Origin: Bacteroidetes bacterium QS_9_68_14 | Lineage (GTDB): Bacteria > Bacteroidota > Rhodothermia > Rhodothermales > Salinibacteraceae | Direction of reading: 5' to 3' | Length of the DNA stretch: 38,227 nucleotides | Assembly (NCBI GenBank): GCA_003022535.1 | Contig: PXTT01000059.1 | Location: forward strand, 1 to 38,227 | Shown here: one piece after another, positions 1 through 38,227 of the stretch | Layout of the letters: each line of letters opens with the position of its first letter | Position numbering within the stretch: position 1 is the stretch's first letter | Program-made: the position numbers and the translations under genes | The notes under the pieces: model-generated | What the model saw: only the letters and a program-made list of their open reading frames with translations | Database searches by the model: none | What the model was told of the DNA's origin: nothing

Positions 1-765
1 GAACAGAAACGCCGCCGAGGAGGCCGCCCCCGCCCCCACGATGGCTCCCCAGCGTTTCTTATCCGACCACTCGGGGCGGTCGTACTCGGTGAAGAACACG
101 ATCAGCGCCACGAAGAAGAGCGCCAGCAGGTTCAGCAGGTGCACTCCGATGGCCAGCCCGAAGAGGTAGGCGATGAGCACGAGGTAGCGGTTGGAGGCCA
201 GCCCGAAAAGCGAATGCTGCTTTCGCTTCAGGGCCGCCTCCTCGCGGAGCGCCTCGTCGGCCCAGCGCACGATCAGCCACACCACCGCGGCGGTGAAGAA
301 CATCGAGAGGGCGTAGACCTCGGCCTCGACGGCGTTGAACCAGAACGAGTCGGTCACGGCGAAGGTGCAGGCGCCCACCACGCCGCCGGCCAGCGCCACG
401 CCCCGCTCGAAGCCACCGACCTCCGAGAGCGCGCGCGGGGGCGTGCCTTCAGGGCGTTGCCAGAGCCGAATGAGCCGCACGATGACAAGGTGCCCCAGCA
501 GCACGGCCCCCGCGCTGGAGAGCACCGAGACGAGGTTCACCGAGACCGCCACATACTCCTCCGGTACGAACATCGAGAAAAAGCGCCCGATCAGCATGTA
601 GAAGGGGGCCCCGGGCGGGTGCGAGACCTCCAGCTTGTTGACGACGGCGATGTACTCGCCCGCATCCCACAGCGAGGCGGTGGGGGCCACGGTAAGCAGG
701 TAGAGCGCGAGCGCGTAGACGAAGACGGCGCCGGCGACCAGGCGGTCAGTGAGCTTCGGGCGCAT
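1..765 (-). CDS. DUF2723 membrane protein, 5' part (runs off the window)
   Basis: The frame is open from an ATG at 765 to the window edge, giving the first 255 residues of a polytopic inner-membrane protein. After one hydrophobic helix comes the DUF2723 signature: TVAPTASLWDAGEYI (residues 25-39, acidic D34 and E37) followed by HPPGAPFYMLIGR. Further hydrophobic helices follow. The family is predicted to have a GT-C fold like protein O-mannosyltransferases, where an acidic residue in the first periplasmic loop is catalytic, so transfer of sugar from a polyprenyl-phosphate donor is the likely role; the substrate is unknown. The frame stays open upstream to 1089, and a GTG at 1011 would add 82 residues with another hydrophobic helix, but family proteins normally begin just before the first helix, so 765 is preferred. 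Confidence 0.85.
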   Translation of the reverse strand, partial: MRPKLTDRLVAGAVFVYALALYLLTVAPTASLWDAGEYIAVVNKLEVSHPPGAPFYMLIGRFFSMFVPEEYVAVSVNLVSVLSSAGAVLLGHLVIVRLIRLWQRPEGTPPRALSEVGGFERGVALAGGVVGACTFAVTDSFWFNAVEAEVYALSMFFTAAVVWLIVRWADEALREEAALKRKQHSLFGLASNRYLVLIAYLFGLAIGVHLLNLLALFFVALIVFFTEYDRPEWSDKKRWGAIVGAGAASSAAFLF

Positions 766-1324
766 TCGGGGCGTGGGTGTTGAAGCGTTGCAGCGAGAGC
801 GTGCGGAGCAGGCGCGCGGGCGGCGAACCTGCAAGGCGGGTCCGTCGGGAGAGGCGCTGCCGGGCGGAGGCTCGCGTCGTTCGCGCGCCCCTTCGAGGAA
901 GTCGCGTTGCCAGGAGGGACGGGGCTGCGAGGTCAGGCACATGTTCCACAGCACAGCCGCGAGCGCGGCGACGGCGAAAGCGAGGAGCCACACATCGAGC
1001 GAGGGGGGCACGGAAGCGGGCGAGCCACTGGGAGGGCGCCCGGCGGGAAAAAGAGGGCTGCCGAAGGCGCGCGCGGCGTCGAGGAGCGTTTAGAGCATGG
1101 CGCGGTGGGGCTCGCCGTGTAGGTGGTCAGGACAGAGGCGCGCTAGGGAGGGGCACTTCTCCGGTGCGAAAGACGCAAAGGGAGGAGGGCCCCAGCTCAA
1201 CGCGTAGCCCATGAAGACACCGGGGCGGCCCTGCTCGGGATCGGCCAGGACGACCTCGACAGCGCGCTCGCGCAGATGATCGGCGGCATAGCGCGTGGAG
1301 AGGCGAGCAGAGCAGAAGCGCGCA
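766..1324. other. 559-bp stretch without a confident gene; coding-like remnants on minus strand
   Basis: No complete gene is convincing here. On the minus strand, one frame from about 1350 down to a TAA at 1090-1092 shows strong GC3 codon bias and reads like real protein (for example RERAVEVVLADPEQGRPGVF), but I find no ATG or GTG at its head; the first ATG in frame is at 1212, which leaves only 40 residues. Immediately after that stop the same frame reopens and runs without a stop into the DUF2723 gene, encoding a hydrophobic helix (SLDVWLLAFAVAALAAVLW). This could be a decayed gene, a gene with an unusual start, or an N-terminal extension of DUF2723. The plus-strand frames here look like shadows. 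Confidence 0.4.
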
Positions 1325-1996
1325 TCAGATATCTGTGCCAGCGACGAGAAGCACGAACTCGCCGCGTACTGAACCTTCGCCCGAGAAGTACGACGCGAGC
1401 TCGCCGAGCGTTCCGCGCCGCAGCTCCTCGTGGCGCTTGGTCAGCTCGCGCGCGACGGCTCCGCGCCGCTCGGGGCCGAAGGCATCAACCAGGTCGCCCA
1501 GGGTGCGCAAAAGCCGATGGGGCGATTCGTAGAACACCATCGTGCGCTCCTCGTCGGCGAGGCGCTCGATGCGGGTCTGGCGCCCTTTCTTTTTGGGCAA
1601 GAAGCCCTCGAAGGCGAAGCGGTGGGCCGGCAAGGCACTGGCCACGAGCGCCGGCACGAAGGCGGTGGGTCCCGGCAACGCCTCGACGCGAACACCGGCT
1701 TTGTGAGCTGCCCGCGCCAGCAGAAAGCCGGGGTCCGAGACCCCGGGCGTGCCTGCGTCGGTGACGAGCGCGAGGGCGTGGCCGGCCTTCAGGCGCTTGA
1801 CGAGGCGCGGGGTCTTGTCGTGTTCGTTGTGTTCGTGGTAGGGGGTGGTCGGCGCCTCGATGTCGTAGTGCGCCAGGAGGGTGCCGGAGGTGCGCGTGTC
1901 TTCGCAGGCGATCAGGTCGGCTTCGCGCAACACGCGCAGCGCGCGAAGCGTGATGTCTTCGAGGTTGCCGATGGGGGTGGGCACTAAGTGTAGCAC
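1325..1996 (-). CDS. rsmI: 16S rRNA 2'-O-ribose C1402 methyltransferase RsmI
   Basis: A tetrapyrrole-methylase-fold SAM-dependent enzyme of 223 residues. RsmI methylates the 2'-OH of C1402 in the ribosomal decoding centre. Landmarks visible are the N-terminal PTPIGNLEDITLRAL, the CEDTRTSGTLL segment, the SAM-binding TDAGTPGVSDPG loop, LPGPTAFVPAL, and a conserved end GEFVLLVAG. The open frame reaches further upstream, but family alignment puts the start at GTG 1996 (reading MLHLVPTPIGN); a second GTG four codons on is an alternative. It is shorter than many RsmI proteins (about 270-290 residues) because it stops right after the catalytic fold and lacks the C-terminal extension. It lies downstream of the LptF/G gene on the same strand, 53 bases away. 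Confidence 0.92.
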   Translation of the reverse strand: MLHLVPTPIGNLEDITLRALRVLREADLIACEDTRTSGTLLAHYDIEAPTTPYHEHNEHDKTPRLVKRLKAGHALALVTDAGTPGVSDPGFLLARAAHKAGVRVEALPGPTAFVPALVASALPAHRFAFEGFLPKKKGRQTRIERLADEERTMVFYESPHRLLRTLGDLVDAFGPERRGAVARELTKRHEELRRGTLGELASYFSGEGSVRGEFVLLVAGTDI

Positions 1997-2040
1997 TCCG
2001 TGCGGTTGACGATTGGAAGGTTGAAAGTTCGCCGGCCCGA

Positions 2041-2061
2041 GGAGAACGTTCAACGTTCTCC
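2041..2061. terminator. perfect inverted repeat over the LptF/G stop codon
   Basis: Arms GGAGAACGTT and AACGTTCTCC are perfect and separated by one base. As a hairpin it would be an 8-bp stem with a 5-base loop. It covers the stop codon of the LptF/G gene and lies before rsmI. There is no T-tract, so it may be a processing hairpin, a weak terminator or a protein-binding palindrome. Confidence 0.4.
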
Positions 2062-3639
2062 CCTCCCGCTTTTCATCCACTCCCACAGGCGCTTGCGCAG
2101 CGGCGGCGTAGCGTGCAGGTCGAGCGCCACGTAGGCCATCAGCCACGCGCCGGCCACTGCCAGCACGGCGTTGGCAGCCCACATGCCCAGCCATGGGGGC
2201 AGGGCGCCCCGGTCGGCGGCTTTCTCGCCGAGCCCCAGCGTGACCCAGTAGAAGATGAAGATGCCCAGCGCCACGGCGGCGGCGGTGCCCAGCGACCCGC
2301 CCCGCAGCGAGAGCCCCAGCGGAATGCCAATCAGGACGAAAAGAAAGCACGCTACCGCCATCGAGCTCTTTTTGTAGATCTCGACCCGGTAGTTGGCGAC
2401 CTTGCGGCCTGTCCAGACCAGCTCGCGCTCCATGCTGCTCAGCTCCGAGCGCACCTGGCGCGCCGAGCGTGCGGCGCGCCGGTACGTCTCACGCGCTTCC
2501 GGCTCGGAGAGTCCTTGCGTGGCGTAGCGAGCGGGCCGGGGCCCGATCGTATCGCGGCGGGCGCCGGCCTCTGGCGAGGGAGCGTCCGCGCGGCCGCGTC
2601 TTCCCTCTTCTCGGCGAGGAGCGGCTTCCTGGTGAGAAGCGGCCACGCGAGTCGGCGGGCGGGGCGTGGATCCCCGGTGGCTCGCTTCCGGCGGCAGGCG
2701 CGCAGGCGGCTCGGGGCCGGCCGTGTCGGACGGAGGCTGCGCGGGGGCGGCGGTGTCGGGAGGCGGGGCCCAGAGGGAGCGGTTCAGGCGGCGCGCCGCG
2801 TGGCGCGCTTCGGCGAGCGTGGCCTCCAGCGAGTCGACGTGGCGGATCATCTGGAGAGTCGGCGTAGTGCGGTCGGAGCGGTAGTCCTCCCGCAATGCGT
2901 CGCGCTCGAAGCGAGCGCCCGGCACCTTCAGGGTAAGCTCGTGCGTTCGGAAGCGCAGGCGCTCGTAGCGACTGGAGCCCCGCGAGCGGCGGTGAACCTC
3001 CCCGTCGAAAAGCGTGAGGTGGATGCGTGCCCCGCCGGCCTTCGAGCGCAGGCGCCCGCGCTGCGCCTTGATGGTGGTCTGCTGGCGCGCCCCGCCGGTG
3101 TAGTCGTAGATCGTCACGTCGCGCAGGAGGCCGCTGGAGTCGGTCGGGATTTCCTCAACGAGCAGGGCGTGGTCGTCGAGCTCTTCGTAAAAGATGCCTT
3201 CCCGAAGGGCAAACCCGGGCTTTTTGACGCGGATGTCGCGCCACAGGTTTTTCTGACGGAAGTTCGCCTCCGGCAGCACGACGTTGTTGAAGTAGACCAT
3301 GCCGCCGCTGACCAGCAGGCCCAGCACCAGCACCGGCCACACGAGTTGCACGAGCGAGATCCCCGCGCCTTTGGCGGCAGCGAAGGCCTTCGACTCCACC
3401 AGCCGGCCGAAGGCCATCAGCGTGGCCAGCAGCACCGACATGGGCACGGCCAGCACCAGCATGTAGGCGAGGCTGTAGGCGATGACCTCGGCGATGAGCG
3501 TCAGCGGAAGCCCCTTGCCCGCCAGGTCGGGCAGCTTCTCGATGAGGAACTGCATCAGCAGCAGAAACAGCAGCGTGCCCAGCCACCCGAAGAACGGGCC
3601 GGGCAGCCTCCGCAGCACCATGCCGTGCAGGCGTCTCAT
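2050..3639 (-). CDS. LptF/LptG-family permease (YjgP/YjgQ)
   Basis: An inner-membrane permease subunit of the LPS transport ABC complex (LptB2FG), which extracts lipopolysaccharide from the inner membrane. There are 529 residues. Hydrophobic helices lie at about 18-35, 46-75 and 95-117; a periplasmic beta-rich domain at about 135-240 (jellyroll in LptF/G); and three further helices at about 425-445, 450-472 and 483-505. An unusual proline/alanine/arginine-rich, probably disordered insert occupies about 290-375, between the periplasmic domain and helix 4, making the protein longer than E. coli LptF or LptG (about 360). I cannot tell LptF from LptG; many Bacteroidota carry separate copies elsewhere. 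The start ATG at 3639 precedes helix 1 directly. It is divergent from the hydrolase gene at 3819. Confidence 0.88.
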   Translation of the reverse strand: MRRLHGMVLRRLPGPFFGWLGTLLFLLLMQFLIEKLPDLAGKGLPLTLIAEVIAYSLAYMLVLAVPMSVLLATLMAFGRLVESKAFAAAKGAGISLVQLVWPVLVLGLLVSGGMVYFNNVVLPEANFRQKNLWRDIRVKKPGFALREGIFYEELDDHALLVEEIPTDSSGLLRDVTIYDYTGGARQQTTIKAQRGRLRSKAGGARIHLTLFDGEVHRRSRGSSRYERLRFRTHELTLKVPGARFERDALREDYRSDRTTPTLQMIRHVDSLEATLAEARHAARRLNRSLWAPPPDTAAPAQPPSDTAGPEPPARLPPEASHRGSTPRPPTRVAASHQEAAPRREEGRRGRADAPSPEAGARRDTIGPRPARYATQGLSEPEARETYRRAARSARQVRSELSSMERELVWTGRKVANYRVEIYKKSSMAVACFLFVLIGIPLGLSLRGGSLGTAAAVALGIFIFYWVTLGLGEKAADRGALPPWLGMWAANAVLAVAGAWLMAYVALDLHATPPLRKRLWEWMKSGRGER

Positions 3640-3818
3640 CGCGCGTCGCGCCGCTCGCGTAGCGTCGGATCGAAGGGTCGAATCCTGAAAGGGAAAACCC
3701 GAAGCGCGGCAGGTGTGATCCGGCGGGCAGAACCATCTGTGCGGGCCTGGCCTTCAAACCAGGCGACACGAAAAAATCGTAGCGCGCTGCTTCACCTTCC
3801 CCAACCGCGCCCCACGCC

Positions 3819-4475
3819 GTGCACGTCCAGCCCTTCACGCTCGGTCCCTTTCCCACCAACGGCTATGTGGCCCACGACGCCGGAGAGGCGGCGATTGTCG
3901 ACGCCCCCTCTGCCACGACCGAGGAGCACCGGCAGGTCATCCGCTACGTCGAGGAGCAGGACCTCGACGTGCGCCACCTGCTCTTGACACACGCCCACAT
4001 CGACCACATCCTCGGCGCGACGGCGCTGGCGGAGCACTTCGGCGCGGCGTGGCGCCTGCACCCGGCCGACCGCCCCTTCGCCGAGCAGGCCGAGGAGCAG
4101 GGCGCGGCCTTCGGCGTGCCGGTAAAGGCGAACCCGCCGCTTGGGGCGCCGCTCGCGGAGGGAGACGAGATCGCCGTGGGCGACGCGCGCCTGGAGGTCC
4201 TTCACGCGCCGGGCCACGCGCCGGGCCACGTCATTTTTCTGGAGCGCGGCGCCGGCGTGGCCCTCAGCGGTGACGTGCTCTTCCGGGGCTCTATCGGGCG
4301 CGTGCAAGGACTGCCGCAGACCTCGCTGGAGCAGCTCATGCGGTCCATCGAGGCGAAGCTGATGGCGTTGCCGGATGAGACGCGCCTTCACCCCGGCCAC
4401 GGCGAGGCGACGGCTGTGGGCCGCGAGCGCATCGAGAATCCGTTTCTGAATGGGGAGGTCTCGACGGCCGAGTAG
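3819..4475 (+). CDS. metallo-beta-lactamase-fold hydrolase (glyoxalase II / YcbL-like)
   Basis: A 218-residue single-domain MBL-fold hydrolase. The binuclear metal site is intact: H58-A-H60-I-D62-H63, H133 in the PGHAPGH motif, D152 in SGDVLF and H194 in HPGHGE. The size and the opening FTLGPFPTNGYV match the YcbL / type II glyoxalase-like subgroup, which lacks the C-terminal substrate domain of classic glyoxalase II; thioester hydrolysis is a guess. The start is GTG at 3819, because no upstream ATG preserves the usual family N terminus. It is divergent from the LptF/G gene; the 179-bp gap between them should hold both promoters, but I saw no convincing consensus. The protein is cytoplasmic (no signal peptide). 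Confidence 0.88.
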   Translation: MHVQPFTLGPFPTNGYVAHDAGEAAIVDAPSATTEEHRQVIRYVEEQDLDVRHLLLTHAHIDHILGATALAEHFGAAWRLHPADRPFAEQAEEQGAAFGVPVKANPPLGAPLAEGDEIAVGDARLEVLHAPGHAPGHVIFLERGAGVALSGDVLFRGSIGRVQGLPQTSLEQLMRSIEAKLMALPDETRLHPGHGEATAVGRERIENPFLNGEVSTAE

Positions 4476-4515
4476 CGGGGCAGGGGCACCGAGCAGCGGG
4501 GCAAGGGCAACGGCT
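4474..4515. repeat. imperfect 21-bp tandem duplication at the hydrolase 3' end
   Basis: Two copies of a unit beginning AGCGGGGCAGGGGCAC (period 21) start inside the stop codon of the hydrolase gene at 4474 and 4495. The second copy has a few substitutions. Confidence 0.6.
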
Positions 4516-4603
4516 CCCGGCAGTAGGGACGGAGTTTTCTGTTTGCAAGAGAAGTGTCGGGGCGGTACGTTAACTGACGTGGGGCAGCGCGCTCGCGCAC
4601 AAG

Positions 4604-4635
4604 CGGTTCGTGCAACGACCGGTTCGTGCAACGAC
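4604..4635. repeat. perfect 16-bp tandem duplication
   Basis: The unit CGGTTCGTGCAACGAC occurs twice head to tail, in the long leader region of the T9SS locus. It may be a recent slippage duplication or a pair of binding sites. Confidence 0.8.
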
Positions 4636-4816
4636 TTCCGCCGACAAACAGAAAGAAAAGCCTGCCAAGCTGTTGTCTTCTAGTTAGATAGCTGCCCGAA
4701 AAGAGCCTGCCTAGGAGCGTCCGGCACAAAGATCATCCTGAGAAAAGGAGCAGATCTCGGTCCGTCTTGCGGGGGATGAGGCACATCATGTGCCCGTTTC
4801 ACCCCTGGGGGAAGGG

Positions 4817-4834
4817 TTGTTTCACGTAAAACAA
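4817..4834. promoter_or_regulatory. candidate operator dyad TTGTTT-N6-AAACAA
   Basis: Perfect 6-bp arms with a 6-bp spacer (CACGTA) end 8 bases before the ATG of the PorG-like gene. Position and symmetry fit a repressor site or a stem occluding initiation. No regulator can be named. Confidence 0.3.
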
Positions 4835-4842
4835 TCGCTGAG

Positions 4843-5520
4843 ATGAGCAAATTCATGCCCGCAGCTTCTACATTGCGCCGCGCGACGTGCCTGCTGGCTA
4901 CGCTGATGCTTCTTGTCTCGACGGCATGCGCTCAAGGCGAGCCGTCGGAGGAAGAGCCCGGCCTCATCGACGGCGTGACGCTCGGTGGGGGGCTGGCCTT
5001 CTACATGGGCGACCTCGACACCAACCCCGAAAACAACGTTCTCAAGTTTCTGGGCACCTCGAACCTGAGTCTCCTCGTGGGGGCAGACCGGCGCTACGCG
5101 AACGGTTACACGCTGGGGCTGGAGCTCAGCTACGACCGGCTGGCGGGAAGACGCGCATTCGGGAGGAAACCGGCACGCGGCTTTTCGAACAACCTCGTGA
5201 GCCTGAACGCGGTCGGAAGCCTCGACGTGCCGCTTTTCAGCCCAGGCCTCCTTCGCCTGTTTCTCGGAGCCGGACCGACGCTCATGCTGAATCCCCAATA
5301 CGAAGGCTTTCCCGAAGGCGGCGATGTCGCTGGCGACTACGAGAGGCGCGGCACGCGAGTGCGCCCCAACCTTACGGTGGGCATCAACGTGCAAGACGCC
5401 GTGCGCATTGGGGTGCGATCCTTCCCGACCGATCACCTGGACGGCTTCACCGGCGTCTCCTTTCCCATCGATCAAGTCGTCTTTCTCAACGTTGCCTACC
5501 GCTTCGATCTCACAGACTGA
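4843..5520 (+). CDS. small outer-membrane beta-barrel protein, PorG-like (DUF6089-type) candidate
   Basis: A 225-residue secreted protein with a signal peptide ending about residue 31 (STACAQG), then alternating hydrophobic beta-strands to a C-terminal aromatic strand (NVAYRFDLTD), typical of an 8-stranded barrel. The early motif GGGLAFYMGDLDTNPEN resembles the GDL-containing first hairpin I associate with PorG/DUF6089 barrels, which anchor the PorK/N ring of the type IX secretion system to the outer membrane. It lies 105 bp upstream of gldK in the same direction, where other Bacteroidota have a T9SS barrel gene (porP/sprF). The PorG assignment is inference from size, motif and context; a generic porin-family barrel is the alternative. 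ATG 4843 is used; an in-frame ATG at 4855 is possible. Confidence 0.5.
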   Translation: MSKFMPAASTLRRATCLLATLMLLVSTACAQGEPSEEEPGLIDGVTLGGGLAFYMGDLDTNPENNVLKFLGTSNLSLLVGADRRYANGYTLGLELSYDRLAGRRAFGRKPARGFSNNLVSLNAVGSLDVPLFSPGLLRLFLGAGPTLMLNPQYEGFPEGGDVAGDYERRGTRVRPNLTVGINVQDAVRIGVRSFPTDHLDGFTGVSFPIDQVVFLNVAYRFDLTD

Positions 5521-5526
5521 ACTATT

Positions 5527-5548
5527 GTGGCCTGACTTTTGTGGCCAC
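5527..5548. terminator. weak hairpin after the PorG-like gene
   Basis: GTGGCC and GGCCAC form a 6-bp stem with a 10-base loop, followed by TCCTTTTG. It may partly terminate transcription between the barrel gene and gldK. Confidence 0.3.
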
Positions 5549-5625
5549 TCCTTTTGCAACCGAAGCGGGTCGCTTCACCTGATTCGGGTAAATCAATCAT
5601 CGCCATTACACTCTTCTCTTCCATT

Positions 5626-7335
5626 ATGTGGACTAAGCGCTTCAGCGCAATCGCCGCTCTGCTGCTCCTATGGGGACTCGCGGGGCCGACCGCCTCACGG
5701 GCCGCGCACGCCCAAGAACTCTTCGCCGCCGGGGGAGCTGTCCTCACCGACGCTCCTGCCTCCAGCAACCTCGACGGGACGCGTCCGGCGGGACAGCTCG
5801 GGGCGCGCCTGCCTTACACCGACTTGTTTACCCTTCAGGGAGCGGTCGCCTACCAGGATCTGGTGTCGCTCGAAGGCACGCTCCAATTCCACCCCTTCGA
5901 GCGAATAGAGGCCTTTGGGAGCGAGCGAGGAGTCAAGCCTTACGCCTTCGGAGGGGTCGGCTACTACGTGGCCGGCGCCGACCAGGGCGAGCGCTCGGTC
6001 GTGCCGCTCGGGGTAGGGGTGGAAGTGCCGGTCCGCTCAGACGTGGGGCTGAACGTAGAGGTCGGGGGGCGCTGGACGGTCGCCACCAACGAGCCGCCCA
6101 GGAGCCTCGACCTCACGTCTGGCCTCGCCCCGAGCATCGGCGTCACGTACCGCTTCGGAACGGACAAGGACGAAGGAGACAGGCGGCCACGCCCCCCGCT
6201 CGCGGAAACGTCCTCGTCGGAAGATCCTGCGTCGGGCGAGGAGCCTGCATCGGGCGAGGAGCCTGCGTCGAGTGGGGAGACGCCTTCGGAGGAAGCGCCC
6301 TCGTCGGGGGCAGAGGCCGGCGGCGCCCCCGATAGCGGCAACGCCCCGGCCGAAGAAGCACCCACGGGAGGCGGCGTTGCTGAGGGGGATCCCGTGGCCG
6401 ACGAGAGTGACACGGGCACTCCGCGTCCTCGCGACCCGGTGGCGAAAACCGCACCCATGCCCGAAGCGACCCGCCAGCGCTCAGGAGGGGCCGCGCGGCG
6501 CCCGCCTGCGCCCGACGGCACAGCCGAGGCCGACACGACCGAGGACGGAGAGCCGCAAGATGAGATGCGCCGCGTGCCAGCCGGCACCTTCGTAATGGGC
6601 TTGACCGACGAGGACCCTCTCGAACTCCAGCAAGCTGGGCGCAAGCGCGTTTCCGTCACGCCCTTCAGCGTCGACAAGTTCGAGGTGTCCAACGCCGAGT
6701 ACCGCGCTTTCCTCAACGAGCTTCCCCCGGAGGAGCGCCAGGAAATGACGCCCGACTCTACCGTCTGGGGCGAAGCGCGCAGCCGCTCGACTTGGGAGGA
6801 GTACTTCCGCAACTCCGAGTTTAACGATCACCCGGTCGTCGCGGTGACGCACCAGCAGGCCCAGCGCTACTGTGAGTTCAACGGCAAGCGCTTGCCGACG
6901 GAGGCGGAGTGGGAATACGCGGCGCGCGGCGACTTGGTTGGCAGCATCTACCCGTGGCGCGGCTACGAGCCCCGCAACAACCAGGGGCGCTACCTGGCCA
7001 ACTACAACCCCGGCCGTGGCGGATACGCGGCTGACGGCTATGCCTTCACCGCGCCCGGCGACGCCTACCCGCCGACCTCCTGGGGCCTCTACAACATGAG
7101 CGGCAACGTGGCCGAGTGGGTGCAAGACAAGTACCACCCCTCTTACTCGGAGCTTTCCGACTTCAATCCCGTCTACGAAGACCCCGAGGAAGACCGCTAC
7201 GTCGTGCGCGGAGGGTCGTGGGCCTCCAACGCCTTCTATATCGGCGTTGGGGTGCGCGACACCCAGCCGGGGAGCGAAGCCTCGCCCTACATCGGCTTTC
7301 GCTGCGCCACCAGTTCGGAAGAGCCGTCGAACTGA
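5626..7335 (+). CDS. gldK: GldK/PorK-like T9SS protein: beta-barrel fused to a SUMF1 domain
   Basis: 569 residues: signal peptide (1-29, ending AAHA), an OmpA-like membrane beta-barrel (about 32-178), a low-complexity E/P/S/G linker (179-312), and a SUMF1/formylglycine-generating-enzyme fold (about 313-561). SUMF1 landmarks are MRRVPAGTFVMG, FEVSNAEYRAFL, GKRLPTEAEWEYAARG, NMSGNVAEWVQD and VVRGGSW...GFRC. The catalytic cysteines of true FGE after RGGS are absent (here RGGSWASNAFYIG), so the domain is structural, as in GldK/GldJ. In the T9SS, GldK (PorK) is an outer-membrane lipoprotein forming a periplasmic ring with GldN. Here no lipobox exists and a barrel replaces the lipid anchor. The call rests on the SUMF1 domain plus gldL-M-N following. 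ATG 5626 chosen for the signal peptide; the frame is open to a GTG at 5539. Confidence 0.78.
   Translation: MWTKRFSAIAALLLLWGLAGPTASRAAHAQELFAAGGAVLTDAPASSNLDGTRPAGQLGARLPYTDLFTLQGAVAYQDLVSLEGTLQFHPFERIEAFGSERGVKPYAFGGVGYYVAGADQGERSVVPLGVGVEVPVRSDVGLNVEVGGRWTVATNEPPRSLDLTSGLAPSIGVTYRFGTDKDEGDRRPRPPLAETSSSEDPASGEEPASGEEPASSGETPSEEAPSSGAEAGGAPDSGNAPAEEAPTGGGVAEGDPVADESDTGTPRPRDPVAKTAPMPEATRQRSGGAARRPPAPDGTAEADTTEDGEPQDEMRRVPAGTFVMGLTDEDPLELQQAGRKRVSVTPFSVDKFEVSNAEYRAFLNELPPEERQEMTPDSTVWGEARSRSTWEEYFRNSEFNDHPVVAVTHQQAQRYCEFNGKRLPTEAEWEYAARGDLVGSIYPWRGYEPRNNQGRYLANYNPGRGGYAADGYAFTAPGDAYPPTSWGLYNMSGNVAEWVQDKYHPSYSELSDFNPVYEDPEEDRYVVRGGSWASNAFYIGVGVRDTQPGSEASPYIGFRCATSSEEPSN
6223..6276. repeat. 18-bp tandem repeat in the gldK linker, three copies
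   Basis: Three head-to-tail 18-bp units (starts 6223, 6241, 6259; consensus GAGCCTGCGTCGGGCGAG) encode EPASGE-type hexapeptides in the disordered linker between barrel and SUMF1 domain. Such tracts can change length by slippage. Confidence 0.75.
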
Positions 7336-7346
7336 TGCCCTGAACC

Positions 7347-7385
7347 GGAAGGCGCGCTGCGCTCGCGCGTCCTTCCTCTTTTTTC
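7347..7385 (+). terminator. rho-independent terminator between gldK and gldL
   Basis: GGAAGGCGCGC pairs with GCGCGTCCTTCC (11 bp, one bulged T) around a 7-base loop, followed by TCTTTTTTCTT. It begins 11 bases after the gldK stop and ends 22 bases before the gldL ATG. It is the most canonical terminator in the left half of the window, yet lies inside an apparent operon, so it probably lowers gldLMN expression relative to gldK unless a promoter lies within the gap. Confidence 0.75.
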
Positions 7386-7407
7386 TTCGTTGAGTCTCCC
7401 TGGTCCT

Positions 7408-8472
7408 ATGGCCGACGCGAACTCGTCTTCTTCCTCCTCCTGGCTCGACTCCGTGCAGCCGTTTCTGGAGTTTCTCATCGGCATTTTCGGGGCGCTAGCC
7501 ATCATCGGGGTCTTCTTCAAAATTCAGGGCTACCCGAACACCGAGATCTTCATGGTGCTCGGATTCATGGGAGAGGCGGCAGCCTTCGTCGTCATGGGCT
7601 CCTTCGCGTTGCTGATGCACTTCATGGGCAGGGACCAGGCGGGAAGCGAAGGCGAGGCGACCGCCGAGGTCGTGACCGTCGAGCAGCAACAACAGGCGCC
7701 GGTGCAGGAAATGCGCGCCTCCTTCCGCGAGATGATGGAAGAGCGCCTCCGCGAAGACCTCGACGGGGCCATGGAGGCGCTGGCGCAGGAGACCCACCGC
7801 TTCGAGCAGGAGATGCGGCAAATGGCTGGCGAGATGGAGCAGACGCGCTCGGCGCTCGGCCGGGTGCAGGAGGCCCTCGGCCCTGCCGCCGATGGGCGCT
7901 TGACCGAACAGGCCCGCGTGCTGGGGAACCGCATGGAGCAGATCAACGCGCAGCTTCGCCAGAGCGGGAAAAAGATCGAGGGCGCGTACGCGGCACTGGA
8001 GCAGATGGAAGACGGCCTTAGCCGCGCCGCCGCCGGCACGCTCCCCGAGGACGCCGAGCACTTGGAGGAAGGCATGAAGGCGCTGGGGGCCGAGGTGCAG
8101 GCGATGAGCAGCGAGATGGGCCCAGCGCGCACAGCGGTCAAGCAGATGCGCTCCGAGCTCGAGCAAGTCACCAGCGGCCGGTTGGCCGAAAATGCCGAGC
8201 TGCTGGGCGAAGGCATGGGCCACCTCGGCGAGGAGATGGATGGAGCCAGCCAGGCGGTCGAAAGCCTGCGCGCGGACCTCGACGAGATGGCCGGTCGCTT
8301 CCAGCGCTTCAACCGCGCCCCGGGCGGTCCGGGCAGTAGTGCCGCGGACGGCAACGCCTCGGCCAGCAATGGCACAGACCGCACCGCCTCGGGCGCGGGA
8401 GGCGATTACACCTCGGACACCCACCCGCAGAATGCGCGCCCCGCGCCCCACGAGGACACGCGCGGCGGGTGA
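7408..8472 (+). CDS. gldL: GldL/PorL-like T9SS inner-membrane motor subunit with extended coiled-coil tail
   Basis: 354 residues. Two membrane helices (about 23-41 and 48-71) carry the GldL signature: IIGVFFKI with K38 in helix 1 and GFMGEAAAF with E56 in helix 2. These match the lysine/glutamate pair of known GldL (K27 and E49 in Flavobacterium) thought to conduct protons. GldL forms a pentamer around a GldM dimer and drives secretion and gliding. The cytoplasmic tail (about 100-303) is almost wholly helical and made of four 47-residue repeats, followed by a disordered end (304-354). Usual GldL proteins are about 200-270 residues. ATG 7408 is preferred to an in-frame TTG at 7390. The gldK terminator lies just upstream; gldM follows after 63 bp. 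Confidence 0.82.
   Translation: MADANSSSSSSWLDSVQPFLEFLIGIFGALAIIGVFFKIQGYPNTEIFMVLGFMGEAAAFVVMGSFALLMHFMGRDQAGSEGEATAEVVTVEQQQQAPVQEMRASFREMMEERLREDLDGAMEALAQETHRFEQEMRQMAGEMEQTRSALGRVQEALGPAADGRLTEQARVLGNRMEQINAQLRQSGKKIEGAYAALEQMEDGLSRAAAGTLPEDAEHLEEGMKALGAEVQAMSSEMGPARTAVKQMRSELEQVTSGRLAENAELLGEGMGHLGEEMDGASQAVESLRADLDEMAGRFQRFNRAPGGPGSSAADGNASASNGTDRTASGAGGDYTSDTHPQNARPAPHEDTRGG
7753..8316 (+). repeat. four 47-codon coiled-coil repeats in gldL
   Basis: Residues 116-162, 163-209, 210-256 and 257-303 align with exactly 47-residue spacing. The last three begin GRLTEQARVL, GTLPEDAEHL and GRLAENAELL; the first is more diverged. Each contains heptad-like stretches and a mid-repeat G-x-M or similar turn. 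Confidence 0.7.
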
Positions 8473-8535
8473 GCGCGTGGCTCCTTCCACCCGCTTTCGC
8501 CTCTCCAGAAATACAGACTCCTCCGAAGACGGGCC

Positions 8536-9564
8536 ATGACCTCGCGCCTCAAGGATATGCGGTACTCCGTCATGCTGGCGTTGTACCTGCCGATCCTGCT
8601 CTACGCCTTTAGCACCTACGACCTCAGCGACGACACCTATGCCGTGCAATCAGTCGAGCCGGTGGTGGTGGGGGACCGCACAGTCGTGCTCGGGCAGCCA
8701 TTCACGGCGCGGACGTTCCTGAGCGTGGGGCAGAGCGAAGGGCAACGTCTGCAGACGCAGGGCGGTGGCGTGCAAGCGGTGGGCGACTCGCTCCTGCGCA
8801 TGAGCACGGGCGGCCTTCTGTCTGAGGAGGAAGACCAGAAAACTGTATCCTACAGTGGACAGTTTCGCTTTCGGCAGGTAGACGGGCAGATGGCGCAGCT
8901 CCCGGTGCAGGGGCGTTTTCAGGTGCGGCGGCCCGAGATCGTGGCCACCAGCGAGGCTACGCAGTCGCTGTACCGCCGGTGCCTCAACCGCATTCGCATC
9001 GACGTGCCGGGGCTGGAGGGGCGCCCGTTGCGCCTCGAATACGGGTCGCAGAGCACGGCCGGGCGCACTATCGCGCTCAGCCCGAGCCAGAGCAGCTCCA
9101 GCACCGTGCGCGTCTTCCTGGCCGACTCGGCCTCGGCGGGCACCGAAAACGTCTTTCTGGGCGAGAAAGAGTTTGCCGTGATCGACCCGCCGCGGCCCGA
9201 GCTGAAGGTACGCAGCGGGGGGCGCGAGGTGGCCAGCGGAGACAACATTCCGCGCCGTCGCGCCGTCCTGAACTTCGAGGTGGAGCCCGACCAAGAGTTT
9301 CGCCAACGCTACCCGCAGGACGCCCAGTACAGCGTAGGGCGCGCGACCGTCTTCCTGCGAAGAGGGCTGACGGCCAGCGAAAGAATCGGTACCTTCGACC
9401 TCGACGGGGGGCGCCTCGTTCTTACACGCAACCTCAGTGACGCCGAGGCTGGCGATCGCATTACGGTCCGCCTCGAAGGGGTCGTGCGCATCAACCACGC
9501 CGGGCAGGCCATCCCCGTTTCCTTCAGTGAGGCGAGCCGCACGTTTGGCTTCGTGCTTTCGTAG
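8536..9564 (+). CDS. gldM: GldM/PorM-like T9SS motor shaft protein lacking the D1 domain
   Basis: 342 residues: a single N-terminal membrane helix (about 11-27), then a periplasmic region of beta-sandwich domains. VVLGQPFTARTFLSV (50-64) matches the D2 opening; RPEIVATSEATQSLYRRCLN followed by RIRIDVPGL (about 132-160) matches the highly conserved GldM segment before D3; and GDRITVRLEGVVRIN (307-320) matches the C-terminal domain. GldM dimers span the periplasm and transmit motion from GldL to the GldK/N ring. Known GldM/PorM have about 510-520 residues with a helical D1 domain of some 180 residues after the membrane helix; here D2 begins almost directly after it. Lies between gldL and gldN, same strand. 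Confidence 0.82.
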   Translation: MTSRLKDMRYSVMLALYLPILLYAFSTYDLSDDTYAVQSVEPVVVGDRTVVLGQPFTARTFLSVGQSEGQRLQTQGGGVQAVGDSLLRMSTGGLLSEEEDQKTVSYSGQFRFRQVDGQMAQLPVQGRFQVRRPEIVATSEATQSLYRRCLNRIRIDVPGLEGRPLRLEYGSQSTAGRTIALSPSQSSSSTVRVFLADSASAGTENVFLGEKEFAVIDPPRPELKVRSGGREVASGDNIPRRRAVLNFEVEPDQEFRQRYPQDAQYSVGRATVFLRRGLTASERIGTFDLDGGRLVLTRNLSDAEAGDRITVRLEGVVRINHAGQAIPVSFSEASRTFGFVLS

Positions 9565-9728
9565 GCCCGCCGGCCCGGGTTCGCGCTGCCGAGCGCGTTA
9601 GTTTCGAGCGCGTGGCCGCGCGTGTCTCGCGCACTGCCGAACTGGCGCGCTAATTGCGAGGTTTTGGATGCGCGGGTGAGGGCGCCCTGTTCCGCTTCGG
9701 TTTTTCGACACCAACTTTCCGCTTTTCG

Positions 9729-10382
9729 ATGCCTTCTCTTACTCGATCCCGTTTGCGCGCGACCTCTGCCGGACTGGTGGCGCTGCTGGTCGCCACGATC
9801 ATTCCGCTGGGCGGGCCGCAAGCAGCGCACGCGCAGACGGAATGGAAGCAGACCTTTCAAGTCATCACGCCCGTTCAGGAGAACAGTGCTGCCAGCGCTC
9901 TGCGCGACTCTGTCGTAGATGTAGCCACGCGCGAGGGAATCTCGCTGCGCCGCTCGCCCGATGATGAGTCGGCGCGCCCGATTTCGCAGATCGAGGAGGA
10001 GCTGCTCGAGCAGGGGCTCGATTTCACCAGCGCCAACCGCCTGTTCATTCGTTACGACTTCCAGGCCGAGCGCGGCCAGCTTCAGCGCAGCATCGAGAGT
10101 CTGCACTTTATCTACCGGCCCGAAGGAGCGGACGGGCAAGACCTCTCCATCATGAACGTGGACGTATCGGAGGCGCCGGCTATCGCCAACTTGCTGGAAA
10201 ACAGCGGCATGACGCTGCGCACCAATGAAGCGAGTTTCAGCCCGTTTCGCGAGCAGCTCATGTTCCACAAGCTGCCGTCCAGTCAGCTCGTGGCGCTGGG
10301 GGGCGACGTGATCCGCGACACCGAGGAGGCCGAGTCGGAGCGCCGGCGCCTGCTGCGGGCCGTGCAGCGCTTCCTGTACTGA
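9729..10382 (+). CDS. gldN: GldN/PorN-like T9SS ring protein (divergent)
   Basis: 217 residues with a clear signal peptide (cleavage after QAAHA, residue 35 or so). The mature part has the GldN-type core: IESLHFIYRPEGADGQDL corresponds to the I-x-x-I-x-x-Y-x-P strand, and ASFSPFREQLMFHKLPSSQL to the conserved S-x-x-D-A-x-x-L-R-x-F-S segment near the GldN C terminus. GldN (PorN) is a soluble periplasmic partner of GldK in the outer-membrane ring and contacts GldM. Sequence is diverged and shorter than most GldN (about 300), so the call leans on position after gldM. ATG 9729 is chosen because the signal peptide starts there; the 164-bp gap before it may contain its own promoter. It converges on exbD. 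Confidence 0.65.
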   Translation: MPSLTRSRLRATSAGLVALLVATIIPLGGPQAAHAQTEWKQTFQVITPVQENSAASALRDSVVDVATREGISLRRSPDDESARPISQIEEELLEQGLDFTSANRLFIRYDFQAERGQLQRSIESLHFIYRPEGADGQDLSIMNVDVSEAPAIANLLENSGMTLRTNEASFSPFREQLMFHKLPSSQLVALGGDVIRDTEEAESERRRLLRAVQRFLY

Positions 10383-10401
10383 CCCGCCGAGGCCGGAGGC
10401 G

Positions 10402-10923
10402 CTACTGGGGCGTTGCTGACGCGTCCGCCTCGGGGCGCGTGGCCATGACCACGCGCATCCGCAGCGCCTGAGCGGCGGTTGCCACGGCGGCAAACTGCCG
10501 AACGGTCGCCTGCTCATCGGCGCGCAGGAGCAGGCCGTCGGTGCCCTTTTCGTTCTTCTGGGTGCGCAGGGCCGTCGTCAGGTCTTCGCCTGCCACCTCG
10601 CGCTGGCCGACGAAGAACGCGCCCTCACCAGTGATGGCGACGGGCACGAAAGCCTCCTCGGCCGGGCTGGAAGCACCGGCCTGCGGAAGGTCCACCTGAA
10701 TACCCATGCGCGGGACGAAGTTCGACGTGAGCAGGAAGAAAATCAGCAGCAAGAGCACCACGTCGGCCACGCCGGCGAGGCTGAAGGTCATCAGCGGCTT
10801 GCGCTCCGTCGAGAAGTCGAGCACGATTCGTGGAAGCTGGGTGCCGTAGTATTTGGGTGCTGGGTAGGCGCGCCCCCGGCGCGGTGAAAACGCCCCTCTT
10901 TCTCCTGCCCCCCGTACGCTCAC
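10402..10923 (-). CDS. exbD: ExbD/TolR-family biopolymer transport protein
   Basis: A single-pass inner-membrane protein with a periplasmic domain; the partner of ExbB in a proton-driven stator that powers TonB- or Tol-type outer-membrane work. The signature KPLMTFSLAGVADVVLLLLIFF carries the essential membrane aspartate (D54 counting from the GTG at 10923), followed by LTSNFVPRMGIQVDLPQA. That GTG overlaps the exbB stop (GTGA), suggesting translational coupling and giving 173 residues with a basic 33-residue cytoplasmic N-terminus. An inner GTG at 10824 would give a more usual 140 residues. Last gene of a minus-strand operon, convergent with gldN. Confidence 0.9.
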   Translation of the reverse strand: MSVRGAGERGAFSPRRGRAYPAPKYYGTQLPRIVLDFSTERKPLMTFSLAGVADVVLLLLIFFLLTSNFVPRMGIQVDLPQAGASSPAEEAFVPVAITGEGAFFVGQREVAGEDLTTALRTQKNEKGTDGLLLRADEQATVRQFAAVATAAQALRMRVVMATRPEADASATPQ

Positions 10924-11714
10924 CCCGTACGGGCCGGCTCGCGCTCACGCGGCGCGCTGCTGGGCGCGTCGGCGGGGTCCGCATGGCGGGAAGGGGCGTC
11001 GCCGGGCGCGACGGGTTCCTGGAGGAGGTCGATAAAGGCGGTGGCCGAGCGCTCCATATCGTTGGTGAGGCGCTTGATGCGCCCGAGCAGGTAGTTGTAC
11101 GCCAGGTTGGCGAAGATGCCCACCGCCAGCCCGGCGGCCGTCGTCACGAGCGCCTCCCAGATGCCGCCGGCCAGCACGCTCGGGTCGGCGTTGCCCTGCA
11201 AGGTCTGCACCTGGCGGAACGCCTCGATCATGCCCAGGACCGTTCCGAAGAAGCCCAGAAGCGGGGCCACGCCGGCGATAGAGGCCAGGAGGCCAGTACG
11301 TTTCTCCAGGGCGAAGGCTTCGTGCTTGCCAGCCGCCTGCACGGCGTCTTGGATCTCGGAGATGGGCCGCCCCAGCCGCTCGAGCCCTTGTCGCAGGATG
11401 CGCGCGATGGGCGTGTCTTCCTCGCGGCAAAACTGAAGCGCCTCCTTGATGCGCCCGGCGCGCACGTCCCGGCGGATGCGCTCGGTCGCCGCCTCGGGGT
11501 CGCCCTCGGCGCGGCGCACGGCCACGAGGCGCTCCACGAACAGATACAGCGCGGCCCCCGAGAGCAAGAGCAACGGCACCATCACCCAGCCGCCCTGCAG
11601 CAGAATGTCGAGCAGGGACGTCGGCTCGTCTCCGGGAGGCGGGGCTGCCGCGTCGTCGGGGGCCGCTTGAAAAAGAACAGCCTGGACGAAAACGCCCTGG
11701 AAAGGAAAAGGCAT
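10920..11714 (-). CDS. exbB: ExbB/TolQ/MotA-family proton channel subunit
   Basis: 264 residues, three membrane helices (about 42-60, 140-165 and 185-205). The family core is plain: GLLASIAGVAPLLGFFGTVLGMIEAF and WEALVTTAAGLAVGIFANLAYN, with the usual threonine and alanine/glycine-rich channel-facing helices. It forms the pentamer around ExbD in the inner membrane and supplies energy to a TonB or Tol-like partner. A short N-terminal hydrophobic stretch before helix 1 may be a leader. The C-terminus (about 235-264) is a charged, proline-rich tail. Overlaps exbD by 4 bases; preceded by the HU-SPOR gene, 60 bp away. No TonB gene is in the operon, so the partner is elsewhere or is the HU-SPOR protein or TPR protein. 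Confidence 0.92.
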   Translation of the reverse strand: MPFPFQGVFVQAVLFQAAPDDAAAPPPGDEPTSLLDILLQGGWVMVPLLLLSGAALYLFVERLVAVRRAEGDPEAATERIRRDVRAGRIKEALQFCREEDTPIARILRQGLERLGRPISEIQDAVQAAGKHEAFALEKRTGLLASIAGVAPLLGFFGTVLGMIEAFRQVQTLQGNADPSVLAGGIWEALVTTAAGLAVGIFANLAYNYLLGRIKRLTNDMERSATAFIDLLQEPVAPGDAPSRHADPADAPSSAPREREPARTG

Positions 11715-11774
11715 GAAGGCGCGCTTGGGAAAAAAACGGGAAGAGCTGCGCGGCCGCGGGGAGACGGGGAGCGC

Positions 11775-13133
11775 TCAGGAGTCAGGCTCGACTTGCAGGG
11801 CCCAGGCGCCCTGTGGGAACGGTCCGCCGTCTTGCTGAAGGGGCTGGGCGGCGGCCTCGCGGGACGAGAACTGTCCGACGACGACGCGGTAGCGGGGCGT
11901 GCCGTCCACGGTCGCTTCCAGAATGTCAATCGGGTAGTCCTGATCCTGGAACTGCTGGGCGAACTGCTGAGCGGCGCGGCGGGCCGTGTCGCGTGAGGTC
12001 TCGGAAGCGACGACGACGGTCCACCCGCCCTCGGCTCGGTCGAGGCGGCCGGCCCGTACCTCCGTGGCGGAGTCTGCGGGAGACGGGGAGCCCGCGGTGT
12101 CGGCGGCGGCCGAATCGGCGGCGGCTGCGGCGCCGGAGCGGTTTCCAGAGGCGCCGGGGCTCGCTCCGGGAGGGGCGTTGCCGCTCCCGCCCCCCTGCTG
12201 GAGTACGGCGACTGGGCCGGGCACCACGCCCTGCTGCCCGAGGACGAACCACCCGCCCAGTCCTACGACCAGAAGCACTGCCAGTGCCGCCAGCCATCCG
12301 CCCGTCCCCGATCCGCCGTCCGAGGAGGTCGCCCGGCGCTCGGACTCGGGAAGACGCGTGCGGTCGGTAGGAGGCTCCGGCGCTTTGGGCGGGCGTTCCT
12401 CGTGGGGCCGGCCTTCTGCGCGGTGGCCCGGGGCATCCTCGGTCCGGGGCGCGGCAGCGTCTTCCGTTTCCAGACGCCCGGCCCGCACGTCCCCAGGCGA
12501 GGGGGCGACCGTGCGGCGACGCACGAGCGATGCCCCCGCCGGCAACGCCGCGTAGTTCCAGGCCGCCGCACCGCCGGACGCTCCGGCGGACGGACCGGGA
12601 AACGCCCAGTCGCTCTTCGCCCGGTCTTCGCGTTGCTTTTCTGCGGGAGGGAAAGAAGCCGCCTCGGGAGACGGCTCCGCCGAGGGGGCTACGTCGCCGG
12701 GGATGTCGCTGGATTCTCTGGGAGAGGGTCCACGGGAAGAAGAGTCGTCGAGGGACAGGCCCGCGAAGAGAGCTTCTTCCTCTGCGGGAGCGTCTTCGCC
12801 AGACGATTCTTCCTGGGCCGAAGCCGTTTCCTCGTGCGGAGCCGCCTCTTCAGGAGTGGAGGAGGCCGCAGCGGCACCGCCGGCATCGGGGGCGGGGACG
12901 CTGATGGCATCGAGGCCTTCGAACGAGCGGTTGACCGAGCGCGCCAGGGCCTCGTCGGGCTCGAAGGCCCAGGCGCCTTCCGCGCGGGAGAAGGTGCCGA
13001 GCCCCGGCAAGGAGGCTTCGCCGTTGCGCTCGATCCGCGAGCGAAGTGCGGCAAGCAGGGTTTGCAGCTGCTGGCGTGCCCGGGCGGGCGAGGTGTCGAG
13101 GCGGCGGGCGAGCTGTTCGATCACGGAAGACAT
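11775..13133 (-). CDS. HU-like N-domain / transmembrane / SPOR protein
   Basis: 452 residues in four parts. Residues 1-70 are an HU/IHF-like domain of the type found in Bacteroidota SPOR proteins (IEQLARRLDTSPARARQQLQ, LPGLGTFSRAEGAWAFEPD), here lacking the basic DNA-binding arm. Residues 75-278 are acidic, disordered low complexity. A single membrane helix lies at about 280-299 (WLAALAVLLVVGLGGWFVLG). The periplasmic end holds a SPOR domain (about 371-449; WTVVVASETSRDTARRAAQQ, YRVVVGQFSSREAA), which binds denuded peptidoglycan strands at division sites. This suggests a cell-envelope or septal protein with a cytoplasmic HU-like interaction domain. It lies in an operon between a stand-alone HU-like gene and exbB. 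Confidence 0.82.
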   Translation of the reverse strand: MSSVIEQLARRLDTSPARARQQLQTLLAALRSRIERNGEASLPGLGTFSRAEGAWAFEPDEALARSVNRSFEGLDAISVPAPDAGGAAAASSTPEEAAPHEETASAQEESSGEDAPAEEEALFAGLSLDDSSSRGPSPRESSDIPGDVAPSAEPSPEAASFPPAEKQREDRAKSDWAFPGPSAGASGGAAAWNYAALPAGASLVRRRTVAPSPGDVRAGRLETEDAAAPRTEDAPGHRAEGRPHEERPPKAPEPPTDRTRLPESERRATSSDGGSGTGGWLAALAVLLVVGLGGWFVLGQQGVVPGPVAVLQQGGGSGNAPPGASPGASGNRSGAAAAADSAAADTAGSPSPADSATEVRAGRLDRAEGGWTVVVASETSRDTARRAAQQFAQQFQDQDYPIDILEATVDGTPRYRVVVGQFSSREAAAQPLQQDGGPFPQGAWALQVEPDS

Positions 13134-13196
13134 GGCGCGGGGGCGGCCGTTGTTGCGGGCGGAAAGCGCCGGGCGAGGCGAACGACTCCTGGCAGG

Positions 13197-13448
13197 CTAC
13201 TCCCGAGCGGGTTCGAAGACGACCTCGTCACAGGGGGGAGACAGGGAGTGCTCTCCGTCCGCCGGCTCCTCCACCTGGCTGGCCCGGTGCTCGACGCGAA
13301 AGGTGCCCAAGCCGGGCACGTCGGTCGGCTCGCCATGCTCGAGGGCCTCGCGTACGCACTGCGAGAGCGCCCTGGCCACGCTGGGCAGACCGGGCATGTC
13401 GTTCGCGTCGGAGGCACCGGGGTCAGAGGAGGCGGGAGAGCGTTTCAT
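13197..13448 (-). CDS. short HU-like domain protein
   Basis: 83 residues, too short and too hidden among long spurious frames to be obvious. The core SVARALSQCVREALEHGEP followed by VPGLGTFRVEHRA and PPCDEVVFEPARE matches the HU/IHF fold scaffold (helices, G-x-G-T-F turn, final I-x-F-x-P strand). It has no signal peptide and lacks the long basic beta-arm of true HU, so DNA binding is doubtful. It is the same kind of domain as the N-terminus of the adjacent HU-SPOR protein, 63 bp downstream, which makes heterodimerisation with it a reasonable guess. Start ATG 13448; the frame is open further upstream into the barrel gene but the composition there is shadow-like. Confidence 0.65.
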   Translation of the reverse strand: MKRSPASSDPGASDANDMPGLPSVARALSQCVREALEHGEPTDVPGLGTFRVEHRASQVEEPADGEHSLSPPCDEVVFEPARE

Positions 13449-13539
13449 GAGGAGAGGCGCGCGCGGGAAGCAGAAGCAGAGGCAGAGTGAGCTTTTGCAA
13501 AAATATAGGCCCTTGGGCGGCTCTGCGCAAACGGGGGGC

Positions 13540-15267
13540 TCACAGATGCAGGCGCAGCCCGCTCTGGACGACGAGCGGCGGGCGCGGGTAGCGGTCGAAG
13601 CGCTCCAGTGCGCCGGCGGAAATGTTTTCCAGCCGCGCCACCACGCTGATGGTCGGGGTGAGCGCGTAGCGGCCTTCCACGTCGAGGTCGGCAAAAGCAC
13701 CGACTTCGCCGTCCCTGCCGCGCGCAAGCGGGCGGGGGCTCTCGAAGGTGCCGGTGAGGCGGACGTGCCCGTCTCCGCCGAGGAAGGCGTAGCTGGCCGA
13801 CGCCTCTACCGTGAGGGGCGAGAAGTACGGGATCTCCGCGTCGCTGCTGGCGAGCGTCCCGCGGCGGTAGGCCGCCGAGAGGGACGCGCTCAGCTGCTCG
13901 CCTCGGCGCACCGAGAGCGCGCCGCCCGCCCGAATGATGCGTGCCTCGCCGTAGCGCGCCGCCGTGACGCCGCGCTCGTAGCGGCGCGCGCGCTCGTCTT
14001 CGTAAAACAGGAAGCTCGGGGCGCGCCGGTAGCCGGCGAAGGCGCGCAGCTCCAGCGCGCGCTCAGTGAAGAAGCGCAGCCCGCCCTCGGCATCGAGGGT
14101 GAAGACGTTCGGCTGGGGAGCCGCTTCGTAGAGAAGCGACGGGTTCTCGCGGTAGCGGGCGGCCAGCCGGTTAGCCGCGGCGTGCGGATTGGTGCGCGCG
14201 TAGAGGGCCACACGCGGGGTGGCCTGCCACGTCAGGCGCACGTCGGGAGCGAAAAAGAGGCCGCTGTCCCCTCCGCTCGAGAAGGTAAGCGCGCGCGCGC
14301 CAGCGAAGACGCGGAGCCCTTCGCTGCGCCGGAGCTGCACTCCCGCTCCGGCATCCAGAAACGAGGCGTTGCTGCTGGAGGGACGGTCCGCAAACGAGCC
14401 GGAAAAACGCGCGGCCGAGCCCCGCGCGCTCGCCTCCAAGCGCACGTCGCCCACCGGCCCGCCGCCGCTGAGGGAACCACCCGCGCGTCGCTCGCGGCGC
14501 TCGAAGCGGGCCCCTTCGCCCGTGGACGCATCGGTCGTCACCTGAGCGGCCTTCGCGTGGGCGCGAGCTTCCAGCGTAGCCCCCGTGCCGCCGCCGGCCT
14601 GCACATGCAGTTGCGCGCTGCCGCCGTAGCGGTCGCGGTTGGGCTGCGCGGCGAGGTCGCGGCCCCCGGCCCCGACGGCCCCGTAGAGCGGGTGCTGGGC
14701 GAAGAAGCCGTCGGCGGTGAGGGCGGCGGTGAAGGCCGAACGCTCGGTGCGCAGCGTGGCCGCGCCGCGCAGCTCGTCGGCAGGCGTTTCGACGTTTTTC
14801 GCGTCGAAGGGGGCAAAGCCGTCGGTGCCGATGTAGTTGAGGCGCGGGCGCAGCGTCCACTGCGAGGCGAGCGGCTGGTCGAAGCGCACCCGCGCGAAGC
14901 GGCTCAGGTAGCGCCCGGCCCCGGCTTCCAGCAGCCCGGCGCGCGGCGGCGGAAGCGCGGCAAAGCCGGAAGACGCCTCTGCCTCGCCGGGGAGCGTGCG
15001 GGGGGCCGCGCCGGCCGGCTCGGGCAGGGACGCCGGCTCGGGCAGCGGCGCCGACGGCAGCGGCTGGAGGGGAGAGGAAGGCAGCAGGCCCGACACGGCG
15101 GGCCGCTGAAGCGCGGGCAGCGAGATGTCGAGCTCGCCACGGATTTCGACCTCGCGCGGGGCAATTTCGGGCAGGGCCGGGTCGGCGTTGCCGGTCGTGT
15201 CCTGCTGCGCCTGGGCCGGAACAGCCGCGAGGAGCGCGGTCAGCAACGCGCAGGAGAGGAGTCGCAT
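13540..15267 (-). CDS. outer-membrane beta-barrel protein, TonB-receptor-like without plug
   Basis: 575 residues. A signal peptide (MRLLSCALLTALLAAVPAQAQ) is followed by PREVEIRGELDISLPALQR, a short motif I associate with the N terminus of this Bacteroidota barrel group, and a proline-rich linker (to about 110). From about 115 to the end (GLRLHL) the sequence alternates hydrophobic and polar residues in many amphipathic strands, with R/Y-rich turns, as in TonB-dependent receptor barrels of about 16-22 strands. No plug domain or TonB box is recognisable. It sits between the giant TPR protein gene and the HU/SPOR/ExbBD genes, so it is a candidate outer-membrane client of that stator. Cargo unknown. 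Confidence 0.72.
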   Translation of the reverse strand: MRLLSCALLTALLAAVPAQAQQDTTGNADPALPEIAPREVEIRGELDISLPALQRPAVSGLLPSSPLQPLPSAPLPEPASLPEPAGAAPRTLPGEAEASSGFAALPPPRAGLLEAGAGRYLSRFARVRFDQPLASQWTLRPRLNYIGTDGFAPFDAKNVETPADELRGAATLRTERSAFTAALTADGFFAQHPLYGAVGAGGRDLAAQPNRDRYGGSAQLHVQAGGGTGATLEARAHAKAAQVTTDASTGEGARFERRERRAGGSLSGGGPVGDVRLEASARGSAARFSGSFADRPSSSNASFLDAGAGVQLRRSEGLRVFAGARALTFSSGGDSGLFFAPDVRLTWQATPRVALYARTNPHAAANRLAARYRENPSLLYEAAPQPNVFTLDAEGGLRFFTERALELRAFAGYRRAPSFLFYEDERARRYERGVTAARYGEARIIRAGGALSVRRGEQLSASLSAAYRRGTLASSDAEIPYFSPLTVEASASYAFLGGDGHVRLTGTFESPRPLARGRDGEVGAFADLDVEGRYALTPTISVVARLENISAGALERFDRYPRPPLVVQSGLRLHL

Positions 15268-15333
15268 GTTCGGAGCGGGGAGTTGGGTCTTCGTGCTGAA
15301 GGGTAGTTCGGGCAGCGTTCACCCTTCCTTCTG

Positions 15334-18300
15334 TCAAAGCTGCTCCTGCTCCCGGCGGGCGGTGCGGGCCTCTTCGGTCCCGGCGAATTCGTCCTGGAGG
15401 CGATCGTAGGTCCGCCGAGCTTGGGCGGGGCGACCGGCTGCGCGGAAGGCGCGCGCCTGGATTAGCAGGCTGCGGGCGATCCAGTCGGGGAAGCCGGCGA
15501 AGAGGTCCGGCAGGCGACGGAGCTCCTCGATGGCGTCCTCGGGCCGGTCCTGCTCCAGGAGCAACGCGCCGAGGCGGTAGAGGGCCTCGGCCCCGGCGGC
15601 GCCCCGGCTTTCCTCGGCCACACGGCGGTAGAGCGCCTGCGCCTCCCCAGGGCGGCCGGTGCTCTCGTAGAGGCCGGCGCGGGCCACGCGGGCTTCCTGC
15701 GCGACGGGCGCGCCGGAAGGAGCCCGCTCGGTGGCTTCGCGGAAGCGCGCCTCCGCATTGGCGGGGCGATCCAGCGCGGCGAGGGCGCGGCCCTGCCCGT
15801 ATTGGGCGCGGGCTTGCACGCGCCCGTCATCATCCGCGGGGGCACGCTCCTGCATCTGCTCGTAGGCATCGAGGGCCCGCTGAGGCGCGTCCTGCTGCAA
15901 GTAGAGCGCGCCGAGGCGCCCGGCAGCATCGGTGCGGCGGTCGGAGTCGGGATACTCGCGGAGCACCTGGCGCAGGTAGCCTTCGGCCTCGCGGTACTCG
16001 CCCTTCTCGGCGTAGATCGTGCCGAGGTAGTAGTACGCCTGCGGTAGCAGATCTCCGCGCGTGGAGGTGCGCACGAATTCCTGGAACGCCTGGCGCGCGG
16101 CGTCGGTCTGGCCGCGCTGGTATTGCGTCTCGGCCCGGCGAAAGCGCACCTCGGCGGCGGCATCGGCGCCGAGCTCATCGAGGGTGTCGTCGCTGCCACC
16201 GTCGCCGCCCGTGGCGAGGGCCACGCCGCGTGCCGCGTCGGAGGCGAAGGCGCTCTCGGGGTAGTCCTCCAGCACGGCCCGATAGGCGCGCGCGGCGGCC
16301 TCCCGGCGCCCTGCGTTGTAGAGCGCGTCGCCGATGCTGTACTGCGCCTTCGCCGCCAGGGCGCCGCTCGCGTTGCTGCTTTCCAGCAGGGCCCGCCAGG
16401 CGCGCACGGCTGCGTCGTAGCGCTCGGCCTGGAAGCGCGCCTGCCCAATCTGGAAACGCGCCTCTTCGCGCAGTTCGCTTTCGGGGAAGTCATTCACGAG
16501 GCGCTGCCACGCGGCGATGGCGCCCTCGGCGTCGTCCGTGCGGGTGCGTGCCTGGCCGGTCTGGTAGAGGGCATAATCGCGGGCGTCGCGAGTCCCCTCG
16601 CGGCTGGCGCGGGCATAGGCGCGCTCCGCCTCGGCGAAGCGGCGGCGGGCGTAGTAGCTGTCGCCGAGGCGCAGGAGCGCGTCGCTGCGGTAGGTGCCCT
16701 CCTCCGCCCCGGGCGTCGCCAGAAAGCGCTCGAAGCGGCGCGCGGCGCGGTCGTAGTTTTCCTGCTGGAAGGCAGCCCAGGCGAGGCCGTACCGCGCGGC
16801 CTCAGCGTAGCTGCCCTCGGGGTACTCGCGCAGGTAGCGCTGGTAGCCACGCGCGGCCTCTGCGAAAGCGCCGGTGCGGTAGCGGGCCTCGGCCGCGCGG
16901 TAGAGCGCTTCGGCTACGCGCTCGCCCTCGGGGGCCTGGCGCCGGTAAGCTGCGAAGGCGTCGGCGGCCTCGGCGGGGCGCCCGGCGCGGAGGAGAAGCT
17001 GCCCCTGCTCGAAGCGCGCCTGCGCTGCCAGCTCCGCGGGTAGGCCGGCGGCGAGCGCCTCATCCAGGGCCGCGAGCGCGTCGGCGTCTCGCCCGCCGGC
17101 TTGCTGGAGCGCGCGGCTGCGCACGTAGCGCGCCGCGGCGCGTTGCTCGAAGCCGTCGGGCGCCTCCGCGGTCACGCGACCCAGGACGCGCGCGGCCTCA
17201 GCGGGGCGGCCGGCGGCCAACAGCGCGCGGCCCCGGCGGTACTGCGCGTCGGGGCGGCGCGGGCTCTCGGGAAAGCGCTCGGCGAAAGCGGCAAACCCCT
17301 CGGCGGCGGCCCCGGGCTCGCCCGCCTCCGCGCGGCTGACGGCGGCAAGGTAGGCCGCTCGCTCGCGCACGTCAGCATCGGTGCCTGTCGCATGGCCGGA
17401 ATCAGGGGCCGCCTCGGCTACGCGGGCGAAGAGGGCGGCGGCGCGCGGGTAGTCCGCCTGGCGGTAGCGCAGGAGGGCCATCCCGTAGCGGGCAGCCCGC
17501 GCGTCAGGGCTTTCGGAGAAGCGCTCCAGGTAGCGCTGGTAGGCCGCGGCGGCCTCCGAGCGGCGCCCGCCCTGCCGGCGCAGCGCCTCGGCGCGGAGGA
17601 AGGACGCCCGCGCGCGCTCGCTTCGCGCCTCCAGTGTGCCGCGTTGCTGGTCGAGCTCGCGCAACACGTCCCCGTGACGCCCGAGGTCGAAGTAGACCTC
17701 TGCCAGCGCCAGCCCGAGACTGCTGGCCTGTGGGGCCGCGGGATAGCGCTGCGCAAGGCGTTCGAGCGCGTCGGCCGCCTCGGCCGTGCGCCCCTGCTGA
17801 AGGTGCACCGAGGCGACCTGGTAGAGCGCGCGCGGGGCCGCCGCGGCGTCCGGGTACTGCTGGCTGACAGTGCGAGACTGCTCCAGCGCGTCGGCGGGCC
17901 GGCCCTGCCGCTGCGCCAGCCGCCCCAGCAGGAAGCGCGCCTCCGCGGCGCGCTCGGGGCCCGCGTCTTCGAGCACGCGGCGAAGCGTGCGGCGGGCTCT
18001 TTCATTTGCCTCTTGCTCGAAAAAGTAGCGCCCCAGCCGAAGCTGGGCCCGCTCGGCCAGCGGATGCATCGGGTACGCCGCCTGGAGTTGCTCCAGACGC
18101 CGCATGGCGGCCGCGCTGTTTTCCAGCGCCAGCGACGCGCGCGCTTCGTAGAAGAGCGCCTCGGGCGCGCGGGCATGATGGGGGAAAGCGTCCCGAAAGT
18201 CGGCGAAGGCTTCCTGCGCGGCGCCGTAGAGGCGTTCTCGGTAGAGCGAAAGCGCGTCGGCGAACGCTTCGCTGGCCTCGCTGGAACCGGCGGAAGTGGA

Positions 18301-18438
18301 CTGCGCCCGCCCCTCGGCCTTCGGCCACGCCAGCAGGAGCGCGCCGCCCAGTAGCAGCACCGGCAAAAGCGCAGCGACCCTGCCTCGCGTGCGCCTGCCC
18401 CGCGTGCGGGGGAAAGGGGGCGGGCAGAAAGCAGCCAT
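15334..18438 (-). CDS. giant periplasmic tetratricopeptide-repeat protein
   Basis: 1034 residues: a basic N terminus with signal peptide (hydrophobic VAALLPVLLLGGALLLAW, cleavage near GRAQS), then TPR-type helical pairs to the end. Repeats have the YbgF/BamD-like form with an Asp/Glu-Tyr-Pro helix end (for example VLEDYPESAFASDAARG, VLREYPDSDRRTDAAGR). I estimate roughly 25 units of about 34-40 residues. Such proteins act as scaffolds in envelope assemblies; YbgF/CpoB is tied to Tol-Pal, which fits ExbB/ExbD at the end of this operon. SprE/PorW of the T9SS is also a large TPR protein, but is a lipoprotein; no lipobox is present here. ATG 18438 is chosen for the signal peptide; the frame is open to 18636. 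First gene of the operon. Confidence 0.8.
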   Translation of the reverse strand: MAAFCPPPFPRTRGRRTRGRVAALLPVLLLGGALLLAWPKAEGRAQSTSAGSSEASEAFADALSLYRERLYGAAQEAFADFRDAFPHHARAPEALFYEARASLALENSAAAMRRLEQLQAAYPMHPLAERAQLRLGRYFFEQEANERARRTLRRVLEDAGPERAAEARFLLGRLAQRQGRPADALEQSRTVSQQYPDAAAAPRALYQVASVHLQQGRTAEAADALERLAQRYPAAPQASSLGLALAEVYFDLGRHGDVLRELDQQRGTLEARSERARASFLRAEALRRQGGRRSEAAAAYQRYLERFSESPDARAARYGMALLRYRQADYPRAAALFARVAEAAPDSGHATGTDADVRERAAYLAAVSRAEAGEPGAAAEGFAAFAERFPESPRRPDAQYRRGRALLAAGRPAEAARVLGRVTAEAPDGFEQRAAARYVRSRALQQAGGRDADALAALDEALAAGLPAELAAQARFEQGQLLLRAGRPAEAADAFAAYRRQAPEGERVAEALYRAAEARYRTGAFAEAARGYQRYLREYPEGSYAEAARYGLAWAAFQQENYDRAARRFERFLATPGAEEGTYRSDALLRLGDSYYARRRFAEAERAYARASREGTRDARDYALYQTGQARTRTDDAEGAIAAWQRLVNDFPESELREEARFQIGQARFQAERYDAAVRAWRALLESSNASGALAAKAQYSIGDALYNAGRREAAARAYRAVLEDYPESAFASDAARGVALATGGDGGSDDTLDELGADAAAEVRFRRAETQYQRGQTDAARQAFQEFVRTSTRGDLLPQAYYYLGTIYAEKGEYREAEGYLRQVLREYPDSDRRTDAAGRLGALYLQQDAPQRALDAYEQMQERAPADDDGRVQARAQYGQGRALAALDRPANAEARFREATERAPSGAPVAQEARVARAGLYESTGRPGEAQALYRRVAEESRGAAGAEALYRLGALLLEQDRPEDAIEELRRLPDLFAGFPDWIARSLLIQARAFRAAGRPAQARRTYDRLQDEFAGTEEARTARREQEQL

Positions 18439-18757
18439 GACCGAGAGGAAGAAGCAGGGCGAGGAGGCCGGTGGCACATGGGCTTCGAAAGAAAAGAACA
18501 GGCCTCGACAGGGTAAGTGAAACGAGCGAAAACTTCGAGCCGCGAAGCGAGCGAATGGTTCTGCAGGCGGCGCGGCAAACAAAAGGAGCCGCGCGCGAGG
18601 CGAGCCTTCCGAACGAACGTAAACGTCATTTCTCACAGAACCATTACACCGGATGAGGGTTTACGCGAATCCTCCTGCGGCCCGGCACTCTTTGCAAGGT
18701 CCGCCGCATGGCAACACGTTCAGCGTCTTGCCTTCTTCCCTTTCTCATCCTGCTCCT
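18439..18757. other. 319-bp divergent promoter region
   Basis: Lies between the TPR-barrel-HU-SPOR-ExbBD operon (minus) and the DUF883-like pair (plus). No gene seen. It must carry promoters in both directions, but I could not place -33/-7 elements with confidence. Confidence 0.55.
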
Positions 18758-19021
18758 ATGGCCGACGACGCCTCCGATTCTGCGCCTCCCGACGAGCGTT
18801 CTCCGCTTGACGACCTTGAAGACGATCCCCTTTCCGAGGGCGAGAATCCCTTTGGCGGGGAGGGCAATCCGTTTACGACCGACGACCCGATGGCCGAGGG
18901 CGCCTTCGGCAACGAGCCGCCGGCGGTCATGATGGCGAAGCTCTGGATTCGCCAGAACGCACTGCTGGCGGTTGGCTCGGCCTTCGCCGCCGGCGCCCTC
19001 ATTGGCGCGCTCAAAAAGTGA
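18758..19021 (+). CDS. small acidic protein with C-terminal membrane helix (DUF883-like tail)
   Basis: 87 residues. The first 57 are very acidic and probably disordered, with two NPF tripeptides (ENPFGG, GNPFTT) about seven residues apart. The C-terminus, KLWIRQNALLAVGSAFAAGALIGALKK, is a single glycine/alanine-zipper helix of the kind found at the end of DUF883/ElaB proteins, which tether to the inner membrane. It has the same start pattern (MADxAS) and the same kind of helix as the next gene 73 bp downstream, so the two look related and co-transcribed. ATG 18758 is preferred to upstream in-frame starts because the composition changes there. Function unknown; a membrane-stress or ribosome-associated role is known for ElaB-type proteins but not shown here. 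Confidence 0.7.
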   Translation: MADDASDSAPPDERSPLDDLEDDPLSEGENPFGGEGNPFTTDDPMAEGAFGNEPPAVMMAKLWIRQNALLAVGSAFAAGALIGALKK

Positions 19022-19094
19022 CGCTCGGGCCGTCTCCAAGGCCCCCCTTGCTTTCCCCGATTTTCCGCTTCAAGACGCACGCGAGACCTCAGCC

Positions 19095-20162
19095 GTGGCA
19101 GATTCCGCTTCCCCCGACCCGCAAGACGCTTCTTCGCAAAGCGACTACGCGCCCGAATCGTCTTCTTCTGAATCGTCGCCTTCGGAGCAAGAGCCGTCTG
19201 CCGAGTCGGCGCCCGCTGATGAGGCGGTGTCCGGCGGTCCCGCAGGGGGCAGCGGCGAGCAAGGGCCTCCCTCTGGTGAGAGCGACTGGGAGGACGTGGA
19301 CGACTCGATTGACCAACTCCGCGCCGAGCTCGACGCGCTGGAGGCGCAGAGCGGTCCTCTCGAGCACTTGCGCACCTGGGTGCATCGCAACCCGCTTCTG
19401 GCCGTCTTCGCCGCGGCCGGGACCGGCCTCGCGGCAGGGCGCCTGCTGCACCGGGCGCGTCAGTCGCTCAAGCCCGACCCGCTTCCGGTGCGCGCTCGCA
19501 AGCAGGCGAGCCGCGCCGGCGAGACGATCTCGAAGGGGGCCCAAGAGGCGTCCCGCCGCGCCCGTGAGGCGGGCAAGTCGGCCTCGGAGGGGGCCGCTGC
19601 AGCGGGAGCCGGGGCCGCCGCTGGCGCGAAAAGGGCCTCCGAGCGCGCTCAGCAGTGGAGCAGAGACGCCTCCGAGCAAGCCCGTCGTGCCAGCGCCGAC
19701 GCCTCGGAGCGCGCCCGCGAGGCCAGCGAGCGCCTCTCGAAGCAGGCCCAGAAGCTGGGCGACGACCTCTCGAGGCAAGCCGACGATCTTTCGAAGAAAG
19801 CCGCCCCGTATGCTGAGCAGGCCCGCGAGCAGGCCCGGAGAGCCCGCGAGGCCGCGGGCGAGAAGGCTCGCGAGGCCAGCGAGAAAGCCCGCGAAGCCGG
19901 CCAGAAAGCCCGCGAGGCCGGCGAGCGCCTGAAGGAGACCGACGCCAGCACCGCCGCCGAGCAGGCCGCCGAGAGCGCCCGCGCCGGGGCCGAAAGCGTG
20001 GCTGAAGGAGCCAAGTCCGGTGCCCAGCGCGTGAAGGAGAGTGCCGAGAAGGGCGCGCGCCACGGCAGCAATCTCCTCGGTATCCTCCGCAACACGGCCC
20101 GCGCGGCCGTCGCGGCGGCTATCGTCAAGCGCGTTAGCGACGTGGTGCGGCGGCTAACATGA
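19095..20162 (+). CDS. LEA-like / DUF883-type repetitive helical protein
   Basis: 355 residues from a GTG start (VADSAS..., matching MADDAS of the gene before). Residues 1-70 are acidic and disordered; 71-90 a short coiled coil; 98-120 a DUF883-like helix HRNPLLAVFAAAGTGLAAGRLLHR. From 135 to 325 the chain is Ala/Arg/Glu/Lys-rich with almost no hydrophobics, containing heptads such as KAREASE-KAREAGQ-KAREAGE (257-277) and related 7- and 11-residue periods, as in group 3 late-embryogenesis-abundant and YtxH-like proteins. A second amphipathic/hydrophobic helix (325-350) ends it. Likely a membrane-tethered amphipathic stress protein; protection against desiccation or salt is inference. The strong terminator 24 bp downstream ends the unit. 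Confidence 0.72.
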   Translation: MADSASPDPQDASSQSDYAPESSSSESSPSEQEPSAESAPADEAVSGGPAGGSGEQGPPSGESDWEDVDDSIDQLRAELDALEAQSGPLEHLRTWVHRNPLLAVFAAAGTGLAAGRLLHRARQSLKPDPLPVRARKQASRAGETISKGAQEASRRAREAGKSASEGAAAAGAGAAAGAKRASERAQQWSRDASEQARRASADASERAREASERLSKQAQKLGDDLSRQADDLSKKAAPYAEQAREQARRAREAAGEKAREASEKAREAGQKAREAGERLKETDASTAAEQAAESARAGAESVAEGAKSGAQRVKESAEKGARHGSNLLGILRNTARAAVAAAIVKRVSDVVRRLT

Positions 20163-20185
20163 AACCGCGTTGCAAAAAGTAGACT

Positions 20186-20226
20186 GCGACGCCTCGGCCG
20201 GAACGACGGGCCGGGGCGTCGCTTTT
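20186..20226 (+). terminator. strong rho-independent terminator
   Basis: A 14-bp stem, GCGACGCCTCGGCC with GGCCGGGGCGTCGC (one T-G wobble), 9-base loop, followed by TTTTCCTGTTGTCTTT. It follows the LEA-like gene and separates it from the PfkB gene. Confidence 0.88.
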
Positions 20227-20348
20227 CCTGTTGTCTTTGCAGCCGCGGAGGCCCGCCCGTCGGGGCGTTGCCACGCGCGACGGGCGCCCCCGCATGGGAC
20301 GCTTCCGTGGTTTATTCGCCCTTTTCTTCTATCTCGCCTGCCCTTGCC

Positions 20349-21287
20349 GTGAGCATCTTAGCCATCGGTACCACCGCCTTCGACTCCGTCGAGACGCCCT
20401 TCGGGAGCGCCGACCGCATCCTCGGCGGGAGTGCCACGTACCTCTCGCTGGCCGCGCGCTATTTCTCGGATGACGTGCGCCTCGTCGGCGTCGTCGGCCA
20501 CGACTTTCCCGACGAGTACGTCGAATTGCTGCGCGAGCGCGACGTGGACCTGGAGGGCCTGGAGGTCAACGAAGACCGCGAGACCTTTTTCTGGAAAGGG
20601 CGCTACCACGACAACCTCAGCATCGGTGAGCGCGACACGCTCGAAACGCGCCTCGGCGTGGTCGAAGACTTTGACCCGACCCTGCCAGAGAGCTACCGTG
20701 ACAGCCGCATCGTGGCCCTCGGCAACCTCGACCCCGCGATCCAGCGCCGCATCCTCGAGCAGGTCGAGGCGCCAGAGATGGTCATCTGCGACACGATGAA
20801 CTTCTGGATCGAGAGCGCCCGGGAGAGCCTGCTCGAGACGCTCGAGAAAGTCGGCTGCCTCGTCATCAACGACACAGAGGCGCGCCAGCTCAGCGGCGAG
20901 CCGAACCTGATTGCCGCCGCCAGCGCCGTGCGCGAGATGGGGCCGGAGCGCCTCGTTATCAAAAAAGGCGAGCACGGAGCGCTCTACTTCGACGACGAAG
21001 GCGTCTTTAGCGTGCCGGCCTACCCGATGGAGAACGTCCACGACCCGACCGGCGCGGGCGACACCTTCGCCGGGGGCATGGCCGGCTTCCTCGACGCGCA
21101 GAAGGCGATCACGCGCGCGAACGTCAAGCGCGGCATCGTCTACGGCAGCGCGCTTTCGTCGTTTGTGATTGAAGACTTCGGCCCCGACCGCCTGCTCGAC
21201 CTCTCCGACGAGGAGATCCTGGATCGCGCCCGCGCGTTCCGCCAGCTCTCGGAGATCCCCGACTTGGAGCCGGCGTACTCCGCTTGA
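20349..21287 (+). CDS. PfkB/ribokinase-family sugar or nucleoside kinase
   Basis: 312 residues. ATP-dependent phosphorylation of a sugar or nucleoside hydroxyl. The N-terminal GGSATYLSLAARYFS is the PfkB signature 1 region and DPTGAGDTFAGGMAGFL is signature 2, with the anion-hole GAGD and its catalytic aspartate. The substrate lid and pocket (VVGHDFPDEYVELL, GRYHDNLSIGERDT) do not identify the substrate; this resembles the Bacteroidota subgroup often labelled adenosine kinase or sugar kinase. The start is GTG 20349, so that the chain begins with the first beta strand (SILAIGTTAFDSVETP); an upstream in-frame start would add an unlikely 27-residue leader. Very acidic surface composition. FolB gene follows after 149 bp. 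Confidence 0.88.
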   Translation: MSILAIGTTAFDSVETPFGSADRILGGSATYLSLAARYFSDDVRLVGVVGHDFPDEYVELLRERDVDLEGLEVNEDRETFFWKGRYHDNLSIGERDTLETRLGVVEDFDPTLPESYRDSRIVALGNLDPAIQRRILEQVEAPEMVICDTMNFWIESARESLLETLEKVGCLVINDTEARQLSGEPNLIAAASAVREMGPERLVIKKGEHGALYFDDEGVFSVPAYPMENVHDPTGAGDTFAGGMAGFLDAQKAITRANVKRGIVYGSALSSFVIEDFGPDRLLDLSDEEILDRARAFRQLSEIPDLEPAYSA

Positions 21288-21335
21288 TACGGCGTTGCTG
21301 TTTGCAGGCGTCGATGCTTTCCGCCCGCCGCGTTG

Positions 21336-21394
21336 CCGCACCCCGAGCGGTGCGGGAGTATGGGCGTGCAGGGGGGGTAACTTCTCCTCCCTGC
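21336..21394. promoter_or_regulatory. two consecutive hairpins in the folB leader
   Basis: CCGCACC (21336-21342) pairs with GGTGCGG (21349-21355) over a 6-base loop; GCAGGG (21368-21373) pairs with CCCTGC (21389-21394). They lie between the PfkB and FolB genes, ending 42 bases before the folB ATG. No T-tract. Could be a terminator remnant or a leader structure. Confidence 0.35.
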
Positions 21395-21436
21395 GCCCTC
21401 CAGCTTCCGGCCCCTTCGTTCCCTCTCACACCCCCA

Positions 21437-21718
21437 ATGGGCACCGTCCGCCTCGTCAACGCGGTCTTCTACGCCCACCACGGCGTGATGGAGGAGGAGC
21501 ACCGCATCGGCGGGCGCTACGAGGTGGACGTGGCCGCGCGACTGGACTTCTACCTGACGGCCCGGCGCGTGGCCGAGGCGTTCCCGCACGTGGAGACCGT
21601 GGAGGTGACGGTGCGCAAGCCCAATCCGCCGGTCGGCGGCACCTGCGACCGCGCCGAGGCGGTGTACCGCTTTTCCCGAGATGGCGAACCGGAGACGACA
21701 GCGGGCGGTGGCGGGTGA
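21437..21718 (+). CDS. folB: dihydroneopterin aldolase FolB, internally shortened
   Basis: 93 residues against about 118-122 for the family. FolB splits dihydroneopterin into 6-hydroxymethyl-dihydropterin and glycolaldehyde in folate synthesis. The N-terminal strand and loop are intact (LVNAVFYAHHGVMEEEHRIG, E21 matching the substrate-binding Glu region) and so is the end (VEVTVRKPNPPVGGTCDRAE, K61 matching the catalytic Lys). Between RLDF (35-38) and YLTARRVAEAFP, however, some 30 residues are missing: the helix with D-D-x-x-x-T-V-(D/N)-Y that supplies the active-site tyrosine. The frame is preserved. It may be inactive, moonlighting, or a sequence error. ATG 21437. Confidence 0.75.
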   Translation: MGTVRLVNAVFYAHHGVMEEEHRIGGRYEVDVAARLDFYLTARRVAEAFPHVETVEVTVRKPNPPVGGTCDRAEAVYRFSRDGEPETTAGGGG

Positions 21719-21822
21719 CGGTGCCGCACAAACGTACCGAGCGCGGGGAAGCAACGCGACGGGGGCGCGATCCCGCCGGGCTGGTTCTCTCCCGTGTGCT
21801 TTCGTCCTGCTTTCGTGCCGCC

Positions 21823-22524
21823 ATGACGCCCGTAGACGTCTTTGCCGACATCGCATGCCCGTTCTGCTACATCGGGGAGCGGCACTTCGAACAGGCGCTC
21901 GCCGGCGCGCGCGCTGAGGAAGAAGCGCCGGAAATCGCGTGGCGATGGCGCCCGTTCCAACTCCAGCCGGAGCTCCCCGCGGAGGGCACGGACTGGCGCC
22001 CCTTTGCCGAAAAAAAGTTCGGGAGCTGGAAGCGCGCGCAGGCGACCTTTCGCCGCGTGGAAGAGATGGGCGAGGCCGCCGGGCTGGCGTTTCGCTTCGA
22101 CCGCATGGAGAAAGCCGTCAACACGACCGACGCGCACCGCCTCGTGCTGTGGGCTGGCGCGCAGGACGCTGATGGCCGGAAGACGGGCGCGCAGCAACAC
22201 GACGGTGCAAGCCGCTCGGTGGCCGGGGCGCTTTTCGCGGCGTACTTCACCGAGGGGCGCGACGTAGGCGACGCCGCCACGCTCGCGCAGGTGGCGGCCG
22301 AAAGCGGCTTGAGCGCGGACGCGGCGCGCGAGATGCTGGCGTCCGAGCGCTTCGTGGAGGCGGTGGAAGAGAGTCAGCGAGAGGCGCGCCGCCTCGGTGT
22401 GACGGGCGTGCCGTTTTACCTCTTCGATGGAGACGACGAAGACGAGCCCCGTGCGGTCAGCGGGGCGCAGCCGGCGGCGGTCTTTCGCCGGGCGCTCGCG
22501 GGCCATGACGCGCAGGCTGCGTAG
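21823..22524 (+). CDS. DsbA-family oxidoreductase, FrnE-like
   Basis: 233 residues, cytoplasmic (no signal peptide). Thioredoxin-fold with a DsbA-type helical insertion. The redox motif is C12-P-F-C15 in DIACPFCYIGE and the cis-proline loop is GVTGVPFYLF. Other FrnE-type features: WRPFQLQPELP, AVNTTDAHRLVLWA, ALFAAYFTEGRDVGD and SGAQPAAVFRRAL. FrnE proteins act as disulfide isomerases or thiol oxidoreductases, linked to oxidative stress in Deinococcus and to polyketide pathways in Streptomyces. ATG 21823 starts directly at the first strand; longer in-frame starts run through non-coding-like sequence. It lies 104 bp after folB and converges on the amidotransferase gene. Confidence 0.9.
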   Translation: MTPVDVFADIACPFCYIGERHFEQALAGARAEEEAPEIAWRWRPFQLQPELPAEGTDWRPFAEKKFGSWKRAQATFRRVEEMGEAAGLAFRFDRMEKAVNTTDAHRLVLWAGAQDADGRKTGAQQHDGASRSVAGALFAAYFTEGRDVGDAATLAQVAAESGLSADAAREMLASERFVEAVEESQREARRLGVTGVPFYLFDGDDEDEPRAVSGAQPAAVFRRALAGHDAQAA

Positions 22525-22604
22525 CCGGGCGTTGCCGGAGCGACAGCGCGCGCGGGGCGCTCATTGGCTCGTTCATTTCAGCCCTGCTTCCCGGGCGCGC
22601 TTCC

Positions 22605-23384
22605 TTACGCCGCGACGACGAAGCGACACAGAAACTGGTGGAGCAGCGCGTCGGCCGCGCCGGTGTCCACGAGCCCGGCGAGCACAGCTTGGAAGTCCTC
22701 GGGGTCCGGCAGGTCCGCGCGGTAGTGATCGCGGTAGGCGATCAGGCGTTCGCGCTCGCGTTCGGCGCTGAGCTCGCTGTGAAACTGCGTGCCGTAGACG
22801 GGCGCGTCTTCCATCCGAAAAGCCTGGAAGCGCTGTGAGTCGTTGAAGGCCAGCTCCACGGCTCCGGGCGGGAGGCGCGTCACGCGGTCGTGATGGCCGG
22901 CATTGGCCTCGAAACGCGCGGGGCAGTCTGCAAAGAGCGGGTCGCGCTGCCCCGCCTCGGTGAGCCGAATCGGGCAGCAACCCAGCTCGGCGCGGGCGGA
23001 ATCGTGCACGAGCGTGCCTCCGAAGGCGCGCGCCAGAACCTGGTGCCCCCAGCACGAGCCGAAGGTCGGCAGGCCCCGCTCGGCGGCCTCCCGCATCAGC
23101 GCCAGCAGGCCGGGCATCCAGTCGGGGTCGTCCATCGCCGAGTATGCCCCCGCCCCGCCGATCATCAGCGCGTCGGCTCCCTCGAGGAAGGCGTCGGGCA
23201 GCGGCTCACGCGCGAGGTTGGCGCAGCGCAGCTGCTCGGGGTGCAGGCGGCACCGCTCCGCAAAGCAGGTTTGCTCCTGCGCCTCCATCTCGGCGGTATC
23301 GCGCGCCTGCACGAGCGCCACGCGCACCTCGGCCAGGGCGTCGTCGGGACCGTTGCGCGGGGCGTCAGTGTCGGGAGCAGGCAT
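22605..23384 (-). CDS. class I glutamine amidotransferase-like protein
   Basis: 259 residues of the stand-alone type 1 GATase family (GMP synthase N-domain-like; PF00117). The triad is intact: nucleophile C111 in FGSCWGHQ, H202 and E204 in YGTQFHSEL. An oxyanion-type loop MIGGAGAYSA lies near residue 75. Stand-alone members act as gamma-glutamyl hydrolases or peptidases, or as partners of an amidase synthase; no synthase partner is nearby, so the substrate is unknown. ATG 23384 begins a 20-residue disordered head before the first strand EVRVALVQARDT. Transcribed with maf, which is 40 bp upstream on the same strand. Confidence 0.88.
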   Translation of the reverse strand: MPAPDTDAPRNGPDDALAEVRVALVQARDTAEMEAQEQTCFAERCRLHPEQLRCANLAREPLPDAFLEGADALMIGGAGAYSAMDDPDWMPGLLALMREAAERGLPTFGSCWGHQVLARAFGGTLVHDSARAELGCCPIRLTEAGQRDPLFADCPARFEANAGHHDRVTRLPPGAVELAFNDSQRFQAFRMEDAPVYGTQFHSELSAERERERLIAYRDHYRADLPDPEDFQAVLAGLVDTGAADALLHQFLCRFVVAA

Positions 23385-23424
23385 CGGGCAACACGAGAAG
23401 GGAGATAATTCTTGTACACCCAAT

Positions 23425-24015
23425 CTAAGAAAGCGAGAAGACATCGCCAAAATCTGCCCGCAGCGTCTGGTAGAGGCGCCGCAGTGGCAGGCCGACGACG
23501 TTGTGGTAGTCGCCCTCAATGCCTTCGACGAAGGCGCTTCCCATCCCTTCCTGGATGCCGTAGGCGCCAGCCTTGTCGAGCGGCGCGCCCGTGGCCACGT
23601 ACGCCTCGATCTCTTTCTCCGAAAGCGCGGCGAAGCGCACGCGCGTCGTTTCCGAAAAGAGCGCCTCGCGCCCGGTGCCGGCGAGGGCCACGCCGGTGCA
23701 GACGTGGTGCGCGGTGTCGCTCAGGGCGCGCAGCATCCGGCGCGCGCCCTCGGGGTCGGTGGGTTTTCCGAGAAGGTCGCCCGCGTGGCCGACTACGGTG
23801 TCGGCAGCGAGGACGAGCGCGTTGGGGCGCGCTTCGGCCACGGGGCGTACTTTCTGGCAGGCCACCTGGCGGGCGGCTTCCGGCAAGGAGGCGCCGGCGG
23901 GCACGCGCTCCTCGGCGGGGCTGCCCTCGGCGGTGAAAGCGAGTCCGAACTGCTCCAAGAGCCGGCGGCGGCGCGGGGAGCGGCTGGCGAGCACGAACGG
24001 AACCGAGAGGGTCAC
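23425..24015 (-). CDS. maf: Maf-family nucleotide pyrophosphatase
   Basis: 196 residues. Maf proteins hydrolyse dTTP/UTP or modified nucleotides to monophosphates, a house-cleaning role, and affect septum formation in Bacillus. The conserved N-terminal LASRSPRRRRLLEQFGL, the AADTVVGHAGDLLGKP loop with the catalytic aspartate, TGVALAG, AYVATGAPLDKAGAYGIQ and IEGDYHNVVGLPL are all present. The start is GTG 24015, giving MTLSVPFVLASRSPRR; no ATG lies closer. It is followed by the amidotransferase gene and is divergent from the lipoprotein gene at 24076, the 60-bp gap between them being very tight. Confidence 0.93.
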   Translation of the reverse strand: MTLSVPFVLASRSPRRRRLLEQFGLAFTAEGSPAEERVPAGASLPEAARQVACQKVRPVAEARPNALVLAADTVVGHAGDLLGKPTDPEGARRMLRALSDTAHHVCTGVALAGTGREALFSETTRVRFAALSEKEIEAYVATGAPLDKAGAYGIQEGMGSAFVEGIEGDYHNVVGLPLRRLYQTLRADFGDVFSLS

Positions 24016-24075
24016 GTGGGTGTGGAGGTTCGAAAGTAGGAAAGGCGGAAGCTTTCGGAAAAATAAGGTTTAGCA

Positions 24076-25071
24076 TTGGCAAAAGAAGGAGCCCCGCTAC
24101 GCGCCGCGTGCCTGCTGGGAGCAATGCTCACGGCGTTGCTCGCCGCCGGCTGCGGGGCGCTGCGCCCGGCGACGGCGCCCCAGGCGGCCCGCCCCGACAC
24201 CGCGCTGGCGCTGGGGCCGCCGCTCGCGCGCTTCGAGGCGGCCACCGGCGTGGGCGTCGTGCCGGGCGGGGCCGTCTACGTCACCGACGCGGGGCGCGAC
24301 GCGGTCGTACGCCTGCCGCGCGGGGAACCGTCCGGGCCGGGCCGCAAGCAGATCCTCGGCGGGCCCGGTGGAGCGGCCGGCGAGTTCGATGCTCCCGCCG
24401 ACGTGGACCCGACCAACGGCCTCATGATCGTCGTTGCCGATGCAGGCAACGGGCGCGTGCAACGTTTCTCCGAGGAGTTCCGGCACCTGGAGACGCTCCC
24501 GGTGGGGCGCGGCCACGCCGCCGGCGAGGAGGCGCCGGCGCGTCCCGCCCCTGACGCGCGCACCGACGCGACCAACGACCTGGGCGGCGGGCGGCCCGTC
24601 GCGGCGCGCGAGCCGGGCGGCGACGCGACCTACGCCCTCGATGCCGCCGCCGGGCACGTGCTCCGGTGGGAAGACCAGCGGCGCACCGTGCGCGTCATCG
24701 GCGGCTTCTCGGGCGGCAGTGACGGGGCGCTGCGCGACCCGGTGGACCTGGCGGTGGGGCCGGGGGGCACGCTCTACGTGGCCGATGCCGGGCGCGAATC
24801 GGTGATGACGTACGACCGCTTCGGCAGCTTCCTGACCCGACGCGCGCGGGAGCTGGCCGGCAACGCGCGCAGCGTGGCCGTCAGCGCCGGTGGGCGGCTC
24901 TACCTGGCGCGGGCGCGGTCGGTGCTCGTCTTCGGGCGCGAGGGGCGGCTCCTGCGACGCGCGGAGCTGCGGCTGCCGGAGGGCGCCGAGGGCGGCGTGG
25001 TGAGCGTGGCGCCGTCCGGGCGCGGCCTCTACGTGCTGACCGAGCGGGCGCTCTTTCGCGTGGAGCTCTGA
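24076..25071 (+). CDS. NHL-repeat-type beta-propeller lipoprotein
   Basis: 331 residues. Lipoprotein signal with lipobox LLAAGC (C26). The rest is made of repeats of the NHL/6-bladed propeller type: AVYVTDAGRDAVVRLPRG, FDAPADVDPTNGLMIVVADAGNGRVQRF, LRDPVDLAVGPGGTLYVADAGRESVMTYDRFG, ARSVAVSAGGRLYLARARSVLVF. The start is TTG 24076, supported by an AAGG seven bases upstream and by the signal peptide; the next ATG (24124) would cut into it. Function unknown; propeller lipoproteins usually bind proteins or glycans at the envelope. The next gene on the strand is the SprA-like barrel, 305 bp on. Confidence 0.78.
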   Translation: MAKEGAPLRAACLLGAMLTALLAAGCGALRPATAPQAARPDTALALGPPLARFEAATGVGVVPGGAVYVTDAGRDAVVRLPRGEPSGPGRKQILGGPGGAAGEFDAPADVDPTNGLMIVVADAGNGRVQRFSEEFRHLETLPVGRGHAAGEEAPARPAPDARTDATNDLGGGRPVAAREPGGDATYALDAAAGHVLRWEDQRRTVRVIGGFSGGSDGALRDPVDLAVGPGGTLYVADAGRESVMTYDRFGSFLTRRARELAGNARSVAVSAGGRLYLARARSVLVFGREGRLLRRAELRLPEGAEGGVVSVAPSGRGLYVLTERALFRVEL

Positions 25072-25376
25072 GGCGGCGGACCGTGGGACAATGGACGGGC
25101 GTGTTGCCTCTCTGGCGCTGAAAACGCCGTCGCGCACCGTAGGGGCACAGCGCGTGCCCGCAGCCCGAAGAGCCGTGCGCGCTCTCTCTCAAAGACCGCC
25201 GTCCCCCGCCCACGGTCCGCCGTCCCTCTGCCGGTTCCATTCCTCCGTACGCGGCCCTATTTTGCGTAACGCCCGCAACGCACCGCCCGCGCGCTCTCTT
25301 CTCCCGACCGCCGCCGCCTCGCGCCTGCCCGCTTCGCTACGCCGCTCGCTTCTCTCGCCGATGCCGACGGCCCGCC
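25072..25376. other. 305-bp gap upstream of the SprA-like gene
   Basis: No gene seen. It includes CTATTTTGCG near 25258, one base short of the Bacteroidota -7 consensus (TAnnTTTG), without a matching -33 element that I could find. Confidence 0.4.
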
Positions 25377-28300
25377 GTGCGCCTGCCCCGTCGCACGTTC
25401 CCGTTGCCGCTTCCCAAGCGCCCGTCTGCTCTGGTGGGCGGGACGCTGCTGGTCGTGGGGCTGCTGGCCGCCACGCTGGCCGCGCCGGCGGTCCGCGCGC
25501 AGGTCACGCCCCCGTCAGACACCGCCGCCACGGCCCCGCGCACCCTCGCCGGCGGCGCCCTCCGCACCGACCCGACGCTCCACGCGGACACGCTCAACAT
25601 CTTTAAAACGCAGCCTTTCGAGCTTTGGCCCTTCATCCTGCCGGGCTCCGAGACGGTCGTCGTGGATGGAGCGCGGCTGGACACCGCGCAGTACCGCCTT
25701 GACGCGCGCGCCGGGCATCTCTGGCTTCGCGTCGAGCCGCCGAGTGGCGACTCGTGGCTGGCGGTGACGTATCGCACCCTGCCGTTTGAAGGCCTGCGCG
25801 GCACCTACCGCCTGCGCGGCGTGGCCGACACGTCCGCCGAGGGGGCCGCAACGGTGCGCGAGAAGCCCCGCGAGGAAGACGGGGAGGCGCCTGCGTTCGA
25901 TCCCTTCGAAGGGGTGAGCCTGGAGCGCAGCGGGTCGGTCTCGCGTGGCGTGATCGCGGGGTCGAACCGCGACGCGACCGTCGAGTCGGGCCTGCGGATG
26001 CAGATCGCCGGCGACGTGAGCGAGGACGTGAGCGTGCAGGCGGTTCTCACCGACGAGAACACGCCCATCCAGCCGGAGGGCACCACGCAGCGCCTCGACG
26101 ACTTCGACCGCGTCTTCATGGAGTTGGCCGCCCCGCAGGGCACCGCCCGCCTCGGCGACGTGGACCTCGAGCTCGGGCAGGAGACCACCTTCGCGCGCTT
26201 TCGCCGCAAGGTCCAGGGCGCCGCTGCGCAGGCCGCCTCGCCCGCGTCGCTGGGGGGGCGCGCCCTGGGCAAGGGCCACGCCACCGTCGCCGGGGCCGTC
26301 TCGCGCGGGCAGTACCGCCTCCAGCAGATTGAGCCGACCGACGGCGTGCAGGGGCCGTACCGGCTGCGCGGCTCCGGGGGCAAAGACGCCATCGTCGTCA
26401 TCGCCGGCTCGGAACAAGTCTACCTCGACGGCGAGCGCCTGCAGCGCGGCGCCTCGGCCGACTACACCATCGACTATGCGCAGGCGGAGATCACCTTCAC
26501 GCCTGAGCGCCTCATCACCGAGGACCGGCGCATCCGCGTGGAGTTCGAGTACCGCACCTCCAGCTACTCGCGCACGCTCGTGGCCGGGCAGGGCGAGGCC
26601 GGCTTCTGGCGGCGCTCCGAAGGGGCAGCAGGCGAGCGCGCCGGCGAGCCGCGCGTGACCGTCGGCGCCACGTTCGTCCGCGAGGCTGACGGGACCTCGC
26701 TGGGGGAGGGCCGCTTCGACCTGACCGCGCAGGACTCGACGCGCCTCGCGGAGGCCGGCGACGACGACGTGACCGGCAGCGGGGCCACGCGCGTGCCCTT
26801 CGAGCCAGAGGCGCCGTACATCCCCTACGAGCGCGTGGCCGCCCCCGACGGCGGCGATGGGGCGGACTCGGTGTTCGTGGCGCTCGAAGAGGCCCCGCCC
26901 CGGGGGACGCCGGTGTGGCGCGTGCGTTTCACCCGTGTGGGCAGCGGGCAGGGCCGCTACACGCGCGAGGGGCGGCAGGCCGGCGGCATCGTCTACGAAT
27001 ACCGCGGCGAAGGGCAGGGCGCGTACGCCCCGGTTCGCCCGCTCCCGCGTCCGCAGCAGCAACGCCTGCTCGACCTCCACGCGACCGCCGAGCCGGTGGA
27101 CGGGGTCGAGCTGTTCGGCGAATGGGCGCGCTCGACGAACGACCAGAATCGCCTTTCGAGCCTCGACGAGGGCAACGACCGCGGCGGCGCGTACCACACG
27201 GGCCTCCGCCTGAAGCCGCTCGCGCTCCGGCTGGGGGGCATGGAACTCGGCCGGCTGAGCGGGGAGGCCGAGCGGCGCTTTCGCGGGCAGCACTTCACCG
27301 CGTTCGTGCGCACGCGGCCCGTCGAGTTTGGGCGGAAGTGGAACTTGCCCTCCGAGCGGGTCGGCTTCGGGGCCGGCGGCGTGCGCGGGGCCGGCAACGA
27401 AACGGTAGACGAAGCGCGCCTGCGCCTGGGGTTTTCGGAGGAGTCGGAAGTGGAGGCGGAGCTGGGCCGCCTGACGTTGGGGGACGCCTTCCGCGGGGTG
27501 CGCCGCGCCGGGCACGTGCGCCTCCGCGAAGCCGGCTGGCCGCGCCTGGACTACCGCGCGGCGCTCGTCACCAGCCGCGACGCGCTCGAAGGGGCCATTC
27601 TCGACGAGGACGGCCCGTCCCGCGACGACGATGACGAAAACGACGGCGACGAGAATGCAGGCGAAGCGATCGAGGGGCGCTGGCTGCGGCAACGCGGGGC
27701 GCTCTGGCAGCCGCTGCTGGGCGGGGACCTCGTGCCGCGCCTCGAAATCGAGCAAGAGCGCCGCCTGCAGCGCGTGGCCCCTGACGACCGCCTCACGGAG
27801 CGCTCCTTTTCGTTCGTAGAGGTGCGCCCGAACGTGACCTTTCGCCCCAGCGAGGCGTTGCGCGCCGGGGCCGAGGTCGAGATTCGCACCGAAGACGAGA
27901 CGCTCGACGGCCGGCTCGAAGACGCCTCGACGGCGTGGACCGTGCAGACGAATGCGGCCTACGACCCCTCCTCCGACGTGCTCGACGTGGAGGGCCGCGT
28001 CGGCTACCGGCGGCGGCGCGTGGAGGAGGGCTTCCGCAACCGAGGCGGAAAGCAGGGCACGTCCGCGCTCCTCGCGCAGGTGGAGGGGCGCTGGCAGCCG
28101 CTGGGGCGCGCGGCAGAGGTGCGCGGCCTCTACCGCGCGCAGACGAAGCGCACACCGCTCCTGGAGGAGACTTACGTCCAGATTGGCCCCGAGCGCGGGC
28201 AGTACGTCTGGGAAGACGCGGACGACGACGGCCTCGTCCAGAACGACGAGCTGCTGCCGGAGCGCACGCCCAACGAGGGCACCTACGTGCAGCGCTACGT

Positions 28301-29171
28301 CCCGTCCGACTCGCTTCAGTCGGTGGCGAGCGTGGAGGCGCGCCTGCGCCTGAACCTGACGCCCGCCCGTCGCTTTCGCGGTTCGGACGTGCGCTGGCAA
28401 CGCCTGCTCGCGCAGGTCGAGACGCAGACCACCGCCGAGATCCGCGAGGAGAGCCGCACCGGCCGCCTCGCGGACGTGTACCTGCTGCGGCTCGGCCGCT
28501 TCCGCGAGCCGGGCATCACGAAGCAGGGCCGCCTGCGCCTCGCCCAGCGCGTGACGCTCTTCTCGGACGCCACCGACTACGGGCTGGACCTGTCCGTCAG
28601 CCAAGTGCGCACCCTGAACGACCTGGCCGCTGGTGCGGAAGAGACCCTTCGCGCGCAATGGGAGGCGGAGGGGCGCTACCGTCCGGGGCGCCGCTGGAGC
28701 CTGTCGCTGCGTGGGCTTTTCGGCCAAAACCGCACCGACAGCGAAGCCTTCGCCTCGCGCCGCTACGACATCGGCCGCGTGCAGGTCGAGCCGGAGGCGA
28801 CGTTTCGCCCGGCGGCCGGCTGGCGCGTCACCGCCCGCGGCGTCTTCGCTCGCAAGAGCGACGCGGTCGAGGAGCGCCAGGCGCGCGTGCTCCGCGCCCC
28901 GCTGAAGATGGAGTGGAGCCGCGCGCGCCGCTTTCGCCTCACCGCGCGGGGCGAGGTCAGCCACGTGACGCTGACCGGCGGCAACGCGACCGGACTGGCC
29001 CGCTACGAGCTGACCGACGGGCGCGGCGTGGGCACGTCCCTTCGGTGGGGCCTGGGCGGGCGCTACGCGATCAACGAGTTCCTCAGCGCCACGCTCAGCT
29101 ACGACGGCCGCGCCCCCGCGCAGGCGGAGGTGGTCCACACCGCGCGGCTGAACCTGAGCGCGTCGTTTTAA
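25377..29171 (+). CDS. large outer-membrane protein with SprA-like N-terminal motifs
   Basis: 1264 residues with a signal peptide ending near AVRAQ (42). Residues 180-392 hold a run of motifs I associate with SprA-type and related giant Bacteroidota/Ignavibacteria barrels: SGSVSRGVIAGSNRDATVES, LTDENTPIQPEGTTQRLDDF, TDGVQGPYRLRGSGG, AGSEQVYLDGERLQRG and DYTIDYAQAEITFTPERLIT. From about 420 to the end it alternates amphipathic strands with R/E-rich turns, with a Ca-binding-like acidic stretch near residue 750 (DEDGPSRDDDDENDGDEN). SprA is the 36-strand T9SS translocon (about 2400 residues); this is half that size and may be a paralogue with another role. GTG 25377 fits the signal peptide. Followed after 98 bp by a NAGPA-domain gene. 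Confidence 0.62.
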   Translation: MRLPRRTFPLPLPKRPSALVGGTLLVVGLLAATLAAPAVRAQVTPPSDTAATAPRTLAGGALRTDPTLHADTLNIFKTQPFELWPFILPGSETVVVDGARLDTAQYRLDARAGHLWLRVEPPSGDSWLAVTYRTLPFEGLRGTYRLRGVADTSAEGAATVREKPREEDGEAPAFDPFEGVSLERSGSVSRGVIAGSNRDATVESGLRMQIAGDVSEDVSVQAVLTDENTPIQPEGTTQRLDDFDRVFMELAAPQGTARLGDVDLELGQETTFARFRRKVQGAAAQAASPASLGGRALGKGHATVAGAVSRGQYRLQQIEPTDGVQGPYRLRGSGGKDAIVVIAGSEQVYLDGERLQRGASADYTIDYAQAEITFTPERLITEDRRIRVEFEYRTSSYSRTLVAGQGEAGFWRRSEGAAGERAGEPRVTVGATFVREADGTSLGEGRFDLTAQDSTRLAEAGDDDVTGSGATRVPFEPEAPYIPYERVAAPDGGDGADSVFVALEEAPPRGTPVWRVRFTRVGSGQGRYTREGRQAGGIVYEYRGEGQGAYAPVRPLPRPQQQRLLDLHATAEPVDGVELFGEWARSTNDQNRLSSLDEGNDRGGAYHTGLRLKPLALRLGGMELGRLSGEAERRFRGQHFTAFVRTRPVEFGRKWNLPSERVGFGAGGVRGAGNETVDEARLRLGFSEESEVEAELGRLTLGDAFRGVRRAGHVRLREAGWPRLDYRAALVTSRDALEGAILDEDGPSRDDDDENDGDENAGEAIEGRWLRQRGALWQPLLGGDLVPRLEIEQERRLQRVAPDDRLTERSFSFVEVRPNVTFRPSEALRAGAEVEIRTEDETLDGRLEDASTAWTVQTNAAYDPSSDVLDVEGRVGYRRRRVEEGFRNRGGKQGTSALLAQVEGRWQPLGRAAEVRGLYRAQTKRTPLLEETYVQIGPERGQYVWEDADDDGLVQNDELLPERTPNEGTYVQRYVPSDSLQSVASVEARLRLNLTPARRFRGSDVRWQRLLAQVETQTTAEIREESRTGRLADVYLLRLGRFREPGITKQGRLRLAQRVTLFSDATDYGLDLSVSQVRTLNDLAAGAEETLRAQWEAEGRYRPGRRWSLSLRGLFGQNRTDSEAFASRRYDIGRVQVEPEATFRPAAGWRVTARGVFARKSDAVEERQARVLRAPLKMEWSRARRFRLTARGEVSHVTLTGGNATGLARYELTDGRGVGTSLRWGLGGRYAINEFLSATLSYDGRAPAQAEVVHTARLNLSASF

Positions 29172-29221
29172 GCGCATGGCCGCGAACCGCCGGCCTGGGG
29201 GCGCGTTGCCCTCCGCGCCAC

Positions 29222-29241
29222 CTGAGGGGAGCTGAGGGGAG
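29222..29241. repeat. perfect 10-bp tandem duplication
   Basis: CTGAGGGGAG occurs twice in tandem between the SprA-like and NAGPA genes, 28 bases before the latter's ATG. It contains GGGGAG and could influence ribosome binding, though spacing is long. Confidence 0.6.
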
Positions 29242-29269
29242 TTGAAGAGAGCAACGTACTCTGATCGCC

Positions 29270-30169
29270 ATGCTCCCACGTAAGCGCGCGCGGACCATGT
29301 TTCCGAAGCGCCTTCGATGCCTGTGGGTCGCCGCCCTGTGCCTGCTGGCCGGGGCCGAGGCAACGCACGCGCAGCAACGCTACTCCGTCGAGGAGACGCT
29401 TGCCGAGGCAACGTGGGAAACGGAGCGCCTGGCGCCGGGCGTGACGTGGAAGCGCGCCCAGATCGAGGGCCTCTTTGGCCTGCCGCAGAGCCTGAACGTG
29501 CTCGTTATGGACCTGGCGGCCGAGGGCGTGGAAATCGACGTGGCCTTCTCCGACAGTGGGCGCGTGAAGACCAGCGCGCTGGCGCGGCGCGTCGGGGCGG
29601 TCGCGGCGGTGAACGGGTCGTTTTTCGACACCGAAGACGGCACGTCGGTTGTCTTCTCGCAAAGCGACGGGCGGCTGCGAGCGACGCTTCCCGAAGACGG
29701 CCCCGCGTTCCTAAACCGCGCGGCGGTGGCGGCCGAGCGCGACGGCGACGCGCAGGTCATTCGCAAAAAGAAGCTGGGAGAGCGGCGGATGCCCCGGTTC
29801 GAAGACGTGCTTGCGGGCGGCCCGCTGCTTTTGTGGGACGGGCGCGTGGCGGACCTGCAGGCCACGAGCTTCAACGTCACGCACCACCCGCGTACCGCGA
29901 TGGGGGTGGCCGCCTCGGGCCGCCGCCTCGTCCTGGCGACGGTGGACGGACGCACGCGCCAAGCGGCCGGCATGACGGCCCGCGAGCTGGCGTGGACGAT
30001 GCGGGGGCTCGGTTGCGCGACGGCCGTCAACCTCGACGGCGGCGGCTCGACGACGATGTGGGCGCAGGGGCGTGGGGTCGTGAGCTACCCGGCCGACAAC
30101 GAGGCCTACGACCACGACGGCGAGCGCGGCGTGGCCAACGCGGTGGTCGTCTTCGCAGGGGAGAAGTGA
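29270..30169 (+). CDS. secreted phosphodiester glycosidase (NAGPA-domain) protein
   Basis: 299 residues. Signal peptide ends about ATHAQQ; an internal ATG at 29297 (MFPKRLRCLWVAALCLLAG) may be the true start. The NAGPA/DUF2233 domain fills the rest: VNGSFFDTEDG, EDVLAGGPLLLWDG, HHPRTAMGVAASGRRLVLATVDG, GMTARELAWTMRGLGCATAVNLDGGGSTTMW and GVANAVVVF. The family hydrolyses phosphodiesters between a sugar and another group (uncovering enzyme, exopolysaccharide or sporulation proteins). The catalytic-region motif NLDGGGSTTM is intact. Periplasmic or exported. It may be co-transcribed with the SprA-like gene; it converges on rmlB, 27 bp away. Confidence 0.88.
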   Translation: MLPRKRARTMFPKRLRCLWVAALCLLAGAEATHAQQRYSVEETLAEATWETERLAPGVTWKRAQIEGLFGLPQSLNVLVMDLAAEGVEIDVAFSDSGRVKTSALARRVGAVAAVNGSFFDTEDGTSVVFSQSDGRLRATLPEDGPAFLNRAAVAAERDGDAQVIRKKKLGERRMPRFEDVLAGGPLLLWDGRVADLQATSFNVTHHPRTAMGVAASGRRLVLATVDGRTRQAAGMTARELAWTMRGLGCATAVNLDGGGSTTMWAQGRGVVSYPADNEAYDHDGERGVANAVVVFAGEK

Positions 30170-30172
30170 AGC

Positions 30173-30196
30173 AGCACGCGGTCTTGTGCCCGTGCT
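30173..30196. terminator. hairpin between convergent genes
   Basis: AGCACG and CGTGCT form a 6-bp stem over a 12-base loop, exactly between the stop codons of the NAGPA gene and rmlB. No clear T-tract on either side, so it is a weak candidate bidirectional terminator. Confidence 0.35.
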
Positions 30197-31270
30197 CTAC
30201 GCCTCACTGTACTGCCGCGCATAGTAGTCGCGGTAGGAGTCGTCGCGCACCGCTTCGAGCCAGTCGGGGTGGCGCAGGTACCAGTCCACCGTCGCGCGCA
30301 GGCCGTCCGTAAGGTCGTGCTCCGGCTGCCAGTCCAGCTCGGCTTCGAGTTTCGAGAAGTCGATGGCGTAGCGGTGGTCGTGCCCGGGCCGGTCCTCAAC
30401 GAAGGTGATGAGATCGCGGGAATAGCCCTCGGGCCGGTCTTCCACGGCATCCACGAGGTCGCACAGGCGCTCGACGAGGTCGATGTTGCGCGCCTCGCTG
30501 TCCCCGCCGACGAGGTACGTCTCGCCGGGGGGGGCGCGCCTGAGCACCGCTTCGAGCGCCGCGCAGTGGTCCTTCACGTAGAGCCAGTCGCGCACGTTCT
30601 CGCCCGTGCCGTAGACGGGAATGGCGCGCCCGTCGAGCGCGTTGCTGATGACGAGCGGGACCAACTTTTCGGGGAATTGGAACGGGCCGTAGTTGTTGGA
30701 CCCGTTCGTCAGGACGACCGGCAGCCCGTAGGTGTGAAAGTAGGCGCGCGCGAAGTGGTCGGCGGCGGCCTTCGAGGCGGAGTACGGCGAGCGCGGGTCG
30801 TAGGGCGTTGCTTCGTCAAACTGACCGGAATCGCCGAGGCTGCCGAAGACCTCGTCGGTGGAGATGTGGACGAAGCGGTACCGGTCGCCCGCGCCGGCGG
30901 CGTCTTCGGGCCACGCCTGGCGCGCCGCCTCCAGCAGCGCCACGGTGCCTTCGACGTTCGAGCGCGCGAACGCGAGCGGGGCCTCGATGGAGCGGTCCAC
31001 GTGGCTCTCGGCCGCGAAGTGCACGACGGAGGTGAAGCCGTGCTCCTCGAAGAGACCCCCCAGCAACGCTGTGTCGCAGATGTCGCCCTGCACGAAGTGG
31101 AAGTTCGCCGCGTCCTCGATGGCACGCAGGTTCATCGCGTTGCCGGCGTAGGTGAGCCGGTCGAGGCACACGAAGCGCGTGTCCGGGTGCTTCGGCACCA
31201 TGCGCAGGAGGAAGTTGGCGCCGATAAAGCCGGCCCCGCCGGTGACGAGAACGCTGGTTTCAGTTTGCAT
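30197..31270 (-). CDS. rfbB: dTDP-glucose 4,6-dehydratase
   Basis: 357 residues, an extended short-chain dehydrogenase that converts dTDP-glucose to dTDP-4-keto-6-deoxyglucose in dTDP-rhamnose synthesis. Visible are the NAD-binding TGGAGFIGANFLL, VHFAAESHVDRSI, the catalytic HISTDEVFGSLG (D, E), YSASKAAADHFARAY (Tyr, Lys), TNGSNNYGPFQFPEKLVPL, NVRDWLYVKDHCAAL and RPGHDHRYAID. ATG 31270 has GGAA just upstream (minus strand). Usually clusters with rfbA, C and D; none is in this window, so it stands alone here. Divergent from polA. Cytoplasmic. Confidence 0.95.
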   Translation of the reverse strand: MQTETSVLVTGGAGFIGANFLLRMVPKHPDTRFVCLDRLTYAGNAMNLRAIEDAANFHFVQGDICDTALLGGLFEEHGFTSVVHFAAESHVDRSIEAPLAFARSNVEGTVALLEAARQAWPEDAAGAGDRYRFVHISTDEVFGSLGDSGQFDEATPYDPRSPYSASKAAADHFARAYFHTYGLPVVLTNGSNNYGPFQFPEKLVPLVISNALDGRAIPVYGTGENVRDWLYVKDHCAALEAVLRRAPPGETYLVGGDSEARNIDLVERLCDLVDAVEDRPEGYSRDLITFVEDRPGHDHRYAIDFSKLEAELDWQPEHDLTDGLRATVDWYLRHPDWLEAVRDDSYRDYYARQYSEA

Positions 31271-31604
31271 GGATTCGTTCCGTGCGAAAAGTTTCGCTTT
31301 CGAGAAAAGGGATGGCGGGGGGAAGGTGGAGAACGATTGATGGTCGTCCTGCCGCTGGCGTGTCCGCACCAGAACGACGCTTCATGGTACAAACAAACGG
31401 AGGGCTTTTCAGGTAGAGGAATGGCGGATGGTAATTCGTGGATCGTTGATGGCGCGCCTGCCGCTGGTGCTTCCGCTCGAAGCCAGCGTGGCCGCCAGGC
31501 CAAAGAGCCACGATCCACGATGCACCACCGAGCGAGCATTCCAAGAGTACTTCTGCGCTCTGCTTAGGGCGCATCGCGAGCGAACCGTCCACCCAACCGA
31601 CCCG
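31271..31604. other. 334-bp divergent region between rmlB and polA with internal repeats
   Basis: No gene seen. It has two gapless 56-bp direct-repeat copies, at 31312-31367 and 31421-31476 (38 of 56 identical by hand count, period 109), sharing ATGGCGG, TTGATGG and CCTGCCGCTGG. The second copy also holds half of an inverted repeat (next entry). The polA frame is open through this part, but composition and family alignment put the polA start at 31605. Confidence 0.5.
31436..31520. repeat. inverted repeat TCGTGGATCGT / ACGATCCACGA
   Basis: Perfect 11-bp arms at 31436-31446 and 31510-31520, 63 bases apart, upstream of polA. With the 56-bp direct repeats this looks like an intergenic repeat element or remnant. 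Confidence 0.6.
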
Positions 31605-34454
31605 ATGCCCGAAACCGAAAACGCCGCCCCTGCCGACTCCGATGCCGAGGGGCAAGCCGCCACCAACCAGCTCTACCTCATCGACGCGATGGCACTGGCG
31701 TACCGGGCGCACTACATCTTTATCAGCCGCCCGCTCATCAACTCGAAGGGCAAAAATACCTCGGCGGCCTACGGCTTCACCAACATGCTGCTGAAGCTGA
31801 TCGAGCAGCACGACATGGAGCACATCGCTGTCGTCTTCGACGCGCCCAGCGAGTCCGGCGGCACCTTCCGCGAAGACCTCTACCCGGAGTACAAAGCGCA
31901 CCGCGACCCGCCGCCGGAGGAACTCTTGGACAACCTGCCCTACATGAAAGACATCGTGCGCGCGATGGACATTCCGGTGCTCGAAGAGGAGGGCGTCGAG
32001 GCCGACGACGTGATCGGCACGCTCGCGCGCCGCGCCGAGGAGGACGGGGCCGAGGCCGTCATCGTCAGCGCCGACAAGGACTTCAAGCAGCTTCTCACCG
32101 AAAAGGTCTCGATCTACAAGCCCGCCCGCGGCGACCGCGATTTCGAGACGATCACCGCCGAGAGCTTCAAGGAAGAAGAAGGCTTTGCGCCCCCGCTTTT
32201 CGCCGACCAACTCGCCCTCTGGGGCGACGCGTCGGACAACGTGCCCGGCGTCCCGCTCATCGGCGAGAAAACGTCTGCCAAGCTGCTGCGCAAGTACGGC
32301 GACGTGGAGGACGTGCTCAGCCACGCCGACGACGTAGGCGGAAAGCGCGGCGAAAACCTCACCGAGCACGCCGACCAGGCGCGCCTCTCGAAAGAGCTCG
32401 TCACCATTAAGACGGACGTGCCCGTGCGCTTCGACTGGCACGAGCTCCGGCAGCAGGAGCCCAACGAGGAAGTGCTGAAGCAGATCTTCGAGGAGCTGGA
32501 GTTTAGATCGTTCCTGGACCGCATCACCGGTGAGGACGGCGGCGACGCGGGGGCGTCCGGCGACGGCGTGGCCGGCGAAGACTCGTCCGTGTCTTTCGAC
32601 TTCGGCCCGTACGAGGAGGTCCGGGCCTACGACGCGGCGGAGGTCGATTATGAGATCGTCACCACGCTCGACGAGGTGCGCGCGCTCGCTGAGGAGCTGG
32701 CCGAAACGGACCGCTTCGCCTTCGACACCGAGACGACCTCCACCGACGCGCGCCGCGCCGAGCTGGTCGGCGTGGCCTTCTCGCGCGAGGAGGAGCAGGG
32801 CCGCTACGTGCCCACCCCGCTTCCCCAGGACGGCGGCGGCGACGACGAATCCGCCGGCTCGACGGGCGACGTGCTCGGCGCGCTTGCGCCTGCCTTCGAC
32901 TGCGAAGCGGAAAAGACCGGTCACAACCTGAAGTACGACCTGCTCGTGCTGGCCTCTCACGGGGTGGAGGTTACCGGCCCGCTTTTCGACACAATGGTCG
33001 CGCACTACCTGGCCGCCCCGCAGGACACGCAGACCCTCGACGCGGTGGCGCGCAAGCACCTTTCCTACCGCGCCAAGCCCATCGAGGACCTGATCGGCGA
33101 CGAGCAAGAAGCCGACTCGATGCGCGACGTGCCGGTCGAAGAGGCCGCGCCCTACGCCTGCGAAGACGCCGACCTTGCGCTTCGCCTCGTCGGGCCGCTC
33201 ACCGAGAAGCTCGAAGAGGACGGCCTGATGGATCTCGCCGAAGAGGCCGAACTCCCGCTCGTGCGCGTCCTGACCGAGATGGAGCGCCGCGGCATTGAGA
33301 TCGACCGCGAGCACCTGGCGGAAATCTCCGAAGAGATCGCCGCCGAGATGGAAGAGATCGAGGCGAAGATCCACGAGCATGCTGGCCACGCCTTCAACGT
33401 CAACTCCACGCAGCAGCTCGCGGAGGTGCTCTTCGAGGAGCAGGACCTGCGCGTGGTCTCGAAGACCTCCACGGGCAACGCCTCCACCAAAGAGAGCGTG
33501 CTGCAAGAGCTCTCCGACGAGCACCCGATCCCGCCACTGGTGCTGGAGTACCGCTCGATGGCGAAGCTGAAGGGCACCTACCTCGACAGCCTCGGGGAGC
33601 TCGTCGACGAGCGGACGGGACGCCTGCACACCTCGTTCAACCAAGCGGTCACGGCGACCGGGCGGCTTTCGTCGAGCGACCCGAACCTCCAGAACGTGCC
33701 CGTGCGCACCGAGCGGGGCCGCCGCATCCGCCGCGCGTTCGTGGCCGCGGAGGGCTGGACGCTCATGGCGGCGGACTACGCGCAAATTGAGCTGCGCATC
33801 CTCGCGGCCATGAGCGGCGACGAGGCTATGCTCGCAACCTTCCGAGAGGAAGGCGACATTCACACCGATGCCGCCGCGCGCGTCTACGACGTGGCCCCCG
33901 CCGACGTGACGCGTGACCAGCGACGCAAGGCGAAGGCCGTCAACTACGGCATCCCGTACGGAGTGAGCGCGTGGGGCCTCGCGCAGCGCCTCGCCGACGT
34001 TTCGCGCGAGGAGGCCGAAGGCCTCATCGAGCAGTACCGCAGCTCCTACCCGGCCGTCAGCCGCCTCTTGGCCGAACTGGTCGAAAAAGCCAAAGAAAAA
34101 GGCTACGCCGAGACGCTCGACGGTCGCCGCCGCTACCTCCCCGGCCTCACGTCGCAGAACCACCGGCAACGCGCCTTCGCCGAGCGCGCGGCCGTCAACA
34201 TGCCCATCCAGGGCACCCAGGCGGACATGATCAAAATTGCGATGGTCCAGGTTCACGAACGCCTCGCCGCCGAGGACTTCGAAAGCCGGATGCTGCTGCA
34301 GGTGCACGACGAGCTCGTCTTCGAGGTGCGTCCCCGAGAGGAAGAGGCCGCGCGCGAGCTGGTGCGCACCGAGATGCGCGAGGCGTTGCCGCTGGAGGAC
34401 GTACCCGTGGCCGTGGACATCGACACGGGGCCGAACTGGCTCGACGCGCACTGA
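31605..34454 (+). CDS. polA: DNA polymerase I
   Basis: 949 residues, with all three activities apparently intact. 5'-3' exonuclease (about 25-310): LYLIDAMALAYRAHY, VFDAPSESGGTFRE, DVIGTL, SADKDFKQLL, GDASDNVPGVPLIGEKTS. 3'-5' proofreading exonuclease (about 345-540): FAFDTETTSTD, GHNLKYDLLVL and YACEDADLALR keep the D-x-E, D and Y-x-x-x-D ligands. Polymerase (about 560-949): LSSSDPNLQNVPVRTERG, motif A ADYAQIELRILAAMSG, motif B RRKAKAVNYGIPYG, motif C LLQVHDELVFEV. Removes RNA primers and fills gaps. The O-helix carries Y781 where E. coli and Taq have Phe. Acid-rich insert between the exonucleases. ATG 31605 chosen; longer in-frame starts lack family support. Confidence 0.97.
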   Translation: MPETENAAPADSDAEGQAATNQLYLIDAMALAYRAHYIFISRPLINSKGKNTSAAYGFTNMLLKLIEQHDMEHIAVVFDAPSESGGTFREDLYPEYKAHRDPPPEELLDNLPYMKDIVRAMDIPVLEEEGVEADDVIGTLARRAEEDGAEAVIVSADKDFKQLLTEKVSIYKPARGDRDFETITAESFKEEEGFAPPLFADQLALWGDASDNVPGVPLIGEKTSAKLLRKYGDVEDVLSHADDVGGKRGENLTEHADQARLSKELVTIKTDVPVRFDWHELRQQEPNEEVLKQIFEELEFRSFLDRITGEDGGDAGASGDGVAGEDSSVSFDFGPYEEVRAYDAAEVDYEIVTTLDEVRALAEELAETDRFAFDTETTSTDARRAELVGVAFSREEEQGRYVPTPLPQDGGGDDESAGSTGDVLGALAPAFDCEAEKTGHNLKYDLLVLASHGVEVTGPLFDTMVAHYLAAPQDTQTLDAVARKHLSYRAKPIEDLIGDEQEADSMRDVPVEEAAPYACEDADLALRLVGPLTEKLEEDGLMDLAEEAELPLVRVLTEMERRGIEIDREHLAEISEEIAAEMEEIEAKIHEHAGHAFNVNSTQQLAEVLFEEQDLRVVSKTSTGNASTKESVLQELSDEHPIPPLVLEYRSMAKLKGTYLDSLGELVDERTGRLHTSFNQAVTATGRLSSSDPNLQNVPVRTERGRRIRRAFVAAEGWTLMAADYAQIELRILAAMSGDEAMLATFREEGDIHTDAAARVYDVAPADVTRDQRRKAKAVNYGIPYGVSAWGLAQRLADVSREEAEGLIEQYRSSYPAVSRLLAELVEKAKEKGYAETLDGRRRYLPGLTSQNHRQRAFAERAAVNMPIQGTQADMIKIAMVQVHERLAAEDFESRMLLQVHDELVFEVRPREEEAARELVRTEMREALPLEDVPVAVDIDTGPNWLDAH

Positions 34455-34484
34455 CGCGTGCTGGACGGCGGACCACAGGCGGCT

Positions 34485-34515
34485 GGCGACGGTTTTTTTC
34501 CGCTGGAGCGTCGCC
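34485..34515 (+). terminator. hairpin and T-tract after polA
   Basis: GGCGACG (34485-34491) can pair with CGTCGCC (34509-34515). The loop contains a run of seven T (34493-34499). The T-run within the loop is not canonical; an alternative terminator would need a stem just upstream of the T-run, which I could not find. Confidence 0.3.
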
Positions 34516-34563
34516 TCGTATTTTCAGCTTCATCATTTCCGCAGGCAAACGCGAAGGACTGCC

Positions 34564-35040
34564 ATGCCCGTAACGCAAGCCGCCTCCGACTACGAAAAAG
34601 AACGAGGCAAGCCCATGCCGAGCTGGAACCACGGAAAAATACAGGCAAACTTGATCGGGGCGTTGCTCCAGCATCGCGATCAATACGACGTGATCAGCGA
34701 GCTTTCGCTCGAGCTGGAAGACCTGCGCGCTACGCCGGACATTTGTCTCTACCCGAAGCGGCCGATGGACCTGACGCGCGACACGTTGCGCGTGGAAGAG
34801 CCGCCGCACCTGGCGGTCGAGATTGTCAGTTCGACGCAGCGCACGCAGGATCTGGTCGACAAAATCCGCAACTTGATTAACGCCGGCACGGGTTCGTGCT
34901 GGCTCGTGCAGCCGGCCACGCGGTCGATCACGGTCTACGGCGCCGACATGCAGCCACGCACCTTCTCCGAGGGCGTCATCCGCGACGAGGCGCTCGAAGG
35001 CGTTGAGGTGAGCGTGGCCGAAGTCTTTGGTGAGGCGTAG
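34564..35040 (+). CDS. Uma2-family (DUF820) restriction-endonuclease-like protein
   Basis: 158 residues, PD-(D/E)XK fold. TPDI (D59), HLAVEIVSS (E86) and DLVDKIRNLINAG (K100) give the nuclease-type residues, followed by SCWLVQPATRSITVY. Uma2 proteins are abundant in cyanobacteria, Chloroflexi and some Bacteroidota; their function is unknown and several are thought to be linked to mobile or defence DNA. Family members have about 180-200 residues; this one has a short N-terminal region (the usual RHG-type recognition segment is partly absent). ATG 34564 is the only sensible start. It lies 109 bp after polA. Not recognisably part of a defence operon here. Confidence 0.88.
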   Translation: MPVTQAASDYEKERGKPMPSWNHGKIQANLIGALLQHRDQYDVISELSLELEDLRATPDICLYPKRPMDLTRDTLRVEEPPHLAVEIVSSTQRTQDLVDKIRNLINAGTGSCWLVQPATRSITVYGADMQPRTFSEGVIRDEALEGVEVSVAEVFGEA

Positions 35041-35145
35041 GAAGGGTAGCGTCCGGCGCGGTCCCGCGCGGGACGGACGGGCGCGGTGCCGGGAAAACAC
35101 GGTTCTCCATCGAAGCTCACGATCCTCGATCACGCACACTCCGCT

Positions 35146-35736
35146 ATGCCCCCGACTTTACAGCGCGCCGCATCGAAGCGGGCATCTCTTCTCGCTCTCG
35201 CTTGCGCCCTCGTGGCGGGGTTGGGGGCCGGCTGTGCTTCCTCGCAAGAAAGCGCTTCGTCAAAGGGCTTCGAGCAGGTCATCCCAGCGAAGTACCAGCC
35301 AGGCTTGGTGAAGGCGACCCAGAAAGACGGATACGATCTCCTTCGCTCGAAAAAGTCGAACAGCAGGGTCGCCCTCAGCCTGCGGAGCGCCACCGGCGAC
35401 TACCTGCAGTTCTTCGTATCTGTTTTGAACGAAGGGAAGCGCGCGCGAAAGATGGGCCCGCAGCAAGTGCGGCTGACGTACGACGGGCAGACGACCCCCA
35501 CGGGCGACCTCTACGCTGACCGAGAAGTTCGGGGCACGGAGGAGGGCGGGGCGTACGCCGCAGAGAGCAGCGAGGACGACGATGCCCTTCCCCTTTTGCG
35601 CCTTTCCACGCTGGGGCAGGGGCGCCGCGCCACGGGGTTCGTCTACACCCCGATCGTGGAAGGAACGGCAAGGCGGTTCATGCTCGCCGTTCACGTGGGC
35701 GGTGACGTCCACAAGTTTCGCTATGCCCTGAAGTAA
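35146..35736 (+). CDS. lipoprotein of unknown function
   Basis: 196 residues with a lipoprotein signal: basic start, hydrophobic ASLLALACALVAGLG, and a Cys at 30 (GAGC). The mature part begins with a Ser/Glu linker and then a soluble, probably beta-rich domain (YDLLRSKKSNSRVALSLRS, YLQFFVSVLNEGKRARKMGP, VRLTYDG). There is an acidic stretch (SSEDDD) near 150. No family recognised. Start ATG 35146 chosen because it begins the signal peptide. It lies 41 bp upstream of the M16 peptidase gene on the same strand, so the two may be co-transcribed. Confidence 0.65.
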   Translation: MPPTLQRAASKRASLLALACALVAGLGAGCASSQESASSKGFEQVIPAKYQPGLVKATQKDGYDLLRSKKSNSRVALSLRSATGDYLQFFVSVLNEGKRARKMGPQQVRLTYDGQTTPTGDLYADREVRGTEEGGAYAAESSEDDDALPLLRLSTLGQGRRATGFVYTPIVEGTARRFMLAVHVGGDVHKFRYALK

Positions 35737-35777
35737 GGGGGCGCGCTGTATCGAAAACACGCTACCTCTACGAACGC

Positions 35778-37136
35778 ATGGAACCGACCGCCTCTGCCTC
35801 TGCGTCCGATCCGCACCCTGCCGCGCCGGATGCCTTCTCCTTTGAGAAAAGAGCCGGCGGCATCGAGGAGTACCGCCTCGATGCCAACGGCCTCCAAGTG
35901 CTCTTTATGCCGGAGGCCGCCGCGCCGGTGGCCTGCTTCATGCTGACGTACCGCGTGGGCAGCCGCCACGAGCGCACCGGGCTGACCGGCGCCACGCACA
36001 TGCTCGAGCACCTGATGTTCAAGGGCACCGAGCACTTCAACGCGCGTGATGGTACGTCCATCTTTCACACCTTGCAGCGCGTGGGTGCGCGGGTGAACGC
36101 CTCCACGTGGTTCGACCGCACCAATTACTACGAGCTCCTGCCGAAGGAGCATCTGCCGAAGGCCGTCGAGATCGAGGCGGACCGGATGCGCGGCCTGCTC
36201 CTGCGCCCGGAGGACGTAGAAAGGGAGCGCACCGTCATCCTCAACGAGCACGACCAGGGGCAGAACGACCCTTTCCGCAACCTCTACCACGCCGTCTGGG
36301 CGGCGGCCTTCACCGCGCACGCCTACCATCACCCCACCATCGGGTGGCGGCCGGATGTCGAGGCGGCCAGCCCCGAGGACCTGCGGGGCTTCTACGACCG
36401 CTTCTACTGGCCCCCCAACGCCACGGCTACGATCATCGGCGACGTGGAGCGCGAGGAGGCGCTGGGCCTCGTGGCCGAGCACTTCGGCAGCATCGACCGC
36501 GGGCCCGGCTCGCAGGCGAATGGCCACGCGACGAACGGCCATGCCCCCGGCAAGGCCGAGCCGACGCGCGAGCCGGAGCAACGCGGCGAGCGGCGCGTGG
36601 AGGTTCGCCAGCAGGGCCAGCTCGGGGCGCTGCTCGTGGCCTACAAGGGACCGCCGGGCCTTACCGAGGATGCCGACGCCCTCGCGGTGCTTGCGCGCAT
36701 CCTCGCCAGCGGCAAGGGCAGCCGCTGCTATCGCCGCCTCACCGACCGGGGCCTCACCGCCGAGGTCGTGGCCATGAGCCCGCGTCTGCACGACCCCGGC
36801 CTGTTCAGCCTCTTTGCCTTCCTCGCGCCGGAGAAGACGCACGACGAGGTCGAGATGGCGCTGGAGGAGGTCATCCAGAACGTGAAGGAAGAAGGCGTGG
36901 CCGAAGACGAGGTTGCCCGTGCGAAGCGCCAGCTCAAGGCGCAGGAAGCCTTTGGGCGCGACGGGCCGTTCGCTATCGCCGCGCAGCTCAACGAGGCCCT
37001 CGCCGCCGGCGACTGGACGCTCTACGCGCAGTTCATGGACCGCATCGAGCAGGTTACGCCCGCGGACGTGCAGCGCGTGGCCCGGCAGTACCTCAACCGC
37101 GAGAAGCGCACCGTGGGGACGTACGTGCCCGTTTGA
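35778..37136 (+). CDS. M16 family zinc peptidase, catalytic subunit
   Basis: 452 residues, inverzincin family (M16B, pitrilysin-like). The inverted zinc motif HxxEH is H74-M-L-E77-H78 in THMLEHLMFKGTEHF, with the third ligand probably E157 in VILNEHDQ. Both M16 half domains are present (about 30-240 and 265-452), separated by a glycine/histidine-rich linker (NGHATNGHAPG). There is no obvious signal peptide, so the location is uncertain; cytoplasmic or, as in many Bacteroidota, exported by an unrecognised signal. It precedes a second M16 gene that lacks the zinc motif, a typical pairing of active and inactive subunits. ATG 35778. Confidence 0.92.
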   Translation: MEPTASASASDPHPAAPDAFSFEKRAGGIEEYRLDANGLQVLFMPEAAAPVACFMLTYRVGSRHERTGLTGATHMLEHLMFKGTEHFNARDGTSIFHTLQRVGARVNASTWFDRTNYYELLPKEHLPKAVEIEADRMRGLLLRPEDVERERTVILNEHDQGQNDPFRNLYHAVWAAAFTAHAYHHPTIGWRPDVEAASPEDLRGFYDRFYWPPNATATIIGDVEREEALGLVAEHFGSIDRGPGSQANGHATNGHAPGKAEPTREPEQRGERRVEVRQQGQLGALLVAYKGPPGLTEDADALAVLARILASGKGSRCYRRLTDRGLTAEVVAMSPRLHDPGLFSLFAFLAPEKTHDEVEMALEEVIQNVKEEGVAEDEVARAKRQLKAQEAFGRDGPFAIAAQLNEALAAGDWTLYAQFMDRIEQVTPADVQRVARQYLNREKRTVGTYVPV

Positions 37137-37225
37137 GCGTGAGCGTGCGGGGGGCGCTGCCCTCGCTCGTCTGCTTGGCGAGAACCCCCGCACCCTCCAC
37201 CGCATCCAGTCAAAGACACCCTCGG

Positions 37226-38227
37226 ATGAACTCACCTGTCTCTTCCGAAGCCGTCCCCGCTGCCGACGAGACGTTCGCCGCCCGCGTGGCCGAGCGGTCC
37301 GTGGCGGGCGGTCGCCTGCTCGCGCTCCCGACCCCCGCCGAGGAGGTCGTCAGCCTGCGCGGGTCGGTGCGCGCGTGGCCGGACTTCGCCGCCGGCGAGG
37401 AGCTCACGCAGCAGCTCATGGCCGCGTTGCTGGACAAAGGCACCGAGCACCGCGACCGCTTCGAGCTCGCGCGCGTCCTCGAAGACCGCGGCGCCGAGCT
37501 AAATGTGACGTCCAGCGGGCTGCGCGTGCGCTTCTCCGTCCGCGCGCTCAGGGATGACGTGCCCGCCGTGCTGGAAGTCCTTTCCGACATGCTGCGGCAG
37601 CCACGCTTCGCGCCTGAGGAGCTCGAAAAAGAGCGCGCCCAGCAGGCCGCCGCGCTTCAGCGCCGGATGGACCAGACTCGTGCCCAGGCGTCCGGGGCGC
37701 TGGCGCGCGCGCTCTACACGCCAGCCCATCCCAGCTACCGCCCCGCTCCCGGGGCGCTCCTCGAGCAGCTTCGGGCGCTGGGCCGCGCGGACGTGCAGGC
37801 CCACCACGACGCGCACCTCGGCGCGGACGACTTGCTGATGGCCGCGGCCGGCGACCTCGCTCCCGACGCCCTGGCCGATGCCGCCCGCGAGCACTTCGGC
37901 GGGTGGGAGACGGCCGACCCCGAGCCGCGCTTCGACACCGAGGCCGCGCCCTCCGAAAAGCAGCACCACGCCGTCGAGATGCCCGACCGCGAGAGTGTGG
38001 ACGTGCGCCTCGGCCATGCGCTCCCTGGACTGCGCCGCGACAGCGAGGACTACCTGCCGCTCTACGTGGCCAACTACGTGCTGGGCGGCAACTTCTCGGC
38101 GCGGCTCATGCGCATCGTGCGCGACGAGAAAGGCCTGACCTACGGCACGGGCTCGGCGCTGGCGGGCGTGGCCGTTGCGCACGACGCCTACTGGAAAATC
38201 CGCGTGGCGCTCAGCCAGGAGAAACTG
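37226..38227 (+). CDS. M16 family peptidase-like protein, non-zinc subunit (runs off the window)
   Basis: The first 334 residues of a frame open to the window edge. The M16 fold is recognisable (LRGSVRAWPDF, VLSDMLRQPRFAPEELEKER, VDVRLGHALPGLRR, YVLGGNFSARLMRIVRDEKGLTYG), but the position of the HxxEH motif reads LMAALLDKGTEHRD, so the zinc ligands are missing. The second domain keeps RIVRDEKGLTYGTGS, matching the Arg/Tyr pair that binds the substrate carboxyl end in the non-catalytic subunit. It therefore likely forms a heterodimer with the upstream M16 enzyme, as in mitochondrial-processing-peptidase and Sphingomonas M16B proteins. ATG 37226; 89 bp after the first M16 gene. The C terminus is not seen. 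Confidence 0.88.
   Translation, partial: MNSPVSSEAVPAADETFAARVAERSVAGGRLLALPTPAEEVVSLRGSVRAWPDFAAGEELTQQLMAALLDKGTEHRDRFELARVLEDRGAELNVTSSGLRVRFSVRALRDDVPAVLEVLSDMLRQPRFAPEELEKERAQQAAALQRRMDQTRAQASGALARALYTPAHPSYRPAPGALLEQLRALGRADVQAHHDAHLGADDLLMAAAGDLAPDALADAAREHFGGWETADPEPRFDTEAAPSEKQHHAVEMPDRESVDVRLGHALPGLRRDSEDYLPLYVANYVLGGNFSARLMRIVRDEKGLTYGTGSALAGVAVAHDAYWKIRVALSQEKL

Follow-up and report, generated by a model that had tools for sequence, protein, structure and literature searches.

At positions 10402-18438 of the window (the whole 38,227-nucleotide stretch analysed), the minus strand has six adjacent open frames, the genes for a TPR protein, a barrel protein (BAR), a small HU-like protein (HUs), a protein that joins HU and SPOR domains (HU-SPOR), and an ExbB/ExbD motor. 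This gene set is common to Bacteroidota and has so far been overlooked. The chances are about even that it encodes a dedicated machine in which an ExbBD-TonB motor would exert force on a plug-less barrel, with a TPR protein as scaffold and a SPOR protein at the septum, plausibly as a counterpart of Tol-Pal; the Tol-Pal-like function taken by itself is less likely than not. For the part of this reading in which a TonB motor acts on the plug-less barrel the chances are clearly better than even, and the predicted coupling of motor to barrel is well supported by sequence.

The operon and its conservation

The sequence-only reading had placed six genes on one strand in this interval, and six such frames were found there (Table 1). 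TPR, Bac_DNA_binding (in HUs), SPOR, MotA_ExbB and ExbD matches were all over their Pfam cut-offs, the HU-CCDC81_bac_2 match in HU-SPOR was under its cut-off (30.3 vs 35 bits), and BAR had no match in Pfam. From the TPR gene to exbD, the genes are separated by gaps of 66, 91, 63 and 60 bases, after which exbB and exbD overlap by 4. The overlap, also claimed earlier, stands as called but is uncertain, because the GTG start of ExbD is unproven and the open frames of relatives are mostly 135-160 aa. For the TPR protein, a longer GTG start is possible at 18636. Searches for promoter and terminator consensus sequences at the operon gave nothing above chance level. The genome from which the window comes belongs to the order Rhodothermales and is a 56% complete MAG in 76 contigs.

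Table 1. Features of the six-gene operon, in window coordinates
Feature	Position	Strand	Description
TPR protein	18438-15334	-	1034 aa; 15 TPR_6 stretches (Pfam); N-terminal signal sequence by eye, predicted periplasmic
BAR barrel	15267-13540	-	575 aa; barrel at residues about 109-575, plus disordered N-terminal tail
BAR residues about 31-70 (DNA)	15058-15177	-	conserved tail; TonB-box-like segment PREVEIRG and conserved LQRP element
HUs, small HU-like protein	13448-13197	-	83 aa; Bac_DNA_binding 23.7 bits (cut-off 22.4); HU-CCDC81_bac_1 E = 0.013
HU-SPOR	13133-11775	-	452 aa; N-terminal HU, one transmembrane helix 279-300, C-terminal SPOR 370-448
ExbB/TolQ-like motor protein	11714-10920	-	264 aa; MotA_ExbB E = 1.1e-32 (Pfam)
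ExbD/TolR-like motor protein	10923-10402	-	173 aa; ExbD E = 4e-20 (Pfam); start codon uncertain

A protein search with the barrel gave BAR matches in 88 of 117 class genomes, and across most of the class each genome had one. Gene order was then read with profiles in 57 class loci, made up of 40 of the matched operon regions, 16 genomes outside family f7 that the search had missed, and the window. In 52 of the 57, the genes for BAR, HU/SPOR (one or two), ExbB and ExbD lay in the same order; in the other five (L033, L042, L053, L056 and L086) a contig end interrupts the locus, and these were counted as incomplete. With the order kept to this extent, chance co-orientation was rejected. The conserved order is far beyond chance, and gene-order conservation, which the sequence-only reading had put forward as a check on its proposal, holds well past close relatives. 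A second set of 40 named loci, nearly all from Rhodothermales or related Bacteroidetes MAGs and partly overlapping the first, contained the complete TPR-BAR-HU-SPOR-ExbB-ExbD row in 27 cases; the other 13 were cut by contig or locus ends. No operon locus was left out of the order counts, and four other ExbB loci (L089-L092) were excluded from the operon counts. Of 28 loci from the window's taxonomic order, 27 had the TPR gene upstream, as did both loci of the deep family f14 (L074, L075); in the remaining families of the class it was located elsewhere. TPR orthologues at E <= 1e-60 were present in 104 of the 117 class genomes, exactly one in each, and were absent from the 13 f7 genomes.

To follow the gene set into Bacteroidia, 20 loci were picked from strong barrel matches; they are not a random sample. 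TPR and BAR were paired in all 20, with one intervening gene in L116. A SPOR gene followed BAR in 14, and none was found next to BAR in the other six. ExbB-ExbD were present in eight of the selected loci and not adjacent in 12. TonB was detected by profile in eight of the 20, and in four it followed the SPOR gene without ExbBD. All eight loci with ExbB-ExbD had a TonB-like gene beside exbD, four by profile and four by eye only. Since the gene set recurs in these Bacteroidia loci, an oddity of close relatives was rejected, and the restriction to close relatives that would have counted against the sequence-only reading was not seen. Phylum-wide, BAR matches were found in 271 of 296 genomes, a figure not used as an orthologue count, since the weak ones could come from ordinary transporter barrels. 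By title or abstract opening, no paper describing the gene set was found, and the available part of a 2025 survey (PMC12204202) has no description of it.

Barrel, motor and HU-SPOR proteins

A BAR profile (A2, 35 members) matched TonB-dependent transporters in the PDB, namely the pesticin receptor (E = 5.5e-8), OprC, FepA and BtuB. In the AF2 model of BAR there are about 22 strands at residues 109-575, with pLDDT mostly above 90, and residues 16-108 are without structure, with pLDDT below 50. Foldseek and VIA-align 2 placed OprC, BtuB and FhuA first (Foldseek E about 1e-17), and the comparison with FhuA gave a Z of 21.8 and 3.4 A over 450 residues. The barrel assignment follows from the profile matches and the confident AF2 barrel. 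BAR had no Pfam plug match, and no folded part precedes residue 109 in the model. Judged by profile and predicted structure, BAR is a TonB-dependent-transporter barrel without a plug. The plug-less barrel of the sequence-only reading was found again and can be described more exactly, as a barrel of this transporter type with a TonB-box-like tail.

The disordered tail is the most conserved part of BAR, with nine of the 15 invariant columns of A5 falling in residues 32-55. Seven of 20 Bacteroidia members carry a tail motif that reads LPEFVITG, LPDFVITG or LPEFIVTG, and at the same place the Rhodothermales proteins have mostly LPDLAPREVEIRG or near; by eye, PREVEIRG or a near variant is the usual Rhodothermales reading. 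Segments of the LPEFVITG type resemble the TonB box, and the BAR tail motif is, by eye, a putative TonB-box-like segment. A TonB-binding tail on a plug-less barrel suggests that force would act on the whole barrel. A plug-less barrel of BAR's size would leak unless closed, and a closing factor was not found.

The ExbB/ExbD motor genes were recognised correctly from the sequence, as shown by the Pfam matches over cut-off and by the motor residues. The window's ExbB keeps both channel threonines, and its ExbD, which aligned to ExbD of the PDB, keeps the membrane aspartate. With the window counted twice, the aspartate was present in all 90 aligned ExbD rows; of 91 ExbB rows, all had the TM2 threonine and 90 the TM3 threonine. 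Against NCBIfam models, ExbB scored 99.6 bits for TolQ vs 58.3 for ExbB, and the tolQ equivalog cut-off of 221 was not reached; the best PDB match was TolQ (E = 7.8e-12), with ExbB at 4e-8. A second ExbB-ExbD-ExbD set is present in the same genome as the operon.

The earlier assignment of an HU-like and an HU-SPOR protein was borne out by Bac_DNA_binding and SPOR matches over cut-off, and HUs is the equivalent of HU-CCDC81 domain 1 and the HU part of HU-SPOR that of domain 2. The SPOR domain of HU-SPOR scored 37.7 bits vs a Pfam cut-off of 21, and in the AF2 model it is beta-alpha-beta-beta-alpha-beta. The HU-SPOR profile aligned only to HU residues up to about 61. The modelled N-terminal domain of HU-SPOR folds like HU, but with strands 46-51 and 54-59 joined by two residues it is without a DNA-binding arm. 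In one Bacteroidia locus (L124), HU-CCDC81 domains 1 and 2 and SPOR are in one chain, and two others (L128, L130) are alike by eye. By eye, nothing HU-like stands at the N-terminus of the L121 SPOR protein, and in Pfam the L117 SPOR protein matches SPOR and no HU model; the HU part thus looks accessory and the membrane-anchored SPOR part constant. The HU-CCDC81 and SPOR proteins of Bacteroidota likewise have HU-CCDC81_bac_2 and SPOR in one protein, but here domain 1 has a gene to itself, and both genes lie within a motor operon. No paper joining HU-CCDC81-SPOR proteins with a motor operon was found in the literature searched.

TonB and a family without the motor

The sequence-only reading noted that no TonB, TolA or Pal is present. 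This is true of the six genes of the window, but TonB belongs to the wider system, linked or unlinked. In all 29 loci outside the window's taxonomic order, a full-length tonB lies directly behind exbD, and inside that order tonB adjoins exbD in none of 24 uncut loci. The operon-type TonB, as seen in the 29 fetched loci, has a transmembrane segment and a proline-rich stretch besides its TonB C-terminal domain, and tonB_Cterm was over cut-off in all four scanned proteins of this type. At E <= 1e-40, TonB orthologues, aligned almost end to end, were found in 96 of the 117 class genomes. They occurred in all 58 genomes outside the window's order. Inside it, the operon is retained in 45 complete genomes, and 38 of these have an unlinked orthologue. 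No strong orthologue was found in seven genomes (f3, f6, f10) despite a TPR and barrel locus, and none was found in the 13 f7 genomes or in the window's own incomplete MAG. The unlinked TonB is the same as the operon type, and its element after the membrane helix reads like GFIEVEFG. The transmembrane histidine is absent from many Balneolales-type TonBs. Given the linked genes and the unlinked orthologues, absence of TonB as a true property of the system was rejected. In f14, the TPR gene is upstream and tonB is directly behind exbD, so that the whole row is TPR-BAR-HU-SPOR-ExbB-ExbD-TonB, which is likely the ancestral form.

Family f7, with 13 genomes that are 92-99% complete, is without TPR, BAR, operon-type ExbBD and TonB in every genome. 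Its ExbBs, at 32-33% identity, are merely as similar as the second ExbB system; weak BAR matches (E about 1e-7) were seen in two of the genomes and a weak TonB match (E = 1.5e-4 over 46 positions) in one. HU-SPOR is kept in all 13. In 12 of 13 fetched f7 loci, the site adjoining a PfkB gene has HU-SPOR, sometimes a separate HUs, and the other genes are gone. Because tonB is unlinked in the window's order, one deletion does not account for the joint absence, which nevertheless counts as a single evolutionary event in one family. The joint absence indicates that TPR, BAR, ExbBD and TonB form a unit. Since HU-SPOR persists in f7 without the motor, it has some role of its own and may not be part of the machine.

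A proposed machine and its alternatives

In the machine that we propose, ExbB and ExbD would be an inner-membrane proton motor, and a cognate TonB, encoded outside the operon in the window's order, would transmit force through the periplasm and grip the TonB-box-like segment on the disordered N-terminus of BAR. As there is no plug to move, the barrel itself would be pulled, meaning the outer membrane or whatever lies in or beneath the barrel. At BAR, the TPR protein would serve as a scaffold in the periplasm, and the SPOR protein, anchored in the membrane, would tie the machine to denuded septal peptidoglycan. The job would most likely be an energy-driven coupling between the outer membrane, the wall and the inner membrane during division, as a functional counterpart of Tol-Pal. 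The gene set and order, plug-less barrel, tail motif, motor residues, cognate TonB and one-family joint absence are the parts of this proposal read from sequence; the physical contacts, direction of force, septal location and division role are what we infer. More tentative, and on the doubtful side, is the specific version in which the cassette is an energised outer-membrane constriction system of Bacteroidota/Rhodothermota, with TonB pulling the plug-less barrel and SPOR marking the septal wall.

The earlier suggestion of a Tol-Pal or TonB analogue survives in that a proton-motor cassette with SPOR and TPR proteins is widely conserved; it needed changing in that TonB is included, and the CpoB-like role and septal site that it proposed are candidate features. 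In common with Tol-Pal are a proton motor from the TolQR/ExbBD family, a transducer like TonB/TolA, a TPR protein and a predicted septal peptidoglycan link, here a SPOR domain. Unlike Tol-Pal, the operon has an outer-membrane barrel, a SPOR protein and HU domains, and neither TolB proper nor a Pal above cut-off was found in the class. TolB_N (PF04052) occurred in seven of the 117 class genomes, all f5, each time inside an open frame of 656-1140 aa; TolB proper was found in none of the 117, and there was no PF04052 in the window's family. Pal (TIGR02802) was over cut-off in none of the 117, and OmpA-type matches below cut-off were present in 112. Thus the classical TolA/Pal operon elsewhere, which the sequence-only reading had named as evidence against itself, did not turn up in the class at these cut-offs. 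The TPR protein scored 311.1 bits against the CpoB/YbgF model TIGR02795 (cut-off 90.1), but over 11 repeat stretches, and 142.3 against the CpoB model NF008068 (cut-off 383). A search of the PDB at E <= 1e-30 for a specific TPR relative returned engineered TPR proteins only. In the available part of the 2025 survey, Bacteroidetes are described as without identifiable tol-pal loci and unfound systems are suspected; SPOR does not occur in its main text as available (PMC12204202).

Two other known systems invite comparison. ExbB-ExbD-TonB with TonB-dependent transporters shares with the operon the motor, the TonB C-terminal domain, a transporter-type barrel and a TonB-box-like motif, but here the barrel is without a plug and the gene partners are TPR and SPOR proteins. 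The Agl-Glt system of Myxococcus has a TolQR-type motor, a TonB-domain transducer, GltG, with a cytoplasmic domain, and TPR and small outer-membrane proteins (PMC3169522). Motor, transducer and TPR proteins are thus common to both, but no SPOR, HU or transporter-type barrel was found in the available part of the Agl-Glt description (PMC3169522). The operon-type TonB matched GltG weakly (18.4 bits, cut-off 650).

Uptake, secretion or gliding is possible for the operon. ExbBD-TonB pairs mostly power uptake, and the descent of BAR from TonB-dependent transporters, with the TonB-box-like motif kept, is consistent with a dedicated TonB uptake or export system, in which the TPR protein or some other partner, instead of a plug, gates the pore and the SPOR protein does no more than position the barrel. 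We consider such a system unlikely, given that genomes in most of the class have a single BAR match, a six-gene unit without a substrate gene and with SPOR and TPR proteins as companions, and the second ExbB-ExbD-ExbD system in the same genome. A gliding or secretion machine, either an Agl-Glt-like force apparatus or an accessory of the adjoining type IX secretion system (gldKLMN), is distinctly improbable. GldK-like, GldM-like and probable GldL genes do converge with exbD, and Agl-Glt, as far as its available description goes, likewise combines TolQR-type motor, TonB-domain protein and TPR proteins; but among 40 loci scanned, L036 and L052 were, besides the window, the only ones with gldKLMN next to the operon, and a lineage-wide gldKLMN link was rejected. 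Also rejected was the identity of the TPR protein with PorW/SprE, for its 129.6 bits against that model (NF052312) are under the cut-off of 250, and TPR proteins in general score against many TPR models.

A further alternative makes the HU-SPOR pair the functional core, as a chromosome-to-septum tether, with the motor genes merely co-transcribed. The union of HU and SPOR domains in one protein and the persistence of HU-SPOR without the motor throughout f7 argue for a tether, and a 2017 paper reportedly predicted a chromosome-partition role for bacteroidete CCDC81-type HU proteins. Against a tether are the two-residue turn in place of the DNA-binding arm, the limited stretch of HU to which the HU-SPOR profile aligns, the L121 and L117 SPOR proteins described above, and a BAR-SPOR-ExbBD order too widely kept for incidental co-transcription; we regard it as very improbable. 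Finally, PorE, a proposed CpoB-TolB-Pal fusion (Williams-Jones et al. 2025), might be the Tol-Pal substitute, the operon doing something else. In the available part of the survey, PorE is found throughout Bacteroidetes and Rhodothermaota, binds peptidoglycan and is offered as a tether (PMC12204202). PorE is without a motor of its own in that account, as far as available, and the operon is without a known Pal, so the two are compatible; that PorE takes the role to the exclusion of the operon seems to us quite unlikely.

If the Tol-Pal counterpart with a TonB-driven, plug-less barrel is the true one, a transporter fold has been turned into a force anchor, and the TonB-box-like motif on such a barrel would show TonB in mechanical coupling, not gating. 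The motif in the BAR tail is open to testing by point changes. In sum, the cassette is a concrete, mostly single-locus candidate for a Tol-Pal stand-in in Bacteroidota, with its partners named.

TonB in relatives and a second motor set

At loci L076-L082 of relatives, the TonB encoded directly behind exbD (the operon TonB) lacks the transmembrane histidine, and the segment reads SIIMVLFSLW or similar. The TPR protein and the barrel are kept in families f3, f6 and f10 of the class (loci L051, L055, L056 and L073), but the operon TonB has no strong orthologue there (E <= 1e-40). In four of the Bacteroidia loci (L119, L127, L129 and L134) the SPOR gene is followed by TonB, and ExbB-ExbD is absent from the locus. 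The window's own genome carries a second motor set (L002), comprising ExbB, a small membrane protein and two ExbD-like genes.

Neighboring type IX secretion genes and a frame with a SprA-like match

A type IX secretion module lies beside the operon, convergent with exbD. Its GldM-like protein seems to lack the first periplasmic domain, because the match covers only part of the model. Further along the window, the C-terminal part of an open frame with a short SprA-like match gave a weak barrel match.

Features of the window outside the operon
Feature	Window position	Strand	Observation
Type IX secretion module	5539-10382	+	
GldK-like gene	within 5539-10382	+	
Probable GldL	within 5539-10382	+	weak matches; two membrane spans judged by eye
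GldM-like gene	within 5539-10382	+	match spans model positions 226-511 of 524
Possible GldN	within 5539-10382	+	no family match
1298-aa frame	overlaps 25377-29171	-	no match
1264-aa frame	25377-29171	+	SprA-like match of 57 residues, E = 5.4e-7 (model length 2319)

Follow-up and report, generated by a model that had tools for sequence, protein, structure and literature searches.

The closest described system to the protein reported here is SprA (Sov), the outer-membrane (OM) translocon of the T9SS (TIGR04189, PF14349; PDB 6H3I, 8GL6, and 8GL8), which is likewise an OM protein of Bacteroidota. SusC and the TonB-dependent transporters, also large OM barrels of Bacteroidota, have 22 strands and an N-terminal plug, and the barrel of LptD, another large OM protein, has 26 strands. 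SprA is a 36-strand barrel that is capped on the outside and has a lateral opening (PMC10994853). The window analyzed in this study, that is, the whole stretch of 38,227 nucleotides from Bacteroidetes bacterium QS_9_68_14, carries a gene for a protein (hereafter P0001) whose assignment to an unnamed, conserved family of giant OM barrels of Bacteroidota is well supported; in structure, the family is distantly related to SprA, but it is not SprA. A literature search found no paper that names this family.

The features of the gene and its product are summarized in the table. A preliminary description of this DNA had reported a protein of 1264 residues and several short motifs, all of which were confirmed in the translation, as was an N-terminal signal-like stretch. 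The plus strand was taken as the coding strand of P0001 because full-length orthologues of the plus-strand protein are encoded in most related genomes; full-length relatives in other genomes are 36–81% identical. An antisense reading frame at positions 25515–29411 (minus strand, 1298 aa) is longer than the P0001 gene, exists by composition, and probably arose as a by-product of G+C-rich codon usage.

Table. Positions of the P0001 gene, its upstream neighbor, and predicted protein features in the window.
Feature	Position	Strand	Basis
NHL-repeat lipoprotein-like gene, directly upstream of the P0001 gene	24067..25071	+	Pfam PF01436; linkage only
ORF of the giant OM beta-barrel protein P0001 (1264 codons/aa; GTG start 25377, stop 29171)	25377..29171	+	Orthologues; AlphaFold2 model with pLDDT 87
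N-terminal signal-like peptide, residues 1 to ~42, ...LLAATLAAPAVRAQ	25377..25502	+	Read from the translation alone
Degenerate first copy (residues ~85–143) of the module common to SprA	25629..25805	+	Second-ranking profile alignment with SprA (probability 66%)
Family signature SGSVSRG ... DENTPIQPEGTTQRLDDFDRVF, residues 181–261	25917..26160	+	Family alignment, entropy profile, pattern counts
GPYRLRG element and second copy of the same module DYTIDYAQAEITFTPERLI, residues ~321–399	26337..26574	+	TIGR04189 match at 337–393; hhalign; hmmsearch of SprAs
C-terminal barrel region, residues 561–1264, strands 11–38 of 38 long predicted strands	27057..29168	+	DSSP of the AlphaFold2 model; hydrophobicity alternation
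Conserved acidic loop GPERGQYVWEDADDDGLVQNDELLPE, residues ~936–962, resembling calcium-binding repeats of SdrD B domains	28182..28263	+	hmmsearch hit to PDB 10ps

Pfam and NCBIfam scans of P0001 gave no family over its cut-off. The SprA equivalog model TIGR04189 scored 27.2 bits, at residues 337–393 only, compared with a curated cut-off of 200 bits, and the Pfam search gave no match to the SprA_N domain (PF14349). When a profile of the P0001 family (68 members) was aligned with 18 full-length SprAs using hhalign, ~92 columns were aligned with a probability of 95% and an E value of 2.6e-8, the latter being the value for one comparison. This alignment covers the DYxIDYxxGEITFT module together with the strand that follows and reaches beyond residue 420 of P0001; only ~90 of the ~1150 family profile columns are aligned to SprA. 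The common module consists of ~60–90 residues (DYTIDYAQAEITFT..., approximately residues 325–420 of P0001), and in searches with the family HMM most SprAs showed it at a single, consistent place and gave no other significant match. It is also weakly similar to a phage-tail domain (DUF2460/TIGR02217). The pattern DYxIDYxxGxIxF was present in 10 of the 18 full-length SprAs of the phylum, PIQPxG and GPYxLxG were present in none of the 18, and [ST]GSxxRG occurred in one (L126), at residue 33 in the N-terminus, which is not an equivalent place. Of the four motifs that the preliminary description associated with SprA, the DYTIDYAQAEITFT module is thus indeed common to SprA, whereas SGSVSRG, PIQPEGTT, and GPYRLRG are, judging from these pattern counts, signatures of the P0001 family and not SprA motifs. 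The SGSVSRG block is among the most conserved parts of the family and is absent from SprA. In addition to having invariant motifs of its own, the family differs from SprA in being half as long: most members have 1150–1270 aa, whereas the 18 SprA frames have 2382–2731 aa and lie in the range taken for SprA, ~2300–2800 aa. At the level of sequence, the link between P0001 and SprA is significant but small, and TIDY-type motifs alone are no ground for annotating a protein as SprA. A sequence search of the PDB with P0001 alone gave a chance hit only, and a hmmsearch of the PDB with the family profile gave a match to 10ps at the acidic loop only. This loop (GQYVWEDADDDGLVQNDE in P0001) is conserved, and a pattern search found it in none of the 18 full-length SprAs. 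A search of a plasmid collection yielded no match.

AlphaFold2 models of P0001 (residues 65–1264; pLDDT 87.1, pTM 0.79) and of an orthologue from the genome G307 (~24% identical to P0001; pLDDT 85.4, pTM 0.76) contained ~38–40 long strands each, and DSSP assigned 38 strands of at least 8 residues to the P0001 model after the N-terminal module. The inside–outside alternation of hydrophobicity in the strands, calculated across the alignment, was 0.577 versus 0.349 ± 0.025 for within-strand shuffles. The models predict ~38 long amphipathic strands, with both the closure of the barrel and the exact strand number being predictions. The best Foldseek matches of both models in the PDB were SprA chains (E about 1e-10), followed by SusC, Mtr-complex, TonB-dependent, and LptD barrels. 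The TM-scores to SprA were low (0.22–0.25) with an rmsd of ~30 Å; therefore, no global superposition on SprA was established. Variability was much the same for residues predicted to point inward (entropy, 2.33) and outward (2.16), giving no support for a selective lumen.

A genome search found a full-length sprA on contig C7 of the same assembly (L003:8624–16566). A single frame change, located between bases 13054 and 13063, breaks the gene and may be a sequencing error or a mutation. The gene product and the SprA of a congener (G001) are 74% identical over residues 19–1495 in one frame and 1516–2661 in another; in the congener, the whole protein is encoded in one frame. Contig C7 is the only place in the source genome where PF14349 was matched. 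In this assembly, which is 56% complete, there are also about six CTD domains and an orthologue of porV that scores 288 bits against a cut-off of 250. Among 60 relatives, SprA was present in 59 and the P0001 family in 55. P0001 is no substitute for SprA, because the source genome and nearly all of these relatives have a full-length sprA. A full-length sprA beside a P0001 of an unrelated family was named in the preliminary description as evidence against its reading, and half of this applies: the former is present, but the family is not wholly unrelated to SprA. The suggestion of a paralogue with another role came close, given the small but significant sequence link, SprA as the top structural match, and the similar predicted strand number.

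The P0001 family showed a strong match in ~175 of 296 sampled Bacteroidota genomes (~60%), mostly with one copy per genome, and SprA was found in 228. As read off the result lists, 174 genomes had both, 1 had the family only, 54 had SprA only, and 67 had neither, an overlap that is phylogenetically confounded in that many or most of the SprA-negative genomes come from one family (f27). Weak family matches (E about 1e-4 to 1e-7) in SprA-positive genomes without the P0001 family most likely represent the module within SprA. Trees of the family and of SprA from 14 genomes had 7 of 11 splits in common, with a distance correlation of r = 0.92, as would be expected of two genes that are inherited vertically. 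The P0001 family is ancient, mostly single-copy, and vertically inherited alongside SprA, with absences that include repeated losses within families.

The one genome with a family member and without SprA, G307, is a 3.3-Mb genome in one contig. SprA was detected in G307 neither by Pfam or NCBIfam nor with the SprA of G330 as query, whose genome falls in the same family as G307, and no PorV orthologue was found. The CTD domains numbered 1 in G307 versus 42 in G330 for type A and 1 versus 14 for type B. GldK, GldL, GldM, and GldN of G307 all scored over their cut-offs, and a PorG-like gene scored below its own. G307 has, in short, a T9SS motor without the translocon (L128:4900–10059; G307:C1 about 266.9–272.1 kb). 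The family member of G307 has therefore outlasted T9SS secretion, persisting after SprA, PorV, and nearly all of the cargo disappeared; elsewhere the family coexists with SprA. This result argues against a role of the family dedicated to T9SS secretion, although a link to the GldKLMN motor is conceivable.

P0001 might instead be an accessory part of the T9SS, or the GldKLMN motor might have it as an alternative OM partner; in either case, it would act jointly with SprA on some of the cargo. The nested distribution (SprA in 174 of 175 family-positive versus 54 of 121 family-negative genomes) fits this reading, as do the module common to both proteins and the retention of GldK/L/M/N and the PorG-like gene in the single exception, G307. 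However, the association is confounded by f27 as described above, many T9SS-positive lineages lack the P0001 family, and G307 keeps the protein despite having lost porV, sprA, and almost all of its CTD cargo. Moreover, no linkage of the barrel gene to T9SS genes was seen in the neighborhoods examined, and we regard such an accessory role as doubtful.

The NHL cluster c3 was found beside the barrel gene at 14 of 41 loci, and in many Rhodothermales the barrel gene is preceded by an NHL-repeat gene and a purD-like gene. Other loci have housekeeping-like neighbors (purD-like, pfkB, and ribosomal-protein-like genes), and in the neighborhoods examined no partner gene beside the barrel gene was conserved across the phylum and no transport pathway was indicated. 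In the window, the barrel gene is followed on its own strand, after ~100 bp, by a phosphodiester glycosidase gene (NAGPA, PF09992; 29270–30169), which was not seen directly downstream in the congener G001. The gldK/L/M-like genes of the window lie about 16 kb off, in agreement with the earlier statement that P0001 is encoded at a distance from the motor genes. In this diverged motor (7390–9564), the GldL-like protein (360 aa) contains a long coiled-coil-like stretch, and the 342-aa GldM-like protein matches only positions 226–511 of the 524-position GldM model; therefore, its first domain appears to be missing. A TPR protein of 1100 aa (15334–18636, minus strand) gave its best match to the YbgF/CpoB repeat model and a sub-cut-off match to PorW/SprE (128.7 of 250 bits).

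Conservation as a single copy among housekeeping-like, nonspecific neighbors, together with the presence of LptD among the weaker sequence and fold matches, would also suit a protein that serves OM biogenesis or structure (transport of lipids or LPS, anchoring of the envelope) and has a very large barrel by chance. We consider this unlikely: absence from ~40% of the sampled Bacteroidota means that the family is not essential envelope machinery in general, and the LptD-type matches are weaker than those to SprA, with the LptD domain scoring 13.5 bits against P0001, under the Pfam cut-off of 22.4, and the predicted strand number of P0001 exceeding that of LptD. Very unlikely, in our view, is a wide importer or receptor for large substrates that resembles SusC and the TonB-dependent transporters. 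These proteins are the next Foldseek matches, and ExbB/ExbD-like genes follow the barrel gene at L104, L106, and L107, but this linkage is confined to those three loci of the same class, no Pfam plug or TonB-dependent receptor barrel domain was detected in P0001 up to an E value of 0.1, and the predicted strand number is far over 22. Finally, the proposal of the preliminary description that P0001 is a minimal SprA, replacing the full-length protein as translocon for the diverged motor, is hardly credible and, for the source genome, largely refuted by the presence of sprA and porV, because despite the shared module, the similar strand number, and the persistence of motor genes with a family member in the sprA-less G307, sprA is also retained in 59 of 60 relatives, ~54 sampled Bacteroidota have SprA without the P0001 family, the CTD cargo collapsed in G307, and so few profile columns align to SprA.

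The best explanation overall, which we hold with moderate confidence, is that P0001 represents a second giant OM barrel family and forms a wide translocation channel apart from SprA/PorV. In the predicted architecture, a signal peptide and a short beta-module precede a barrel of ~38 strands, the first third of which has two insertions, the second module copy and another small beta-domain. The architecture also includes the conserved acidic loop. The barrel would form a wide OM channel, and the N-terminal modules may plug it or dock at its periplasmic mouth. A large substrate would then be moved across, or laterally into, the OM without recourse to the SprA/PorV route that CTD proteins take. 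We infer a transport role for P0001, along with its direction, its substrate, a closed barrel, and an open pore; the substrates of the channel are probably other than CTD cargo. A more specific possibility, put forward tentatively, is a second, unnamed class of giant (~36–40-strand) single-chain OM translocons that occurs in most of the sampled Bacteroidota, is evolutionarily linked to SprA, and exports or inserts a non-CTD substrate. Such a class might be driven by GldKLMN, as suggested by G307, which kept the motor and the barrel and lost SprA.

If the P0001 family does form such channels, very large OM pores would be more than a peculiarity of the T9SS, with a predicted strand number similar to that of SprA reached at half the length in ~60% of the sampled Bacteroidota, and the family would provide a compact outgroup for the origin of the SprA barrel.
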